A program made the position numbers and the translations under genes. Source: Streptomyces hygroscopicus subsp. hygroscopicus (GTDB lineage: Bacteria > Actinomycetota > Actinomycetes > Streptomycetales > Streptomycetaceae). From it: a stretch of 64,000 nucleotides of DNA. Below are positions 1 to 64,000 of this stretch, piece by piece. The stretch covers positions 992,001 to 1,056,000 of the forward strand of contig NZ_BSSM01000001.1 of assembly GCF_030269125.1 (NCBI RefSeq). The letters are read 5' to 3'. Each line of letters starts with the position of its first letter. Position 1 is the stretch's first letter. The notes below the pieces were generated by a model. The model made no database searches and was not told the origin of the DNA. It was given only the letters and a program-made list of their open reading frames with translations.

Positions 1-303
1 CTTGGGCAGATAGTCGTCCGCACCGATCTCCAGGCCCTCGACGCGGTCGCTGACGTCGCCGGAGGCGGTGAGCATGAGCACCCGCGTGGGCATGCCCAGC
101 TCGACGATCTTGCGGCAGACGTCGTCGCCGTGCACGAGCGGGAGGTCGCGGTCGAGGACGACCACGTCGTAGTCGTTGACGCCGATGCGCTCCAGGGCGG
201 CCGCACCGTCGTACACGACGTCGACGGCCATGGCCTCCCGGCGCAGTCCGGTGGCCACCGCATCGGCGAGCAGCTGCTCGTCCTCGACGACGAGTACGCG
301 CAC
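1..303 (-). CDS. cutR: OmpR-family response regulator CutR, N-terminal part (runs off the window)
   Basis: This is the N-terminal receiver domain of an OmpR-type response regulator; about 101 residues are visible and the rest lies beyond base 1. It starts at a GTG (301-303) preceded by an AGGA-type ribosome site. The translation opens VRVLVVEDEQLLADAVATG, contains the acidic pair ED, the phospho-acceptor context VVVLDRDLPLVHGDD and the conserved MLTAS and GADDYLPK motifs. The sequence matches what I remember of Streptomyces CutR, partner of the kinase CutS, a system linked to copper and secretion/envelope stress. The DNA-binding half cannot be seen, so the name rests on receiver similarity and neighbourhood. 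Confidence 0.8.
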   Translation of the reverse strand, partial: MRVLVVEDEQLLADAVATGLRREAMAVDVVYDGAAALERIGVNDYDVVVLDRDLPLVHGDDVCRKIVELGMPTRVLMLTASGDVSDRVEGLEIGADDYLPK

Positions 304-708
304 GTCGCTGTCCTTCCTGTGTCCACCCGCGCAGCGCCGGAGCGCCCGCGCGGGCAGGGGTGTTCGTGAAGTGTGACCTCCATCCTGCCCTTTTCGGCCA
401 TAAGTCGGCTGTAAGCGGCGTCCTGCCGCAGGGACGGGCGTCCCGGGGCGGGAATGCGAGATTTTCTCCACCGTTCAGGTTTCCCGGGAAGGGAGCCGGG
501 GGAGGACGGGTTTACACCCCGCGATCACGCTCTGCATGTGCCGCAGCACCATGCGGTACCTCGCGATCCGCTTGTGCAGGGCGGGCGCGGGTGTCCGGCA
601 CCGTAGCCGCCCGGCCGGGCGCGCCGGGCACCTGCGAGACGTGATCGTCCTTTCCCACGGCACACCCCCGTGCCACCGACCCACCGACCCAGGACGAGGG
701 GGCGCAGC
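304..708. other. Gene-free stretch between cutR and the 57-aa gene
   Basis: No convincing gene is seen in these 405 bases; the open frames here have shadow-like composition. The segment must hold the cutR promoter on the minus strand and the promoter of the small plus-strand gene. It contains a TAAG direct repeat near 400-420. Confidence 0.5.
400..420 (-). promoter_or_regulatory. TAAG direct repeat, possible OmpR-type (CutR) operator
   Basis: The plus strand reads TAAGTCGGC at 401 and TAAGCGGCG at 412, so the word TAAG recurs with an 11-bp period about 100-115 bases upstream of the cutR start. OmpR-family regulators commonly bind head-to-tail repeats spaced about 11 bp. Autoregulation by CutR is inference. 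Confidence 0.3.
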
Positions 709-882
709 ATGGACGCTTTCACCGCAGGACTTCTCCAGCGCATAAAGACGACCGAGTCCGACCTGTCGCGGGCTCGTGACGAGGGCGACGACTTCCTCGT
801 GGAGGTGGAGCAGGCAGAGCTGGACGACCTGCGCCGCCTCGCCGCCGAACACGGCGTGGAGGTCGGCGCGTCACGCGTCTGA
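709..882 (+). CDS. Small conserved protein, 57 aa, unknown function
   Basis: A short acidic protein (MDAFTAGLLQRIKTTESDLS...) of 57 residues with no cysteines, membrane segment or signal peptide. Residues 10-50 look helical, with a charged, possibly coiled-coil pattern (RARDEGDDFLVEVEQAEL). The ATG at 709 is chosen because a purine-rich GACGAGGGGG site lies 7-15 bases before it; an upstream in-frame start at 670 has no such site. It is convergent with the inositol monophosphatase gene across a strong hairpin. I recognise it only as a conserved Streptomyces hypothetical. Confidence 0.75.
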   Translation: MDAFTAGLLQRIKTTESDLSRARDEGDDFLVEVEQAELDDLRRLAAEHGVEVGASRV

Positions 883-914
883 ATCGACCCGCGCGCACAG
901 GCGCGACCACAGCT

Positions 915-957
915 CGCGAGGGGACCCCGGCGAATCCAGCGCCGGGGTCCCCTCGCG
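915..957. terminator. Bidirectional hairpin terminator
   Basis: A perfect 18-bp inverted repeat (915-932 with 940-957) and a 7-base loop sits between the stop codons of two convergent genes (882 and 974). It has no long T tract, as is common in Streptomyces, and should serve both directions. Confidence 0.8.
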
Positions 958-973
958 TCGTGCCGGCGGGGCG

Positions 974-1789
974 TCAGTCGTGCCAGGCCCCGAAGTCCTC
1001 CAGCAGCCCCTGGAGGGGCTCGAAGACGCCCGGGGACCCCGCGACGGCCAGTTCGCGCGACGGGCCCTCTCCGGGCCGTCCACCGGTCAGGGCGCCCGCC
1101 TCCCGGGCGATGAGGTCCCCCGCCGCGTAGTCCCACGGGTTCAGTCCGCGCTCGTAGTACCCGTCGAGCCGGCCGCAGGCCACGTCGCACAGGTCGATGG
1201 CCGCGGAGCCGCCGCGCCGGATGTCCCTGACCAGCGGGACGACGCGGGCGGCCACCTCGGCCTGGTGGGTCCGTACGTCGGTGACGTAGTTGAAGCCCGT
1301 GGAGACCAGCGCCTGGTCCAGCGGGGGCGCCGGGCGGCAGGCGAGCGTCCGTTCGCCCTCCCACGCGCCGGTGGCCCAGGCGCCCCCGCCGCGCACCGCC
1401 TGGTACGTCTCGCCGCGCATCGGGGCCGCGACGACCCCGGCGACGGTCTCGCCGTCCTGCTCGGCCGCGATGGACACCGCCCAGGTGGGCAGGCCGTAGA
1501 GGTAGTTCACGGTGCCGTCGAGCGGGTCGATCACCCAGCGCACGCCGCTGGTGCCGGCGGCGGAGGCGCCCTCCTCGCCGAGGAAGCCGTCGTCGGGGCG
1601 CCGCCCGGAGATCAGATCGGTGATCAGCTTCTCCGCCGCGATGTCCATCTCGGTGACGACGTCGATCGGGCTGGACTTGGTCCGCGCCACGGCGAGATCG
1701 GCCGGGCGGCCGTCCCGCAGCAGTTCGCCGGCGCGGCGGGCGGCCTCCTGGGCCAGCCGCAGCAGTTCCCGGTGCAGGGGGTCGGTCAC
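974..1789 (-). CDS. Inositol monophosphatase family phosphatase
   Basis: A 271-residue member of the Mg2+-dependent, Li+-sensitive phosphatase family (inositol-1-phosphatase / SuhB / histidinol-phosphatase type). Metal and substrate motifs are intact: GEEG at 71-74, DPLDGT at 88-93 and NPWDY at 217-221, which supply the acidic metal ligands. The GTG start at 1789 lies 9 bases upstream of the ferrochelatase stop end of the minus-strand order, with GGAG close by, so it is probably co-transcribed with hemH (gap 8 nt). The substrate cannot be decided from sequence; members act on inositol phosphates, histidinol phosphate or NADP(H). Confidence 0.88.
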   Translation of the reverse strand: MTDPLHRELLRLAQEAARRAGELLRDGRPADLAVARTKSSPIDVVTEMDIAAEKLITDLISGRRPDDGFLGEEGASAAGTSGVRWVIDPLDGTVNYLYGLPTWAVSIAAEQDGETVAGVVAAPMRGETYQAVRGGGAWATGAWEGERTLACRPAPPLDQALVSTGFNYVTDVRTHQAEVAARVVPLVRDIRRGGSAAIDLCDVACGRLDGYYERGLNPWDYAAGDLIAREAGALTGGRPGEGPSRELAVAGSPGVFEPLQGLLEDFGAWHD

Positions 1790-1797
1790 GGGTCTCC

Positions 1798-2925
1798 TCA
1801 CGCGTAGGGGCTGTCGGTGCCGGCCGCGGCCGGGCGGGGCGCCCGGGAGGGGCAGCAGCCGACCGGGCAGACGTGGTGGCTCGCGCCCAGGGTGCCCAGG
1901 GCGCAGGGGGTGACGTCCTGGCCGCGCTCGACGGCGGCGCGCTCCAGGATCAGCTCGCGCACGGCGGCGGCGAACCGGGGGTCGGCGCCCACGGTGGCCG
2001 AGCGCCGCACCGGCAGGCCCAGCTCCTCGGCCTTGGCCGTGGCCTCGGTGTCGAGGTCGTACAGGACCTCCATGTGGTCGGAGACGAAGCCGATGGGGGC
2101 CATGACGACCGCGGGGGCGCCGGCCGCGTGCCGCTCCTCCAGGTGGTCGCAGATGTCGGGCTCCAGCCACGGGATGTGCGGGGCGCCGGAGCGGGACTGG
2201 TAGACCAGGCTCCAGGGGTGTTCCACGCCGGTGCGCTCGCGGACGGCGTCGGCGATCAGCCGGGCCACGTCGAGGTGCTGCTCGACGTAGGCGCCGCCCT
2301 CGCCATGGGCCTCGACGGGGCCGGAGGTGTCGGCGGCGGCCAGGGGGATGGAGTGGGTGCTGAAGGCGATGTGGGCGCGGTCTCGGACGTCCTCGGGGAG
2401 GTCGGCGAGGGAGCGCAGCACACCGTCGATCATCGGTTCGACGAAGCCGGGGTGGTTGAAGTAGTGCCGCAGCTTGTCGATCCTCGGCAGCTCCAGGCCC
2501 TCGGCCCGGAGGGTGGCCAGCGCGTCGGCGAGGTTCTCGCGGTACTGGCGGCAGCCCGAGTACGAGGCGTAGGCGCTGGTGGCGAGGACCAGGATGCGGC
2601 GGCGGCCGTCGGCGACCATCTCGCGCAGGGTGTCGGTCAGGTACGGCGCCCAGTTGCGGTTGCCCCAGTAGACCGGCAGGTCCAGGCCGTGCCCGGCGAA
2701 GTCCTCGCGCAGGGCCGCGATCAGGGCGCGGTTCTGGCCGTTGATGGGACTGATCCCGCCGAACCGGAAGTAGTGCTGCCCGACTTCTTTCAGGCGTTCC
2801 TTCGGGATGCCGCGCCCGCGCGTGACGTTCTCCAGGAACGGGACCACGTCGTCCGGGCCTTCGGGGCCACCGAAGGAGAGCAGGAGCAGGGCGTCGTACG
2901 GGGTGGCATCGAGCGCGTCTGGCAT
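1798..2925 (-). CDS. hemH: Coproporphyrin III ferrochelatase
   Basis: A 375-residue ferrochelatase that inserts Fe2+ into the porphyrin late in heme synthesis; in actinobacteria the substrate is coproporphyrin III (the enzyme is also called CpfC). Visible motifs are [14 protein letters not shown] near residue 13, [12 protein letters not shown] near 54, VYWGNRNW near 85, FSTHSIP with catalytic His191, and [18 protein letters not shown] near 273. The C-terminus has [10 protein letters not shown] (Cys353, 357, 358) and there is a Cys at 125 in SYSGCRQY; actinobacterial enzymes bind a [2Fe-2S] cluster with such cysteines, though exact ligand assignment is inference. The ATG at 2925 has AGGA before it and matches the family N-terminus. 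Confidence 0.95.
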
Positions 2926-3028
2926 GTCTCGATCCTGCCACCCGGCACCGACACCCCGGCAACCGCGGGGTGAAGAGCCGAGACCAGTATGGTTTATGAC
3001 GAAATTTTCCACCGATAACCGGATGCGC

Positions 3029-3043
3029 TTAGGTTCGCCTAAC
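3029..3043 (+). promoter_or_regulatory. Partial iron-box-like site (DmdR/IdeR type)
   Basis: TTAGGTTCGCCTAAC matches 13 of the first 15 positions of the 19-bp actinobacterial iron box, but the last four positions do not match. It is itself a dyad (TTAGG-N4-CCTAA). It lies in the divergent region between hemH and the MFS gene, 55 bases before the MFS start. Iron control of either gene would make sense but is unproven. Confidence 0.4.
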
Positions 3044-3097
3044 TCGTAAGCTGTATCCGCCGCATTCGCGCCTTACCGGAACCGCCTCGGAGACCAC

Positions 3098-4348
3098 GTG
3101 CCCAGCCCCTACAGAGCCCTCTTCGACGTGCCCGGGACCAAGGCCTTCTCGGCCGCGGGGCTCCTCGGCCGGATGCCGCTGTCCATGATGGGCATCGGCG
3201 TGGTCACGATGATCTCCCAGCTCACCGGCCGCTACGGGCTCGCGGGCGCGCTGTCGGCCACCATCGCGCTGTCCGCCGCCGTGCTCGGACCGCAGGTCTC
3301 CCGCCTGGTGGACCGGCACGGGCAGAGCCGGGTGCTGCGCCCGGCGACCCTCGTGGCCCTCGTCGCCGCCGCCGGACTGCTGCTGGCCGCGCACTTCGGG
3401 TGGCCGGACTGGGTGCTGTTCGCCTGTGCCGCCGGGATCGGCGCGGTGCCGAGCCTGGGCGCGATGATCCGGGCCCGCTGGGCCGCCCTGTACCGGGGCA
3501 CGCCCCGGCTGCACACCGCCTACTCCTTCGAGTCGGTCGTGGACGAGATCTGCTTCGTCTTCGGGCCGATCCTCTCCATCGGGCTGTGCACGGTCTGGTT
3601 CCCGGAGGCGGGCCCCCTGCTCGCCGCGGTCTTCCTGGCGGCCGGCGTGTACTGGCTGACCACCCTGCGCGCCACCGAGCCCGCGCCGCACCCGCGCGAG
3701 CGGCGCGGCGGGGGCACCGCGCTGCGCTCGCCGGGACTCCAGGTGCTGGTGGCGACCTTCGTGGCGACCGGCGCGATCTTCGGCTCGGTGGACGTGGTCA
3801 CGGTCGCCTTCGCCGACGAGCGCGGCCACAAGGGCGCCGCGAGCGTCGTGCTCGCCCTGTACGCGGCCGGTTCCTGCGCGGCCGGGGCGGTCTTCGGCCT
3901 GCTGCGCCTCGCCGGGGCTCCGGAACGCCGCTGGCTGCTGGGCGTGGCCGCCATGGCCGTGAGTATGATCCCCCTCCTACTGGTCGGAAACCTGCCGCTT
4001 CTGGCCGCTGCGCTGTTCGTTGCGGGGCTGTCCATCGCACCGACGATGATCACGACGATGTCCCTCATCGAAGAGCACGTACCTCGCACGCAGCTCACCG
4101 AGGGCATGACCTGGGTGAGCACCGGCCTCGCGGTCGGCGTGGCGCTCGGCTCCTCGCTGGGCGGCTCGGTGATCGACGCCGCCGGTGCGCGCGCCGGGTA
4201 CGGGGTCCCGGTGCTGTCCGGGGCCGTCGCGGTCGTGGTCGGTTTCCTCGGGTACCGCCGGCTGCGCAGGCCGGCCGCGGGTCGGGGAGGAACCGTTGAG
4301 CAGCACGGCGAACGGCAGGACGAGCGGCGCGAGCGGCACATGGCGTAA
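3098..4348 (+). CDS. MFS transporter, 12-TM type
   Basis: A 416-residue polytopic membrane protein of the major facilitator superfamily. It begins at GTG 3098 with GGAG five bases upstream. Hydrophobic segments recur throughout (for example FSAAGLLGRMPLSMMGIGVV near residue 14 and LLAAALFVAGLSIAPTMITT near 300), and the loop LVDRHGQSRVL near 69 fits the conserved cytoplasmic MFS loop. The substrate is unknown. The iron-box-like dyad upstream and divergence from hemH could suggest a metal or siderophore link. Its last 53 bases overlap the next gene in another frame, implying coupled translation. The tail is unusually polar (EQHGERQDERRERH). Confidence 0.88.
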   Translation: MPSPYRALFDVPGTKAFSAAGLLGRMPLSMMGIGVVTMISQLTGRYGLAGALSATIALSAAVLGPQVSRLVDRHGQSRVLRPATLVALVAAAGLLLAAHFGWPDWVLFACAAGIGAVPSLGAMIRARWAALYRGTPRLHTAYSFESVVDEICFVFGPILSIGLCTVWFPEAGPLLAAVFLAAGVYWLTTLRATEPAPHPRERRGGGTALRSPGLQVLVATFVATGAIFGSVDVVTVAFADERGHKGAASVVLALYAAGSCAAGAVFGLLRLAGAPERRWLLGVAAMAVSMIPLLLVGNLPLLAAALFVAGLSIAPTMITTMSLIEEHVPRTQLTEGMTWVSTGLAVGVALGSSLGGSVIDAAGARAGYGVPVLSGAVAVVVGFLGYRRLRRPAAGRGGTVEQHGERQDERRERHMA

Positions 4349-5627
4349 CTGGGGCGGGAACGTAGCGGCGCGGCCCGCCCGGCAGGTCGCGCCGGTCTCG
4401 GTGGAGGAGCTGGCCGCGGCGGTGCGCCGGGCGCGGGAGGACGGGCTGGCGGTGAAGGCCGTCGGCACGGGGCACTCCTTCACGTCGATCGCGGCGACCG
4501 ACGGTGTGTTGATACGCCCTCAACTGTTGACCGGTATACGCAAGATCGACCGGGCGGCCATGACCGTCACCGTCGAGGCCGGCACCCCGCTCAAGAGGCT
4601 CAATGCGGCGCTGGCGCGCGAGGGTCTGTCGCTCACCAACATGGGCGACATCATGGAGCAGACGGTCTCCGGGGCCACCAGCACCGGCACCCATGGCACG
4701 GGACGCGACTCCGCTTCCATCGCCGCCCAGATCAAGGGCCTCGAACTCGTCACGGCGGACGGCTCGGTGCTCACCTGCTCCGCGACGGAGAACCCCGAGG
4801 TCTTCGCGGCCGCCCGCACAGGACTCGGCGCGCTCGGCGTCGTCACCGCCCTCACCTTCGCCGTGGAGCCGTTGTTCCTGCTGACGGCGCGCGAGGAGCC
4901 GATGCCGCTGGACCGGGTCCTCGCCGAGTTCGATCAGCTCTGGGCGGAGAACGAGCACTTCGAGTTCTACTGGTTCCCGCACACCGGGAACACCAACACC
5001 AAGCGCAACAACCGCAGCGCGGGCCCCGAGCAGCCGGTCGGTCGGCTGGCCGGCTGGTTCGAGGACGAGTTCCTGTCCAACGGCGTCTTCCAGGTGACCC
5101 AGTGGGTCGGCCGGGCGGCGCCCGCGAGCATCCCGGCCATCTCGAAGATCTCCAGCAGGGCGCTGTCCGCGCGGACGTACACCGACATCCCCTACAAGGT
5201 CTTCACCTCGCCGCGCCGGGTGCGCTTCGTGGAGATGGAGTACGCCGTTCCGCGCGCCGCCCTGGCGGACACGCTGCGCGAACTGAAGGCCATGGTCGAG
5301 CGCTCGGGCCTGCGCATCAGCTTCCCGGTCGAGGTGCGCACCGCGCCGGCCGACGACATCACCTTGTCCACCGCCTCCGGCCGCGACAGCGCCTACATCG
5401 CCGTCCACATGTACCGGGGCACTCCCTACCAGTCGTACTTCACCGCCGCCGAGCGCATCTTCACCGCGCACGAGGGCCGGCCGCACTGGGGCAAGGTGCA
5501 CACCCGGGACGCGGAGTACTTCGCGCGGGTGTACCCGCGGTTCACCGAGTTCACGGCGTTGCGGGACCGTCTTGACCCGGAACGGCTGTTCCGGAACGAC
5601 TACTTGCGGCGGGTGCTGGGGCCGTAG
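4296..5627 (+). CDS. FAD-dependent oxidoreductase of the lactone/alditol oxidase (ALO) family
   Basis: A VAO/PCMH-fold flavoprotein of about 443 residues related to D-arabinono-1,4-lactone oxidase, gulonolactone oxidase and alditol oxidase. It opens with RNWGGN, followed by the FAD-binding region VGTGHSFT, where the His is the usual covalent flavin site, then SGATSTGTHGTG. The C-terminal ALO signature region includes GRPHWGKVH and the closing FRNDYLRRVLG. I chose the TTG at 4296 because GGGGAGG lies five bases before it; upstream in-frame starts lack such a site and run deep into the MFS gene. It overlaps the MFS gene by 53 nt and forms an operon with it. The substrate is unknown. Confidence 0.87.
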   Translation: MSSTANGRTSGASGTWRNWGGNVAARPARQVAPVSVEELAAAVRRAREDGLAVKAVGTGHSFTSIAATDGVLIRPQLLTGIRKIDRAAMTVTVEAGTPLKRLNAALAREGLSLTNMGDIMEQTVSGATSTGTHGTGRDSASIAAQIKGLELVTADGSVLTCSATENPEVFAAARTGLGALGVVTALTFAVEPLFLLTAREEPMPLDRVLAEFDQLWAENEHFEFYWFPHTGNTNTKRNNRSAGPEQPVGRLAGWFEDEFLSNGVFQVTQWVGRAAPASIPAISKISSRALSARTYTDIPYKVFTSPRRVRFVEMEYAVPRAALADTLRELKAMVERSGLRISFPVEVRTAPADDITLSTASGRDSAYIAVHMYRGTPYQSYFTAAERIFTAHEGRPHWGKVHTRDAEYFARVYPRFTEFTALRDRLDPERLFRNDYLRRVLGP

Positions 5628-6297
5628 GCGTCCCGGCGGGGCCGCTGGGCGTGGGGGCCGGGGTGGTCCGGCCCCCGTCGGGCGAGGCGCTCGGGGAGGG
5701 CGTCGCCGGGCCGGCCGTACCGCCGTCGGACCCGGATCCCGTACCGGTCCCCGGGTTCGAGCCCGGTTCCGCGGTGGCGGTGCCGTCCGAGGAGGCGCCG
5801 TCACCGGAGGAGGTACGCGGGGGGAGATGACCGGGGTCATCCGTTCGGTGGACGGCGGAGGACCGGCCGCGGACCGCGTCGCCGACCGTCGTACCGCTTC
5901 CGCCGCTGAAGCTGCTGCCGGACACCAGTTCGTATGCCGTGATGCCGCCCATGGTCACCCCGAACACGAGAGCGGCCGCGACCACCGGGCGCCGCCAGCT
6001 CTTGACCCGCGCGCGGTAGACGGTGCCCTCGGAGAACTCGCCCGGGGCGGGCGGCACCGGCGCGGCGGCGGACGTCTTGGCCACCCTCAACTGCTCGCCG
6101 GTGCGCCGGAAGAAGTGCTGGAAGAGGGTGCCGCCGCAGGTGGCGATCACGCTGACGACACCCGCGCCGAGGATCGTGCCGTACACGCCGAAGGAGGAGG
6201 CCAGCTTCGCCGCGACGACCGCCGCCAGGGCGCTGCCCGCCACCTGGGGGACGTTCAGGTCGAGCCGCTTCCGCTCCGCATCGGGTGTTTCGCGCAT
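5551..6297 (-). CDS. Membrane protein with disordered Gly/Ser/Thr/Pro tail, unknown function
   Basis: About 248 residues from ATG 6297. Residues 15-60 form one or two hydrophobic segments (VAGSALAAVVAAKLASSFGV, GTILGAGVVSVIATCGGTLF) and another lies near 100-118 (PVVAAALVFGVTMGGITAYE). The rest is a low-complexity Gly/Ser/Thr/Pro tail (for example SGDGASSDGTATAEPGSNPG), probably outside the membrane. An alternative ATG 30 bases upstream is possible; neither has a strong ribosome site. The 3' end overlaps the oxidase 3' end by 77 bp in convergent orientation. I do not recognise a function. Confidence 0.7.
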   Translation of the reverse strand: MRETPDAERKRLDLNVPQVAGSALAAVVAAKLASSFGVYGTILGAGVVSVIATCGGTLFQHFFRRTGEQLRVAKTSAAAPVPPAPGEFSEGTVYRARVKSWRRPVVAAALVFGVTMGGITAYELVSGSSFSGGSGTTVGDAVRGRSSAVHRTDDPGHLPPRTSSGDGASSDGTATAEPGSNPGTGTGSGSDGGTAGPATPSPSASPDGGRTTPAPTPSGPAGTPTAPAPAASSRSGTAVPGQDGPATP

Positions 6298-6777
6298 ACC
6301 CGGAACTTGCCTGCCTTTCCCGTACTCGATCGGCATCGGGGTACCGACTGCACGAGATAGGGACGTACGGACGGAACCATTAGTTCCGTTTCCGGGGGTT
6401 GCGTGAAGTTCGCCACGTCCGTGATCCGCGAAACCGGTTGCACGGGGCTCACGGGTGCCACTCGCCGGAAGTTGGGCGGCGCGCCAATCCACGCACGTGG
6501 CCCGAATGGAGTACTGTTGCGAGCCCTGGGTCCGGTCTCCCACCAGGGTGTCCGCGGCCACCAAGGACCGCCGGGAGGGGGCTAGTTGCACAGGGTGACG
6601 GTCTTGGTCACTTAGCGTGGCGAACTGGTTACCGTGCCATAACGGCGACTCAAGGCCCGCGCCCGACACGCCGGGCAACTCGGCAAGGTTGTGGCAGGCT
6701 GCACCCGGGCAGGCCACACTCGACTAGCGGAAGCAGCGACGCACGTGACGTCGGCAGGCACCACCCGGGAGGTCCCC
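6298..6777. other. Divergent intergenic region upstream of sepH
   Basis: These 480 bases separate a membrane-protein gene and sepH, which point away from each other. Base composition is less GC-rich than in the genes and no frame looks coding. It should carry both promoters. I see no confident operator. Confidence 0.5.
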
Positions 6778-7806
6778 ATGCCCGAACTGCGTGTCGTGGC
6801 CGTCTCGAATGACGGCACACGGCTGGTGCTGAAGGCTGCCGACTCCACGGAATACACGCTTCCGATCGACGAACGGCTGCGCGGCGACCGGCCGCGCCTC
6901 GGCCAGATCGAGATCGAGGTCGAGAGCCATCTGCGCCCCCGCGACATCCAGGCGCGGATACGAGCCGGTGCCACCGCCGAGGAGGTCGCGCAGCTCGCGG
7001 GCATCCCCGTCGACCGGGTGCGGCGCTTCGAGGGTCCGGTGCTGGCCGAGCGCGCCTTCATGGCCGAGCGGGCCCGCAAGACCCCGGTCCGGCGTCCCGG
7101 CGAGAACTCCGGGCCGCCGCTCGGCGAGGCCGTGCAGGAACGGCTGTTGCTGCGCGGCGCCGAGAAGGACACGGTGCAGTGGGACTCCTGGCGCCGCGAC
7201 GACGGCACCTGGGAGGTGCTGCTCGTCTACCGGGTCGCGGGCGAACCGCACTCGGCGAGCTGGACGTACGACCCTCCCCGGCGCCTGGTCCAGGCCGTGG
7301 ACGACGAGGCCCGCTCGCTGATCGGCGAGTCCGACGACCTCGCCGTGCCGGAGCCGAGCTTCCCGTTCGTCCCGCGCATCGCCCGGCTGCCGCGCGAGCG
7401 TTCGATGGACCGCGCCCTGGAGCGGACCGACCGGGAACGGCCGAGCCTGCCCGCGCAGTCGTCGGAGCCCGCCGAGGAGAGCACCGGTGAACGGGACTCG
7501 CTGACCAGCCTGTTGGAGGCGGTGCCGTCCTTCCGCGGCGACATGGTGGTGCCGGAGCGCAACCCGGAGACCCCGGACGAGCCCGACGGCGAAGCCGCCC
7601 TGGAGGAGCCGCCGGCGCCCGCCGCCTCGGCCGGCTCGGCCTACGCGGACGTCCTCATGCCCCGCTCGGTCGGCAGCCACCGCGACCGGCTGACCGGCGC
7701 CACCGACCGCCAGGCCGAGGCCGACGGGGTGCGCCCCGGCCGCCGCGCGGCCGTCCCGAGCTGGGACGAGATCGTGTTCGGCACCCGGCGCAAGAAGCAG
7801 GACTGA
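6778..7806 (+). CDS. sepH: Cell division protein SepH (DUF3071)
   Basis: A 342-residue orthologue of Streptomyces SepH, which binds FtsZ, stimulates its assembly and is needed for regular sporulation septa. The N-terminal DUF3071 domain starts MPELRVVAVSNDGTRLVLKA and includes a helix-turn-helix-like stretch around residues 55-85 (IRAGATAEEVAQLAGIPVDR). The middle is acidic and disordered; a short conserved block sits at the C-terminus (PSWDEIVFGTRRKKQD). Length agrees with known SepH (about 340-345). The ATG at 6778 has GGGAGGT five bases upstream. The gene is monocistronic, ending at a strong hairpin shared with the convergent sulfurtransferase gene. Confidence 0.93.
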   Translation: MPELRVVAVSNDGTRLVLKAADSTEYTLPIDERLRGDRPRLGQIEIEVESHLRPRDIQARIRAGATAEEVAQLAGIPVDRVRRFEGPVLAERAFMAERARKTPVRRPGENSGPPLGEAVQERLLLRGAEKDTVQWDSWRRDDGTWEVLLVYRVAGEPHSASWTYDPPRRLVQAVDDEARSLIGESDDLAVPEPSFPFVPRIARLPRERSMDRALERTDRERPSLPAQSSEPAEESTGERDSLTSLLEAVPSFRGDMVVPERNPETPDEPDGEAALEEPPAPAASAGSAYADVLMPRSVGSHRDRLTGATDRQAEADGVRPGRRAAVPSWDEIVFGTRRKKQD

Positions 7807-7823
7807 CCGGCCGCACGACGCGA

Positions 7824-7857
7824 AGAGGGGCGGGGCATCAAGGTGCCCCGCCCCTCT
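7824..7857. terminator. Bidirectional hairpin terminator after sepH
   Basis: A perfect 14-bp inverted repeat (7824-7837 with 7844-7857) with a 6-base loop lies 17 bases after the sepH stop and 9 bases before the end of the convergent sulfurtransferase gene. Confidence 0.85.
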
Positions 7858-7866
7858 CGGTCGCCG

Positions 7867-8718
7867 TTACTGCGGGTCCGCGCCCACCGCCACGGGCCGG
7901 GAGGGGTCCGCGGACCACTCCGACCACGAACCGACGTACAGCGCCGCCGGGATGCCCGCCACGGCGAGGGCCAGCACCTCATGGGCGCCGGAGACGCCCG
8001 AGCCGCAGTAGACGCCCACCGGCACGTCCGCGGAGACGCCGAGGGCCTTGAAGCGGTCCTTGAGCTCGGCCGCGGGCAGGAAGCGGCCGTCGGGGCCCAC
8101 GTTCTCCGTCGTCGGCGCCGAGACCGCGCCGGGGATGTGCCCGCCGACCCGGTCCACGGGCTCCACCTCGCCCCGGTACCGCTCCCCCGCGCGGGCGTCC
8201 AGCAGCACGCCTGTGCGGGCCAGTGCGGCGGCCGTGTCCGCGTCCAGCAGGCCCGCCGCGTCCGGCGCCGGCACGAAGTCGCCCTCGGCCGGGGCGGCCA
8301 CCCCGGTCGACAACTCCCCCGTCCAGGACGGCAACCCGCCGTCGAGGACCCGCACGTCCGGGTGACCCGTCCAGCTCAGCATCCACCAGGCGCGGGCCGC
8401 GGCCCAGCCCTGCCCGCCGTCGTACACGACCACCGGACGGCTCGCCGACACGCCCGCGCGGCGCATCGCGGCGCCGAACTCCGCGAGGTCCGGCAGCGGG
8501 TGGCGGCCGTGCGCGCCCGGGGCCGCGGCCAACTCCCGGTCCAGGTCGACGTAGACCGCGCCGGGGATGTGCCCGGCCGCGTGCTCTGCCCGGCCGTCGA
8601 AGGGCGGGGCACCCGCCGCCTTCGCCAGGCTCAACTGCCAGCGCACGTCCAGCAGGACGGGCGGCGCCTCGCCGGCGAGCGCCGCCGCGAGTTCGGGTGC
8701 GGTGATGATGACTGTCAT
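7867..8718 (-). CDS. Sulfurtransferase with two rhodanese domains
   Basis: A 283-residue tandem-rhodanese protein. The N-terminal domain (about 5-130) has a degenerate loop with no active Cys; the C-terminal domain carries Cys238 in VYCGSGVSGAH. The CGSGV form resembles 3-mercaptopyruvate sulfurtransferases more than thiosulfate rhodaneses (CRKGVT), so either sulfur donor is possible. WQLSL, HIPGAV and WSEWS motifs are present in the expected places. Start ATG 8718 fits the family N-terminus. It is convergent with sepH. Confidence 0.87.
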   Translation of the reverse strand: MTVIITAPELAAALAGEAPPVLLDVRWQLSLAKAAGAPPFDGRAEHAAGHIPGAVYVDLDRELAAAPGAHGRHPLPDLAEFGAAMRRAGVSASRPVVVYDGGQGWAAARAWWMLSWTGHPDVRVLDGGLPSWTGELSTGVAAPAEGDFVPAPDAAGLLDADTAAALARTGVLLDARAGERYRGEVEPVDRVGGHIPGAVSAPTTENVGPDGRFLPAAELKDRFKALGVSADVPVGVYCGSGVSGAHEVLALAVAGIPAALYVGSWSEWSADPSRPVAVGADPQ

Positions 8719-9054
8719 GGCGCCATGCATACGCCAGGGGTGGCCGCGGCGTCCAGGTCCGGCTACTCTGCTCGGCCGGGCAGTCTCGATCACGACCTGT
8801 AGGGGATCGGGCACATGCCGTGCATCCGGCGGACATCCTGCCGGGCATCGTCAGGAAGCGGCGAAAAACGTCAGCCCAGGCATTCTTCCGGAAGACTCCG
8901 CCGAACCGGCGGCGCGGCGAATCGACAGGGCCGCGCGACCGTGGAGGATGCGGACACACCGGTACGGGCGTACGCGCCGGCGGCGTGCACACACCTGCCG
9001 GAGGAGCGGAAGCGACACGGCCGCCGCACGAGGCGGCCGGGGAGAGAGTGATCG
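8719..9054. other. Divergent intergenic region, no gene seen
   Basis: These 336 bases lie between the divergent sulfurtransferase and VOC genes. Frames here give Arg/Ser/Gly-rich translations typical of shadows. Both promoters must be here; I could not assign a sigma-factor class. Confidence 0.45.
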
Positions 9055-9846
9055 ATGACCGAGGCACGGGAGTCGGCCGGTCCGCAGGCGCTGCGCGCGC
9101 CCGGCACACCCTGCTGGGTGAGCCTGATGGCGCACCGGCTCACCGCCACCGAGGAGTTCTACGGGGAGCTGTTCGGCTGGGAGTTCCGGCCGGGCCCGCA
9201 GCAGCTCGGCCCGTACGTGCGGGCGCTGCTCGACGGGCGCGAGGTGGCCGGCATGGGCCGGCTGCCACCGGAGAACCGGCTGCCGATCGCCTGGACGCCC
9301 TACCTCGCCTCGGACGACGTGGACCGCACGGCCGAGGCGGTGCGGCTGTGCGGCGGCACGGTGGCGGTCGGCCCGCTGGACGCGGCCGAGGCCGGACGGC
9401 TGGCCATCGCCGCGGACCCCTCGGGGGCGGTGTTCGGCATCTGGCAGGCGCCCGGGCACCTCGCCCCGGCGGTCACCGGAGTGCCGGGCACACCCGCGTG
9501 GAACGAGCTGCTCACGTTCGAGACGCAGAGCGTCGCCAAGTTCTACGTGAGCGTGTTCGGGTACGAGACGGAGCCGGTGGTCTCGGCCGGCCTCGACTAC
9601 GTGACCCTGCGCGTCGACGGGCGCCCGGTGGCCGGGCTGCACGGTGTGGGCCATGGGCTGCCCCGCGACCGTGGGCCGTACTGGCAGACCTGTTTCGAGG
9701 TGGCGGACACCGGCGAGACGCTGCGTCAGGTGACCGGGCTGGGCGGCCGGATCGTCCGCCCGGCCCACGACAGTCCGCACGGGCGGGTGGCGACGGTGGC
9801 GGATCCGGAGGGGGCGGTGTTCTCGGTGGTCCAGGATCCGCGCTGA
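9055..9846 (+). CDS. VOC (glyoxalase/bleomycin-resistance fold) protein, two modules
   Basis: A 263-residue protein with two vicinal-oxygen-chelate modules, about residues 18-130 and 145-262. Each has the pattern of a short start (GTPCWVSLMA, GTPAWNELLT), then AT-EFYGELFGWEF or AKFYVSVFGYE, and ends with the ATVADPEGAVFSV type strand. Tandem VOC proteins of this kind are common in actinobacteria (annotated as hydroxylase or CFP30B-like antigen), and the substrate is usually unknown. ATG 9055 is preceded by GGGGAGAGAG. It is convergent with the thymidine kinase gene with only 33 bases between. Confidence 0.85.
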   Translation: MTEARESAGPQALRAPGTPCWVSLMAHRLTATEEFYGELFGWEFRPGPQQLGPYVRALLDGREVAGMGRLPPENRLPIAWTPYLASDDVDRTAEAVRLCGGTVAVGPLDAAEAGRLAIAADPSGAVFGIWQAPGHLAPAVTGVPGTPAWNELLTFETQSVAKFYVSVFGYETEPVVSAGLDYVTLRVDGRPVAGLHGVGHGLPRDRGPYWQTCFEVADTGETLRQVTGLGGRIVRPAHDSPHGRVATVADPEGAVFSVVQDPR

Positions 9847-9879
9847 GGGCCCCGGGACGCGGCGATCGGGGCGGGTGGC

Positions 9880-10530
9880 TCAGGAGGAGGAGACGGGCAG
9901 CACGTCCGGGGACAGGGCCGCCGCGCGGGCCGTCGCGGCGGTCATCCGGCGCCGGTGGTGGCGGCGGCACAGCACCTCGTAACCGACCTCGCCCGCCGCC
10001 TGGTTGACGTCCCCGACGACGACCTGGGCGCCCTCGACCACCATCTGGCCGCCGACGGTACGGGCGTTGTGCGTGGCACGGGCGCCGCACCAGCACAGTG
10101 CCTCCACCTGGAGCACCTCGATGCGGTCGGCCAGCTCCACCAGCCGCTGGGAGCCCGGGAAGAGCTTGGAGCGGAAGTCGGTGGTGATACCGAAGGCGAA
10201 GACGTCCACGCCGAGGTCGTCCACCACCCGCGCGAGCTGGTCGATCTGCACGGGCGCGAGGAACTGCGCCTCGTCCGCGATCACGTAGTCGATCCGGCCG
10301 CCCTGCGAGAGGTGGTCCACGATGTACACGTAGAGGTCCTGGGCGTCGGCGACCTCCACCGCGTCGGTGACCAGGCCGAGGCGCGAGGACAACTTGCCGG
10401 CGCCCGCACGGTCGTTGCGGGTGAATATCATCCCGGCCAGGCCCCGCGCGGAGCGGTTGTGCTCGATCTGCAGAGCCAGCGTCGACTTCCCGCAGTCCAT
10501 CGTTCCGGAGAAGAACACCAGCTCGGGCAT
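9880..10530 (-). CDS. tdk: Thymidine kinase
   Basis: A 216-residue type II thymidine kinase that phosphorylates thymidine with ATP in the salvage pathway. It has the P-loop SGTMDCGKST at residues 8-17, the DEAQF (Walker B-like) motif near 91-95 and the zinc-binding cysteine pair CWCGARA near 146, with a C-terminal CRRHH. I take ATG 10530 as start; a GTG at 10542 in frame would add four residues and lies closer to the AAAGG site, so the start is not certain. It follows the AlkP-family gene by 46 bp in the same direction, probably one operon. Confidence 0.92.
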   Translation of the reverse strand: MPELVFFSGTMDCGKSTLALQIEHNRSARGLAGMIFTRNDRAGAGKLSSRLGLVTDAVEVADAQDLYVYIVDHLSQGGRIDYVIADEAQFLAPVQIDQLARVVDDLGVDVFAFGITTDFRSKLFPGSQRLVELADRIEVLQVEALCWCGARATHNARTVGGQMVVEGAQVVVGDVNQAAGEVGYEVLCRRHHRRRMTAATARAAALSPDVLPVSSS

Positions 10531-10576
10531 GAGGAGTTGCACACCTTTCGGTGAGGGGGCGGACAGGCGGAAGGGG

Positions 10577-11767
10577 TCAGGAGCGTACTTCGAGCAGCGG
10601 GACCAGCTGCTCCACGGGGGTCATCGACCCGTGGTTGCCCACCAGCGCGGACTCCTTGGGCTCCCGCTCGGAGGCGATGATCAGGACGTCGTCGTACGCG
10701 GCCGCGACCACGTCGCCGAGCCGGGCGTAGACCCGCTCGTCCACGTGCGGCCCGAACCAGCCCGCCTCGATCGCCTCGTCGCGCGAGGCCACCCAGAACT
10801 GCTCGCCGAGCACCTCGCGCCAGCACGTCAGCACGTCGTTCTCCGCGCCCGGCACCGCGTACACATGACGGGCCCGGCCCTCGCCGCCCAACAGGGCGAC
10901 CCCGGCGCTGAGTTCCCAGTCCGTGTCGAAGTCGAAGCGGTGCTCCTCGTCGAACGGGACGTCGATCATGCCGTGGTCGGCGGTGACGTAGAGCGCGCTG
11001 CGCGGGGGCAGTTGCTCGGCAAGGCGCTGGGCGAGCCGGTCGACGTACATCAGCTGGCCGCGCCAGGTGTCGGAGGCGACCCCGTAGCGGTGGCCCGCGC
11101 CGTCGAGTTCGGCGTAGTACGTGTACACCAGCGAGCGGTCCCCGGCGGCCAGCTGCCCGGCCGCGAGGTCCATGCGCTCCTCGCCGGACAGCCGTCCGTG
11201 GAAGGTGCCGCCGCTGAGCGCGACCTTCGTGAGCGGCGTGTGCTGGAACGTGGGCGAGGAGACCTGTGCGGCGTGCACCCCGGCCTCGTGGGCCAGCTGG
11301 AAGACGGTGGGGTACGGCTGCCAGGCGCGCGGGTCGGTGTAGGGCTGCCAGCGGAGCTGGTTCATCAGCGCGCCGGTGGCCGGGTCGCGGACCGTGTAGC
11401 CGGGCAGGCCGTGGGCGCCGGGGGGCAGGCCGGTGCCCACCGAGGCGAGGGAGGTCGCGGTGGTCGCCGGGTAGCCCGCGGTGAGCGGCCGGCCGGTGCC
11501 GCCGCGCGAGCTGGCGAGCAGCGAGGTGAGGAAGGGCGCCTCGTCGGGGTGGGCGCGCAGCTGCTCCCAGCCGAGCCCGTCGACCAGGAAGACGCAGGCG
11601 CGGTCGACCGGGGCCAGCTCCGTGATCGCCGCGGTCGTGCCGGGGACGCCCATGCCGGCGGCGAGGGTGGGGAGGAGGTCGGCGAGGGAGCCGGTGCCGT
11701 ACTCGGGCAGCGGCGCGGTGGCCAGGGCGAGGGGTTCCGGGTGGTCCCAGGCGGAGAGCTGGGACAT
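10577..11767 (-). CDS. Alkaline phosphatase superfamily (nucleotide pyrophosphatase/phosphodiesterase-like) protein
   Basis: A 396-residue protein of the AlkP superfamily. The metal and nucleophile region is seen at FLVDGLGWEQL near residue 60, then GYPATTATSLASVGTGLPPG near 97 with the expected Thr nucleophile, and the metal-site motifs YAELDGAGHRYG near 219 and VTADHGMIDVP near 256. No signal peptide is visible, so it is predicted cytoplasmic. The ATG at 11767 shares one base with the TGA stop of the upstream DUF5998-like gene (TGATG), showing translational coupling. Substrate unknown. Confidence 0.85.
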   Translation of the reverse strand: MSQLSAWDHPEPLALATAPLPEYGTGSLADLLPTLAAGMGVPGTTAAITELAPVDRACVFLVDGLGWEQLRAHPDEAPFLTSLLASSRGGTGRPLTAGYPATTATSLASVGTGLPPGAHGLPGYTVRDPATGALMNQLRWQPYTDPRAWQPYPTVFQLAHEAGVHAAQVSSPTFQHTPLTKVALSGGTFHGRLSGEERMDLAAGQLAAGDRSLVYTYYAELDGAGHRYGVASDTWRGQLMYVDRLAQRLAEQLPPRSALYVTADHGMIDVPFDEEHRFDFDTDWELSAGVALLGGEGRARHVYAVPGAENDVLTCWREVLGEQFWVASRDEAIEAGWFGPHVDERVYARLGDVVAAAYDDVLIIASEREPKESALVGNHGSMTPVEQLVPLLEVRS

Positions 11768-12354
11768 CAGCGGTCGAGGTCCGCGGTCGCCTCGGAGAGG
11801 GCCTGCGCGAAGGTGAGCGCCTCGCGTACCGTCTCGGGGCCGTCGCCGGCCTCGCTGACGCGCAGGCTGAGGTCGTCCGCCGTGGAGTTGCCCGTGTAGC
11901 CGTGGTCGGCGTCGCAGTTGGGGTCGCCGCAGGCGGCGGGCTCCAGGTCGATGCGGCTGACCGCGCCCCAGCCGATGGTCAGCACGACCTCGCGGGGCAG
12001 GGTGCCCGGGGTGTACTGCTCGGGGTTGGCGACCACCCGGCTGACCACGACGGACGAGATCCGGTCGAGCTTCACCGACTCGGTCGAGGTGGTGGCGTAC
12101 GGCGTCGGGGAGGTGCTGTCGGCGGCCTGCTCGTCGGTGTGGCTGACGATGAAGCGGTTGGCGGTGAGGACCAGGACGGTCACATGGCGGCGCACCTCGT
12201 TCTGGTCGAACGTGGTCTCCTGGTGGACCAGGTACGACCGGATGGGCTCGCCGCCCACCGCGGCCTCCACCGCCTCGGCCACGAGGGCCGGGTAGTAGCC
12301 GCTGCGCTCGATCGCCGCTCGCAGCCCCTGGGTCGTCGTACTGGTCTTGGCCAT
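11767..12354 (-). CDS. DUF5998-like conserved actinobacterial protein
   Basis: A 195-residue soluble protein (MAKTSTTTQGLRAAIERSGY...) with no signal or membrane segment. It has one CGDPNCDADHGYTGN segment near residue 145 with two Cys and two His/Asp that could bind a metal. Similar Streptomyces proteins are often labelled phosphodiesterase without proof. I prefer ATG 12354 because AGGATGG lies about eight bases upstream; ATG 12363 has AGG directly against it. It is the first gene of the set leading to the AlkP-family gene and thymidine kinase. Confidence 0.78.
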   Translation of the reverse strand: MAKTSTTTQGLRAAIERSGYYPALVAEAVEAAVGGEPIRSYLVHQETTFDQNEVRRHVTVLVLTANRFIVSHTDEQAADSTSPTPYATTSTESVKLDRISSVVVSRVVANPEQYTPGTLPREVVLTIGWGAVSRIDLEPAACGDPNCDADHGYTGNSTADDLSLRVSEAGDGPETVREALTFAQALSEATADLDR

Positions 12355-12798
12355 GGCGTCCATCCTAGTGCGTGGCCAGGGGCGCTCCGGGCCAACGGGG
12401 CGTGCTGCGGGAAGGGGGACGGGACGCCTCCCGGCCGGGCACCTTCGCTCTCCTCCGGACCAGCCCGTGCCGGGACTCCACCCGCTCGGCGGTGATCCGA
12501 CAGGACACGGGTTCGATCCCCCGGCGTCGGCCTCGAACGCGACGAGGGCGGACGGCGTCTCCCCGAGGGACCGGGTCGGGCGCGGTCTCGTCGCGGGCGG
12601 GGGCGCGGAGGACGGGGTCCTGGAGGCGGACGGGCAGGACGTGAGGGCAGGTGCGACGAGGAGCACTTCCAGGGCGTGGTGGTACGTGAGGTCGTATCCG
12701 GCGGCCGGCCGCGGCGCCCCGGCGTCCCGGGCGGTCGCCTCCCCGTCCCACCGGCCGCCCTCGGGAGCCGGTGCCCGGCGGCCTCCGTGCGGCCCCGC
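12355..12798. other. Gene-free stretch downstream of the Pat gene
   Basis: These 444 bases lie between two minus-strand genes. The several open frames have no recognisable product or ribosome site. The segment should contain the end of the Pat transcript and the promoter of the DUF5998-AlkP-tdk set. A T-loop-like word near 12510 does not belong to a foldable tRNA. Confidence 0.45.
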
Positions 12799-15669
12799 TC
12801 AGTAGGCCGGCATGGTGCGCGGGCCGTGGTCGTCGCGGGCGGGCGGGGGTGCGAGCCGTACGGTCGCGCCGAGGACGCTCGCGCCGTGCGGGGCCACGAC
12901 GACCGGTTCCAGGGTGACGGCGACGACCTCGGGGTGGTCGTCGACCAGGCGGGAGACCCGCAGCAGCAGCTCCTCCAGCGCGGGGGTGTCCACGGGGGCG
13001 GAGCCGCGCCAGCCGAACAGCAGGGGCGCGGTGCGGATCGCGCGGACCAGCGAGGTCGCGTCCCGGTCGGTGACCGGGATCAGCCGGTGCGCCGTGTCGT
13101 CCAGCAGCTGGGACGCGGCGCCGGCGAGTCCGAAGGACAGCACGGCCCCGGCGGCGGGGTCGATCACGGCCCGTACGACGGTGTCGACGCCCCGGGGCGC
13201 CATCCCCTGCACCACCGGCCGCAGAACCTCGGGCTTGCCGAACAGCTCGCTCAATTCGGCGTACGCCCGCCGCAGTTGCTCCTCGTCCGCCAGGTCCAGG
13301 CGCACGCCGCCCAGGTCGGCGCGGTGCCGCAGGTGCGGGGCGGTCGCCTTCAGGGCCACGGGGTAGCCGAGGGCGCGGGCAGCCTCGACCGCGTCGTCCG
13401 GAGTGGGCGCGGGAAGCCCGCGGCGCACCTTGATGCCGTACTTCGCGAGCAGTTCGCAGGTCCGCGCGTCCGAGATCGTGAGCCCCTCCCCGCGCTCCAG
13501 CGACTCCGCGATCAGCCGGGCGGCCCCCTTCTCGTCGATGTCCTCGTACTCCGGCACCCTCCCGGGCTCGGCCGCGTCCCGCCGCCACTGCCCGTACCGA
13601 ACCGCTTCCGCGAGCGCGCGTACGGCACGCTCGGCGGCCGGGTAGGCGGGGATGAGGCGGGTGCCTTCCGAGGGCGGCGCGGCCGCGGCGGGCGGACGTT
13701 CCGCGGCGCCACGGGGCTCTGAGGGGTCGAGCGAAGCCGAGAGCGGGGGAAGGTGGGCGCCGCCCTCGGTGCCGGACACCTTGCCGACGGCCTGTGGTGC
13801 GGTGCTGGCCGCGGCGGACAGCGCCTCCGCCAGCCCGCCCAGCTCCACGTGCACCACCAGCACCGGCTTACCCGGCACCCCGGCGGCGGCCGACCGCAGC
13901 GCCTCCGCCAGCTCCGCGTCCTTCGGCGACGCCTCCCCGATCGCCGGAATCGCCGTCACCACGACGGAGTCGTTCGTGTCGTCGGCCAGCGCGGCGCTCA
14001 GCGCCCGGTGGAAGTCCTCCGGCGTCGCCCCGGTCGTCAGGTCGATCGGCCGCGAAGGGCGCAGCCCCTCCGCGAGGCACCGGTCGTACGTCAGCACGCC
14101 CAGCGACTCGGAGTTCCCGAGGATCGCCACCCGGGGCCCGGCGGGCAGCGGTTGCCGGGCGAGCAGCAGGCCGGCGTCGACCAGCTCCGTGATCGTGTCG
14201 ACCCGGATCACCCCGGCCTGCCGCAGCAGCGCGGAGACGGTCGCGTGCGGCAGCCGCGTCGCGCGCACCGCGTGCCCCTGCGGCGCCGTGCCCGTCCCCT
14301 GCACCACGACCAGCGGCTTCGCGGCCGCCGTCCGCCGGGCGAGCCGGGTGAACTTGCGCGGGTTGCCGATGCTCTCCAGGTACATGAGGACGACGTCGGT
14401 GTCCTGGTCCTCGTACCAGTACTGCAGGACGTCGTTGCCGGACACGTCGGCCCGGTTGCCCGCGGAGACGAACGTGGAGACGCCGGTCACCCCGGTCACC
14501 CCGCCGCCGCGCCGGTGCAGCCGGGACAGCAGCGCGATGCCGATGGCACCGGACTGGGCGAACATGCCGATGCGGCCGGGGCGCGGCATCTCGGGGGCGA
14601 GGGACGCGTTCAGCCGTACGTCCGGGGCGGTGTTGATGACGCCGAACGCGTTGGGCCCGATGATCCGCATGCCGTACGCCCGCGCCTGCCGCACGAGCGC
14701 CCGCTGCCGCACCTTGCCCTCGGGGCCGCTCTCGGCGTACCCGGCGCTGAGCACGACGAGCCCCTGGACGCCGTGTTCCCCGCACTCGGCGACCAGGGAG
14801 GGCACGTGCTCGGCCGGTACGGCGACGACGGCGAGGTCCACCGGGCCCTCGATGTCCCGCACGCACCGGTACGCGGTCACCCCCTGGACCTCCGCCTGGT
14901 CCTCGGGGAACGCCTTGTTCACGGCGTACAGCCGGCCGGCGTACCCGGCGTCCTTGATGTTGGCCAGGACGCTGCGGCCCACGCCGCCGGGCGCGCGGCC
15001 GACGCCGATGACCGCGACGGAGCCCGGGGCGAGGAGCCGTTGCACCGACCGGGCCTCGGCGCGCTGCTCCCGCGCGTACTGCACGGCGAGGGCGCGGTCC
15101 GTGGGTTCGAGGTCCAGCTCCAGGCGTACGACGCCGTCCTCGAAGCTGCGCTTCTGGGTGTACCCGGCGTCCGTGAACACCTTGATCATCTTGGTGTTGG
15201 CGGGCAGCACCTCGGCGGCGAACCGGCGGATGCCCCGCTCCCGGGCGACGGCCGCGATGTGCTCCAGCAGGGCGGAGGCGACCCCCCGGCCCTGGTGGGC
15301 GTCCTGCACCAGGAAGGCGACCTCGGCCTCGTCGGCCGGGCCCGACGCGGGCGCGCCGCCGGCGCCGATGCGGTCGTAGCGCACCGTCGCGATGAACTCG
15401 CCGCCCACGGTGGCCGCGAGACCCACCCGGTCCACGAAGTCGTGGTGGGTGAAGCGGTGGACGTCCTTGGCGGACAGCCGGGGGTAGGGCGCGAAGAAGC
15501 GGTAGTACTTGGACTCGTCCGAGACCTGCTCGTAGAAGTGGACCAGGCGGTCGGCGTCGTCGACGGTGATGGGCCGGATGCGGGCGGTGCCTCCGTCCCG
15601 CAGCACCACGTCCGCCTCCCAGTGCGCGGGGTACTCGTACCGGTCCTGCGGTTCCGCCGAGGTTCGCAT
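12799..15669 (-). CDS. patA: Protein lysine acyltransferase: N-terminal GNAT fused to NDP-forming acyl-CoA synthetase-like domains
   Basis: A 956-residue fusion. Residues about 25-190 are a GNAT acetyltransferase (acetyl-CoA loop HQGRGVASALLEHIA near 130). Then come the CoA-binding domain (about 205-330, APGSVAVIGVGRAPGGVGRS), a succinyl-CoA-ligase-like domain (about 335-630), a low-complexity linker (about 640-690) and an ATP-grasp subdomain (about 715-935, YGIKVRRGLPAP, YPVALKATAPHLRHR). GNAT at the N-terminus reverses the order of the enterobacterial Pat enzyme and matches the Streptomyces lividans PatA described as acetylating acetoacetyl-CoA synthetase. It likely controls acyl-CoA synthetases by lysine acetylation. 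ATG 15669 is the family start. The linker-coding DNA contains a dispersed repeat. Confidence 0.88.
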   Translation of the reverse strand: MRTSAEPQDRYEYPAHWEADVVLRDGGTARIRPITVDDADRLVHFYEQVSDESKYYRFFAPYPRLSAKDVHRFTHHDFVDRVGLAATVGGEFIATVRYDRIGAGGAPASGPADEAEVAFLVQDAHQGRGVASALLEHIAAVARERGIRRFAAEVLPANTKMIKVFTDAGYTQKRSFEDGVVRLELDLEPTDRALAVQYAREQRAEARSVQRLLAPGSVAVIGVGRAPGGVGRSVLANIKDAGYAGRLYAVNKAFPEDQAEVQGVTAYRCVRDIEGPVDLAVVAVPAEHVPSLVAECGEHGVQGLVVLSAGYAESGPEGKVRQRALVRQARAYGMRIIGPNAFGVINTAPDVRLNASLAPEMPRPGRIGMFAQSGAIGIALLSRLHRRGGGVTGVTGVSTFVSAGNRADVSGNDVLQYWYEDQDTDVVLMYLESIGNPRKFTRLARRTAAAKPLVVVQGTGTAPQGHAVRATRLPHATVSALLRQAGVIRVDTITELVDAGLLLARQPLPAGPRVAILGNSESLGVLTYDRCLAEGLRPSRPIDLTTGATPEDFHRALSAALADDTNDSVVVTAIPAIGEASPKDAELAEALRSAAAGVPGKPVLVVHVELGGLAEALSAAASTAPQAVGKVSGTEGGAHLPPLSASLDPSEPRGAAERPPAAAAPPSEGTRLIPAYPAAERAVRALAEAVRYGQWRRDAAEPGRVPEYEDIDEKGAARLIAESLERGEGLTISDARTCELLAKYGIKVRRGLPAPTPDDAVEAARALGYPVALKATAPHLRHRADLGGVRLDLADEEQLRRAYAELSELFGKPEVLRPVVQGMAPRGVDTVVRAVIDPAAGAVLSFGLAGAASQLLDDTAHRLIPVTDRDATSLVRAIRTAPLLFGWRGSAPVDTPALEELLLRVSRLVDDHPEVVAVTLEPVVVAPHGASVLGATVRLAPPPARDDHGPRTMPAY
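13721..13752 (-). repeat. Dispersed GC repeat inside the Pat linker
   Basis: On the minus strand this reads CCCCCGCTCTCGGCTTCGCT followed by CG, which matches 20 of 22 positions of the sequence at 55083-55104. Similar words are common between Streptomyces genes (from memory). Here it lies within coding sequence, in the low-complexity linker of the fusion protein, keeping the frame open. Confidence 0.55.
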
Positions 15670-15774
15670 GGGCCCCAGAGTACGGCTAGCGTCCGACAGC
15701 AGCGCGAGGCAGTCTGTGGAGCACGGCGGAGGGGGTGCGCAGCCCCTCTTCTGACACGCTTCACGATATGGAAG

Positions 15775-15790
15775 ACTGGTCTAGACAACC
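15775..15790 (+). promoter_or_regulatory. DasR operator (dre) upstream of ptsH
   Basis: ACTGGTCTAGACAACC agrees with the DasR-responsive element consensus (ACTGGTCTAGACCACT, with the core TGGTCTAGAC intact). DasR is the GntR regulator of N-acetylglucosamine uptake, and the known ptsH of S. coelicolor is one of its targets. The site is 25 bases before the ptsH start. Confidence 0.88.
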
Positions 15791-15814
15791 CTGAACAGCG
15801 AAGGGCAGCAACAC

Positions 15815-16099
15815 ATGGCTGAACGCCGCGTCAACGTCGGCTGGGCCGAGGGTCTTCACGCCCGCCCCGCCTCCATCTTCGTCCGGGCCGCCACGGCCGC
15901 AGGCATCCCGGTGACGATCGCCAAGGCCGGCGGCGGCACCGCGGTCAACGCGGCCTCCATGCTGGGCGTTCTGGGCCTGGGCGCCCAGGGCGGCGAGGAG
16001 ATCGTGCTCGCGTCCGACGCCGACGGCGCGGAAGCCGCGCTGGACCGGCTGGCCAAGCTGGTCGCCGAGGGCCTGGAAGAGCTGCCCGAGACGGTCTGA
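15815..16099 (+). CDS. ptsH: Phosphocarrier protein HPr of the sugar phosphotransferase system
   Basis: A 94-residue HPr that carries phosphate from enzyme I to sugar-specific IIA domains. The active His is His15 in WAEGLHARPAS, and the regulatory-type Ser is near residue 48 in VNAASMLGVLGLGA. Length is typical for actinobacterial HPr. ATG 15815 is preceded by AAGGG nine bases away. It is monocistronic: a dre operator lies just upstream and a hairpin with a T-rich tail follows. Expression should respond to glucosamine-6-phosphate through DasR. Confidence 0.96.
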   Translation: MAERRVNVGWAEGLHARPASIFVRAATAAGIPVTIAKAGGGTAVNAASMLGVLGLGAQGGEEIVLASDADGAEAALDRLAKLVAEGLEELPETV

Positions 16100-16146
16100 G
16101 CAGGACCCCGCGACGGTCTCGGAGAGAACGGTCTCAGCGGGATACG

Positions 16147-16190
16147 GGAAGCCGCGTCATCCATATGGAGTGGCGTGGCTTCCGTGTTTT
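16147..16190 (+). terminator. Hairpin terminator of ptsH
   Basis: GGAAGCC at 16147-16153 pairs with GGCTTCC at 16177-16183, extended inward by about five more pairs including wobbles. It is followed by GTGTTTT. It lies about 50 bases after the ptsH stop. Confidence 0.65.
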
Positions 16191-16308
16191 CGGAGCATCA
16201 CCATATGAGCCATGACCGTTATTCGTCATGGCCCGCACCGCGGAATTCACGGCGGCCGCACATACACGGACACCGAATATCCCGCCCACTTTGTATACGG
16301 CACCCGTG

Positions 16309-16995
16309 TTAACTCCGCGCACCGGACATGTTTACGGAATGTTGCGAAGTCCTCACCCGCTCCTGGGGGCCTGGAATCCGCAACCGGTGCGCGACCGTCG
16401 TCCGCTCGGTGTGCAGGGCGGTCACCGCGCGGGCGCGCTCGCCGTCGCCGCGCGCCACCGCGTCCACGATCGCGCCGTGCTCCGCCCACGTGGCGACCAC
16501 GTCCGGCGGCGTGTCCACGGTGTACATCCAGGCGATCTTGTGGCGCAGCTGAGTGAGCGTCGAGGTCAGCGACGGACTGCCACAGGCCTGGGCCAGCGTC
16601 TCGTGGAACCAGCCGTCCAGGGAGCGCAGATCCTCGCCGCCGCCCCTCCTGGCGCGCTCCTGGCCCAGCCGGACCAGTCCGCGCAGCACCTTCAGATGCG
16701 CCTCGGTGCGCCGCCGCGCCGCGCGCGCGGCACCGAGCGGCTCCAGCAGGAGGCGCATCTCCAGCAGGTCGGCGGCCTCCTGCTCGGTCGGCTCGGCCAC
16801 ACAGGCGCCCGCGTGCCGGCGCGTCACCACGAAGCCCTCCGCCTCCAGGGTGCGCAGGGCCTCGCGCACGGGGACGCGCGAGACGCCGTAGCGGCGGGCC
16901 AGCACCTCCTCGGTGAGGCGGCCACCGCGTTCGAGGACGCCGGCGACGATGTCGTCCCGGATCGCCGTGCACACCGAGTGCGCCGGAATACGCAT
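16309..16995 (-). CDS. GntR-family transcriptional regulator, FCD (FadR-like) subgroup
   Basis: A 228-residue regulator. The winged helix occupies about residues 5-70 (RIPAHSVCTAIRDDIVAGVL, then RYGVSRVPVREALRTLEAEG), and an all-helical FCD ligand domain follows (about 80-215) with the metal-binding-type WFHETLA and WAEHGAIVDAV motifs. ATG 16995 has GGAGGT five bases upstream, better than the in-frame start 30 bases earlier. The ligand is probably a carboxylic acid, as usual in this subgroup. It stands alone, convergent with ptsH; the target is not evident from neighbours. Confidence 0.87.
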   Translation of the reverse strand: MRIPAHSVCTAIRDDIVAGVLERGGRLTEEVLARRYGVSRVPVREALRTLEAEGFVVTRRHAGACVAEPTEQEAADLLEMRLLLEPLGAARAARRRTEAHLKVLRGLVRLGQERARRGGGEDLRSLDGWFHETLAQACGSPSLTSTLTQLRHKIAWMYTVDTPPDVVATWAEHGAIVDAVARGDGERARAVTALHTERTTVAHRLRIPGPQERVRTSQHSVNMSGARS

Positions 16996-17148
16996 GCCCG
17001 ACCTCCGCCTTAATACCCGCGACACGACGCCGACGACGGACGCGTGTTTTCCGTGACTCTATTCCACCGGGCCGGAATTTCCGACGGGAGGCCGGAATCC
17101 ATGAATATTTTTTGGACAGCTTCCGGCGGAACGGCCGGGGAATGACGA

Positions 17149-17175
17149 AAGCCCCGGCCGGGTGGGCCGGGGCTT
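17149..17175 (-). terminator. Terminator of the M23 peptidase gene
   Basis: A perfect 11-bp stem, AAGCCCCGGCC (17149-17159) with GGCCGGGGCTT (17165-17175), and a 5-base loop, 20 bases past the stop codon. On the minus strand the descending arm ends in TTTCG. Confidence 0.85.
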
Positions 17176-17195
17176 CGGACGCCGCGCGGGAACGG

Positions 17196-17939
17196 TCAGA
17201 CGTTCACGCCGTGGTTGCGCAGGTATGCGACGGGGTCGACGTCGGAGCCGTAGTCGGGGCCGGTGCGGGCCTCGAAGTGCAGGTGCGGGCCGGTGACGTT
17301 GCCGGTCGCGCCGGACAGGGCGATCTGCTGGCCCGCGGCGACCCGCTGGCCCACCGTGACGCCGATGGACGACAGATGGCCGTACTGGGTGTACATGCCG
17401 TCGGCCATGCGGATCACGATCTCGTTGCCGTACGCCCCGCCCCAGCCGGTGGAGACGACGGTGCCGACGCCGACCGCGTGCACGGGGGTGCCGGTGGCCG
17501 CGTGGAAGTCGATGCCGGTGTGCGAGCCGGAGGACCACAGGGAGCTGCCGACCTTGTAGCCGGTGGACACGTAGGAGTGCGCGATCGGGGCGACGAAGGT
17601 GTTCAGCCGCTTGCGCTCGGCCTCCCGGGCGGCGCGGGCCCTGGCCTCGCGCGCCTCCTTCGCCCGCGCGGCGGCGGCCTTCTCGGCCGCCTCGTGCTCG
17701 GCGATCCGCTGCTGGGCGGTGGCCTGGGCGTCGATGTGCTCGGCGAGGTCGTCGGTCGCGGCGAGCACCGGGGTGAGGCCGGTCTGCTCGGCGGTGTTCT
17801 CGGCGGCGAGCGCCGGGGACGCGGCGAGGGTGCCGATGACACCGGTGGTGGTCAGGGCCGCGACGCCGGCCGCGTGGACGGTGGTGCGCTTGACCCGGCC
17901 GGGCTTGCGGTGCTTCCCGGTGGCGCATACGAACGCCAT
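17196..17939 (-). CDS. Secreted M23-family cell-wall peptidase (LytM-like)
   Basis: A 247-residue zinc endopeptidase that should cleave peptidoglycan cross-bridges. Residues 1-46 form a signal peptide with basic start and LAASPALAAE cleavage region. Residues 60-112 are an Ala/Arg/Glu-rich helix, probably a coiled coil. The catalytic domain (115-235) has zinc ligands His140 and Asp144 (SHTGIDFH) and His221 in GPHLHFE, with catalytic His188 (YGHLS) and His219. The start ATG 17939 is preceded by GGAAAGGA. A ydaO-type c-di-AMP riboswitch occupies the leader, as for several Streptomyces muralytic genes, so expression should fall when c-di-AMP is high. Confidence 0.93.
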   Translation of the reverse strand: MAFVCATGKHRKPGRVKRTTVHAAGVAALTTTGVIGTLAASPALAAENTAEQTGLTPVLAATDDLAEHIDAQATAQQRIAEHEAAEKAAAARAKEAREARARAAREAERKRLNTFVAPIAHSYVSTGYKVGSSLWSSGSHTGIDFHAATGTPVHAVGVGTVVSTGWGGAYGNEIVIRMADGMYTQYGHLSSIGVTVGQRVAAGQQIALSGATGNVTGPHLHFEARTGPDYGSDVDPVAYLRNHGVNV

Positions 17940-17959
17940 GTGTGTGGCTCGTCCTTTCC

Positions 17960-18110
17960 TTCCCTCTCGCCTACCGGGTTAGCTGACGGGTTCGGAGCAG
18001 GAAGGTCTCCTACGGGCGCCACGCCGTCGCGCGGACGCCCGATTCACCCCAAGGGACGGTGGGTCCCCGGCTCCCCCGGCTCGCGCCTGGGGGGACTCGG
18101 CGATGGCTGT
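17960..18110 (-). promoter_or_regulatory. ydaO-type c-di-AMP riboswitch
   Basis: Read on the minus strand, the leader carries the hallmark blocks in order: a 5' CGCCGAG arm near 18102, GAGCCGGGGGAGCCGGGGAC, TTGGGGTGAATCGG, GTAGGAGACCTTCCTGCTCC, GAACCCGTCAGCTAACCCGG and the closing TAGGCGAGAGG near 17970. The CGCC and GGCG ends form the P1 stem. This is the class named ydaO/kimA, which binds cyclic di-AMP and is common upstream of actinobacterial cell-wall hydrolase genes. About 20 bases separate it from the M23 start codon. Confidence 0.92.
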
Positions 18111-18155
18111 CCGGTGCCGCGGCTGCGGCGCACTGCCCGACGGACAACCCGGACG

Positions 18156-18185
18156 ACGCTAAGCGCACCGGCTCTCAAAGCCCAA
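18156..18185 (-). promoter_or_regulatory. Candidate promoter for the riboswitch-M23 transcript
   Basis: On the minus strand TTGGGC (18185-18180) and TAGCGT (18161-18156) are separated by 18 bases, close to the HrdB-type pattern TTGNNN-N17/18-TANNNT. Transcription from about 18149 would give a leader of about 210 nt containing the whole riboswitch. Confidence 0.45.
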
Positions 18186-18273
18186 ACGGATCGCGGCTTT
18201 TGTAGCGCATCCCACAGGGCAGACAGGCAACCTCCGCCCCAATTCGGACATCCTGGGAACAGAGTGGAACAAA

Positions 18274-18311
18274 GTGGGGCCCTGACGACCCGTAGGCCGT
18301 CAGGGCCCCAC
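18274..18311 (-). terminator. Terminator of the M16 peptidase operon
   Basis: A perfect 14-bp stem (18274-18287 with 18298-18311), loop 10, lies 28 bases past the stop codon of the downstream M16 gene. Confidence 0.85.
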
Positions 18312-18338
18312 CGCTGAGGAGCCTGCCCGCGCGTGCCG

Positions 18339-19730
18339 TTACTCGGCCGCCACCACGGTGACCTCGCCGAGGCCCAGCGCCTCGACCGGCGCCTTGATCT
18401 GCGCGGCGTCGCCGACCAGGACGGTCACCAGGCGGTCCACCGGGAAGGCGTTGACGACGGCCGCGGTAGCCTCCACGGTGCCCGTCGCGGCCAGCTGCCG
18501 GTAGAGCGTCGCCTGGAAGTCGTCGGGCAGGTGCTGCTCCACCTGGTCGGCGAGCGTCCCCGCGACGGCCGCCGCGGTCTCGTACTTGAGCGGCGCGACG
18601 CCGACGAGGTTCTGCACGGCGACGTCCCGCTCGGCGTCGGTCAGGCCCTCCGCCGCGAGGGTGCGCAGCACCTTCCACAGGTCGTCCAGGGCGGGACCCG
18701 TGTTGGGAGTGTCCACCGAGCCGCTGATGGCCAGCATGGAGACGCCGTTGCCCTCGGGACCCGAACGGAGCACCTGCCCGAACGCGCGCACCCCGTAGGT
18801 GTAGCCCTTCTCCTCCCGCAGGACGCGGTCCAGCCGGGAGGTGAGGGTGCCGCCGAGGCAGTACGTGCCGAGAACCTGGGCGGGCCACACCCGGTCGTGC
18901 CGGTCCGCGCCGACCCGGCCGATGAGCAGCTGCGTCTGGACGGCGCCGGGGCGGTCCACGATGACCACGCGCCCGGTGTCGTCGGCCGTCACCGCGGGCA
19001 CCGGCCGGGGCTCGCCCGGGGTGCCCGTCCAGGCGCCCAGGGTGTCGCCGAGCAGCGCGTCCAGGTCGATGCCGGTGAGGTCGCCGACCACGACCGCGGT
19101 GGCCGTGGCGGGGCGCACGTGGCGGTCGTAGAACGCCCGGACGGCGACCGCGTCGATCTTCTCGACCGTCTCCTCGGTGCCCTGGCGCGGCCGGGACATG
19201 CGCGCGGTCGCCGGGAACAGCTCCTTGGAGAGTTCCTTGGCGGCCCGGCGGGCGGGGTTGGCCAGCTCGTGCGGGATCTCGTCCAGGCGGTTGCGGACCA
19301 GCCGCTCGACCTCGCTCTCGGCGAAGGCGGGGGCGCGCAGCGCGTCGGCGAGCAGCCCGAGGCCCTTGGCCAGGCGGGAGGCGGGTACCTCCAGGCTGAG
19401 CCGGACGCCGGGATGGTCGGCGTGGGCGTCGAGGGTGGCGCCCGCGCGCTCCAGCTCGGCGGCGAACTCCTCGGCGGAGTGCTGGTCGGTTCCCTCGGAG
19501 AAGGCCCGCGCCATGATGGTGGCGACGCCGTCCAGGCCGGCCGGCTCGGCGTCCAGGGGGGCGTCCAGGAGCACCTCGACGGCGACGACCTGCTGTCCGG
19601 GGCGGTGGCAGCGCAGCACGGTCAGGCCGTTGTCGAGCGCGGCGCGCTCGGGGGCCGGGAAGGCCCACGGCTTCGCCTCGCCGGCCTGCGGCTGGGGGTG
19701 GAAGTCCATGGTGGCGAGCTGCTCGGTCAC
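18339..19730 (-). CDS. M16-family peptidase homologue lacking the zinc motif (partner subunit)
   Basis: A 463-residue M16 homologue with both half-domains but no HxxEH; at the expected place it reads DGVATIMARAFSEGTD. Its C-terminal half keeps the substrate-binding Arg/Tyr region TSRLDRVLREEKGYTYGVRA. This matches the non-catalytic subunit of two-gene M16B proteases, in which one chain carries zinc and the other the Arg/Tyr pair. GTG 19730 overlaps the stop of the upstream M16 gene by four bases (GTGA), so the two are co-translated, presumably to form a heterodimer. It ends at a strong hairpin. Confidence 0.88.
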   Translation of the reverse strand: MTEQLATMDFHPQPQAGEAKPWAFPAPERAALDNGLTVLRCHRPGQQVVAVEVLLDAPLDAEPAGLDGVATIMARAFSEGTDQHSAEEFAAELERAGATLDAHADHPGVRLSLEVPASRLAKGLGLLADALRAPAFAESEVERLVRNRLDEIPHELANPARRAAKELSKELFPATARMSRPRQGTEETVEKIDAVAVRAFYDRHVRPATATAVVVGDLTGIDLDALLGDTLGAWTGTPGEPRPVPAVTADDTGRVVIVDRPGAVQTQLLIGRVGADRHDRVWPAQVLGTYCLGGTLTSRLDRVLREEKGYTYGVRAFGQVLRSGPEGNGVSMLAISGSVDTPNTGPALDDLWKVLRTLAAEGLTDAERDVAVQNLVGVAPLKYETAAAVAGTLADQVEQHLPDDFQATLYRQLAATGTVEATAAVVNAFPVDRLVTVLVGDAAQIKAPVEALGLGEVTVVAAE

Positions 19731-21121
19731 TTGGCCGTCTCCTCGTTCTCGTTTCCGGCCTCTACGGTGGCTTCCGACTCCGGGTCCGCGGGCACATCGG
19801 CGTCCTCGACGGCCTGCGGGGACTTCGGCTCGTAGACCAGGACCGCGCGGTTGTCGGGGCGCAGCCGGGCCTTGGCGACCTCCCGGACCTCCTCGGGGGT
19901 CACCTCCAGGATGCGCTGCACGGCGTTCAGCGCGAGCTGCGGGTCGCCGAACAGGACGGCGTAGCGGCACAGTTCGTCGGCGCGGCCCGCGACGGTGCCG
20001 AGCCGGTCCAGCCACTCGCGCTCCAGCTGGGCCTGGGCGCGCTCCATCTCCTCCGGGGTGGGGCCCTCCTCGGCGAACCGGGCCAGCTCCTCGTCGATGG
20101 CGGTCTCGATGACCGGCACCTCCACGTCGCCGGAGGTCTTCACGTCCAGCCAGCCCATGGAGGGCGCGCCGGCCAGGCGCAGCAGGCCGAAGCCGGCCGC
20201 GACGGCCGTACGGTCGCGCCGCACGAGGCGGTTGTACAGCCGGGAGGACTCGCCGCCGCCGAGCACGGTCAGGGCGAGGTCGGCCGCGTCGCACGCGCGC
20301 GAGCCGTCCTGCGGCAGCCGGTAGGCGGCCATCAGGGCGCGCGCCGGGACCTCCTCGACGACGACCTCGCGCCGCTGCTCGCCGATGACGTCCGGCAGGG
20401 AGCCGTCCCGGGGCGCGGGCTTGCCGTCGTGCGCCGGGATCGAACCGAAGTACTTCTCGATCCAGGCGAGCGTCTGCGCGGGGTCGATGTCGCCGACCAC
20501 GGAGAGCACCGCGTTGTTCGGCGCGTAGTAGGTGCGGAAGAACTGGCGGGCGTCCTCCAGGGTGGCCGCGTCCAGGTCCGCCATGGAGCCGATCGGCGTG
20601 TGGTGGTAGGGGTGGCCCTCCGGGTACGACAGGGCGGTCAGCTTCTCGAAGGCGGTGCCGTAGGGGACGTTGTCGTAGCGCTGGCGGCGCTCGTTCTTGA
20701 CGACGTCGCGCTGGTTCTCCATGGACTCGTCGTCCAGGGCGGTCAGCAGGGAGCCCATGCGGTCGGCCTCAAGCCAGAGCGCGAGCTCCAGCTGGTGGGC
20801 GGGCATGGTCTCGAAGTAGTTGGTGCGCTCGAAGCTGGTGGTGCCGTTGAGCGAGCCGCCGGCGCCCTGCACCAGCTCGAAGTGACCGTTGCCCTTGACC
20901 TGCCCGGAACCCTGGAACATCAGGTGCTCGAAGAGGTGGGCCAGGCCGGTGCGGCCCTTGACCTCGTGGCGGGAACCGACGTCGTACCAGAGGCAGACCG
21001 CCGCCACCGGGGTCAGGTGGTCCTCGGAAAGCACCACGCGCAGACCGTTGGCCAGCCGGTGCTCGGTCGCTGTCAGGCCCCCGGAGCCTGCCTCGGCCGT
21101 GGTCGTGTGACCCATGGGCAT
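19727..21121 (-). CDS. Zinc-dependent M16-family peptidase (catalytic subunit)
   Basis: A 464-residue insulinase-family peptidase. The inverted zinc motif HLFEH is at residues 62-66 and the third ligand is Glu144 in VVKNE, about 77 residues later as in HxxEHx76E. The C-terminal half has SSRLYNRLVRRDRTAVAAGF where the Tyr-containing substrate motif would be, so it has lost the feature its partner keeps. No signal peptide, so probably cytoplasmic. The ATG at 21121 has AAGGGA five bases upstream. It is the first gene of a two-gene operon divergent from parC. The C-terminus is an acidic tail. Confidence 0.92.
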   Translation of the reverse strand: MPMGHTTTAEAGSGGLTATEHRLANGLRVVLSEDHLTPVAAVCLWYDVGSRHEVKGRTGLAHLFEHLMFQGSGQVKGNGHFELVQGAGGSLNGTTSFERTNYFETMPAHQLELALWLEADRMGSLLTALDDESMENQRDVVKNERRQRYDNVPYGTAFEKLTALSYPEGHPYHHTPIGSMADLDAATLEDARQFFRTYYAPNNAVLSVVGDIDPAQTLAWIEKYFGSIPAHDGKPAPRDGSLPDVIGEQRREVVVEEVPARALMAAYRLPQDGSRACDAADLALTVLGGGESSRLYNRLVRRDRTAVAAGFGLLRLAGAPSMGWLDVKTSGDVEVPVIETAIDEELARFAEEGPTPEEMERAQAQLEREWLDRLGTVAGRADELCRYAVLFGDPQLALNAVQRILEVTPEEVREVAKARLRPDNRAVLVYEPKSPQAVEDADVPADPESEATVEAGNENEETAK

Positions 21122-21413
21122 GTACGTCCCTTCGCGAGCGGAGGCGGTTGTGGAAACCGCGGTTTTCCTGCCGTTCCTGCCACTGTATGCAAAGCGTGCG
21201 GGGCCTCGGCGAAGTTCCCGCGGCACGTACGCCCACAGCGGATCGCGTAGCCTGCCTCGCACCCGGACCCGGTGATCGCCCGGGCGACGGTCCGGGTTGT
21301 CAGTGCCCCGGGCCACAATGGTCCGCGACAGATCCGTCAACAGCTTCAGCACGAGCGAGCCGAAGGGTGCGCGCCCCGAAGGCGAGCGATCAGATCAGGA
21401 GGAGCCGGCAGCG

Positions 21414-23873
<2,460 letters not shown>

Positions 23874-23874
23874 G

Positions 23875-23900
23875 CGGCGGCAGGACAACTCCTGCCGCCG
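23875..23900. terminator. Bidirectional terminator between parC and cobW
   Basis: A perfect 11-bp inverted repeat CGGCGGCAGGA (23875-23885) with TCCTGCCGCCG (23890-23900), loop CAAC, starts two bases after the parC stop and ends 10 bases before the convergent cobW stop. Confidence 0.85.
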
Positions 23901-23910
23901 TGGCGCTCCG

Positions 23911-25029
23911 CTAGCCGCCGTAGGGCTCCGGGTCGGGTTCGTCCTCGGAGCCCTGCACGTAGCGCAGGACGCCCCACATGCCGTGTTCGTCGGCGTGCGG
24001 GGCGTCGCTCTCGCACCCCTTCAGTTCCTTGCCGAGCGCCTCGGTGCCGATGCCGGAGCCGATCAGGACGAGCTGGGTGCGGCGGGCCTCGCCGGGCGCC
24101 CAGGGCTCGGGGTAGAAGCGCAGGAACCGGCCGACGGCGTGCACGGTGTACCGGTTGCGGGGATCGCAGGGGCCGAGGTCGACATGGCCCTTGACCCGGT
24201 ACAGCCCCTCGGGCCGGCTGTCCAGGAACCGCATGAGGCGGCGCGGGTCCAGGGGGACGTCCGAGGTGAAGGACAGGCTGTCGTAGCCGGTGTGCAGGTG
24301 CCCGGCGTGACCGTCCGCCCCTGGATCGTCCGGGTCGCGGCCGTCGCCGCGGTCGTGCAGGTCGTCGAAGGACAGCTGGCCGATGCGCTCCTCGCTCGGC
24401 CGGCAGTCGAAGAGGAACTCGGGATCGAGACGCCCGTAGGTGGCCGGTACGACGGCGGCCCGGTCGGTCAGGGACCCCACCAGGGCGAGCACCCGTTCGG
24501 GGTCCTCGGTCCGGTCGAGCTTGTTGACGACGACCAGGTCAGCGAGGGCCAGATGCCGGTCGATCTCGGGGTGCCGCGCGCGCGTGTCGTCGAACTCGGC
24601 CGCGTCCACGACCTCGACCAGGCCGCCGTAGACGACGCCGGGGTGCTCGCTGGCGAGCACCATCCGCACCAGTTCCTGGGGTTCGGCGAGTCCGCTGGCC
24701 TCGATGACGATCACGTCGATCCCGGCCTCGGGCGCGGCGAGTCTGCCCAGGTAGACGTCGAGTTCACCGGCATCCACCGCGCAGCACAGGCAGCCGTTGC
24801 CCAGGGAGACGGTGGAGTCGCCGAGGGCGCCCGCGACGGCCAGGGCGTCGATCTCGATGGCGCCGAAGTCGTTGACGATCGCTCCGATCCTGCTGCCGGC
24901 GCTGCGGTGCAGCAGGTGGTTGAGGAGCGTGGTCTTCCCGGAGCCGAGGAAACCGGCCAGGACGACGACCGGGATCTGCTGCGGGGGGCGACGGCTGCCG
25001 TCCGTGCTGTGCGCCAAGCTGTTCCCCAA
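23911..25029 (-). CDS. CobW/COG0523-family G3E GTPase, probable metal chaperone
   Basis: A 372-residue G3E-family GTPase. It has the Walker A loop [10 protein letters not shown] at residues 25-34, the metal-binding GNGCLCC motif near 80 and the guanine motif VVNKLD near 150, then a CobW C-terminal domain. A short His/Asp-rich insert ([27 protein letters not shown]) near 245 may bind metal. Family members deliver Zn2+, Co2+ or Fe to enzymes; I saw no Zur-type palindrome upstream. The TTG at 25029 is chosen because AGGAGAAAGG lies before it and because upstream sequence is low-complexity; another TTG a few codons later is possible. Confidence 0.87.
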
Positions 25030-25386
25030 GGGGCGGCCTTTCTCCTGTGAACGGGCTGCGGACCAGGATAAAAGGGCCCCGGGGGCGGCAGGGCCCCGAG
25101 CGTGGGACGCAAGGGTCTCGGAGCAGAGGCCCGAGGGGGGCGAGGGGGGCAGGCCCAGGTTCGGGGGCGAGGGAAGGCGGGTCCCAGCCGGGGGCGCAAG
25201 AAGAGCAGGACCGGGTTCGGGGCGGGGAAGGCGGGTCCAAGGCCCGCGGGCACGACGGGGCGGGCCCAGGCCCGCGAGGCGCGAGGGAGCGGGGCCCAGG
25301 CCCGCGAGGCGCGGGGAGGGCGGTCCCAGGCCCGGACGGGGCAAGGTCCCGGAACCGGGACGGAGAGCCGGGGCCGGGCCGGCCGG
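25030..25386. other. Low-complexity intergenic stretch between cobW and citrate synthase
   Basis: No gene is seen in these 357 bases. Most of it is a purine-biased, degenerate repeat tract. The 45 bases nearest cobW must hold its promoter and start region. Confidence 0.5.
25105..25345. repeat. Degenerate GC-rich tandem repeat
   Basis: Imperfect copies of about 30 bases follow one another; the clearest pair shares GGCCCAGGCCCGCGAGGCGC at 25263 and 25293, and earlier copies vary (GGCGGGTCCCAGCC, GGCGGGTCCAAGGCC). In one minus-strand frame it would read repeats of RLAGLGP, but there is no start or ribosome site, so I treat it as non-coding. Confidence 0.55.
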
Positions 25387-26550
25387 TCAGGCGGCGGGTA
25401 CCGCGACCGGTGGCTCGGGGCCCACATAACGCGCCACCGGGCGGATGATCTTCGGGTCGGCCGCCTGTTCCAGGATGTTGGCGCTCCAGCCCACGACCCG
25501 GGCCGCGGCGAAGGTGGGGGTGAACATCTCCCGGGGCAGGCCACACAGTTCCATCACCACACCGGCGTAGAACTCGACGTTGACGTGGAGTTCGCGGCCC
25601 GGCTTCAGCTCGGCGAGGATGGCCTCGACCCGGCGTTCGACCTCCACCGCGAGGTCCACCCGGGGGCCGCCGAAGCCGAGGGCGATCTCCCGCAGCATCC
25701 GCGAACGGGGGTCCTCCGTGCGGTAGACGGCGTGTCCGAAGCCCATGATCCGCTCGCCGGCCATCACCCGTTCCCGGATCCAGGGGTCTATGCGGTCCGG
25801 GGTGCCGATCGCGTCCAGGGTGTCCAGGGCCCGGCTGGGCGCACCCCCGTGCAGCGGGCCGGACAGCGCGCCCACGGCGCCGGTCAGACAGGCCGCCGCG
25901 TCGGCGCCGGTGGAGGCGATGACCCGCCCCGTGAAGGTTGACGCATTGAATCCGTGGTCAATAGTAGAGATCAAGTATTGCTCGACCGCACGAGCCCTGC
26001 GCGGATCGGGTTCCGAACCGGTCAGCATGTACAGGTAGTTGGCCGCGTACGGCAGATCGTCACGCGGCTCCACCGGGTCGAGCCCCCGCCCCAGTCGGTA
26101 CAGGGCGGTGAGCAGGGTGGGGACGGCGGCGCAGGCGGCCAGGGCGTCGGCGCGGCGCCGGTCGGCGTCGAGGTCGTACAGCGGCCTGAATCCGCGTGCC
26201 GCGCCGAGCAGGGACAGCGCGGTGCGCAGGCCGGCCAGCGGGCCGGAGGCGCGGCCGGCGGCGGCGATGGCGGGCAGGGCCGCCCGGACCTCCTCGGGCA
26301 GCCGCCGCAGCGCCGCGGTCTCGGCGATGAAGGCGGCACCGCGCTCGGCGTCGGGGAGGGCGCCGTGCGCGAGCAGGTGCCAGACGTCCTCGAAGCGGCG
26401 GGTGCGCGCGAGATCGACCGCCGAGTACTGGCGGTAGTGGTAGAAGCCCTCCCAGCCCCGGACGTCGCCGATCTCCGTCTCGGTGACGACGACGCCCGCG
26501 AGACCGCGAGGGGCCTCGACGAGGGGTGCTGCGGTCCTGTCGATGGTCAT
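25387..26550 (-). CDS. Citrate synthase-family protein (paralogue 1)
   Basis: A 387-residue citrate synthase-fold protein; the family condenses acetyl-CoA (or propionyl-CoA) with oxaloacetate. Two active-site His are present in SGPLHGGAP and MGFGHAVYR. The catalytic Asp of the NVDFYSG motif is Glu here (NVEFYAG), which could weaken or alter catalysis. The C-terminus has WSANILEQ and RPVARYVGP. ATG 26550 sits just inside the AT-rich divergent region. A stretch of rare, AT-rich codons occurs at 25930-25980. It is divergent from a second citrate synthase with a DNA-binding domain; the main Streptomyces citrate synthase gene is elsewhere, so this is probably an accessory enzyme. Confidence 0.85.
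   Translation of the reverse strand: MTIDRTAAPLVEAPRGLAGVVVTETEIGDVRGWEGFYHYRQYSAVDLARTRRFEDVWHLLAHGALPDAERGAAFIAETAALRRLPEEVRAALPAIAAAGRASGPLAGLRTALSLLGAARGFRPLYDLDADRRRADALAACAAVPTLLTALYRLGRGLDPVEPRDDLPYAANYLYMLTGSEPDPRRARAVEQYLISTIDHGFNASTFTGRVIASTGADAAACLTGAVGALSGPLHGGAPSRALDTLDAIGTPDRIDPWIRERVMAGERIMGFGHAVYRTEDPRSRMLREIALGFGGPRVDLAVEVERRVEAILAELKPGRELHVNVEFYAGVVMELCGLPREMFTPTFAAARVVGWSANILEQAADPKIIRPVARYVGPEPPVAVPAA
25938..25974. promoter_or_regulatory. AT-rich run with TTGA/TCAA half-sites inside the citrate synthase gene
   Basis: TTGA at 25938 and 25946 and TCAA at 25958 and 25971 occur within 37 bases. The words GTCAAT and ATTGAATC also occur in the intergenic cluster at 26601-26618. 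The codons here are rare for this genome (CAA, TTG, TCT, ACT, ATT, GGA, AAT, TCA within about 18 codons), which suggests selection on the DNA or RNA sequence. A role as an internal operator is inference. Confidence 0.35.
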
Positions 26551-26581
26551 GATGCTCCTTCCCGAGCTTGATCCGACTGTC

Positions 26582-26648
26582 CACTCTTGATGTTTTATCT
26601 GTCAATGTTGATTGAATCAATCTATGAAGAGTTGGCCATCAAGAAGTG
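26582..26648. promoter_or_regulatory. Palindromic half-site cluster between the divergent citrate synthase genes
   Basis: The region contains the perfect odd palindrome TTGATTGAATCAA (26608-26620), the dyad TCAATGTTGA (26602-26611) and an outer inverted repeat CTTGATG (26586-26592) with CATCAAG (26637-26643). In all, six TTGA/TCAA half-sites fall in 56 bases. It is much richer in AT than its surroundings. It is a natural operator for the HTH domain of the adjacent fusion protein, by inference. Confidence 0.55.
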
Positions 26649-26662
26649 CAGAGGCCGCTACG

Positions 26663-27934
26663 GTGACCCCCATGCGCGATCACGAACCCGCTCCCCACCG
26701 CCCCGGTCGAAGACTGACCACCAAGGAGACCGCCGAACTGCTCGGCGTGAAGCCCGAGACGGTGTACGCGTACGTCAGCCGCGGCCTGCTGAGCAGCAAG
26801 CGCGAACCCGGCGGCCGCGCCAGCACCTTCGAGGCGCGCGAGGTGGAGGACCTGGCCCGGCGCAACCGCCGTGAAAGCGCCGGGATCCCGGGCTCGGGCG
26901 GCGATCTCTCGGTGCGCACCCGGATCACGCTGATCGAGGCGGACCGGTACTACTACCGGGGCGTCGACGCCACCGAGCTGGCCGCCCGCCACTCCTACGA
27001 GGAGGTCGCGGAGTGGCTGTGGACCGGCCGGCTCGTGCCCGGCACGGTCTTCACCGCGCCCGAGGCGACCGTGCGCGCCGCCCGCTGGGCCGTGAAGGCG
27101 CTGCCCGAGCACACCTCCCCCATCGACCGGCTGCGGGTCGCGACGATCGCCGCGGCGGCCGAGGACCCGCTGCGCTTCGACCTGTCCGGTGAGGCCGTGC
27201 TGAACACGGCGCGCGTCCTCATCCCCACGCTCGTCGCGGCCCTGCCGCCGGTCGTGCGCGACCCCGGGGAGGACGTGCCGCTGGCCCACCGTCTGTGGTC
27301 GCGGCTGACCGGCCGGGACGCGGACGAGGACGCCCTGCGGGTCCTGGACGCCGCGCTGGTCCTGCTCGCCGACCACGACCTGGCCGCCTCCACGCTCGCG
27401 GTCCGGGTCGCCGCCTCCGCGCGGGCCCACGCCTACGCGACGGTCTCGGCGGGTCTCGGTGTCCTGGAGGGCCCGTTGCACGGCGCCAGCAGCGGGCTGG
27501 CCCACCGGATGCTGCTGGACGTCCTCGACCTGGGCAACGCGGCCCCGGTGATCGCCGACGAGCTGCGCGCGGGCCGCCGCATCCCCGGGCTCGGCCACCG
27601 CCTGTACACCGGCGAGGACCCCCGCGCACAGGTCCTCTTCGGCCTGCTGGAGCGGCTCCCGCGCGCGGAACCGGCCCTGCTCGCGGCCCGCGACATCGTC
27701 GCCACGACCGCCCGGCACACCCCGCTGCACGCCAACGTCGACCTGGCGCTCGCGGTGTTCACCTCCTCCTTCGGCATGCCGGCCACCGCCGGCGAGACGA
27801 TCTTCGCCGTCGCCCGCACGGCGGGTTGGATCGCGCACGCCCTGGAGGAGTACGGCGAGCGCCCCCTGCGCATGCGCCCCGTCGGCCACTACGTAGGTCC
27901 GCGCCCGCCACAGCCCCTCCCTGAGGCGGACTGA
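26663..27934 (+). CDS. Helix-turn-helix / citrate synthase fusion (paralogue 2)
   Basis: About 423 residues. Residues 15-70 form a MerR/excisionase-like helix-turn-helix (LTTKETAELLGVKPETVYAY, then REVEDLARR), and the rest (about 75-420) is a citrate synthase domain with GPLHGASSG, GLGHRLYTG and the catalytic Asp context ANVDLALAV, ending HYVGP. GTG 26663 is chosen because AGAGG lies eight bases upstream; ATG 26672 in frame is also possible. An enzyme domain tied to a DNA-binding domain suggests a regulator sensing acetyl-CoA or a 2-oxoacid, or an autoregulated enzyme. It is divergent from paralogue 1 across a palindromic cluster. Confidence 0.85.
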   Translation: MTPMRDHEPAPHRPGRRLTTKETAELLGVKPETVYAYVSRGLLSSKREPGGRASTFEAREVEDLARRNRRESAGIPGSGGDLSVRTRITLIEADRYYYRGVDATELAARHSYEEVAEWLWTGRLVPGTVFTAPEATVRAARWAVKALPEHTSPIDRLRVATIAAAAEDPLRFDLSGEAVLNTARVLIPTLVAALPPVVRDPGEDVPLAHRLWSRLTGRDADEDALRVLDAALVLLADHDLAASTLAVRVAASARAHAYATVSAGLGVLEGPLHGASSGLAHRMLLDVLDLGNAAPVIADELRAGRRIPGLGHRLYTGEDPRAQVLFGLLERLPRAEPALLAARDIVATTARHTPLHANVDLALAVFTSSFGMPATAGETIFAVARTAGWIAHALEEYGERPLRMRPVGHYVGPRPPQPLPEAD

Positions 27935-28052
27935 GCCCCCGCGACTCGCCGCGCGGCCCGGGGCCCCGGCCCATCGGGAGTCCGCCGCCTCTCCCGAGGC
28001 GGGCCTTCCATGAGCACGACACGACCCAGGCCGGAAGTCTCCGTGCCGAAGG

Positions 28053-28071
28053 TCAGGTTAGGCTCACCTCT
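28053..28071 (+). promoter_or_regulatory. Iron box (DmdR/IdeR operator)
   Basis: TCAGGTTAGGCTCACCTCT matches 16 of 19 positions of the actinobacterial iron box TTAGGTTAGGCTCACCTAA. It ends directly against the GTG start at 28072, so repressor binding would block transcription initiation under iron-rich conditions. Confidence 0.8.
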
Positions 28072-29013
28072 GTGAGTAGGTGTGCGTCCGTCTCCCGAAG
28101 CCTCGACGAGCCCGTTTCGGCGACGGCGGCCACGGCGACGACGTGGCTGCTGCTGGAACAGCCCGGCCCGTGGGGCGCCAGGGCGCTCACTTCGAGCCAC
28201 CTGGACCCGGCGCTCGGCCGGGCGCTGGAGGCGGCCGCGGAGGGCACCGGCGTACGTGTCGCGCTCGTCCGGCGCCCCGGTCGCCACGCGGACCCCGGCA
28301 CGTCCGAGATCCGCCAGGTCTACGCCGCCCACACCGTGCCGGGCCGGATCTGGCTGCACGCGGCCGCCACCCACGACCCCCGGCGCCTCCTCGACCTGGA
28401 CCTCGCGGCTCTCGGGGCGGGCGACCACCGTTCCTTCGGCGCGGTGCTCGGCGGCCGTCCGCACACCGGCGATCCGCTCGCGCTCGTGTGCACCAACGGC
28501 AAGCGCGACCGCTGCTGCGCCCTGCTGGGCCGCCCGCTCGCCGCCGAACTCGCCGCGTCGGGGGAAGGCGGGGTCTGGGAGGTCACCCATCTGGGTGGAC
28601 ATCGTTTCGCGCCGACGGTGCTCGTGCTGCCGTACGGCTACGTCTACGGTCGCGCCGAGGCGCACACCCTCAAGAAGGCCCTGGACGGCGTCCGGGAGGG
28701 CCGGGTGGCCGTCGAGGGCTGCCGCGGCTGCTCCGCGTTCGAACGCCCCGGTCAGGCTGCCGAACTGGCGGTGCGTGAGGTGGCGGGCGAGTACCGGGCG
28801 GGCGTACTGGGCGTCGTAAGGACCGAGGGTGCGGCCCCGCGCTGGGCGGTCACCGTGGTCCATGCCGACGGCCGGCGCTGGCGGGTCACCGTGGCACGCG
28901 GCGCGTCTCCGCCACCGCGCCCGGAAAGCTGCGGCGCCGCGGTGCTCGGCACCCCGGCGCGGATGACCGTGCTGGCGGTGCGCGCGCTGCGGCCGACGGC
29001 GCTGGCGGGCTGA
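28072..29013 (+). CDS. Sucrase/ferredoxin-like [2Fe-2S] protein, iron-regulated
   Basis: A 313-residue member of the sucrase/ferredoxin-like family (thioredoxin-fold, Aim32-like), expected to hold a [2Fe-2S] cluster. Cys/His motifs are seen in VCTNGKRDRCCALLGRP near residue 142 and THLGGHRFAPTVLVLPYGY near 178, with a further CRGCSAFE near 224. Relatives include proteins implicated in ferric-siderophore handling, which would fit the iron box. The GTG at 28072 is the first possible start and has no ribosome site, since the iron box abuts it, so a leaderless mRNA is likely. Next is a histidine kinase in the same direction, 36 bases away. Confidence 0.82.
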   Translation: MSRCASVSRSLDEPVSATAATATTWLLLEQPGPWGARALTSSHLDPALGRALEAAAEGTGVRVALVRRPGRHADPGTSEIRQVYAAHTVPGRIWLHAAATHDPRRLLDLDLAALGAGDHRSFGAVLGGRPHTGDPLALVCTNGKRDRCCALLGRPLAAELAASGEGGVWEVTHLGGHRFAPTVLVLPYGYVYGRAEAHTLKKALDGVREGRVAVEGCRGCSAFERPGQAAELAVREVAGEYRAGVLGVVRTEGAAPRWAVTVVHADGRRWRVTVARGASPPPRPESCGAAVLGTPARMTVLAVRALRPTALAG

Positions 29014-29049
29014 ACCGCGCGGCGCGTTCACCCCGTACTGTCGTCCCCC

Positions 29050-30720
29050 ATGAGCCCGACTCCCTCCGCACGCCGTCTGCGCCTCGGTATGCCACGGCGG
29101 GCGTTCTCGCAGGTGCTGCTCATGCAGGTGACGATCGCCGCGGGCGTCGCGGTGCTCGTGACCGGCCTGTTCCTGGCGCCGCTGAGCAAACAGCTGGACC
29201 GCGAGGCGATGCGCCGCGCGCTGGCCATCGCCGAGACCACGGCCCAGGACCCGCAGATCGCCAACGGCCTGCTGACCACGCCGCCGACCGAGGACGGCCC
29301 GGTGCAGCGCGAGGCCGAGCGGATCCGGCGGGCCACGCACGCCGAGTACATCGTGGTCCTCGACCGGCACTGGGTGCGCTGGTCGCACCCGACCACCTCG
29401 CAGATCGGCCGCATAGTCTCCACGAGCCCCTCCGACGCCCTCGCGGGCAAGGAGGTCATGGAGATCGACCGGGGCACCCTCGGGCGCTCCGCGCGCGGCA
29501 AGGTGCCGCTGTACGACGCCCACCACCGCCTGATCGGGGCGGTCTCGGTCGGCATCGCCTACGACAGCGTGCGCGCCCGGCTGATCAGCGTCATCCCGGG
29601 GCTGCTCGCCTACGCGGGGGGTGCCCTCGCGGTGGGCGCGCTGGCCGCCTGGCTGATCGCCCGCAGGGTGCAGCGGCAGACCCGGGACCTGGCCTTCTCC
29701 GATATCTCGGCGCTGCTCGCGGAGCGCGAGGCGATGCTGCACGGGATCCGTGAGGGAGTGGTCGCCCTGGACCGCAGCGGTCGGATCCGGCTGCTCAACG
29801 ACGAGGCGCGCCGGCTCCTGGGCATCGGCGACGAGGCCGTGGGCCGCACCCCGGACGAGGCGCTCGGTGAGGGCCGAACGACCGATGTGCTCGCCGGGCG
29901 GGTGACCGGCACCGATCTGCTGACGGTGCGCGGCCGGCGCGTCCTGGTCGCCAACCGCATGCCCACCGACGACGGCGGTGCGGTCGCCACCCTGCGCGAC
30001 CGCACCGAGCTGGAGCAGTTGGGACGCGAACTCGACTCCACGCGGGGCCTGATCGACGCCCTGCGCGCCCAGGACCACGAGCACGCCAACCGGATGCACA
30101 CCCTGCTCGGGCTGCTGGAACTGGAGATGTACGACGACGCGGTGGAGTTCGTCGGTGAGGTGGTCGGTGACCACCGGGTCACGTCCGAGCAGGTGACCGA
30201 GAAGGTGCAGGACCCGCTGCTGGCCGCCCTGCTGGTGGGCAAGGCGACGGTGGCGGCGGAGCGCGGCGTCGCCCTGTGGGTGTCGGAACGCAGCCGGCTC
30301 CCGGACCGGCTGGTCGATCCGCGGGGGCTGGTCACGGTGGTCGGCAACCTGGTGGACAACGCCCTGGACGCCGTCGCGGGCACCCCGCACGCGCGCGTGG
30401 AGGTCGAGTTGCGCGTCGAGGGCCGTACGGTCGTGCTCAGGGTGCGGGACACCGGCCCAGGAGTTCCGCTGGACCAGCGGGAGTTGGTGTTCACCGAGGG
30501 GTGGTCCACCAAGCGGGCGCCCGCGCACGGCAAGCGGGGCCTCGGGCTGTCGCTGGTGCGCCGGCTCGCCGAACGCCAGGGCGGCAGGGTGACCGTGGGC
30601 ACCGCCGGCGGGGGCGGCGCGGAGTTCACGGTGGTGCTGCCGGAGGCGCTGGGCGAGCCGGGACTGGAGCCGGGGCCCGGATGGGAACCCGAGCCCGAGC
30701 CCACGGCGCGCACCAGTTGA
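29050..30720 (+). CDS. Sensor histidine kinase, CitA/DcuS type
   Basis: A 556-residue membrane kinase. TM1 is near residues 20-45 (LLMQVTIAAGVAVLVTGLFL), an extracytoplasmic PAS-like sensor spans about 46-175, TM2 is near 178-200 (GLLAYAGGALAVGALAAWLI) and a cytoplasmic PAS domain covers about 215-315. The phospho-acceptor is His343 in QDHEHANRMHTLLGL, the SpoOB-like form of citrate/dicarboxylate kinases. The ATPase domain has NLVDNALDAV, DTGPGVP and KRGLGLSLV. No regulator follows directly; a CitB-type regulator lies 3 kb further on the same strand beyond an ABC operon. The ligand is probably a small carboxylate or the ABC substrate. Confidence 0.9.
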   Translation: MSPTPSARRLRLGMPRRAFSQVLLMQVTIAAGVAVLVTGLFLAPLSKQLDREAMRRALAIAETTAQDPQIANGLLTTPPTEDGPVQREAERIRRATHAEYIVVLDRHWVRWSHPTTSQIGRIVSTSPSDALAGKEVMEIDRGTLGRSARGKVPLYDAHHRLIGAVSVGIAYDSVRARLISVIPGLLAYAGGALAVGALAAWLIARRVQRQTRDLAFSDISALLAEREAMLHGIREGVVALDRSGRIRLLNDEARRLLGIGDEAVGRTPDEALGEGRTTDVLAGRVTGTDLLTVRGRRVLVANRMPTDDGGAVATLRDRTELEQLGRELDSTRGLIDALRAQDHEHANRMHTLLGLLELEMYDDAVEFVGEVVGDHRVTSEQVTEKVQDPLLAALLVGKATVAAERGVALWVSERSRLPDRLVDPRGLVTVVGNLVDNALDAVAGTPHARVEVELRVEGRTVVLRVRDTGPGVPLDQRELVFTEGWSTKRAPAHGKRGLGLSLVRRLAERQGGRVTVGTAGGGGAEFTVVLPEALGEPGLEPGPGWEPEPEPTARTS

Positions 30721-30741
30721 TCGGTTGACTGACCGCCGTAC

Positions 30742-31797
30742 TTACTTGACCGCCTTGACGAACTCCGTGGTGTACGTCTTGCTCAGGTCGACGTTCGCGT
30801 TCTTGATGTTGGGGTTGAACGCCTTAAGCACCTTCTCCACGGTCTCGGGGCCGCCCTGCGGCATCACGCCGTCGTCGGTGAACATCGGCAGGGTGCTCTT
30901 GACGGACTGGGTGTAGAGCGCCTTGCCGCCCTGGGCGTAGTCGGCGGGCATCTTGGCGGCGATCTCGTCGGCGCTGTGGGTGGACATCCACTTGAGCGTC
31001 TTGACGAACGCGTTGACCAACTTCTGGACGGTGTCCTTGTGCCCGTTCACCCAGTCCGTCTGCATGTACAGACTTGACGACGGGTACGGCCCGCCCAGCG
31101 CCTGCTGCGAACCCTCCGGGGTGCGCATGTCGAGAAGGACCTTGCCCACCTTCTTGTCCAGGATCGTCGCGACGGTCGGATCGGTGGTCATGCCGCCGTC
31201 GATCGAGCCCTGCTGCAGCGCCGCGATGAACGTCGGTCCCGCGCCGACCGCGACCGGCGTGAACTGGCTGACGTCGACGCCGTTCTTGACCGCCAGGTAC
31301 TTGGTGAGGAAGTCGGTCGAGGACCCGAGCCCGGTCACGCCCAGCTTGCGGCCCTTGAAGTCCTTGGGCGATGTGAGGTCGCCCGCGGCCTTGGCGGAGA
31401 CGACCTCCACCTCGCCCGGCGCGCGCGAGAACTGGACGACCGACTCGACCGACTTGCCCTTCACCTGGAGGTCGAGGGTGTGGTCGTAGAAGCCGACCGC
31501 GCCCTGCACCTGGCCGGCGACGAGCGCGGTCTCGGCCTGGACCCCGGCGGGCTCGCTCATGAGCTGGACGTTCAGGCCCTCGTCCTGGAAGTAGCCGAGG
31601 CGCTGGGTGAGCATCGCGGGCATGTAGATGACCTTGTCGAGGCCGCCGACCATGATCTTGACGGTCTCGCCCTTGCCGCCGCTCCCGCCGCCGGAGCCGG
31701 CCGCGGAACCCGCCGCGTCGTTGGCGCAGGCGGTGAGGGAGGACAGGGCGAGCAGGCCGGCGGCGGCCAGGGAGGCGTGTCGGGCGGTCTTGCGCAT
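30742..31797 (-). CDS. ABC transporter substrate-binding lipoprotein (NMT1/SsuA/TauA-like)
   Basis: A 351-residue lipoprotein. The signal peptide (1-24) ends in the lipobox LTAC, followed by a Gly/Ser linker (SAAGSGGGSGG). The mature part belongs to the NMT1/SsuA group binding sulfonates, nitrate, taurine or thiamine-pyrimidine-like compounds: KIMVGGLDKVIYMPAMLTQR, RLGYFQDEGLNV and LGVTGLGSSTDFLTKYLAVK are typical. ATG 31797. It is the last gene of a three-gene minus-strand operon (ATPase, permease, binding protein) and converges on the kinase gene with 21 bases between stops. Substrate unknown. Confidence 0.9.
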   Translation of the reverse strand: MRKTARHASLAAAGLLALSSLTACANDAAGSAAGSGGGSGGKGETVKIMVGGLDKVIYMPAMLTQRLGYFQDEGLNVQLMSEPAGVQAETALVAGQVQGAVGFYDHTLDLQVKGKSVESVVQFSRAPGEVEVVSAKAAGDLTSPKDFKGRKLGVTGLGSSTDFLTKYLAVKNGVDVSQFTPVAVGAGPTFIAALQQGSIDGGMTTDPTVATILDKKVGKVLLDMRTPEGSQQALGGPYPSSSLYMQTDWVNGHKDTVQKLVNAFVKTLKWMSTHSADEIAAKMPADYAQGGKALYTQSVKSTLPMFTDDGVMPQGGPETVEKVLKAFNPNIKNANVDLSKTYTTEFVKAVK

Positions 31798-31888
31798 GGC
31801 GGTTCACGTCCTTGTGAGAGGGCGGTGCGGGAAGGCGTGGGGGGCTGGTCCTGCGAAGGGCCGGTCGGCCGCGTCCGTAACCGGTGGG

Positions 31889-32752
31889 TCAGCTGTCGGA
31901 ACCGGCGGGCTTCCAGCGGAAGATGCGTCGTTCGGCGAAGGTCAGCAGTCCCTCGGCGGCGAGGGCGACCACGGCGAGGATGACCATCGCGGCGTACACA
32001 CCGGCGGCGTTGAAGGTGTTCTGCGACTGCGCGACGAGCAGGCCGATGCCCTTGGTCGCGCCGATGTACTCGCCGACGATGGCGCCGATGAGCGCGAAGC
32101 CGAAGCTGACATGGAGGCTGGTGAAGATCCAGGAGGTGGCCGACGGGATGACCACTTGGAGGGTGACCCTGCGGTCGCTCGCGCCCAGGATGCGAGCGTT
32201 GGACACCAGGTTGCGGTCCACCTCGCGGGCGCCCTGGAAGGCGTTGAAGAACACCGGGAAGAAGACCAGCACCACGGCGGAGGCGACCTTGGAGGACGGG
32301 CCGAGGCCGAACCAGATCAGGAAGACGGGAGCCAGGACGATCCTGGGGATCGAGTTGAGCACCTTGATGTATGGACCAAGCACTTCCGCGAGCAGGCTGA
32401 TCCGTCCGAGCGCGATGCCGAGGAGGACACCGGCGACCACGCCGACGACCCAGCCGAGCAATGCCTCGTAGAGCGTGTACCAGACCTGCTCGCCCAGCGA
32501 GCCGAGCGCGGTGCCGTGCATGACCCAGGTGGAGATCTGGTCCCAGATCTTGGAGGGCATCGAGAAGTTGAACGGATCGATGACCTTCGCCCGGGACAGC
32601 GCCTCCCACAGGCCGAGGACGGCGACCAGGAGCACCACCCGCGTGGTGTTGACGAGGAGCTTGCGGCGGCGGGCCGCCTGGGCGCGGCTCCGGGCGCGGT
32701 CGGATGTCCTGGCGATGCCGGCGACCGGGGTGTCGAGAATCTCAGGCGACAC
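31889..32752 (-). CDS. ABC transporter permease (SsuC/TauC-like)
   Basis: A 287-residue inner-membrane permease with about six membrane segments, beginning VNTTRVVLLVAVLGLWEALS near residue 35. The EAA-loop region that contacts the ATPase is seen around GASDRRVTLQVVIPSATSWI. I prefer the GTG at 32752, which has AGAGGGG eight bases before it, over GTG 32761, which touches that site. The start overlaps the ATPase stop by 11 bases, implying coupled translation. It moves the substrate bound by the lipoprotein encoded next. Confidence 0.88.
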   Translation of the reverse strand: MSPEILDTPVAGIARTSDRARSRAQAARRRKLLVNTTRVVLLVAVLGLWEALSRAKVIDPFNFSMPSKIWDQISTWVMHGTALGSLGEQVWYTLYEALLGWVVGVVAGVLLGIALGRISLLAEVLGPYIKVLNSIPRIVLAPVFLIWFGLGPSSKVASAVVLVFFPVFFNAFQGAREVDRNLVSNARILGASDRRVTLQVVIPSATSWIFTSLHVSFGFALIGAIVGEYIGATKGIGLLVAQSQNTFNAAGVYAAMVILAVVALAAEGLLTFAERRIFRWKPAGSDS

Positions 32753-33557
32753 GGGCCGCACCCCTCTCGCGGGTGATGCGGACCTCTTCGCCGAGGGACT
32801 GCCAGATCTCCCGGTAGATCTCGATGAAGCGCGGCTGAAGACGTACCGCCTCGACCTTGCGCGGCCGGGGCAGGTCGATCTGGAAGACCTGCTTCACGGT
32901 CGCGGGGCCCGCGGTCATCACGACGACCTTGTCGGCCAGCGCGATGGACTCCTCCAGGTCGTGGGTGACGAAGACGACCGAGGCGCCGGTGCCCTCCCAC
33001 AGCTCCAGCAGTTCGTCCGACATCAGCGCCCGGGTCTGCACGTCCAGCGCCGAGAACGGCTCGTCCATCAGCAGGATCTCGGGGTCGTTGACGAAGGTGG
33101 CGGCGAGGGCGACGCGCTTGCGCTGCCCGCCGGAGAGCTGGTGCGGGTAGCGGTCCTCGAAGGCGGCGAGCCCGACCCGGGCGAGCCACTCACGGGCCTT
33201 CTGCCGGGCCTCGGCCTTGGGGACGCCGCGGAAACGGGGGCCCGCCATGACGTTCGACAGGACGGTGCGCCAGGGGAAGGTGGCGTCCTGCTGGAAGACG
33301 AAGCCGACTTTGTCGCCGACGCCGCCGACCGGCTCCCCGGCCACCAGCACCTCGCCCTCGGTGGGCTCCTCCAGGCCGCTGACCAGGGTCAGCGTGGTGG
33401 ACTTACCGCAGCCGGTCGGTCCCACGACGGCCACGAACTCACCACGTCCGACGGTGAGGTCCAGACCGCGCACGGCCGTGTGCAGTCCCCCGGACGGGGT
33501 TCTGAAGGTTTTGCTCGCGCCCCGCAGTTCGATGGCAGGGCCGGTGTGTGCGCTCAT
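32742..33557 (-). CDS. ABC transporter ATP-binding protein (SsuB/TauB-like)
   Basis: A 271-residue ATPase with Walker A GPTGCGKST near residue 46, Q-loop FVFQQDATFPW, signature LSGGQRKRVALA, Walker B ILLMDEPFSALD and the H-loop VTHDLEES. It is the nitrate/sulfonate/taurine group. It is the first gene of the three-gene operon; ATG 33557 borders a 158-base divergent region with inverted repeats shared with the response regulator gene. No fused regulatory domain. Confidence 0.92.
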   Translation of the reverse strand: MSAHTGPAIELRGASKTFRTPSGGLHTAVRGLDLTVGRGEFVAVVGPTGCGKSTTLTLVSGLEEPTEGEVLVAGEPVGGVGDKVGFVFQQDATFPWRTVLSNVMAGPRFRGVPKAEARQKAREWLARVGLAAFEDRYPHQLSGGQRKRVALAATFVNDPEILLMDEPFSALDVQTRALMSDELLELWEGTGASVVFVTHDLEESIALADKVVVMTAGPATVKQVFQIDLPRPRKVEAVRLQPRFIEIYREIWQSLGEEVRITRERGAARVA

Positions 33558-33596
33558 GGTCCGGGACGGTAGGTCCGCCCCCGGCCCAGCAGCAGT

Positions 33597-33652
33597 CTTG
33601 TGTGCACAAGCGGTTCTTTTGCTCGCAAGAACCTGTTGTGCTCTTTTTGCTC
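33597..33652. promoter_or_regulatory. Inverted and direct repeats in the divergent region between ABC operon and response regulator
   Basis: CTTGTGTGCACAAG (33597-33610) is a near-perfect palindrome. GTTCTTTTGCTCGCAAGAAC (33613-33632) has GTTCTT/AAGAAC arms. TTTTGCTC recurs at 33617 and 33645. This is a plausible binding region for the adjacent CitB-type regulator controlling the divergent ABC operon. Confidence 0.5.
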
Positions 33653-33715
33653 ACGCTACAACTGCGGAGCCGCAAAGGCGGGCCCGCCGCCCGCCGGCCT
33701 TGAAGGAGAGGCCTG

Positions 33716-34408
33716 ATGATTGACGTCCTGGTGGTCGACGACGACTTCCGCGTCGCCGAGATAAACGCCAAGTACGTGGGAAAGGTTCCCGGATTCCGGG
33801 TGGCCGCCCGCGCGCACAGTGCCGCCCAGGCACTGGCCGCCGTGGAACGCGGCGCCATCGACCTGGTGCTGCTCGACCACTATCTGCCGGACCGTACCGG
33901 TTTGGAACTCCTCCAGCGCATGCGGGAGCAGGGTCAGGGCACGGACGTCATCATGATCACGGCAGCCGGCGACGTCTCAACCGTCCAGCAGGCGATGCGG
34001 CTGGGCGCCCTGCACTATCTGGTGAAACCATTCACCTTCGCCGCGCTGCGTACCCGGCTGGACTCCTACGCCGCGCTGCGCCGCACGGTCGACCGGGTGG
34101 GCGGCCGGGGCGTGACCGGCCAGGAGCAGGTGGACCGCATCTTCGGGGCGCTGCGGACGGCGCCCGCCCCCTCCGCGCCCGGCCTGCCCAGCGGCCACAC
34201 CGCCCCCACGACGGACCTGATATGCGACGTCCTGTACGACGCCGACCATCCGCTGTCGGCCCACGAGGTCGCCGCCCGAACCGGCCTGAGCCGCTCCACG
34301 GCCCAGCGCTACCTCCGCCACCTCGAACAGGCCGGCCGCCTGCGACTCTCCCTGAAGTACGGCGACACGGGCCGCCCGGAGCACCGGTACGCATGGGTGG
34401 CGCCGTGA
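33716..34408 (+). CDS. CitB/DcuR-type response regulator
   Basis: A 230-residue regulator. The receiver domain (1-120) has acidic Asp8-Asp10, phospho-acceptor Asp54 in LVLLDHYLPD, the Thr of MITAAGD and Lys of LVKPF. A linker leads to a C-terminal winged-helix-like domain (about 160-225) with HEVAARTGLSRSTAQRYLRH. ATG 33716 is preceded by GGAGAGG. It is divergent from the ABC operon. Its probable partner is the CitA-like kinase on the other side of that operon, since both are of the citrate family and neither has another partner nearby. Confidence 0.9.
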   Translation: MIDVLVVDDDFRVAEINAKYVGKVPGFRVAARAHSAAQALAAVERGAIDLVLLDHYLPDRTGLELLQRMREQGQGTDVIMITAAGDVSTVQQAMRLGALHYLVKPFTFAALRTRLDSYAALRRTVDRVGGRGVTGQEQVDRIFGALRTAPAPSAPGLPSGHTAPTTDLICDVLYDADHPLSAHEVAARTGLSRSTAQRYLRHLEQAGRLRLSLKYGDTGRPEHRYAWVAP

Positions 34409-34421
34409 CGCGCGGCCCCCG

Positions 34422-36033
34422 CTAGACGGCCCCGGCCCCGGTGAGAGAACGCACCTCCGTCTCCGCGTACCTGGCCTCGTCGGGGATCTCGTCCGAGGTG
34501 ACCGTGCCCAGCCAGCCGGCGAGGAAGCCGAGCGGGATGGAGACGATGCCCGGGTTCTGCAACGGGAAGTACTGGAAGTCGACGCCCGGGAACAGCGACC
34601 CCGGGCAACCGGACACCACGGGCGACAGCAGAACGAGCCCGAGCGCCGGGACCAGCCCGCCGTACACGGCCCATACCGCGCCGCGTGTGGTGAAGCCGCG
34701 CCAGAACAGCGAGTACATCAGCACCGGCAGATTCGCCGACGCGGCGACGGCGAAGGCGAGTCCGACCAGGTAGGCGACATTGAGGTCCCGGGCCAGCAGC
34801 CCGAGCGCGATCGCCACGACACCGATCCCGACGGCGGCGACCCGCGCCACGGCCACCTCGCCGCGCGCCGCGCCCCGGGAACCCCGGGTGACCCCGGGGA
34901 CCCCGCAGCGACGCGTACAGGTCGTGGGCCACGGAGGCGGAGGAGGCGAGGGTGACGCCGGCGACCACCGCGAGGATCGTGGCGAAGGCGACGGCGGCGA
35001 CCACCGCGAACAGAACCGTTCCGCCGGTGGAACCCGCGCCGCCGCCCAGATCGAGGGCGAGCAGGGGCACCGCCGTGTTCCCGGCCGCGTTCCACCCGCG
35101 CAGGTCCGCCGGCCCCACGACCGCCGCCGCCCCGAACCCGAGGACGATCGTCAGCAGATAGAAGCCACCGATCAGGCCGATGGACCACACCGCGGAACGC
35201 CGGGCGGCGCGAGCGGTCGGCACCGTGTAGAAGCGGGACAGGATGTGCGGCAGCCCCGCCGTACCCAGCACCAGTGCGAGGCCCAGGCTGATGAAGTCGA
35301 GGCGGGCGGTCCAGCTCTCGCCGTACTTCAGGCCGGGTGCGAGGAAGGCGTCCCCGTGACCGCTGCGCCGCGCGGCCGTGACCAGCAGTTGGTCGAGGTC
35401 GCCGTGGAAGCGCAGCAGGAGGAGCACGGTCAGCGCGACCGTCCCGCCGAGCAGCAGCACCGCCTTGACGATCTGGATCCAGGTGGTCGCCCGCATCCCG
35501 CCCAGGGACACGTAGATCACCATGAGCGCACCGACCCCGATGACCGTCCACGCCTGGGCCGCCCCGCTCGTCCGCCCCAGCAGCAGCGCCACCAGGCTGC
35601 CCGCGCCGACCATCTGCGCCACCAGGTACAGCACGGACACCACGACCGAGGACGTGCCCGCCGCGATCCGCACCGGCCGCTCGCTCATCCGCACGGCCAC
35701 CACGTCGGCCAGCGTGAACCGTCCGCAGTTGCGGACCAGTTCGGCCACCAGGAACAGCACCAGCAGCCACGCGACGAGGAAGCCCACCACGTACAGCAGC
35801 CCGTCGTAGCCGTACAGCGCGATCAGCCCCGTGACACCCAGGAAGGAGGCCGCCGAGATGTAGTCGCCCGTGATGGCAAAACCATTCTCCATCGGGGAGA
35901 ACAGCCGCCCGCCGGTGTAGAACTCCTCCGCCGAACCATGCCGCCTCCGGCTCACCCACGTTGTGATCCCGAGGGTGACCGCCACGAAACCGCCGAACAG
36001 CAGCAGCGCCGGCGTCTGATGATCGCCGGTCAC
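34422..36033 (-). pseudogene. Sodium/solute symporter (ActP-like acetate permease) with an apparent frameshift
   Basis: From GTG 36033 the translation is a typical SSS-family symporter (EEFYTGGRLFSPMENGFAIT, GDYISAASFLGVTGLIALYG) through about residue 370 (SSASVAHDLYASLRG). After about 34910 the frame becomes Arg/Gly nonsense, while the family C-terminus continues in another frame from about 34890 to the TAG at 34422 (VAVARVAAVGIGVVAIALGL, PLQNPGIVSIPLGFLAGWLG). The change equals one extra base or two missing bases, within a short GC repeat. It may be a true mutation, a slippage site or an assembly error. It is coupled (GTGA overlap) to the DUF485 gene, its usual partner. Intact members import acetate or other monocarboxylates with Na+. 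Confidence 0.8.
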
Positions 36034-36599
36034 CGGACCCCTCCCCGCGCCTCACGGGCCAACTCCTGGGTGTCCCAGCGCAGTTCCAACGCCGCCCGGT
36101 CGCGCCGCAGCCGCGCGTGCCGGGCGTAGGCCCAGGTGAGCAGGAACGTGGTGAGGAACTGCCCGAGCCCCGCGAGCATCGCCACGTTCACCGCGCCCGC
36201 CACGGGTCGCGCCATCAGCTTCGGCGCGGTGGTCGCCGCGACCACGTACGCCACGTACCAGCTCAGAAAGACCGCGACTCCCGGCACCACGAACCGCCGG
36301 TAGCTGCCGCGCACTTCCCGGAAGGCCGCGCTGCGCTGCACCTCGACGTACACATCGCGGGCCCACGCCGCCGAGGCGTCCCGCTCCCCGCGCGCGGGGG
36401 GCACGGCCGGCGCGGGCGGTCCGGCCGCCGCGGGCATCGTCCCGGTGCCGTCCGACTCGCTCCAGCCCAGGGCCCGCGGGTCGAACCAGGGGTCCTCGTG
36501 TCGGACATCGCGGGCCGGTGCGCCGTGGTCCCTCCGGTTCTCGGCCGAATGCTCGGGACCGTCCCCTGCTCCGCGGGCACGATCGTTGCTTGACTGCAT
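36030..36599 (-). CDS. DUF485 membrane protein, partner of the acetate-type symporter
   Basis: A 189-residue protein. Residues 1-85 are hydrophilic and disordered (Ala/Pro/Gly rich), and the C-terminal DUF485 domain (about 90-185) has two membrane helices: VVPGVAVFLSWYVAYVVAAT and AVNVAMLAGLGQFLTTFLLT. DUF485 proteins (YjcH type) are nearly always encoded next to ActP-like symporters and are thought to assist them. ATG 36599 is not preceded by a clear ribosome site; a TTG six bases earlier is also in frame. The stop overlaps the symporter start (GTGA). Confidence 0.85.
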   Translation of the reverse strand: MQSSNDRARGAGDGPEHSAENRRDHGAPARDVRHEDPWFDPRALGWSESDGTGTMPAAAGPPAPAVPPARGERDASAAWARDVYVEVQRSAAFREVRGSYRRFVVPGVAVFLSWYVAYVVAATTAPKLMARPVAGAVNVAMLAGLGQFLTTFLLTWAYARHARLRRDRAALELRWDTQELAREARGGVR

Positions 36600-36669
36600 G
36601 CCCAAGGATGGACAGACCGGGAAGTTCCGTGACTCTTCTTCTCCGCGCTCTTCACCCGATCAGGTGACC

Positions 36670-37359
36670 TCACCCCGCGGGCGGCCGCACCAGGCCCTTG
36701 CCGTAGGCGTAACGCACCGCCTGCGCCCGGTCCTTGAGGCCCGTCTTGGCGAACAGGTTGTTGATGTGCGTCTTCACGGTCGCGGTCGAGACATGCAGTC
36801 TGCGGGCGATCTCCTGGTTGCTGAGCCCCTCGGCGATCAGCACCAGGACCTCGGTCTCGCGCGTGGTCAGCCCGTCCGGCGGGGCGGGCGCGGCAGGGAG
36901 CGGCTGGGGCTCGGCCTGCGACAGGCGCTCCAGCAGCCGCCGCTGCACGCTCGGCGACAACCCCGCCTCCCCCGACAGCACACTCTCCACGGCCCGCACG
37001 ATCTCCTCGCCGCCAGCGTCCTTGGTCAGGTACCCCCGGGCGCCGGCCCGCAGCGCGGGAAACAGCGACTCGTCGTCGGCGTACGTGGTGAGCACCACCA
37101 CCTGGGTCCCGGGGTACTGCTCCCGGATCCGCCGGGTGGCCTCCACACCGTCGCAGCGGGGCATCCTGAGGTCCATCAGGACGACGTCCGGGGCGAGTTC
37201 CCCGACCAGGCGCACCGCCTCCTCGCCGTCTCCCGCGGCGCCGATGACCTCGATGCCCGGCAGCAGACCGAGCAGCATCACGATGCCCTCCCGGACGACG
37301 GTCTGGTCGTCGGCGACCACCACCCGCGCCGGCTTCTTCTCCCCCTCCGCCTCTGTCAT
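36670..37359 (-). CDS. NarL/LuxR-type response regulator
   Basis: A 229-residue regulator: receiver domain (10-128) with acidic Asp17/Asp18, phospho-acceptor Asp63 in VVLMDLRMP, and Lys in GYLTKDAGG; then a LuxR helix-turn-helix (about 160-220) with LTTRETEVLVLIAEGLSNQE and RLHVSTATVKTHINNLFAK. The ATG at 37359 overlaps the stop of the kinase gene (ATGA), so kinase and regulator form a coupled pair. Targets are unknown; the symporter/DUF485 genes just downstream on the same strand are candidates. Confidence 0.92.
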   Translation of the reverse strand: MTEAEGEKKPARVVVADDQTVVREGIVMLLGLLPGIEVIGAAGDGEEAVRLVGELAPDVVLMDLRMPRCDGVEATRRIREQYPGTQVVVLTTYADDESLFPALRAGARGYLTKDAGGEEIVRAVESVLSGEAGLSPSVQRRLLERLSQAEPQPLPAAPAPPDGLTTRETEVLVLIAEGLSNQEIARRLHVSTATVKTHINNLFAKTGLKDRAQAVRYAYGKGLVRPPAG

Positions 37360-38507
37360 ACCGGCACCTTCAGCGTCACCACGAAACCCTCCTCGTCCGG
37401 CCCCGCGTCCAGCGAGCCGCCCAGCAGCTCGGCGCGCTCGCGCATACCGAGCAGACCGTACCCGCCGCCGGAGGCCGTGAGGTCGCCGGGCGGTCCGCCC
37501 GAGTCCCGTACACGCAGCGTCACTTGGTGGTCGCCGTAGTCGAGTCGGAGGTCCACCTTGGCGCCCTGTGCGTGCTTGCGGACGTTCGTCAGCGCCTCCT
37601 GGGCGACCCGGCGCACGGCCTGGGACGCCTCGGCCGGCAGGGGTCTGGACTCACCCGTGACGGTGACCGCCGCGCCCTCGGCCCCGCTGACGAGTTCGCC
37701 GAGGAAGTCCTCCAGCGGTGTCAGTTCGCCGCGCAGCGCGGACAGTGCCTGTCTGGTCTCGGCGAGACCGTCGCGAGCCATGCCCCGGGCGGCCACCACC
37801 CGCTCCAGGATCCGTTCCCGGTCGGCACCCCGCTCGATCAGCAGCCGGGCCGCCTCCAGGTGCACGAGTTGCGCGGAGAGACTGTGGGCCAGGACGTCGT
37901 GGATCTCGCGGGCGATTCTGGCCCGCTCGGCGAGGGCCGCGGACTCGGCCTCGGCGGCTCTCGCGGCCCGCTCCTGGTCGAGGAGTCGCTGCGCGTTGCC
38001 GCGGGCCTCCGCGTCCAGCCGCAGGACGTAGCCGGCGAGGGCCATGCCCGCCACCGAGGCGGCGGTGGTGAGCCAGACGTCGTTGTTGAAGGCGGAGTAC
38101 GCGGCGAGGCCGGCCGAGGTCACCGGGGTCGCGGCCGCGAGCGGGAGCCGCTCCAGGGCGGTGATCCCGCAACCGCACCAGAGGACGAGGGCGAGTGCCC
38201 TGAACCCCGTTGCCTCGGCGGCGACCGCGATGCCCATGAGCGCGGCCAGCAAGAGCATGGAGGGCAACAGGCGGTGCCGATAGGTGGTGCGGAAGAAGGC
38301 CCAGGCGAGGAAACCGGCGGCGACGACCCCCGCGAGCGCGGCGATTCCGGTCCAGACGCCGACGTGCTTCTGGTTGTACGCGCCCCACAGCAGCAGGGCG
38401 ATCACCAAGGCCCTGACGGCCCAGGCGAGCAGACGGCGGGGGCGGGAGGTTCCGGCGCGGCCGAGCGCTTCCTTCGAAGGCCACCGCGTCCAGGCGTTCT
38501 CGGTCAC
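37356..38507 (-). CDS. Sensor histidine kinase, HisKA_3 (NarX/DesK-like) type
   Basis: A 383-residue kinase with about five to six membrane helices in residues 25-165 and no large external domain, then a coiled coil (LDQERAARAAEAESAALAER), the dimerisation domain with phospho-acceptor His203 in REIHDVLAHSLSAQ, and a HATPase domain ending YGLLGMRERAELLGGSLD. Sensors of this form often detect changes in the membrane. GTG 38507 overlaps the stop of the upstream membrane-protein gene by four bases (GTGA), giving a three-gene coupled operon. Confidence 0.92.
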   Translation of the reverse strand: MTENAWTRWPSKEALGRAGTSRPRRLLAWAVRALVIALLLWGAYNQKHVGVWTGIAALAGVVAAGFLAWAFFRTTYRHRLLPSMLLLAALMGIAVAAEATGFRALALVLWCGCGITALERLPLAAATPVTSAGLAAYSAFNNDVWLTTAASVAGMALAGYVLRLDAEARGNAQRLLDQERAARAAEAESAALAERARIAREIHDVLAHSLSAQLVHLEAARLLIERGADRERILERVVAARGMARDGLAETRQALSALRGELTPLEDFLGELVSGAEGAAVTVTGESRPLPAEASQAVRRVAQEALTNVRKHAQGAKVDLRLDYGDHQVTLRVRDSGGPPGDLTASGGGYGLLGMRERAELLGGSLDAGPDEEGFVVTLKVPV

Positions 38508-39055
38508 GCGCGCTCCTCTCCCGCGGGGCCGCCGTCACCGTACGCCGCAGCGAGGCGGGTGGTGGGGCCGACGGGCTGGGTGATCAGGGACGTACGGGCG
38601 GCGAGGGTACTCGCGCGCCAGGTGAGGATTCCGGCGCGGACCAGCAGGGAGGCGGCGAAGCCGAGGAGCAGGGCGGAGCTGTGCTGGTGCAGGCCGAGCG
38701 CGGCGCCGACGGCGAAGACGCCGATGCGCAAGACGATGCCGGCGATCCAGACGGCGGCGCTCGCCCTGGTGCCCCTGCTCCACACGGCGCCGTCCGGCCC
38801 CGTCCAGACGCGGGTGGTCCAGGCCCAGCCCGCGCCCATGGCCAGGCCGGTGAGGAGTTCCACGGCGAGCACTGCGGCGGACTCGACCCGGTGGTGTGCG
38901 TCGAGGATGCCGGGCTCGCGCAGCGCTATGACGCCGAGGAGCAGGGGCAGCAGCCACCAGCGGCGGTCCGTGTCGATCGGGCGGGCGCGGAACTGCCGTA
39001 CCAGCACGAGCGCGACGACGGCCACGAGTACCAGCGCGTTGGCGAGCCCCACCAT
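38504..39055 (-). CDS. Polytopic membrane protein (CcdC/DUF1453-like)
   Basis: A 183-residue membrane protein with about five hydrophobic segments: LANALVLVAVVALVLVRQF at the N-terminus, WWLLPLLLGVIALREPG, VLAVELLTGLAMGAGWAW, IAGIVLRIGVFAVGAALGL and LLLGFAASLLVRAGILTW. It resembles the CcdC/DUF1453 group. ATG 39055 has GGAGGATCTG before it. It opens an operon with the NarL-type kinase and regulator and may take part in sensing. Function unknown. Confidence 0.78.
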   Translation of the reverse strand: MVGLANALVLVAVVALVLVRQFRARPIDTDRRWWLLPLLLGVIALREPGILDAHHRVESAAVLAVELLTGLAMGAGWAWTTRVWTGPDGAVWSRGTRASAAVWIAGIVLRIGVFAVGAALGLHQHSSALLLGFAASLLVRAGILTWRASTLAARTSLITQPVGPTTRLAAAYGDGGPAGEERA

Positions 39056-39184
39056 CAGATCCTCCGTATGCGAGAAATCGGGTGCCGGGAGCGAGCGCTG
39101 CCCGACGCTCCGAAGTTACGGAGAATCCCAGGTCGGGAGATCGGAGCCGGGGTGGATCACAGGTGGAGATCTTGGATGACCGGC

Positions 39185-39202
39185 CTCCACCCATGGGTGG
39201 AG
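39185..39202. promoter_or_regulatory. Perfect 18-bp palindrome, candidate operator
   Basis: CTCCACCCATGGGTGGAG is a perfect palindrome about 130 bases upstream of the membrane-protein/kinase/regulator operon. Additional GGTGGA words lie at 39152 and 39163 in direct orientation. It may be the binding site of the operon's own regulator. Confidence 0.45.
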
Positions 39203-40164
39203 ATGGATCAGGGCGGTCCTTCTCTGAGGGAGTCGGCACGTATCCGACCGATCGCGCCCGGGGGCGGGTTCCGGTGCCTGACCCCGGTGCTCGGGCTCGG
39301 TCGGGGCGGGGCGGCTGGAAGGGGTCGACGGGCGAGGAGGCCGGCATGAGGGATGAGTCGGCACGGCTGACGCCGGGAATCCGCCCGGGTCGGCGGCGTG
39401 GGCCGGCTGGGACGAGTCGGTGAACGGGCCGGGGTGAGCTGCTGCACGGCCCCGCCGAACCGCCCCGCCCCTTCCCCGAAAATGAACCGACGAAAGGGGA
39501 CGTCGGCGCCGAGCCCAGGCGTGCGGCAGCCGCCGAGAGGACTCCGGCGCATGGGCAGGCCCGGCCGGCCCGGGGACGGGTTTCCCGGGCTGAGGCAGGG
39601 ACCCGCCGAGGTCAGGGGCCCCGGCGCCCTTCCGCGGCGTGGCTCGAAGCGAACCGTCGGACGGAGCCGATGGCCCAGCCCGTGGTGGGCGGACGAGCGC
39701 GGTCGGGCAGCAGCCGGCACGCGGGCAGCCGGGAGAAGCAGAGGCGGGGAATGTCGGCCAGGACGCACGAGCCGTTCGAAACCCGCTCCCCATCGAGCCG
39801 GACGCCGAGCCGGATCGCGGTCGGCGGACCCTGCCAGGACCCCGACCGGCCTCGTCCGGACTCGGTCCGTGTCGCTGGAACCGAGTCGCACTGGCGTGTC
39901 CGTCCGGGCCAGGTACGGGTCAGGGTCCGATGACCGCGCCGCGGGTCCGCCCGGACCCCACCCCGGCCCGGCACCTGACAAACCGACCGGCGCCAGGGCG
40001 CCGAAGCGGGCGAGAACTCACGTCCGGGCCCCCGTGCCTCCCGCCCGAACCCCGTCTCCCCGCCACCCTGGAACCAACCGCGCACCGGTCCGCATCCACC
40101 CGGCCCGAAACACCTCAGCTGCCCCGACCCTCTCCGGAGCCGGCCCAGCGCACCCCGTCACAGC

Positions 40165-40199
40165 GGCGCGCCTTCGAGGTGAGGCCCCCAAGGCGCGCC
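40165..40199 (-). terminator. Terminator of parE
   Basis: A perfect 10-bp inverted repeat GGCGCGCCTT (40165-40174) with AAGGCGCGCC (40190-40199), loop 15, lies about 40 bases after the parE stop. Confidence 0.6.
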
Positions 40200-40236
40200 C
40201 TCCGGACGAGACTTCCGAACACCCGCCCGCGCGGCG

Positions 40237-42360
40237 TCACGCGTCGATGCGGGAGCGGTCCAAGGTGGCTGCCGAGCTGGAGATGAACTCCTTGCGAGGG
40301 GCGACGTCGTTGCCCATCAGGAGATCGAAGACCTGTTCGGCGGCTTCGAGGTCGGAGAGGTTGATGCGGCGCAGGGTGCGGTGGCGGGGGTCCATGGTGG
40401 TCTCGGCCAGCTGGTCGGCGTCCATCTCGCCGAGGCCCTTGTAGCGCTGGATGGAGTCCTTGTACCGGATGCCCTTGGTCTGGAACTCCATGAGCTTGTC
40501 GCGCAGCTCGCGGTCGGAGTACGTGTAGACGTACTTGTCCTGCCCCTTCTTCGGCTGGACGACCTCGATGCGGTGCAGCGGCGGCACCGCGGCGAAGACC
40601 CGCCCCGCCTCGACCATGGGCCGCATGTAGCGCTGGAACAGCGTGAGCAGCAGACAGCGGATGTGGGAGCCGTCCACATCGGCGTCGGTCATCATGATGA
40701 TCTTGCCGTAGCGGGCCTGCTCGATGTCGAAGGTACGGCCCGAGCCGGCTCCTATGACCTGGATGATCGCGCCGCACTCGGCGTTCTTGAGCATGTCGGT
40801 CACGGACGAGCGCTGCACGTTGAGGATCTTGCCGCGGATCGGCAGCAGGGCCTGGAACTCGGAGTTCCGCGCCAGCTTGGCCGTGCCGAGCGCGGAGTCG
40901 CCCTCGACGATGAACAGTTCGCTGCGGTCGACGTCGTCGCTGCGGCAGTCGGCGAGCTTGGCCGGCAGGGACGAGGACTCCAGGGCGGTCTTGCGCCGCT
41001 GCGCGTCCTTGTGCTGGCGGGCCGCGACACGCGTGCGGGCCGCTGCGACGACCTTCTCCATGACGACCCGCGCCTGGGCGGCCGCGTCCCGCTTGGTGGC
41101 GGTCAGGAACGCCTTCAGCTCCCTGGTGACCACCTGGTTCACGATGCGGCGGGCCGCCGAGGTGCCGAGGACCTCCTTGGTCTGACCCTCGAACTGCGGC
41201 TCGGCCAGGCGCACGGTGACGACGGCGGTCAGACCCTCCAGGGCGTCGTCCTTGACGATGTTGTCCTCGGCCACGCGCAGCAGCTTCTTGGCGCGCAGCA
41301 CGTCGTTCATCGTCTGGGTGAGAGCCTGCTCGAAACCGGAGACGTGGGTGCCGCCCTTGGGGGTGGCGATGATGTTGACGAAGGAACGCAGGGTCGTGTC
41401 GTAGCCCGTGCCCCAGCGCATCGCGACGTCGACGCCCAGTTCGCGGGCGACTTCGGTCGGGGTCATCTGGCCGTGCTCGTCCAGGACCGGAACGGTCTCC
41501 TTGAAGGTGCCCTTGCCGGAGAAGCGGAGCACGTCGCACACCGGCTTGTCACTCGCCAGGTACTCGCAGAACTCGCTGATGCCTCCGTCGAAGCGGAAGG
41601 ACTCCTCGCCCTTGCTGCCGCCCTCGCCGAGGCCGTACTCGTCACGGACGACGATGGTCAGGCCGGGCACCAGGAAGGCGGTCTGCCGGGCGCGCTGGTG
41701 CAGCGTGTCCAGGGAGAGCTTGGCGTCCTTGAGGAAGATCTGCCGGTCCGCCCAGTAGCGCACCCGTGTGCCGGTGCGGGTCTTGGGGATCTTCTTGGAC
41801 TTGCGCAGACCGCTCTTGGCCTCGAACTTCGCGTCCGCTCCGGCGCCCGAGAAGGCGCCCGGCACGCCGCGCCGGAAGCTGATGGCGTGGGTGGAGCCGC
41901 TCCGGTCCACCTCGACGTCGAGGCGGGCGGAGAGGGCGTTGACCACGGAGGCGCCGACGCCGTGCAGACCACCGGAGGCGGCGTACGAGCCGCCGCCGAA
42001 CTTGCCGCCCGCGTGGAGCTTGGTCATGACGACCTCGACGCCGGACAGGCCGGTCTTGGGCTCCACGTCCACCGGGATGCCGCGGCCGTTGTCGCGCACC
42101 TCCACGGACGCGTCGTCGTGGAGGATCACCTCGATGTGGTCGCAGTAGCCGCCGAGGGCCTCGTCCACCGAGTTGTCGATGATCTCCCACAGGCAGTGCA
42201 TCAGACCGCGGCTGTCGGTCGAGCCGATGTACATGCCCGGACGCTTGCGCACGGCTTCGAGGCCCTCAAGGACGAGCAGGTGCCGCGCGGTGTAGTTGGA
42301 ACCGTCCCGGTCTGCTCCTGCCAGCAGCGCTGTGGACGGCACGGACGTATCGGCGGTCAC
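40237..42360 (-). CDS. parE: DNA topoisomerase IV subunit B
   Basis: A 707-residue type IIA topoisomerase B subunit. The GHKL ATPase domain has EIIDNSVDEALGGYCD near residue 59, DNGRGIPVD, and HAGGKFGGGSYAASGGLHGV; the transducer domain follows; the TOPRIM domain has LFIVEGDSALGTA with catalytic Glu and, further on, MTDADVDGSHIR. It partners ParC (21.4-23.9 kb). GTG 42360 is the start. Length agrees with actinobacterial ParE. The gene is monocistronic with a hairpin after the stop and a 440-base upstream region shared with a small divergent gene. Confidence 0.93.
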   Translation of the reverse strand: MTADTSVPSTALLAGADRDGSNYTARHLLVLEGLEAVRKRPGMYIGSTDSRGLMHCLWEIIDNSVDEALGGYCDHIEVILHDDASVEVRDNGRGIPVDVEPKTGLSGVEVVMTKLHAGGKFGGGSYAASGGLHGVGASVVNALSARLDVEVDRSGSTHAISFRRGVPGAFSGAGADAKFEAKSGLRKSKKIPKTRTGTRVRYWADRQIFLKDAKLSLDTLHQRARQTAFLVPGLTIVVRDEYGLGEGGSKGEESFRFDGGISEFCEYLASDKPVCDVLRFSGKGTFKETVPVLDEHGQMTPTEVARELGVDVAMRWGTGYDTTLRSFVNIIATPKGGTHVSGFEQALTQTMNDVLRAKKLLRVAEDNIVKDDALEGLTAVVTVRLAEPQFEGQTKEVLGTSAARRIVNQVVTRELKAFLTATKRDAAAQARVVMEKVVAAARTRVAARQHKDAQRRKTALESSSLPAKLADCRSDDVDRSELFIVEGDSALGTAKLARNSEFQALLPIRGKILNVQRSSVTDMLKNAECGAIIQVIGAGSGRTFDIEQARYGKIIMMTDADVDGSHIRCLLLTLFQRYMRPMVEAGRVFAAVPPLHRIEVVQPKKGQDKYVYTYSDRELRDKLMEFQTKGIRYKDSIQRYKGLGEMDADQLAETTMDPRHRTLRRINLSDLEAAEQVFDLLMGNDVAPRKEFISSSAATLDRSRIDA

Positions 42361-42800
42361 GCGGTTCGCTCCTCGCTGAATTTCAGGTTGCCCCCTCCTG
42401 GGTAAGGGGGTGGCTTCGGTCGCCCGTCAGAGGGTACCGATGCCTGGTAGAGCCGGTGTAACGCCACCCTCGTCGGCTACTCAGACTAGTCCAGGATCGC
42501 AAACACGTTCGATCCCTCGATGGGGTGAAGTACATATCACGTTCCCTTGGAGGCATGAACCATTTAGGCTCCGGGCACGTCCTCATGAACAACCGGCAAC
42601 CCGGCCGGGAGGACCGAGATACTAGACAGCGCGAACCCGTAAGCAGACCTGACACGCACTACGGCACATTCGCCGCCAACCGGCAGCAGACAGCCACCCC
42701 GGAAAGATTTTTTCGAGGAAAAGCCACGAGCGGGAACGTTTTCGGGCTGGTTGGATGTTGACCCTGGTACGACAGCTCGTCGAGCTAGAGAAGAGGCGAC
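42361..42800. other. Divergent intergenic region between parE and the DUF7455 gene
   Basis: These 440 bases have no supported gene and are richer in A/T than their surroundings. A short GC hairpin (CCCCCT...AGGGGG) lies at about 42391-42410 next to the parE start. The plus-strand end carries an ECF-type promoter candidate at 42732-42760. Confidence 0.45.
42732..42760 (+). promoter_or_regulatory. ECF-sigma (SigR-like) promoter candidate
   Basis: GGGAAC, 18 bases, then TGTTG. The SigR oxidative-stress sigma factor of Streptomyces recognises GGGAAT-N18-(G/C)GTTG, so this differs at two positions. It would start transcription about 34 bases upstream of the GTG of the small cysteine-containing protein. 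Confidence 0.4.
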
Positions 42801-43031
42801 GTGACTACTGTTCTGACCCCCGCGAGCCCGCTGACGGCCGCTGATCGCTGCGACCGCTGCGGCGCCCAGGCATACCTGCGCGTCGTCCTGCTCAGCGGCG
42901 GAGAGCTGCTCTTCTGCGCCCACCACGGTCGCAAGTTCGAGCCGGAACTCAAGAAGATCGCCGCTGAGATACAGGACGAGACGGAGCGGCTGACGTCCGC
43001 CCCGGGCAACGCCTCCGACGAAGAGCGCTGA
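42801..43031 (+). CDS. Small Cys/His protein (DUF7455-like)
   Basis: A 76-residue protein with CDRCGAQAY near residue 17 and FCAHHGRKF near 38, giving a CxxC and CxxH arrangement that could bind one zinc. The C-terminal part is helical and acidic. GTG 42801 has AAGAGG a few bases before it. Actinobacterial relatives are conserved but uncharacterised. It is next to parE and hrdB in Streptomyces. An ECF-type promoter candidate suggests stress induction. Confidence 0.82.
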   Translation: MTTVLTPASPLTAADRCDRCGAQAYLRVVLLSGGELLFCAHHGRKFEPELKKIAAEIQDETERLTSAPGNASDEER

Positions 43032-43076
43032 ATCTCGCACATACGACGACGAGCCAGCCCCGGCACAGGCCGGTGA

Positions 43077-43104
43077 CGGGCGGCCGCCCCGGAGCGGCCG
43101 CCCG
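43077..43104. terminator. Bidirectional terminator between DUF7455 and protease genes
   Basis: A perfect 11-bp inverted repeat (43077-43087 with 43094-43104), CGGGCGGCCGC on the left arm, with a 6-base loop, lies between the two convergent stops. Confidence 0.75.
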
Positions 43105-43137
43105 CGCTCGTATGCCCACGAACGCCCCAGGAGGCCC

Positions 43138-44034
43138 TCAGGAGCTTCTGCGGGGCCTCTCGCCGACCTTCCCGGGCGCTTGCCCGTTCCCGCCGTCACC
43201 GCCCACCCCAAGGGCGCGTACGACCTCGGAGACACGGGTGTAGACCCCCGGGCTACCCGCCCGCCCGCAGCCGCTGCCCCAGGACACGAGCCCGATCAGG
43301 TGCCCGCCGGCCACCAGCGGCCCTCCGCTGTCGCCCTGGCACGCGTCCGGACCTCCGGCGGCCTCTCCCGCGCAGAGCATGCTCCCGGCCCGGAACACGC
43401 CGTCGGGACCACCCGGGTAGGCACGGGCGCAGCTCTCGTCGGCGAGCACATGCACGTCGGCGGCATGGAGCCGGTGCGCGTATGCGCCGCCGCCGGTCAG
43501 GTCGCCCCAGCCGGAGACCCGGGCCCTGGTGCCCGGCGTGTAGGCCGGGTCGCCCGGCCCCGCCATGCCGATGACCGTCCCCTGCGGCAACGGCTCGGCG
43601 AGCGTGACGACGGCGAAGTCGCCGGAGTTCGTCGCGCTGTCGAAGCCCGGGTTGACCCGCACGTCCCGTACGGCGACCTCCTGGCCCTCGTCGGACAACA
43701 GGTCCGTGCGGCCCGCGATGACCTTGAGGTCGCGCGCGCGGTCGGGTGGCGCCCCGAGGACGTCGTCGGTCATGCAGTGGGCGGCCGTGAGCACCGTGGT
43801 ACGGGCGATCGCCACCCCGCCGCAGAACTGGCCCGCCCGCGTGCCTCCGAACCGGTCACGGCTGGAGAGCGCCACCGTCCACGGGGCCTGCGAGACATCG
43901 ATCGGGAAGCCTCCCACGACCACGCTCCGAGCCGCCGCGGGCGGCGCCATGGACGCGCCCACCAGGGGTATGGCGGTCACGGTGGCCGCCAGGACGAGCG
44001 GCCGGATCAGTGCACGGGCGACGGAACGGCGCAT
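43138..44034 (-). CDS. Secreted trypsin-like serine protease (S1 family)
   Basis: A 298-residue protein with a signal peptide (about 1-36, RPLVLAATVTAIPLVGASMA, cleavage near PAAARS) and a trypsin domain beginning VVVGGFPI. The triad is His86 (TAAHC), Asp139 (SGDFAVV) and Ser236 (CQGDSGGP); Asp230, six residues before the Ser, predicts cleavage after Arg/Lys. Six Cys are placed for disulfides. No long pro-region. The C-terminal 25 residues are a basic, Gly-rich extension. ATG 44034 has GAGGAG upstream. It lies downstream of hrdB on the same strand but after a strong terminator, so it is probably separately transcribed. Confidence 0.92.
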   Translation of the reverse strand: MRRSVARALIRPLVLAATVTAIPLVGASMAPPAAARSVVVGGFPIDVSQAPWTVALSSRDRFGGTRAGQFCGGVAIARTTVLTAAHCMTDDVLGAPPDRARDLKVIAGRTDLLSDEGQEVAVRDVRVNPGFDSATNSGDFAVVTLAEPLPQGTVIGMAGPGDPAYTPGTRARVSGWGDLTGGGAYAHRLHAADVHVLADESCARAYPGGPDGVFRAGSMLCAGEAAGGPDACQGDSGGPLVAGGHLIGLVSWGSGCGRAGSPGVYTRVSEVVRALGVGGDGGNGQAPGKVGERPRRSS

Positions 44035-44102
44035 GCTGACTCCTCACTCAGGGTGGGAACTGGAACACCCAGAGTGATCCACATGGTCACGGCTCGCAGC
44101 AC

Positions 44103-44137
44103 GAAGGCCCGGCTCCCACGTGGGGAGCCGGGCCTTC
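44103..44137 (-). terminator. Terminator of hrdB
   Basis: A perfect 15-bp inverted repeat (44103-44117 with 44123-44137) with a 5-base loop lies 39 bases past the hrdB stop. Confidence 0.9.
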
Positions 44138-44175
44138 GGCGTCGTACGACCGGACTCGCCGACCGGAGCGGCGGA

Positions 44176-45711
44176 CTAGTCGAGGTAGTCGCGCAGCACC
44201 TGGGAGCGTGACGGGTGGCGCAGCTTCGACATGGTCTTGGACTCGATCTGGCGGATGCGCTCACGGGTCACGCCGTAGACCTTGCCGATCTCGTCCAGGG
44301 TCTTCGGCTGGCCGTCGGTGAGGCCGAAGCGCATGGAGACGACGCCGGCCTCGCGCTCGGAGAGGGTGTCCAGGACGGAGTGCAGCTGCTCCTGGAGCAG
44401 CGTGAAGCTGACGGCGTCGGCGGGGACGACGGCCTCGGAGTCCTCGATGAGGTCACCGAACTCGCTGTCGCCGTCCTCACCCAGGGGGGTGTGCAGCGAA
44501 ATGGGCTCGCGGCCGTACTTCTGGACCTCGATGACCTTCTCCGGGGTCATGTCGAGCTCCTTGGCCAGCTCCTCCGGGGTGGGCTCGCGGCCCAGGTCCT
44601 GGAGCATCTGGCGCTGCACGCGGGCGAGCTTGTTGATGACCTCGACCATGTGCACCGGGATACGGATGGTGCGGGCCTGGTCGGCCATGGCGCGGGTGAT
44701 CGCCTGACGGATCCACCAGGTGGCGTACGTGGAGAACTTGTAGCCCTTGGTGTAGTCGAACTTCTCGACGGCACGGATCAGACCCAGGTTGCCCTCCTGG
44801 ATGAGGTCCAGGAACAGCATGCCGCGGCCGGTGTAGCGCTTGGCCAGGGAGACCACCAGACGGAGGTTGGCCTCCAGCAGGTGGTTCTTGGCGCGGCGGC
44901 CGTCCTCGGCGATGATCTCCAGCTCGCGCTTGAGCTTCGGGGCGAGCTTGTCCGCGTTCGCGAGCTTGTCCTCGGCGAACAGGCCGGCCTCGATGCGCTT
45001 GGCGAGCTCGACCTCCTGCTCGGCGTTGAGCAGGGGGACCTTGCCGATCTGCTTCAGGTAGTCCTTGACCGGGTCGGCGGTGGCGCCGGCCGCGGCGACC
45101 TGCTGCGCGGGCGCGTCGTCCTCGTCCTCGTCGGAGAGGACGAAGCCGGCGCTCTCGGCGCCTTCGGGCTCGTCGCCGACCTTGGTGTCCTCAAGGACCT
45201 CGTCCTCGAGGATCTCGGCGTCGTCCTTCTTGCCCGTGGTCTTCTTGGCCGTGGTCTTCTTGGCCGTGGTCTTCTTGGCAACCGCCTTCTTGGCGGTCGT
45301 CTTCTTGGCCGCGGCCTTCTTGGCGGGCGAGGCCTCCTCGGCGGGATCAGCCGGGGCGGCGGACGCCGCGGGGGCGGCCGTGGCGGCGGTGGCCTTCCTG
45401 GTGGTCACCGTCTTCGCCGCGACCGTCTTGGTGGCGGTGCGCTTGGCCGGGCTCTTCGCTGCGACGCTCTTTCGGGTGCGCTTGGGCTCTGCTGCACTGA
45501 CCATCAGCGTCACACCCTCTTCCTCCAGGATCTGGTTGAGGCTGCGCAGTACGTTCTTCCACTGAGTGGCCGGAATCTGGTCAGCTTCGAAGGCCCGACG
45601 CACATCGTCGCCGGCGATCTGCCCCTCAGCCTTTCCCCGCTCAATGAGCGCCATGACAGAGACGGACTCGGCGATCTCCGGCGGGAGCGTACGGGATGTG
45701 CTGGCCGACAC
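44176..45711 (-). CDS. hrdB: Principal sigma factor HrdB
   Basis: The essential housekeeping sigma-70, 511 residues, equal to the S. coelicolor protein. Region 1.1-like residues 1-65 ([20 protein letters not shown]) lead to a long Lys/Ala/Thr arm (about 75-165, repeats of KKTTAKK) and an acidic stretch. Then come regions 1.2-2.4 ([55 protein letters not shown]), region 3 and region 4.2 with [23 protein letters not shown] 45711 has AGAGG seven bases upstream; GTG start and length fit known HrdB. Followed by a strong terminator. Upstream are a housekeeping-type promoter candidate and a GGGAAT word at 45847-45852 resembling a SigR -35. Confidence 0.97.
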
Positions 45712-45896
45712 GAACAACCTCTCGGAACGTTGGAAAACGGCTTCCGGCACCGTCCATTGCGGACGGCAGCCGACCACCGGCCTGGGGATGGGCCGACGGC
45801 GCGGGCGCGGGCCGGGGAGATGCACAGCGCCATGCATGGCGTCCGTATTCCCTCCGCGGCTGTCACCTCTTAGGTCATCGCGCTGTTCCCCTGAGT

Positions 45897-45926
45897 GTTA
45901 CGCCCATTCTGCGTGGCCCGAGTCAC
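45897..45926 (-). promoter_or_regulatory. Candidate hrdB promoter
   Basis: On the minus strand GTGACT (45926-45921) and CGTAAC (45902-45897) are 18 bases apart, about 186-215 bases before the start codon, a long leader as expected for hrdB. Fit to the TTGACN/TANNNT consensus is moderate. Confidence 0.35.
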
Positions 45927-45985
45927 ACCCCGTAAGCGAACAAAGGCGGACAGATACGGACGAAATGGATCGCCTGCCGCAACCA

Positions 45986-46045
45986 CCGGACCCCACCGGA
46001 CCCCACCGGACTCCTGAGGATCCGGCGGGGTCCACCGGGGTCCGG
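45986..46045 (-). terminator. Long hairpin made of ~10-bp GC repeats, probable terminator of the GntR gene
   Basis: Three tandem CCGGACCCCA-type units on the left pair with GGGGTCC-type units on the right, giving a stem of about 28 bp with a few mismatches and a TGAG loop. It lies about 95 bases after the stop of the minus-strand GntR gene. Confidence 0.6.
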
Positions 46046-46139
46046 CGGTGACGGGGACGACGGCCGGCACCCGGCCCGGCGCGCCGTGGGAACCGCGGGG
46101 ACGCCGCACACCGACGACCGCACCGCCCGCGCGGGGCGG

Positions 46140-47027
46140 TCAGTGCTCGCGCGGGGCGGGAACCACCCGCTCCACCTCGGGCTGGACGGTCAGCAGCTGG
46201 CGCATGGCGGTCTCCGCCGCGCCGCCGTCGCCGGTGCCGAGGGCGTCGACGATGCGGGCGTGCTGGGCGAGGGAGGCGTCGTTCGGCCGGTCACAGGCCG
46301 TGACCGGGCCGCCGGAGACCTGGAGGGCGGCGCCGACGATGCCGGAGAGGTGCTCCAGCATGCGGTTGCCCGCGATCTGGATGAGCAGCCCGTGGAACTC
46401 GGTGTCGGCGCGCGAGTACGTGAGCGCGTCGCCCTGCGCCATGGCGTGGCTCATGATCTCGACCATGTCGGACAGGCGCTGCTGCACCTCCTCGCGGCCG
46501 TGCCCCGCGGCGAGGCGGGCGGCGAGCGGCTCGATGGTCCAGCGCAGCTCGCTGAGCTCGCGACGCTGGTCGTCGCGCTGGGGGCCGAAGGCCCGCCACT
46601 CGATGATGTCCGGGTCGAGGAGGTTCCAGTCACTGACCGGGCGCACGCGCGTGCCGACGTTCGGCCGGGCGCTGACCAGGCCCTTGGCCTCCAGGACACG
46701 GAGGGACTCGCGGACGACGGTGCGGGAGACCTCGAAGCGCTGGCCGATCTCCTCCGGCACCAGCGGACGGTCCGCGCCCAGGTCGCCGGAGACGATCATC
46801 TGACCGAGCTGCTGGACGAGTTGGCCGTGCAGCCCGCGTCCGCGGCTGCCCGTGGCGCGCCGGCCGACCCGGCCCAGCTCGGATTCCCCTCCGTCCCAGG
46901 CGGGCGCTCCGACGCGGTCGCCCACCGGGGCGTCGCCATAGGAGTAGCGGTCGAGTTCGCCCGGACCGACCAGACCGGAGTCGGTGGAGCGGGCGGCGGT
47001 CATCATGGTGTGCGCAAGGGTACTCAC
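46140..47027 (-). CDS. GntR-family transcriptional regulator, FCD subgroup
   Basis: About 295 residues from GTG 47027, with AAAGGA four bases upstream. An unusual N-terminal extension of about 65 residues precedes the winged helix (about 70-135: GLHGQLVQQLGQMIVSGDLG, FEVSRTVVRESLRVLEAKGL). The FCD ligand domain (about 150-280) has ELRWTIEPLAARLAA and DTEFHGLLIQIAGN, suggesting metal-assisted carboxylate binding. Relatives in Streptomyces are often annotated as gluconate-type repressors. Targets are not apparent; it sits immediately upstream of hrdB on the same strand, separated by a hairpin. Confidence 0.87.
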   Translation of the reverse strand: MSTLAHTMMTAARSTDSGLVGPGELDRYSYGDAPVGDRVGAPAWDGGESELGRVGRRATGSRGRGLHGQLVQQLGQMIVSGDLGADRPLVPEEIGQRFEVSRTVVRESLRVLEAKGLVSARPNVGTRVRPVSDWNLLDPDIIEWRAFGPQRDDQRRELSELRWTIEPLAARLAAGHGREEVQQRLSDMVEIMSHAMAQGDALTYSRADTEFHGLLIQIAGNRMLEHLSGIVGAALQVSGGPVTACDRPNDASLAQHARIVDALGTGDGGAAETAMRQLLTVQPEVERVVPAPREH

Positions 47028-47193
47028 GAGTCCTTTGTCGGCGTCGGCTCCAACTCCCTTGAGGTCTTTGGTGAAAAGCACACGAAAGGGTGATCGCTCA
47101 CCCCGTCGCAATTGACGCCTTATCGGAAAGAAACGAGCCGTCCACGGGGAGTTGTGGGCACAAGCGGCATCAGAACCGTAAGAACCGTGGTCA

Positions 47194-49332
47194 TCAGGCC
47201 CTGCTGCGCAAGGTCGTGAACAGATACGCGCACAGCAGCGCCGTCAGGGACAACACCATTGCGCCACCTACGGGTTGGACGAGTACGCGCACCACCGCGA
47301 GCAGGTACCGGTCCCCGCCGAACGGCCACTGCAGCAGGAACACCTCCCGCATCCGCACCGGCAGATCGGCCACCGTCCGCACGGCCGGTCCCCGGAACGC
47401 CGAGTGCATGAGGGGCACGACGGCCACGGGTACGGCGAGGACGGCGGCGAGTCCTCCCGAGGTGGACCGGAAGACACCGGCCGCGAGCACCCCGGCCCAG
47501 GCACACCCGACGACGAGTCCGAACCAGCTCGCGGCCATCGGAAGCCAGTCCTCGGGGACCTGCGTCAGATCCCGCCCGTAGACGAGGTAGAGGGCCTGCG
47601 CGTCGCAGCCCGCGGTGAGGAAGGCGAGCAGTGCCGCGGTGACGCCGGAGACGAGGAGTTTCGCGGCCAGCAGCCCCAGCCGGCGGGGCACGGTGCCCCG
47701 GTCGGCCGCGAGGGCGGGATGGCGGAACTCGTCCCCGAAGGCCAGCGCCCCGAGCAGCCCCGCCGCCAGTGCCGTGGGCGGCAGCGGCAGCTCCCGCGGC
47801 CACGCCGCGAACAGCCGCGCCTGCGGGGTGTGGCCGATCCCGGCCAGCGCCACGGCGGTGAGGACGGACAGCACGAGCGCGGCGCCGCAGACCAGGAACC
47901 CGGTGCCGACTCCCGCGGCCCGCCGGATCTCGTAGCGCAGGGGACGGAGGGGGGCGGGGGCGGAGCGGACGGGGATGGGGGGCGGCAGGGGGGAGAGCGC
48001 GTCGAAGGCGCGGGTGCCGCCGGCCCGGCCGTCGGGGCCCGCCGTCCGCGGCCTGCGGATGGCCGGCTTCCGGGCTCCGGGCAGGAGCGTGCGCAGGGCG
48101 GAGATGCCCGCCGTGGCGATGCGGTTGGGCGCGGTGGGTGTGGAGACGGTTCCGGGCTTTCCCGGGAGGCGGGGAGGAACGGTTCCGGCGCCGAACGCCA
48201 CGCCGCTTTCGGCTCGAAGCGGCGCCCCGGCGGGTTCGGCCGGCGAGACCGAGGCGATCCGGTTGCCCGAGCCGCCGGGCAGAGGCGACTGCTGGGGGGT
48301 GGGGGCCGGGGCAGGGCGTTCGGATCGCGGGGTGGTGGGCGGGTCGGGCGCGGAGAAGCCGAAGACGGTCCGTTCGCGCTCCGGTGCCCTACGGCCCGAC
48401 GCCTGGTCCGGTGCGGTCGGCGCGCGCTCGGGCGGCGCGCCGGCCGCACCGGTTCCCGGCCCCATGTCCCCCAGCTCGTCGGCGAGTTGGTGGACGAGGA
48501 TGCCGTGGCGGAAGGCTGTGTCGCCGACGACCGCGGTCGTGGTGCCGTACACGGAGAGGTGGTTGCCGCCCTCGCGTACGACCTCGACGGAACGGCGGCC
48601 GGTGCGGGCCTCCTTGGCGAGTGCGGCGGCGAGGCGCCCGGCGTGCGGGCTGCGCACGGCCACGCGCGGGCGCAGCCGGGTGCGCGCGAAGTCCCCCGCC
48701 TCCTGGTCGGCGACGACCCGGCCGGCGTCGAGGGTGACCACCCGGTCCGCGACACGCGCCGCCTCCCTCGGGTCGGCCGTGGTCGTCAGCACGGTGCCGC
48801 CCTGGTCGGCGTGGGCGCGCAGCATGCCGTACAGCCACCGCGCCTCCCCGAGGGAGAGGCCGCCGGCCGGATCGTCCAGGACGAGCGTGTGCGGGTCGGG
48901 CAGCAGGGCGCACGCCAGGCCGAGCCTGCGGTCCATGCCGCGCGAGAGCGTGCCGAGCCGTTCCTCGCGGAAGCTGACGAGGCCGACCGCTTCGAGGACC
49001 TCGTCGGCACGGCGCACCGGGACGCCCGAGGCCGCGCACAGCATGCGCAGGTGGCCGCGGACCGAGCGGGCCGGGTGCCCCGGCACGTCGCCGAGGAGCA
49101 CGCCGACCTCGCGCGCCGGATGGGCGATCCGGTACAGGGGCCGCCCCCTGAAGTAGGCGATGCCCCGGCCCGGTTGCAGGGCGAGCATCAGCCTCAGCGC
49201 CGTGGTCTTGCCCGCGCCGACGGTGCCCAGGAGCACGGTGATCTGTCCGGCACGCGCTTCGAAGGAGACGTCGTCGACGGCGGGCGGCCGCGCCTTGCGG
49301 GAGGTACTGGTCAGTCCGAAGGCTTGGATCAC
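47194..49332 (-). CDS. ABC transporter with ATPase and membrane domains fused by a Pro-rich linker
   Basis: About 712 residues. The N-terminal ATPase domain (about 5-215) has Walker A LLGTVGAGKTTALR, signature TLSRGMDRRLGLA and Walker B HTLVLDDPAGGL; the signature is not the usual LSGGQ and the position after Walker B is Asp-Pro rather than Glu-Pro, so hydrolysis may be altered. A disordered Pro/Ala-rich linker (about 310-475) follows, then an ABC-2-like membrane part (about 495-705) with about six helices (GFLVCGAALVLSVLTAVALA). I choose GTG 49332 because family ATPases begin here (VIQAFGLTS). Function could be export; the substrate is unknown. Confidence 0.8.
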   Translation of the reverse strand: MIQAFGLTSTSRKARPPAVDDVSFEARAGQITVLLGTVGAGKTTALRLMLALQPGRGIAYFRGRPLYRIAHPAREVGVLLGDVPGHPARSVRGHLRMLCAASGVPVRRADEVLEAVGLVSFREERLGTLSRGMDRRLGLACALLPDPHTLVLDDPAGGLSLGEARWLYGMLRAHADQGGTVLTTTADPREAARVADRVVTLDAGRVVADQEAGDFARTRLRPRVAVRSPHAGRLAAALAKEARTGRRSVEVVREGGNHLSVYGTTTAVVGDTAFRHGILVHQLADELGDMGPGTGAAGAPPERAPTAPDQASGRRAPERERTVFGFSAPDPPTTPRSERPAPAPTPQQSPLPGGSGNRIASVSPAEPAGAPLRAESGVAFGAGTVPPRLPGKPGTVSTPTAPNRIATAGISALRTLLPGARKPAIRRPRTAGPDGRAGGTRAFDALSPLPPPIPVRSAPAPLRPLRYEIRRAAGVGTGFLVCGAALVLSVLTAVALAGIGHTPQARLFAAWPRELPLPPTALAAGLLGALAFGDEFRHPALAADRGTVPRRLGLLAAKLLVSGVTAALLAFLTAGCDAQALYLVYGRDLTQVPEDWLPMAASWFGLVVGCAWAGVLAAGVFRSTSGGLAAVLAVPVAVVPLMHSAFRGPAVRTVADLPVRMREVFLLQWPFGGDRYLLAVVRVLVQPVGGAMVLSLTALLCAYLFTTLRSRA

Positions 49333-49476
49333 CTGCAGCAAGATAGCGTGCGGTGTCCGGTTTTTTGATGTATGGGAGGTTTTGTCGACGAGTGCCACGC
49401 TCCCGCGCCGGTCCCTGTCCACCGTTCGACGCAACAGCGGCCCGGCTCCCCCGGCCGCGTCCGGGCTCCGCGCCCG

Positions 49477-50235
49477 TCAGACCTCGGGACGCAGCATCGG
49501 CGGATTGAGCAGCGTGGCCCCACCGGCCCGGAAGAGCTGGGCCGGCCGACCGCCCTGACGTGTGGTCGTGCCCCCCGTCGGAACGAGGAATCCCGGGGTC
49601 CCGGTGACCTTGCGGTGGAAGTTGCGCGGATCGAGGGCCACCCCCCATACCGCCTCGTACACCCGGCGCAGCTCCCCGACCGTGAACTCCGGCGGGCAGA
49701 ACGCGGTGGCCAGCGACGAGTACTCGATCTTGGAGCGGGCCCGCTCCACGCCGTCGGCGAGGATCTGGGCGTGATCGAAGGCGAGCGGTGCGACGGGTTC
49801 ACCGTCGCGGCCGTAACCGCTCTGCTGGAGCAGTTCCTCGACCGGGGCCCAGCGCGCGTTGCTGGCGTCCCCTCCCGCGCGGGGTGCGGGCAGGTCGGGG
49901 GCGAGCGCGAGGTGCGCGACGCTGACCACGCGCATCCGCGGGTCCCGATCGGGGTCTCCGTAGGTGGCGAGCTGCTCCAGGTGCGCCCCGTTGTGCTGCG
50001 CGGGGGCCGAGGGGTCGTGCGCGTGCAGCCCCGTCTCCTCCGCCAGCTCGCGCGCCGCCGCCTGGTTCAGGTCCTCGTCGGCCCGTACGAAGCCGCCGGG
50101 CAGCGCCCACCGTCCCTGGAAGGGCGACTCGCCCCGGCGTACCGCCAACGCGCACAGCGCATGACGGCGAACGGTCAGCACGACCAGGTCCACGGTGACG
50201 GCGAAGGGCGGAAAGGCTGACGGGTCGTAGGGCAT
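49477..50235 (-). CDS. Nudix-domain protein with C-terminal winged helix (NrtR-like regulator)
   Basis: A 252-residue protein. Residues 10-150 form a Nudix domain with an intact box GGFVRADEDL plus NQAAARELAEETGL at about 47-70. Residues 165-225 (PPEFTVGELRRVYEAVWGVA, LDPRNFHRKVTGTPGFL) form the winged helix of NrtR-type proteins, which repress NAD-metabolism genes and sense ADP-ribose. Because the Nudix residues look complete it may also hydrolyse ADP-ribose or a similar nucleotide. ATG 50235. A TCGTC/GACGA dyad 14-28 bases upstream is a natural autoregulatory site. Confidence 0.88.
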   Translation of the reverse strand: MPYDPSAFPPFAVTVDLVVLTVRRHALCALAVRRGESPFQGRWALPGGFVRADEDLNQAAARELAEETGLHAHDPSAPAQHNGAHLEQLATYGDPDRDPRMRVVSVAHLALAPDLPAPRAGGDASNARWAPVEELLQQSGYGRDGEPVAPLAFDHAQILADGVERARSKIEYSSLATAFCPPEFTVGELRRVYEAVWGVALDPRNFHRKVTGTPGFLVPTGGTTTRQGGRPAQLFRAGGATLLNPPMLRPEV

Positions 50236-50248
50236 GCCGCGATCATAG

Positions 50249-50263
50249 TCGTCTGCCTGACGA
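50249..50263. promoter_or_regulatory. TCGTC-N5-GACGA dyad upstream of the Nudix regulator
   Basis: TCGTCTGCCTGACGA has perfect 5-bp arms and sits 14-28 bases before the start codon. Position and symmetry fit an operator for the NrtR-like protein, but the motif is short. Confidence 0.4.
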
Positions 50264-50342
50264 TAAACACGCCCTTCGCCGGTCGCAGCGACGGCGCTTC
50301 CGCTTCGTCGCGTTATGGGCGGCGGGGCGGCTCCCGGCCGTT

Positions 50343-51767
50343 TCAGGGCATGGTCCCCTCCGTTCCTTCGGCGTGCCTACGCGTGCCGGCCGGGTGCCAG
50401 GTGCCTGCGCGCGGGGGCCGGCCGGCGGCCGGCCCGGGGGTCGCCGGGCGCCGCTGTCCGAGCACGCGGGCGGCGCGGGGACCCTCGCCGAGGGCGGCGA
50501 CGGCGGACCTCAGCCGGCGGCGTCGGCGGATCCGCGCGGCCGGATCGGGCTCGCCGGCCGGTGCCGGGGCCGCCGGCGCCGGGTCGACCGGATTCCTGGT
50601 CACCGGTTCGGTGGTCGCCGCGGCCTTCACGGGCTCCGCGGCCGGCGCCTTCCCGGTCCGGTCCGCTCGCAGGCAGCGGCGGATCGACTCCACGTCGATC
50701 CCCTCGTTGCACGCCTGATGGAGGAGGCGGGCGAAGAGGTAGTCGGGATCGGCGCCCATCGCCATCGCCAGGGCCTCGCGGGCCTCGAGTTCGTCGCCCG
50801 TGGACCAGGCGACCCAGCCTGCCAGGGTCAGCGCGGGGGCGGCGTGTTCGCCGTAGGGTCCGACGCAGCGGCGGGCGAGGGCGCGCCAGAGCCGCAGCGC
50901 GGGGGCCGCCTCGTCGCCCTCCATCCACGCGGCGGCGCGGTCGCGGGTGGTGCGGTCCTGGAGGCCGAGGATCAGCCGGGCCGCCTCGTCGTGCCCGATC
51001 AGACCGTCGTCGCGCAGGTCGGCCGGAAGCGCGCCGGCGACCGGGGTGGCCGCCGCGAGGCGGTGCAGAAGCCGCTCGGCGAGGACGACGGTCTCCTCGG
51101 CCACCTCCGCACGGCCCGCCGCGTCGAGGATGCGGGGCACCAGAGCCGCGCCCGCCGCGTCGAGGGCGGCCTCCTGCTCCCGCGCCGCGGCGGCCTCCCA
51201 GGGCTGGAGCCGGACACGCAACTCCTTGAGGGTGCCCCGGACTTGGATACCGGCGTAGGTGGCCGCCGCGGCGAGGACCGAGGTGCCGGGCAGGCCCATC
51301 GGCGTCCCGTCCTCGGGACAGCAGTCCTCGGTGGGGCAGCAGTACGACCAGTACCGGCCGTCGGAGATGCACAGGGCCTCGATGACCGGCACGTCGAGGT
51401 CGCCGCACTGGACGCGCAGCAGGTGGACGAGGCGGGCGAGCCGGCGTTCGACGTCCCGGCCGCTCTCTCCGGGGCCGGGTTCCTGGCAGACGTAGGCCAC
51501 CAGCTGTTCGGGCCTGGCGCCCCGCCGTTCGCTGCCGGTCACCAGGCCCCGGGCCAGTTGCCGTGCGGCCTCCTCCCAGTCCTCCTCGTGCGCGGGGATG
51601 CCGAGGCGGGCCCGGCCGCCGAACCTGCCCTTGCCCCCGCTGTCGTGCAGGGCGACCAGGACCATGCTGTCCTCCGGCCGGTAACCCAGCAGGTAGGGCA
51701 GGGCGTCGGCCAGTTCGGCCGGGGTGCGCAGGGTGACCTGCTCGGTGGATTCGCTGTGATGCGTCAT
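50343..51767 (-). CDS. DUF4192 family protein
   Basis: A 474-residue soluble protein of the actinobacterial DUF4192 family, recognised by its start (LRTPAELADALPYLLGYRPE, DSMVLVALHD) and its later helical region (LTLAGWVAWSTGDELEAREA, LAMAMGADPDYLFARLLHQA). It has a short Cys cluster YWSYCCPTEDCCPEDG near residue 137 that might bind metal. The last 90 residues are Pro/Ala/Arg rich. ATG 51767 fits the family start but has no good ribosome site. It is divergent from recQ (133 bases). Function unknown. Confidence 0.85.
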   Translation of the reverse strand: MTHHSESTEQVTLRTPAELADALPYLLGYRPEDSMVLVALHDSGGKGRFGGRARLGIPAHEEDWEEAARQLARGLVTGSERRGARPEQLVAYVCQEPGPGESGRDVERRLARLVHLLRVQCGDLDVPVIEALCISDGRYWSYCCPTEDCCPEDGTPMGLPGTSVLAAAATYAGIQVRGTLKELRVRLQPWEAAAAREQEAALDAAGAALVPRILDAAGRAEVAEETVVLAERLLHRLAAATPVAGALPADLRDDGLIGHDEAARLILGLQDRTTRDRAAAWMEGDEAAPALRLWRALARRCVGPYGEHAAPALTLAGWVAWSTGDELEAREALAMAMGADPDYLFARLLHQACNEGIDVESIRRCLRADRTGKAPAAEPVKAAATTEPVTRNPVDPAPAAPAPAGEPDPAARIRRRRRLRSAVAALGEGPRAARVLGQRRPATPGPAAGRPPRAGTWHPAGTRRHAEGTEGTMP

Positions 51768-51900
51768 GCGCCGACGATCTCGCGGATCCGGCGAGCCCGC
51801 TCGGGCCTGTGGATAAGTCGAATCAGGGACACGACAAGCCACTGGCCGTCGTCCACAGATCCGCCTCCGGCCCGCCCGTTCGTCGGTCCCGTCCTGTTGT

Positions 51901-54081
51901 ATGGAACGCATGGAGCACGAGCACACGAGCAACGCGGATCTCCGGGCACGGGCGGACGCCGTCCTCGCCCGGCTCGTCGGGGACGCCACGGGCGCCGCCC
52001 GGCTGCGGGAGGACCAGTGGCGGGCGATCGAGGCGCTGGTCGCCGAGCGGCGCCGAGCGCTGGTCGTGCAGCGCACGGGATGGGGCAAGTCCGCGGTGTA
52101 CTTCGTGGCGACCTCGCTGCTGCGGGCCCGGGGCAGCGGGCCCACGGTGATCGTCTCGCCGCTGCTCGCGCTCATGCGCAACCAGGTGGAGGCGGCGGCC
52201 CGCGCCGGCATCCACGCCCGGACCATCAACTCGTCGAACACCGAGGAATGGGAGGACGTGCAGGCCGCGATCGCCGCCGGCGAGGTCGACGTCCTGCTCG
52301 TCTCGCCGGAGCGCCTCAACAACCCCGACTTCCGCGACCAGGTCCTGCCCAAGCTGTCCGCGGCGACCGGCCTGCTGGTCGTGGACGAGGCGCACTGCAT
52401 CTCCGACTGGGGCCACGACTTCCGGCCCGACTACCGGCGGCTGCGCACCATGCTCGCCGACCTCCCGCCCGGCGTCCCCGTGCTGGCCACCACCGCCACG
52501 GCCAACGCCCGGGTGACCGCCGACGTCGCCGAGCAGCTGGGTACCGGCGGCGGCTCAGACGCCCTGGTGCTGCGCGGCCCGCTGGACCGGGAGAGCCTGA
52601 GTCTCGGCGTGCTGCGGCTCCCGGACGCGGCGCACCGGATGGCCTGGCTTGCCGACCATCTCGACGACCTGCCGGGCTCCGGCATCGTCTACACCCTCAC
52701 CGTGGCCGCCGCCGAGGAGGTCACCGCGTTCCTGCGGCAGCGCGGCCACACCGTCGCGTCGTACACCGGCAGAACGGAGAACGCCGATCGGCAGCAGGCG
52801 GAGGACGACCTGCTCGCCAACCGGGTCAAGGCGCTGGTCGCCACCTCCGCGCTCGGCATGGGTTTCGACAAGCCCGACCTCGGCTTCGTGGTGCACCTCG
52901 GTTCACCCGCCTCGCCCATCGCCTACTACCAGCAGGTGGGCCGGGCCGGCCGCGGTGTGGAGCACGCGGAGGTGCTGCTGCTGCCGGGCCGGGAGGACGA
53001 GGCGATCTGGGAGTACTTCGCCTCGCTCGCCTTCCCCTCCGAGGACCTGGTGCGGCGCACCCTGGACGTCCTCGCCCAGGCGGCCGGACCGCTGTCGCTG
53101 CCCGCGCTGGAGCCGCTGGTCGAGCTGCGCCGCTCCCGGCTGGAGACCATGCTCAAGGTCCTCGACGTGGACGGTGCGGTGCGCCGGGTCAAGGGCGGGT
53201 GGCTCGCGACGGGTCGGCCGTGGTCGTACGACGCCGAGCGGTACGCGTGGGTGGCGCGGCAGCGCGCGGCGGAGCAGCAGGCGATGCGCGCGTACGCGAG
53301 CACCACCGGGTGCCGGATGGAGTTCCTGCAACGGCAACTGGACGACGAGGGGGCCAAGCCGTGCGGCCGCTGCGACAACTGCGCGGGCCCGCGCTTCACC
53401 GCCGACGCCTCCTCGGCGGCGCTGGACGCGGCGCGCGGCGATCTGAGGCGCGCGGGGGTGGAGGTGGAACCCCGGCGGATGTGGCCGACCGGGTTGCAGG
53501 CCATCGGGATCGGTCTCAAGGGGCGTATCCCGGCCGGTGAACAGGCCGCGCCGGGGCGGGCGCTCGGCCGGCTCTCCGACATCGGCTGGGGCAACCGGCT
53601 GCGCCCGCTGCTCGCGCCGCAGACGCCGGACGCGCCCGTGCCGGACGACGTGGCGCGCGCCGTGATCGAGGTGCTGGCCGACTGGGCCAAGGGTCCGGGC
53701 GGCTGGGCGCCCGGGGTCGATGGGGCCCAGGCGAGACCGGTGGGGGTGGTCACCGTCGCCTCGCGCACCCGACCCCGGCTCGTCCACTCGCTGGGCGCGC
53801 GGATCGCGGAGACCGGGCGGCTGCCGCTGCTGGGGTCCGTGGCGTACGACGAGGACGCGCCCCGGATGTCGCGCAGCAACAGCGCGCAGCGGCTCAAGGC
53901 CCTCGACGGCGCGTTGACGGTGCCGCCCGTCCTCGTGTCGGCGCTGGCCGCGGCCGACGGCCCGGTGCTGCTGGTCGACGACTTCACGGAGACCGGCTGG
54001 ACCCTCGCGGTCGCGGCGCGGCTGCTCCGCCGCTCCGGTGCGAAGGGGGTGCTGCCGCTCGTCCTCGCGGTTCAGGGCTGA
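51901..54081 (+). CDS. recQ: RecQ-type DNA helicase fused to a C-terminal phosphoribosyltransferase-like domain
   Basis: A 726-residue protein. Helicase domains (about 25-380) have RTGWGKSAVYF (Walker A-type), VVDEAHCISDWGHDFRPDY, TTATAN, TSALGMGFDKPDL and QQVGRAGRG. A zinc motif CGRCDNC lies near residue 489. The last ~190 residues (about 535-726) resemble a ComF-like phosphoribosyltransferase, with the PRPP-loop signature VLLVDDFTETGWT near 690. The RQC/HRDC order of E. coli RecQ is not evident. It should unwind recombination or fork DNA; the added domain is uncharacterised. ATG 51901 or ATG 51910 could be used. Confidence 0.88.
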   Translation: MERMEHEHTSNADLRARADAVLARLVGDATGAARLREDQWRAIEALVAERRRALVVQRTGWGKSAVYFVATSLLRARGSGPTVIVSPLLALMRNQVEAAARAGIHARTINSSNTEEWEDVQAAIAAGEVDVLLVSPERLNNPDFRDQVLPKLSAATGLLVVDEAHCISDWGHDFRPDYRRLRTMLADLPPGVPVLATTATANARVTADVAEQLGTGGGSDALVLRGPLDRESLSLGVLRLPDAAHRMAWLADHLDDLPGSGIVYTLTVAAAEEVTAFLRQRGHTVASYTGRTENADRQQAEDDLLANRVKALVATSALGMGFDKPDLGFVVHLGSPASPIAYYQQVGRAGRGVEHAEVLLLPGREDEAIWEYFASLAFPSEDLVRRTLDVLAQAAGPLSLPALEPLVELRRSRLETMLKVLDVDGAVRRVKGGWLATGRPWSYDAERYAWVARQRAAEQQAMRAYASTTGCRMEFLQRQLDDEGAKPCGRCDNCAGPRFTADASSAALDAARGDLRRAGVEVEPRRMWPTGLQAIGIGLKGRIPAGEQAAPGRALGRLSDIGWGNRLRPLLAPQTPDAPVPDDVARAVIEVLADWAKGPGGWAPGVDGAQARPVGVVTVASRTRPRLVHSLGARIAETGRLPLLGSVAYDEDAPRMSRSNSAQRLKALDGALTVPPVLVSALAAADGPVLLVDDFTETGWTLAVAARLLRRSGAKGVLPLVLAVQG

Positions 54082-54372
54082 CGCCGGTCGTGGGGAGGTC
54101 CCGCCCACATGTCAGGGATCTTCCAGGGCCGCGCCGGAGGGGCACGGCACGCCATGCGTCATCCGCCCGGCCTATGGGTAGGGATATAAGCCACGCACCA
54201 TCCGATAACCGGCGGCGACCCCAATTGCTCGTTGCCGCATTCCAGTTCGACAGGAAGAATTGAGATCCGCTCCCCGCACGGCCTGTCCGTGATCCGGTTG
54301 GGCTTCGCTGCGGTGCGCGGTCCCCGAATCCGACCTCGCCCGTTGTGTGGGCGCGTAGCCGAAGGGAGGAAC

Positions 54373-54990
54373 GTGACCTTCGGATTCGCCTCGTCCCCGG
54401 CGGCCTCGTTGTCGACGCCCACCTCTTCCGCCAGCCGCGTGCTGGAGCCGGCGGAGTGGGCCGCCGCCGGGATCCCGCTGCTGCGCAATCCCCGCGAGGT
54501 CGTCAGCGGACTGCACGCCCGGCATCGTCCGCGGCCGTCCACGGCGGTCGTGGCCGTGCTCGACCCGGACGAACGGCTGTGCGCCAGCGCGTCGTTCACC
54601 CGTCGGTCCGCCGCCCCGGCGGACGGCTGGATGTTCCGGAACGCGCTGCTGTCCCAGCTGCGCCGGGTCATACCGCACGACCTGCGCCGCCGTACTCCGG
54701 TGCGAACCGCCGTCCTGCTCTACTGCCGCGAGGGCGACGCGCGTTGGACCGAGGAGGACGGGGCGTGGATGTGGGGGCTGCGTGACGCCTGCACGCTGCA
54801 CGGTCTGCGGTGTGGGGCGTACATCACCCTGACCCATGACGGCTGGCAGGTGCTGGGCGAGGGGCGCGGTGGACGTCGGCCCAACGCGCACTCGGAGCCG
54901 GAGCCGTTCGCCACGGCGGATGCTCCGCCGCCCGCGCCGCGGACCGGGGGGCCGGTCTCCGAGGTGCTGCGTCGGGCGGCGGCGCGCTGA
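54373..54990 (+). CDS. Conserved hypothetical protein, 205 aa
   Basis: A soluble 205-residue protein from GTG 54373, preceded by GGGAGGA. The core (about 25-165) is globular with LLRNPREVVSGLHARHRPRP, STAVVAVLDPDERLCASASF, RTAVLLYCREGDARWTEEDG and CTLHGLRCGAYITLTHDGWQ; the C-terminus is Pro-rich. There is no signal or membrane segment and no motif I can name. It lies between recQ and rnhB as in other Streptomyces. Weak resemblance of the core to RadC/Mov34-like sheets is too uncertain to assign function. Confidence 0.72.
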   Translation: MTFGFASSPAASLSTPTSSASRVLEPAEWAAAGIPLLRNPREVVSGLHARHRPRPSTAVVAVLDPDERLCASASFTRRSAAPADGWMFRNALLSQLRRVIPHDLRRRTPVRTAVLLYCREGDARWTEEDGAWMWGLRDACTLHGLRCGAYITLTHDGWQVLGEGRGGRRPNAHSEPEPFATADAPPPAPRTGGPVSEVLRRAAAR

Positions 54991-55082
54991 GGGTCGGCGC
55001 CGATGCCGACCACACGCCGCCCGAGGCGTCCAGGCGCTGTCCGGGTGCCTCCCTGAAGGGAGTGGCACCCAGCGCCCGCCCT

Positions 55083-55104
55083 CCCCCACGCTCGGCTTCG
55101 CTCG
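55083..55104 (+). repeat. Dispersed GC repeat
   Basis: CCCCCACGCTCGGCTTCGCT followed by CG. It matches the minus strand of 13725-13746 in 20 of 22 positions. The word is a frequent intergenic repeat in Streptomyces, from memory. Confidence 0.55.
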
Positions 55105-55153
55105 CCCGTCGGGGCTCCCGGCACCCGGGGGTACCGCCAGGTCCCAGGCGCCC

Positions 55154-55185
55154 GAGGCACCGAGGCACCGAGGCACCGAGGCACC
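55154..55185 (+). repeat. 8-bp tandem repeat, four copies
   Basis: GAGGCACC occurs four times head to tail, then degenerates to GAGGGACG. It is non-coding and could vary in copy number between strains. Confidence 0.8.
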
Positions 55186-55327
55186 GAGGGACGCGCTACC
55201 CGCCCGCGGCCGGGGCGACCGGTGCGCGGCGCCCGGCAGGCATGCCGGGGCGCCGACCGGCACGCCGAAGGGCGCACCGTGCGGTGCCCCCTCGGGCGGC
55301 TGCCGGTACCCGGTGCCCGGTGTCCGG

Positions 55328-55957
55328 TCAGACGCCCGCGGCCAGGGCCGAGTTGATCTGCTGCGGGTCTCCGCAGACGATCAGCAGGGCTTCGGCGCGC
55401 GTGTTGGCCAGCGGCAGGACGGTGGCGGCGGAGTCGGGGCCTCCGTTGAGGGCCACGACGACCACCGGACGGGACCCGGCACGGGCGGCGATGGCGGCGT
55501 CCGTGTAGAAGACGTCGTCACCGGCGTCGTGCTGCGCCCAGTAGGCGGCTTCGCCGAAGGACAGCTCGTGCTCGGCCCACGGGTGCTGGGCACCAGTGGT
55601 GATCACGAGCACGTCGCCGGGGGCGCGGCCCGAGTCCAGCAGCAGGTCGACGGCCTCCTCGGCGGCGTCGATCGCACCCTCGGCCGAGGCCGGGATCAGC
55701 TGGATCTGCGGACCGCCCGCGGGGGCGGTGTCAGTGGCCGGGCCGGAGGGGCCGGGCTTGGCCGGAGCCACGTCACGCGGTGTGCGCTGCACCGGCGGCG
55801 TAGGCCGCTGAGGGCCGGGACGACCGGGGCGGGGCGGCGCCGCGGGACGGGGGCCGGGTACGGGGCGAGGGGTCGGCGCGGTGCGGCCGCTGGCCGGCGT
55901 GACGCGGGGACCCTGGGCACTCTCGTGAATCTGAGGCTCCTCGGGAATGAGAGGCAT
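55328..55957 (-). CDS. Protein with disordered Pro-rich N-terminus and a conserved C-terminal domain, unknown function
   Basis: A 209-residue protein from ATG 55957; no ribosome site is obvious. Residues 10-85 are Pro/Ala/Arg rich and disordered. The C-terminal ~120 residues form an alpha/beta domain (GAIDAAEEAVDLLLDSGRAP, GDVLVITTGAQHPWAEHEL, SRPVVVVALNGGPDSAATVL, ALLIVCGDPQQINSAL). That pattern of strands and the final CGDPQQINS loosely recall the C-terminal part of SF1 helicases, but no ATPase motifs are present. It is the gene downstream of rnhB on the same strand, 68 bases away. Confidence 0.72.
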   Translation of the reverse strand: MPLIPEEPQIHESAQGPRVTPASGRTAPTPRPVPGPRPAAPPRPGRPGPQRPTPPVQRTPRDVAPAKPGPSGPATDTAPAGGPQIQLIPASAEGAIDAAEEAVDLLLDSGRAPGDVLVITTGAQHPWAEHELSFGEAAYWAQHDAGDDVFYTDAAIAARAGSRPVVVVALNGGPDSAATVLPLANTRAEALLIVCGDPQQINSALAAGV

Positions 55958-56025
55958 GAGCTGATTTTTATCAAACGTTGAAGTGGCGCTGATGACGGGG
56001 TGGCACATCAGTGCGATCGGAACCG

Positions 56026-56727
56026 TCAGAAGTCGAAGCCGAGCTGACCCTCGATTTCCGGAACGCTTCCGTCCGCCCAGTTGCGGGCCTTCTTGAGATG
56101 CCGCCACTGGGGCAGCGCATCAAGATACGCCCACGACAAACGGTGGTGCGGGGTGGGGCCCCGCTCTTCCAGTGCGGCCTTGTGCACGGGCGACGGATAC
56201 CCGGCGTTGTCCGCAAACCCGAAGTCTGCATGGTCGACAGCCAGTTCGGCCATCATTTTGTCGCGCTGAACCTTCGCGATCACCGAGGCCGCCGCGACGG
56301 CGACGCACGAGCGATCGCCCTTGATCACCGTACGCACCCGCCAGGGGGCGCCGAGATAGTCGTGTTTCCCGTCGAGGATCACGGCGTCGGGGCGGACCGG
56401 CAGGGCGTCCAGGGCGCGGACGGCGGCGAGCCGCAGCGCGGCCGTCATCCCCATGTCGTCGATCTCCTCGGGGGAAGCATGCCCCAGCGCGTAGGCCGTC
56501 ACCCACGCCCGCAGGATCTCGTCCAGCGCGGTGCGCCGCTTGACGGTCAGCAGCTTGGAGTCGGTCAGACCCGCGGGCGGCTGGCGCAGTCCGGTGATCG
56601 CCGCGCAGACGGTGACGGGGCCGGCCCAGGCGCCGCGCCCCACCTCGTCGACACCGGCGATGACCCTCGCTCCGGTCGTGGCACGCAGGGAGCGCTCGAC
56701 GGTGTGGGTGGGAGGTTCGTACGGCAT
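56026..56727 (-). CDS. rnhB: Ribonuclease HII
   Basis: A 233-residue RNase HII that nicks RNA in RNA-DNA hybrids and removes single ribonucleotides. The metal site begins with Asp27-Glu28 in [14 protein letters not shown], then [23 protein letters not shown] with the next acidic residue, and the C-terminal [20 protein letters not shown] motif. The N-terminal 20 residues extend beyond the core but are usual in actinobacteria. ATG 56727. Confidence 0.95.
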
Positions 56728-57027
56728 GGCGCCCTTAGGTTACGCCGCCGGGGGCACCGGCCGACACCCCGGTCGCCCTCACGGCGGCGGGAGCGCCGGC
56801 CTACCGGTCCCCGTACCGGAACCGGGGCCCTCTGATTTGCGAGCACACATCGGCCGGCAAGGTCGCCGGTCGCTCGCGAGGCGCGCGGAAGAAGAGCCAC
56901 CGGTCGCGCCCGACCGCCCCCAACCCCTTCACCTCGCACACGGATTGCCTCGGAGGCAAGTCCTCGCCGATCGCGCCTGCCCCATCGGTCCCGCACCCGA
57001 GCCCCGCCAGGGGGTCGCACCCGCGAA
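56728..57027. other. Gene-free stretch between rnhB and the PNPOx-like gene
   Basis: 300 bases with no supported gene; frames are short and shadow-like. It should contain the rnhB promoter. No clear operator or hairpin was seen. Confidence 0.45.
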
Positions 57028-57645
57028 TCACACGGCGTCCTCCGGGGCGCGTGTCCGATCCGCTTCCCTCAGCCTCGTGATCTCGTCCCTGATCGGTTGC
57101 AGCACCTCGTCCAGTTCCGCACGGCTGAAGCGCGGCGTGATGTGCTGGTGGCAGTTCCAGCTGAGGCCCTCGACGGTGATGGTGACGAGCCGTTCCAGGC
57201 GGCCGTCGGTGCGCGGCCGGGCAAGGCGGCCGGCGAGTGCGGGCGCCTCGTCGGCGTCCTGCCAGCGCGCCCGGCCGAAGAGTTTCAGCCGGGCCCGGTA
57301 GGCGTAGTCCATCAGGAAGAGGGCGACCCTGTCGTCGTGCCGCAGGTTGCCCGTGGTGATGAACTGCCGGTTGCCGCCGACGTCGGCGAAGGCGAGCGTG
57401 TGCTCGTCCAGGACGTGGAGGAAACCGGGCGGGCCCCCGCGGTGCTGGATGTAGGGCCAGCCGGTCTCGCTGACGGTGGCCATGTAGAAGCTGTCGCGTT
57501 CGGCGATGAACTGCTGCTCCACCGGCCCCAGGGGGTCGGGCTCGTCGGGTCCGTCCAGTTGCCGCAGCATCGCGTGGGCGCTGCCGTTGCGTTCCTGGAC
57601 GCCCCTGACCGAGTCGGTGTAGGCGATGCGGGCGAAGCGGGTCAT
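57028..57645 (-). CDS. Pyridoxamine 5'-phosphate oxidase-like flavin/heme-binding protein
   Basis: A 205-residue protein of the FMN-binding split-barrel group (PNPOx-like). The conserved core is AERDSFYMATVSETGWPYIQ near residue 47, HRGGPPGFLHVLDE, FADVGGNRQFITTGNL, and ALFLMDYAYRARLKLFGRAR near 108. Members include oxidases and electron-transfer proteins using FMN or F420; the reaction is not defined. ATG 57645 has GGAG eight bases upstream. It follows the quinone oxidoreductase gene on the same strand by 46 bases, so the two may share a transcript. Confidence 0.83.
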   Translation of the reverse strand: MTRFARIAYTDSVRGVQERNGSAHAMLRQLDGPDEPDPLGPVEQQFIAERDSFYMATVSETGWPYIQHRGGPPGFLHVLDEHTLAFADVGGNRQFITTGNLRHDDRVALFLMDYAYRARLKLFGRARWQDADEAPALAGRLARPRTDGRLERLVTITVEGLSWNCHQHITPRFSRAELDEVLQPIRDEITRLREADRTRAPEDAV

Positions 57646-57691
57646 GGGCGCGTCTCCGTTACCTTCGGCCTCCGTCCGGCCTGCGTGCCGC

Positions 57692-58672
57692 TCAGTGCCC
57701 GGACTGGAGGAGGAGTTTGCCGGTGGTGGTGCCGGACTGGAGGTCGGCGTGTGCCTCGGCGGCCCGGTCGAAGCCGTACCGGCCGCCGATCGCGGTCTTC
57801 AGCACGCCCTCGCGCAGCCAGCGGAAGACGTCGGCGGCGCGTGCGGTCAGCTCCTCGGGGTCGGAGGCGTGGTCGACGAGGGTGGGACGGGTGAGGAACA
57901 GCGAGCCGCGGGGCGCGAGGGACTGCGGGTCGAACGGCGGTACGGGCCCGGAGGCGGCGCCGACCAGGACGAACGTGCCGCGCGGCCGCAGCGCGGCGAG
58001 CCCCGCCTCGAAGGTGTCCCTGCCGATGCCGTCGTAGACGACGTCCGCTCCCCTGCCGTCGGTGTGGTCGAGGACCCGCCGGGTCAGCTCGTCGGGCTCG
58101 CCGCCGCGGACGATGACGTGGTGGGCGCCGGCCGCCTCGGCCGCGGCCGCCTTGGCGGGCGCGGAGACGGTGCCGATGACGCGGGCGCCGCGCCGGACCA
58201 GCAGTCGTACCAGATGCTGTCCGAGGCCGCCGGCCGCGGAGTGGACGAGCGCGGTCTCCCCCGGGGCCGCCCGGTAGGTGGAGGTCGTCAGATAGTGGGC
58301 GGTCAGGCCCTGGAGCATGGTCGCGGCGGCGTCGGCGTCCGGGATGTCGTCGGGGACGCGCACCGCGGCCCCGGCGGGGACCGCCACGAGTTCGGCGTAG
58401 GAGGCGGGGGCCGCGCACCAGGCGACGCGGTCGCCGGGCCGGAAACCCGTGACGTCGGCGCCGGTGGCGAGGACGGTGCCGGCGCCCTCGCTGCCCGGGA
58501 CGAAGGGGGCCCGCAGCGCGGCGCGGCCCTCGCGTTCGTAGACGTCCTTGTAGTTGATCCCGGCGGCGGTGAGGCGGACCAGCAGCTCGCCGGGGCCCGG
58601 CCGCGGGTCGGGGCGGTCGGTCTCGGTCAGGACGTCGGGGCCGCCGTGCCGCTCGGCCACTACTGCGCGCAT
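57692..58672 (-). CDS. NADPH:quinone oxidoreductase (zinc-independent MDR family)
   Basis: A 326-residue medium-chain dehydrogenase/reductase of the quinone oxidoreductase type. N-terminal GroES-like domain (about 1-120: AAGINYKDVYEREGR, VPGSEGAGTVL) lacks zinc Cys ligands; the Rossmann domain has VHSAAGGLGQHLVRLLVRRG near 143 and DVVYDGIGRDTFEAGLAALR. It reduces quinones or enones with NADPH. ATG 58672 has GAGGAG upstream. It is downstream of the MFS and TetR genes in the same direction, suggesting a detoxification or tailoring role. Confidence 0.9.
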   Translation of the reverse strand: MRAVVAERHGGPDVLTETDRPDPRPGPGELLVRLTAAGINYKDVYEREGRAALRAPFVPGSEGAGTVLATGADVTGFRPGDRVAWCAAPASYAELVAVPAGAAVRVPDDIPDADAAATMLQGLTAHYLTTSTYRAAPGETALVHSAAGGLGQHLVRLLVRRGARVIGTVSAPAKAAAAEAAGAHHVIVRGGEPDELTRRVLDHTDGRGADVVYDGIGRDTFEAGLAALRPRGTFVLVGAASGPVPPFDPQSLAPRGSLFLTRPTLVDHASDPEELTARAADVFRWLREGVLKTAIGGRYGFDRAAEAHADLQSGTTTGKLLLQSGH

Positions 58673-58827
58673 GGGAACACTCCTCGCTGATGGGGATCTG
58701 TATGCGGAGACGAAGGGGATGGGATGGGTCTGGGGGTGCGGAGCCGGAGGGGACCGGGTCGCGGACGAGGGGCGGGGCCGCGCCGTCGGGAGTCCGTCCG
58801 GCACGGCCCCGCTGGGTCTGGGGCGGG

Positions 58828-60267
58828 TCAAGCGGTCTCCTTGCGCGGCACGTACCGGATGCTGAGGGCGATGATGGCGAAGAAGCAGACGGCCACCAGG
58901 ACGGCACTCAGGCGCATGCCGAGCAGGGTGTCGTGCATGCCGATCAGGGATCCGAGCAGCGCCACGCCCATCGCCATGCCGACCTGGCGGGCGGTGTTGA
59001 GGACGCCGGAGCCGAGGCCGGCGTAGGCCGGGTCGATGGCCAGCAGCGCGGCGGCGTTCAGGCTCGGCGAGAACACACCGCAGCCGAGGCCGGTCAGGCC
59101 GGTGCCGATGGCGAACAGCGGCCAGGTGCTCTGGTCGGTGACGCCGAGCAGCAGGGCGCTGCCGATGAAGGAGGACAGCGCGCCGGTCCACAGCAGGAAC
59201 CGCGGACCGCGGTGCACGAGGCGGCGGTTGAGGACGATGGTGCCGAAGACCCAGGCGATCCCGAAGGGCAGGAAGTACATGCCGGTCTTCTCGGCGCTGA
59301 GGCCCCACTGCTGCTGGAGGTAGATGGCGAGCATGAACTGCAGTCCGTAGCCGCCGAACTGGAAGGCGAAGCCGTTGGTGATGGAGGCGGAGAAGGCGGA
59401 GCGGCGGAAGACGGCCAGCGGCAGCATCGGGTGCTTCGAGCGGGACTCGACGGCGACGAAGGTGATGGCGGTGAGGACCGCGACGGCCAGCAGGAGCAGC
59501 GGAACCGGGGCGAGCCAGCCCAGCGAGCCGCCCTCGATGAGGTAGGCGACGATCGCGGAGAGGGCGATGATGCCGGTCAGCTGGCCGGGCAGGTCGGCGG
59601 CGCGGGACTCGCGGCGGGGGGTCTCGCCGGCGTAGCGCTGGGCGAGGTAGAGGGTGACCAGGCCGACGGGCACGTTGATGAGGAAGATCGAGCGCCAGCC
59701 GAGCAGTTCGGTCAGGGCGCCGCCGCCGAGCGGGCCGGCGACGAGGGCGAGTCCGCCGGTGGCGCCCCAGACGGTGATGGCCTTGGCGCGCTCGAGCGGG
59801 TCGGGGTAGGTGCGGGCGATGATGGCCAGCGTGGTGGGCAGCAGACCGCCGGCCGCGATGCCCTGCAGGAAGCGGGCCGCCACCAGGACGGTCAGGTCGG
59901 GACTGACCGCGCACAGCAGGGACGCGGCGGTGAACGCGGCGAGCGAGGAGACGAACAGCCGGCGCGCGCCCCAGCGGTCGCTGATGCTGCCCGCCGTGAG
60001 CAGGACGCTGGCCAGCGGGATGGTGTAGATGGTGACGACCCACTGGAGGGCGGCCATCGAGCCGTGGACGTCCCGTTCGATGGCGGGCAGGGCGATGTTC
60101 AGCGCGCTGCCGTCCAGAAGGATCATGAAGAAGCCGAGGCAGACGGCGGCGAGGGCGAGCGCGGTGTGACGCGCGCCGCGCACGGGGGCGGCGGCCGGCG
60201 GGGCGGGTGTGGGCGCGGCTATCGGCTGCCGCGCCGTGCTCGTCGGCGAGTCGGGGACGGTGGTCAT
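58828..60267 (-). CDS. MFS drug exporter, EmrB/QacA (14-TM) type
   Basis: A 479-residue drug:H+ antiporter of the DHA2 group. The motif LDGSALNIALPAIERDV near residue 50 and GSISDRWGARRLF near 93 are typical, with motif C-like ATGGLALVAGPLGGGALTEL near 170. About 14 membrane segments can be counted. ATG 60267 begins a cytoplasmic Pro/Ala-rich 30-residue tail. It lies 250 bases downstream of a TetR gene with a clear operator, so it is probably the exported-compound pump controlled by it. Confidence 0.92.
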   Translation of the reverse strand: MTTVPDSPTSTARQPIAAPTPAPPAAAPVRGARHTALALAAVCLGFFMILLDGSALNIALPAIERDVHGSMAALQWVVTIYTIPLASVLLTAGSISDRWGARRLFVSSLAAFTAASLLCAVSPDLTVLVAARFLQGIAAGGLLPTTLAIIARTYPDPLERAKAITVWGATGGLALVAGPLGGGALTELLGWRSIFLINVPVGLVTLYLAQRYAGETPRRESRAADLPGQLTGIIALSAIVAYLIEGGSLGWLAPVPLLLLAVAVLTAITFVAVESRSKHPMLPLAVFRRSAFSASITNGFAFQFGGYGLQFMLAIYLQQQWGLSAEKTGMYFLPFGIAWVFGTIVLNRRLVHRGPRFLLWTGALSSFIGSALLLGVTDQSTWPLFAIGTGLTGLGCGVFSPSLNAAALLAIDPAYAGLGSGVLNTARQVGMAMGVALLGSLIGMHDTLLGMRLSAVLVAVCFFAIIALSIRYVPRKETA

Positions 60268-60315
60268 GAGGGGAACCTTCTTTCGGTCGCGGTGCGGTGG
60301 CGGGGTCCGGCGAGC

Positions 60316-60504
60316 GTGCCGGCGCGACGGCCGGAGGCGGCGCCGGGCGGGGGCGTGCCGACGCGACGGCCGGAGATGACCCCGCGCGGGGGCGTGCCGG
60401 TGCGACGGTCGAGGGCGGTGCCGAACGGCGGGGTGGTGCGACGGCCCAAGGCGGTGCCGGGCGAGCGGGAGGTGCGGCGGCGGGACGCGGCGCCGCGCGG
60501 GCGG
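60316..60504. repeat. 39-bp degenerate tandem repeat between tetR and the exporter
   Basis: Three units of 39 bases (60316, 60355, 60394) followed by two of 36 (60433, 60469) share GTGCCGGNGCGACGG and a following GC block. Unit length is a multiple of three and one minus-strand frame would read a 13-residue repeat like GxxxGRRxGTPPP, but there is no start, and the frame differs from tetR, so a coding role is not supported. Confidence 0.7.
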
Positions 60505-60517
60505 CGGGTCGTACGGT

Positions 60518-61084
60518 TCAGGCTCTGAGCCGGTCCAGGGCGCTCTTCGCGGCCTCGGTCGCGCGGCGGAACGCCGCCTGGTCCTGCTGGGCGCGGGCGA
60601 TCACGTAACCGCCCTGGACGGTGGCGATGACGAGCGAGGCCATGGCCTCGGGGTCGGTGTCGGCGCGCAGTTCGCCGGTGCGCACGCCCTCGGCGAGCAC
60701 GTCGGCGATGCGCTGCCGCAGCCAGGTGAAGAACTCGGCGACGGGGCCGCGCAGTCGGTCGTCGGCGACGACGTCGGGGTCCTGGACGAGCCGGCCGACG
60801 CGGCAGCCGGCGAGCGGGTTGCGTTCCATGTCGAGGTAGGCACCGAGGCGTTCCAGCGCCGTCGTGCCGCTGCCGAGCGCCGCCTCGGTGGCGAGGCGCA
60901 GCTGCCCCGCCGAGTGCCGGATGGCGGTGACGGCCAGGTCGGCCTTGCCGGAGAAGTGGTGGTACATGCTCCCCTGTCCGGCACGGGAGCGCTTCTGGAT
61001 CATCGCCGGGCTGGTCGCCGCGTAGCCGCGCTCCCACAGCAGCTCGGCAGCGGCCTCGACGAGGTGGTCCTTCGTCGGCTTCAT
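60518..61084 (-). CDS. TetR-family transcriptional repressor
   Basis: A 188-residue regulator. The helix-turn-helix is at about residues 5-50 (LVEAAAELLWERGYAATSPA, RSRAGQGSMYHHFSGKADLA); the C-terminal ligand domain resembles the group next to MFS exporters (ATVQGGYVIARAQQDQAAFR). ATG 61084 is chosen; a GTG nine bases upstream is also in frame. A perfect 8-bp inverted repeat overlaps its promoter. It likely represses itself, the MFS exporter and the oxidoreductase further downstream on the same strand. Confidence 0.92.
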   Translation of the reverse strand: MKPTKDHLVEAAAELLWERGYAATSPAMIQKRSRAGQGSMYHHFSGKADLAVTAIRHSAGQLRLATEAALGSGTTALERLGAYLDMERNPLAGCRVGRLVQDPDVVADDRLRGPVAEFFTWLRQRIADVLAEGVRTGELRADTDPEAMASLVIATVQGGYVIARAQQDQAAFRRATEAAKSALDRLRA

Positions 61085-61090
61085 GCGTTC

Positions 61091-61116
61091 CACTGTACAT
61101 ACTAGTAGGTACAGTG
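61091..61116. promoter_or_regulatory. TetR operator palindrome
   Basis: CACTGTAC (61091-61098) and GTACAGTG (61109-61116) are perfect arms around a 10-base core containing the smaller palindrome TACTAGTA. The site lies 7-32 bases upstream of the tetR start codon. Confidence 0.75.
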
Positions 61117-61240
61117 CGCAAGGCAGAGCCCCTGCCGATGACGACCGGCAGGGACTCGGGGCGGGACGGGGAGGGGCGCGACGGCAGAGGGCTACGCCGA
61201 GACGGGGCGTACGGGACGACACGGCCGCCGGGCGACCGGC

Positions 61241-62752
61241 TCAGGCCGCGCCGACCCGCACTCCCACCTCCTCCCGCAGCACCGGCAGAGCCACCTTCCC
61301 CGCGCTGTTGTACGGAATCCGCTCCACCTCGGTGACCCTCGCGGGGCCCGCGTACCGGCCGAGGACCTCGCCGACCCGGACCAGGGCGCGCTGCCGCAGC
61401 TCGGGCGCCAGGCCGGGCCGCAGCACCACCACCGCGACCGCTCCGGTGCCCGCGCCGTCCAGACCCGAGGTGACGCACACGTCGCGCACCGCCGGGTCCT
61501 CCTTGATGACGCCCTCGACCCGCACGACGTCGAGGCCCGGCTCGGCGCGCGCGGTGACGTAGAGCCTGCCGTCGTCGCCGAGATAGCCGTAGTCGCTGGT
61601 CAGGATGTGCCGGCGGCCGGCGATCTCGACGGTGTCCAGCGGCCGGTGCACGTACTCGTCCAGGGCGAACGCGCTGTCGATCGCGAGCAGCCCCACCCGG
61701 CCGACGGGCAGCTCGACGAGGGTGTCCGGGTCCAGCGCGCGCACCGTGACGCCCGGCATGAAGCGGCCCGCCGCGTACGGAGCCGCCGCCAGGTCGGCCG
61801 GGTCCGCGAGGGTGTTGATGCCGGTCTCGGTGGTCGCGTAGTACGCGTACAGCAGGTCGCCCAGGCGGTCCCGGGTCTGGTCGATGGTGCGCGGGCTGAT
61901 GTGCCGGCCGCCGGTGAGCAGGAAGCGCAGCGCCGTCAGGTCGGCGTCCCGGTGTGTGGTGGTGGCGGCCTCCAGCAGCCTGTCGAGGAACGGCGGTACG
62001 AGGAAGGCGCCGGTCAGCCGCTCCTCGGCCAGCACCTCCACCGCCGCCTCGGGGTCCGGCGGGCCGAGCCGTACCGAGGCGCCGAGGGCCAGCGCGGCGC
62101 CGGCCCACACATGGCCGGAGGCGAAGGCGAGCGGCGAGGTGATGAGGAAGGAGTCGCCGGGGCCGAAGTCGAACCGGTCGCGCAGGAAGGCGACCCGCTG
62201 GTTCTCGGTGCGCTCGCGGCGGATGAACAGCTTCGGGGTGCCCGTCGTACCGCTGGTGAAGCCCAGTGCGCTGAACGGCGGTTGGACCCACGGTGCCGGC
62301 TGGTGCTCTCCCTCGGCGGCGGCCAGGTAGTGCGTGACCCTGGTGTCGAAGGCCGGGAACGCCACCAGGTCGAGCAGGACGGCGGTGTCGCCCCAGCGCG
62401 GCCAGAAGTCCCGCGGCAGGTTCGGCAGCGAGCTGTCCACCACGATGAACGTGGGCTCCACGGCGTCAAGTTGCTCGGCGATGGTGGCGCCGTCGCGTTC
62501 CGGGTCGACGCCCACCCAGGGGATGCCCAGCGAGGCCAGCGCGGCGGTCGCCACGACGACGCGGACGCTGTTGCCCGCGACCACCATCGCCCGGTTGGAC
62601 TCGTCGGCGTCCAGCGAGCGGGTCAGCCAGGCCCGCACCGCCTCGACGCGGTCGGCCAGTTCGGTCCAGGTGAGGGCCTCGTCCCCGTCGCTGACCGCGA
62701 CACGGTGCGGCGCGGCCCCGGCGTGCTGTCGTAGAGCATCGAGCGTGATCAT
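61241..62752 (-). CDS. Adenylate-forming enzyme (AMP-dependent acyl-CoA synthetase/ligase family)
   Basis: A 503-residue stand-alone adenylation enzyme. The phosphate loop FTSGTTGTPK is at 165-174, the YAYYATTETG motif (A5-type) near 314, the SDYGYLGDDG (A7/A8-type) region near 403, and the C-terminal catalytic Lys in YNSAGKVALP near 483. It activates a carboxylic acid as the acyl-AMP; whether CoA, a carrier protein or an amine is the acceptor cannot be told. ATG 62752. It follows the FAD/NAD(P)-binding gene by 24 bases on the same strand, so they are co-transcribed. Substrate unknown; the class is frequent in natural-product clusters. Confidence 0.9.
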   Translation of the reverse strand: MITLDALRQHAGAAPHRVAVSDGDEALTWTELADRVEAVRAWLTRSLDADESNRAMVVAGNSVRVVVATAALASLGIPWVGVDPERDGATIAEQLDAVEPTFIVVDSSLPNLPRDFWPRWGDTAVLLDLVAFPAFDTRVTHYLAAAEGEHQPAPWVQPPFSALGFTSGTTGTPKLFIRRERTENQRVAFLRDRFDFGPGDSFLITSPLAFASGHVWAGAALALGASVRLGPPDPEAAVEVLAEERLTGAFLVPPFLDRLLEAATTTHRDADLTALRFLLTGGRHISPRTIDQTRDRLGDLLYAYYATTETGINTLADPADLAAAPYAAGRFMPGVTVRALDPDTLVELPVGRVGLLAIDSAFALDEYVHRPLDTVEIAGRRHILTSDYGYLGDDGRLYVTARAEPGLDVVRVEGVIKEDPAVRDVCVTSGLDGAGTGAVAVVVLRPGLAPELRQRALVRVGEVLGRYAGPARVTEVERIPYNSAGKVALPVLREEVGVRVGAA

Positions 62753-62776
62753 TGCCGTCTCCTCGTCGGTGGGGTG

Positions 62777-64000
62777 TCAGCCGGCCAGCGGAACGGTCGC
62801 GCCGCGGCTCTCGTCGGCGCCGAGCCGGGCGAGCCGCGCCATGCCCTGGCGCAGGCAGGAACGGGCGATCGAGTCACCCTGGAGCAGCGTGCGGGAGTTG
62901 ACGTGCGGGCGGGCGCCGATGGCGGTGACCCACTGCACCGACTCCACCGGCGGCCCGTAGCTGAAGCGGGCCGGGTGCGGGGTGCCGTCGCCGCGCACCA
63001 CCTGGAACGTCGACTCGGTCACGTCCAGACCGCCGGTCTCGTATCCCGCCCCGTCGGCATCCGGGATGAAGTGCGCCCGGCACTCCCCCGCCGCGCGCAG
63101 CGAGGCGAGCAGCGGATCGGTGGCCCGGCGGACGTCGGTGAGCGGAAGGTGCGCCTCCACCAGGGCGGTGGCCCGCACCTCGGTGCCCGGCACGTCCGGT
63201 GAGGAGGCGCGGAAGACGCCGTCCTCGGCACTCACCCTCATCCGCGGGCCGAGCGGTTCGACCACCCCGGCCCGCACCAGCGCGAGCAGTTGCGCGACCC
63301 GGGTGGCGGGCGGGCCGCTGGCCGCGTAGTTGTTCAGGCCGCTGAACCAGCGGTCGATGTGGTCGCGGTACGACGCCCCGCTGATCCCCCGGTGGGAGAT
63401 GACCGCCCGCACCTCCTCGCGCAGGTCGCGCATCACCGCGGCGGCGGCCTTCACCGCGCTGCGCTCCGGGCCGAGCCGGGATTGGCGCAGGTCCTCGGCG
63501 AGCCGGCCGGTGATCCAGTCGCGGAACGCCGCCTGGTCGGCGAAGCCGAGTCCGTCCGCCGGGCGGTCCAGGCGCTGCCAGTCGAACCGCAGCTCCGGAT
63601 CGGGCACCAGTTCCTCGATGAGCCGCTCCATCCGGGGGCTGCCCCAGTCCAGGCCCGGGAACTCGGCCACCAGGCGGGCGTGCGCCTCGGGCGCGGTGTC
63701 CCTGAGCAGCGCCCGGTAGTACACCCAGGCGACCTCCTTGGCCACCAGCGGGAACAGGTCGCGCCGGAAGTCGGTGCGCCCGGTGCCGGCGCCGAGCCGC
63801 AGCTCGGCTATCTCGGTGGCCGTGATGAAGTCCGGCTTGTAGCGGGGCACGACCTCCTGCTTGATCTCCGCCCTGGCCCGGTACGGCATCCCGCGCCCGG
63901 AGCCCGCGTACATCACCGGTTCCTGGCCGCTGGGCAGATAGCGCAGGGTGTCGCCGTCGGTGACGAAGTGGCCGCCGCGGCCCTCGCTGAGCAGGATCAT
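62777..64000 (-). CDS. FAD/NAD(P)-binding protein, C-terminal part (N-terminus beyond the window)
   Basis: At least 407 residues of a larger protein entering from the right edge; its true start lies past 64000. The visible sequence (LRYLPSGQEPVMYAGSGRGM, PYRARAEIKQEVVPRYKPDF, ITATEIAEL) resembles the C-terminal part of a family of FAD-NAD(P)-binding proteins with an HI0933/NAD_binding_9 Rossmann domain at the N-terminus. The stop is the TGA at 62777. It is co-directional with the adenylation gene and 24 bases upstream of it. Its enzymatic role is unknown; such proteins occur in secondary-metabolite loci. Confidence 0.7.
   Translation of the reverse strand: MILLSEGRGGHFVTDGDTLRYLPSGQEPVMYAGSGRGMPYRARAEIKQEVVPRYKPDFITATEIAELRLGAGTGRTDFRRDLFPLVAKEVAWVYYRALLRDTAPEAHARLVAEFPGLDWGSPRMERLIEELVPDPELRFDWQRLDRPADGLGFADQAAFRDWITGRLAEDLRQSRLGPERSAVKAAAAVMRDLREEVRAVISHRGISGASYRDHIDRWFSGLNNYAASGPPATRVAQLLALVRAGVVEPLGPRMRVSAEDGVFRASSPDVPGTEVRATALVEAHLPLTDVRRATDPLLASLRAAGECRAHFIPDADGAGYETGGLDVTESTFQVVRGDGTPHPARFSYGPPVESVQWVTAIGARPHVNSRTLLQGDSIARSCLRQGMARLARLGADESRGATVPLAG

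What the first reader, a model, noticed from the sequence alone, without database searches (positions are those of the whole stretch)
26551..27934. Citrate synthase with its own DNA-binding domain, facing a paralogue across a dense palindromic cluster
Seen: an N-terminal helix-turn-helix (LTTKETAELLGVKPETVYAY) fused to a citrate synthase domain that keeps its catalytic residues; a divergent citrate synthase paralogue; and six TTGA/TCAA half-sites between them, including the perfect palindrome TTGATTGAATCAA. Inference: the fusion binds these sites and reports acetyl-CoA/2-oxoacid state by coupling substrate binding to repression, an enzyme-regulator (trigger-enzyme) circuit. HTH-citrate synthase fusions exist in databases, but I know of no described regulatory role.
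Basis: partly seen in the sequence, partly recalled or inferred. Interest (0 to 1): 0.65.

Follow-up and report, generated by a model that had tools for sequence, protein, structure and literature searches.

The report
Citrate-synthase-based gene regulator and its operator
A protein that joins a DNA-binding head to a citrate-synthase body is very probably a metabolite-sensing gene switch: a matching DNA site sits in front of its own gene, and of the gene it faces, in bacteria from two distant phyla.

Summary
Window 26672-27934 (+) encodes an HTH_17/MerR-like domain fused to a citrate synthase (CS) domain, divergent from a CS paralogue (25387-26550, -). Of seven TTGA/TCAA half-sites between them, three form a conserved operator, TCAATGTTGATTGAATCAA (26602-26620).
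The operator follows the fusion, not one partner gene. Its full form lies upstream of the fusion in 58 of 62 Streptomyces loci and 24 of 37 other actinobacterial loci (its TTGA-N3-9-TCAA part in 37 of 37). It recurs in Pseudomonadota, and in front of the operon where the fusion is second gene (3 of 3). Partners vary: three CS lineages, an HMGL-type enzyme, CoA-transferase III, others.
A relaxed own-genome scan found a second site before a CoA-transferase III gene, the partner type of Azospirillum, Comamonas and Paraburkholderia.
Residues recalled as oxaloacetate-binding are nearly invariant; catalytic residues are lost in some members. This points to a CS-fold sensor, not necessarily a working enzyme.
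Best reading: an ancient, autoregulating one-component regulator. DNA binding is inferred; ligand, sign and activity are untested. In print I found MtrA binding next to the operator in S. coelicolor (PMC12323332) and expression changes, but no DNA-binding role for the fusion.

The parts
26672..27934 (+). HTH-citrate synthase fusion (420 aa), probable transcription regulator; taken as orthologue of S. coelicolor SCO5831 by gene order only
   Evidence: next to Suc_Fer-like and histidine kinase genes as told for SCO5830 and SCO5829 in PMC9739823 (passage)
26711..26878 (+). HTH_17/MerR-like DNA-binding domain, residues 14-69
26909..27877 (+). Citrate synthase domain, residues 80-402, proposed sensor
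27479..27481 (+). H270 codon (pig His274 equivalent, recalled numbering)
27596..27598 (+). H309 codon (pig His320 equivalent, recalled numbering)
27740..27742 (+). D357 codon (pig Asp375 equivalent, recalled numbering)
25387..26550 (-). Citrate synthase paralogue (387 aa), divergent partner and proposed target; taken as SCO5832 by gene order; NVEF at the catalytic Asp position, as in B. subtilis citrate synthase 2c6x
26602..26620 (.). Proposed operator TCAATGTTGATTGAATCAA (three half-sites, two overlapping inverted repeats)
26600..26605 (-). Candidate -35 box (TTGACA) of the paralogue promoter, overlapped by the operator
   Evidence: sequence reading; conserved
26578..26583 (-). Candidate -10 box (TGGACA; TAGACA in some relatives) of the paralogue promoter, 16 nt from the -35
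   Evidence: sequence reading
26659..26664 (+). Candidate -10 box (TACGGT) of a leaderless fusion transcript
   Evidence: sequence reading; conserved
26568..26583 (.). Counterpart of the MtrA site reported between SCO5831 and SCO5832; lies outside the operator
   Evidence: (PMC12323332, passages)

Best explanation
The fusion is a one-component, autoregulating transcription regulator in which a citrate-synthase fold is the sensor. It binds TCAAYRTTGA-N5-TCAA through its N-terminal HTH domains, probably as a CS-type dimer or dimer of dimers. There it controls its own promoter, that of the divergent citrate synthase and, in part of the genus, a CoA-transferase III gene elsewhere. Binding of oxaloacetate or a related 2-oxo acid, with or without acyl-CoA, would close the CS domain (the known open-closed movement of citrate synthases, recalled) and change DNA binding. 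Shown here: domain make-up, operator conservation, linkage of operator and fusion, residue patterns. Inferred: binding, dimer geometry, ligand, sign. I lean to repression of the paralogue that the metabolite relieves, because the operator covers the paralogue's candidate -35 box (about 55%).
For: Operator upstream of the fusion: full motif in 58 of 62 Streptomyces loci and 24 of 37 other actinobacterial loci (40 fetched, HTH found in 37), with TTGAN3-9TCAA in 37 of 37 of the latter (20 shuffles per locus: full motif 0, TTGAN3-9TCAA 0.5-1.7%); also 17 of 18 further Streptomyces, 7 of 9 other named genomes, 7 of 9 Pseudomonadota. Own genome: one exact site. Fusion-negative genomes with a match: 4 of 39, all one other sequence; in the one inspected, G050, it lies between MarR and EamA genes. 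The one sampled genome with paralogue but no fusion, G026, has no site. G031, paralogue and fusion in tandem: each has its own copy. Two Solirubrobacterales MAGs and one Actinomycetota MAG (3 of 3): fusion second in an apparent operon, site before the first gene, same orientation towards the CS gene. Partner swapped: site kept. CoA-transferase site: 14 of 38 fusion-positive against 1 of 28 fusion-negative genomes. CS domains of 29 fusions separate from 9 enzymes, 100/99 support. Model: HTH, flexible linker, CS fold, pLDDT 91.6.
Against: No binding or enzyme data for the fusion. Genomes are related, so counts are not independent (Fisher p 0.002 overstates). 24 of 38 fusion-positive genomes have no site at the CoA-transferase gene. 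G012 and G206 keep the fusion with no site upstream; G030 and G083 have degenerate ones. Of the 13 class-sample loci without the full motif, 11 are of the Jiangella family and keep TTGA-N-TCAA with a changed left part. Five fusion-positive genomes (G013, G037, G058, G089, G093) have one further match elsewhere that I did not inspect. One site of the operon test, L229, has a degenerate third half-site. MtrA is reported to bind next to the operator and to act mostly negatively on both genes (PMC12323332), and a paper suggests that the neighbouring two-component system may repress SCO5831 (PMC9739823). The second HTH-CS fusion of the own genome has no such element. Another factor with the same spread is not strictly excluded.
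Confidence: 0.8

Rival explanations
1. Trigger enzyme: the fusion is a working (methyl)citrate synthase that also regulates, sensing flux by substrate occupancy.
For: In the window protein and all 82 Streptomyces-type sequences H270, H309, D357 and R318 are kept.
Against: H309 is lost in L097, L101, L102, L103 and L128; H270 and D357 in L120, while HTH and full operator motif stay. Position 238 (Asn in the paralogue) is Ala in 117 of 118 fusions.
Confidence: 0.25
2. The conserved intergenic element is the site of a separate regulator (MtrA, GlnR, the neighbouring two-component system or an unknown one), and the HTH of the fusion does something else or nothing.
For: MtrA binds the S. coelicolor intergenic region by EMSA and acts mostly negatively on both genes; the neighbouring two-component system has been suggested to repress SCO5831; the intergenic block in Streptomyces is longer than the operator.
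Against: The MtrA site as printed corresponds to 26568-26583, outside the operator. The operator also stands before fusions in Pseudomonadota and follows the fusion across partner changes. 35 of 39 Streptomyces genomes without the fusion have no match, the other 4 one unrelated sequence.
Confidence: 0.12
3. The fusion is an activator of MerR type rather than a repressor.
For: MerR and MerR_1 Pfam hits; by eye, some alphaproteobacterial partner promoters read TTGATT-N18-20-TATATG across the operator (not tested).
Against: In the window the operator overlaps a TTGACA -35 with 16 bp to the -10, not a long MerR spacer, and its distance to the fusion's -10 varies widely between relatives. No coiled-coil MerR dimer helix; a CS domain follows.
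Confidence: 0.35

Closest known systems
MocR/GabR regulators (GntR-type HTH plus aminotransferase fold)
   Same: N-terminal HTH fused to a complete enzyme fold that acts as ligand sensor, with specific operators (starts of abstracts in the listings, incl. PMC5320631; the rest recalled)
   Different: HTH_17/MerR-like head and citrate-synthase fold; different ligands expected
CitR-citA of Bacillus subtilis (recalled)
   Same: A dedicated regulator next to a minor citrate synthase; the window's paralogue is closest in the PDB to B. subtilis citrate synthase 2c6x
   Different: CitR is a LysR-type regulator, not a citrate-synthase fusion (recalled)
BldC and MerR-family DNA-binding domains
   Same: Similar HTH head (MerR Pfam hit; BldC model 24.4 bits against a cut-off of 77)
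   Different: Far below the BldC cut-off; inverted repeats rather than BldC's direct repeats (recalled); large enzyme-fold partner
SCO5831/SCO5832 of S. coelicolor ('citA3/citA4')
   Same: Same gene pair by gene order; MtrA reported to bind between them (PMC12323332, passages)
   Different: No DNA-binding or regulatory role of SCO5831 itself in the passages I saw of the four papers found

Membership tests
Citrate synthase fold (PF00285) | Profile match above gathering score over the full domain | tested here: met
   219.6 bits against 27, residues 80-402
Citrate synthase fold (PF00285) | Catalytic His/His/Asp present | tested here: met
   H270, H309, D357 in the window protein; lost in some relatives
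Functional citrate or 2-methylcitrate synthase | Enzyme activity | not testable with these tools
   Needs an assay; below the cut-off of all 25 NCBIfam families shown of 29
MerR family regulator | MerR-type HTH | tested here: met
   PF00376 28.6 bits against 28.2; PF13411 24.5 against 21.6
MerR family regulator | Dimerising coiled coil and long-spacer promoter | tested here: not met
   A CS domain follows the HTH; 16 bp between the candidate boxes in the window
BldC family | NCBIfam HTH_BldC cut-off | tested here: not met
   24.4 bits against 77
Enzyme-fold one-component regulators (works like MocR) | HTH plus enzyme fold in one chain | tested here: met
Enzyme-fold one-component regulators (works like MocR) | Binds an operator at its own promoter | tested here: inconclusive
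   Operator conservation says so; binding itself not measured
MocR family proper | GntR HTH plus fold-type I aminotransferase | tested here: not met
   Pfam finds HTH_17 and citrate synthase instead
Trigger enzyme | Both catalysis and regulation shown | not testable with these tools
   Residues compatible in Streptomyces; activity not measured

The most novel reading that the evidence does not exclude
HTH-citrate synthase proteins are one ancient family of transcription regulators, in Actinomycetota and Pseudomonadota, that turned the citrate-synthase fold into a metabolite sensor. They share one operator type. Over time they recruited different acyl-CoA/2-oxoacid enzymes as neighbours: three citrate synthase lineages, an HMGL/homocitrate-synthase-type enzyme, a CoA-transferase. 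In some lineages the sensor has lost catalysis altogether.
Probability: 0.72. Interest if true: 0.78.

Novelty: new variant of a known kind. Interest (0 to 1): 0.68.

Why it matters
Citrate synthase is the entry enzyme of the citric acid cycle, and I know of no description of its fold as the sensor of a transcription factor. If this holds, many genes now named 'citrate synthase family protein' are regulators, an operator for them is in hand, and a direct transcriptional read-out of the acetyl-CoA/oxaloacetate node, useful also as a biosensor, becomes testable in laboratory Streptomyces. It also adds a plausible regulatory layer to the four citrate synthase genes of S. coelicolor (number from PMC12323332, passage).

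Tried and rejected
Rejected: a start at TTG 26612 (ORF list) in favour of ATG 26672. Rejected: that six or seven half-sites act together; only three are conserved beyond Streptomyces. Rejected: recent duplication of the adjacent paralogue as origin of the fusion; the fusions group apart (only 9 enzymes sampled, midpoint root for drawing only). Considered: a wide regulon. The relaxed own-genome scan gave 40 matches (12 for the reversed pattern), most GC-rich by their printed letters; I inspected three (L278, L281, L283), and only L281 keeps the TTGATTNAATCAA core. The second HTH-CS fusion of the genome (L069) has no such operator.

Dropped before counts: L105, L122, L126 and also L252, L260 (no HTH found by my pattern); L258, L259, L260 (same reason; by eye one search shows a full site in L259 and L260 and TCAACATTGA in L258). 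Of the class-search hits I fetched 40 loci outside Streptomyces (L089-L128); fusion fragments on split contigs (G171) and weak hits (G408) were left out. The residue count left out L122 and holds two genes twice (window and L007; L039 and L082). In some searches CoA-transferase loci were used: the 30 that fetched and 36 more from its list, one per genome; the G018 fragments and weaker paralogues were left out. One search used unequal upstream lengths; one search repeated it with equal ones and the same result. The plain-CS control found only 3 usable loci (0 of 3). The MerR-like spacer in Pseudomonadota was read by eye only.

The same holds for Frankia and Jiangella in the class sample.

Literature: all 10 searches used. 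Open-access full text only; most subscription papers and bioRxiv are not covered, so absence in print is not proved. Of PMC12323332, PMC9739823, PMC8981147 and PMC7324645 I saw passages, of the others only listings.

Full report
What is there. Window 26672-27934 (+) encodes a 420-residue protein: HTH_17/MerR-like domain (residues 15-66) and full citrate synthase (CS) domain (80-402); divergent from it lies an ordinary CS paralogue, 25387-26550 (-). The paralogue's best PDB match is B. subtilis citrate synthase 2c6x (organism from the entry title). AlphaFold2 with 33 rows gives a confident HTH (within 14-69), a linker of low confidence (71-77) and a CS fold, mean pLDDT 91.6; the 50 Foldseek rows shown are citrate or methylcitrate synthases. 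Downstream lie a Suc_Fer-like gene, a histidine kinase with an sCache_3_2 sensor and, beyond ABC-transporter-like genes on the other strand (my reading), a response regulator. SCO5831 is told to lie beside a sucrase/ferredoxin-like gene (SCO5830) and the two-component genes SCO5829/SCO5828 (PMC9739823, passage), so I take the pair as SCO5831/SCO5832; sequence orthology to S. coelicolor was not tested.

The intergenic DNA. Seven half-sites lie in 26551-26671, against a shuffled mean of 1.93. In Streptomyces the block reads, roughly, CTTGATTCGACTGTCCATGCTTGACT-N-CTGTCAATATTGATTGAATCAAT. Only TCAAYRTTGA-N5-TCAA is shared more widely. The fusion start at ATG 26672 is preceded by a conserved TACGGT, as in leaderless transcripts. 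The MtrA site printed for SCO5831/SCO5832 (92 and 16 bases from the two translation starts) corresponds to window 26568-26583 and agrees with this start (PMC12323332, passages).

The operator follows the fusion. In a sample of 101 Streptomyces genomes, 62 carry the fusion (E below 1e-100). Of these, 61 also carry the paralogue: next to the fusion in 59 (58 divergent, one in tandem), broken and moved in two; only 1 of 39 fusion-negative genomes has it, G026. The exact genome-wide pattern occurs in 58 of 62 fusion-positive and 4 of 39 fusion-negative genomes. Those four share one other sequence, which in G050 lies between a MarR and an EamA gene. Five fusion-positive genomes have one further match elsewhere, not inspected. 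The reversed control pattern gives 2 hits in the 101 genomes. Upstream of the fusion itself, 58 of 62 have the full motif; the misses are G012, G030, G031 and G083.

Natural experiments. G031: paralogue and fusion in tandem, each with its own copy, that of the fusion with one half-site changed. G026: paralogue without fusion, no operator. G011, G094, G302 and G355: paralogue beside the fusion incomplete, operator at the fusion kept. G012: paralogue and operator gone, fusion kept; G206: no paralogue beside the fusion and no operator. These two speak against autoregulation being essential; in G012 the CoA-transferase operator is present.

Other taxa. Of 40 class-sample loci outside Streptomyces, the HTH was found in 37; TTGAN3-9TCAA lies upstream in 37 of 37, the full motif in 24. 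Named members are Frankia, Jiangella, Actinoplanes, Kitasatospora, Actinacidiphila, Enemella and Paraburkholderia caledonica. In the Solirubrobacterales MAGs L229 and L245, and in the Actinomycetota MAG L233, the fusion follows a CS gene on the same strand; the operator is in front of that CS gene, in the same orientation towards it, with a degenerate third half-site in L229. I looked there because autoregulation predicts it.

Partners. Divergent partners are the CS paralogue in most, an HMGL-like/homocitrate-synthase-type enzyme in L110 (Pfam) and by sequence likeness L115 and L116, CoA-transferase III in Paraburkholderia (Pfam) and, by annotation, CoA transferase in Azospirillum and Comamonas, a citrate synthase in Agrobacterium and Chelatococcus, and other genes in L120, L121, L128 and Pseudoroseomonas. 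In the tree, 29 fusions separate from 9 enzymes (100/99), and the partner CS enzymes fall into three groups, so partners were recruited more than once.

A second target. The relaxed scan of the own genome gave 40 matches with up to two mismatches (12 for the reversed control). One, at C2:33964-33982, holds TTGATTGAATCAA right before a CoA-transferase III gene. Among 66 orthologues in the genus sample, 14 of 38 in fusion-positive and 1 of 28 in fusion-negative genomes have TTGA-Y-N2-4-R-TCAA upstream (Fisher p 0.002, relatedness ignored; same with equal upstream lengths). So this branch of the regulon belongs to a part of the genus.

The sensor. Residues recalled as oxaloacetate-binding are almost invariant in 118 aligned fusions: H235 118, R318 118, R382 118, R402 116. 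Catalytic positions are a little less so: H270 117, H309 113, D357 117. H309 is lost in L097, L101, L102, L103 and L128, and H270 and D357 in L120, while HTH and full operator motif remain. Position 238 is Ala in 117 and Ser in 1 of 118, Asn in the paralogue; the Paraburkholderia protein keeps Asn. Keeping the ligand site while losing catalysis is what a sensor would show.

How it most likely works. A CS-type dimer brings two HTH heads to the inverted repeats. Ligand-driven closure of the CS domain would alter their spacing. In Streptomyces the operator covers the candidate TTGACA of the paralogue's promoter, which favours repression, but the sign is open, as is sharing with MtrA, reported to act mostly negatively on both genes. 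All this is inference from sequence.

Novelty. Ten searches of open-access full text found four papers that name SCO5831 or SCO5832. In the passages I read they are called citrate synthases or citrate synthase-like, with expression data and MtrA binding, and no HTH or DNA-binding role is given. As a kind it is an enzyme-fold one-component regulator that works like MocR; the citrate synthase sensor is the new part, as far as I could see.

Noticed in passing
L069 (G000:C22:20000-35000), 460-9517, minus strand: A second HTH-CS fusion (8225-9517) in a run of genes with a further citrate synthase, MmgE/PrpD, dienelactone hydrolase and PhyH genes, perhaps a biosynthetic cluster; no TCAANNTTGA element upstream of that fusion.
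   Followed up: partly
window 25387-26550: The paralogue has Glu (NVEF) where the fusion has the catalytic Asp, as B. subtilis citrate synthase 2c6x does in the alignment.
   Followed up: no
window 29050-34408: Histidine kinase with sCache_3_2 and SPOB_a domains and, further on, a response regulator: the make-up of citrate/C4-dicarboxylate sensing two-component systems (recalled), near a putative citrate-synthase regulator.
   Followed up: no
L329, L335, L337, L340, L342 and others: In several Streptomyces the CoA-transferase gene has a different palindrome, about TGGCACTCAGTGCCA, at the place where others have the operator.
   Followed up: no
L150:1501-1519 (G050): TCAACGTTGAGATTATCAA between MarR and EamA genes; identical sequence in G002, G020 and G084; probably a MarR site.
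   Followed up: partly
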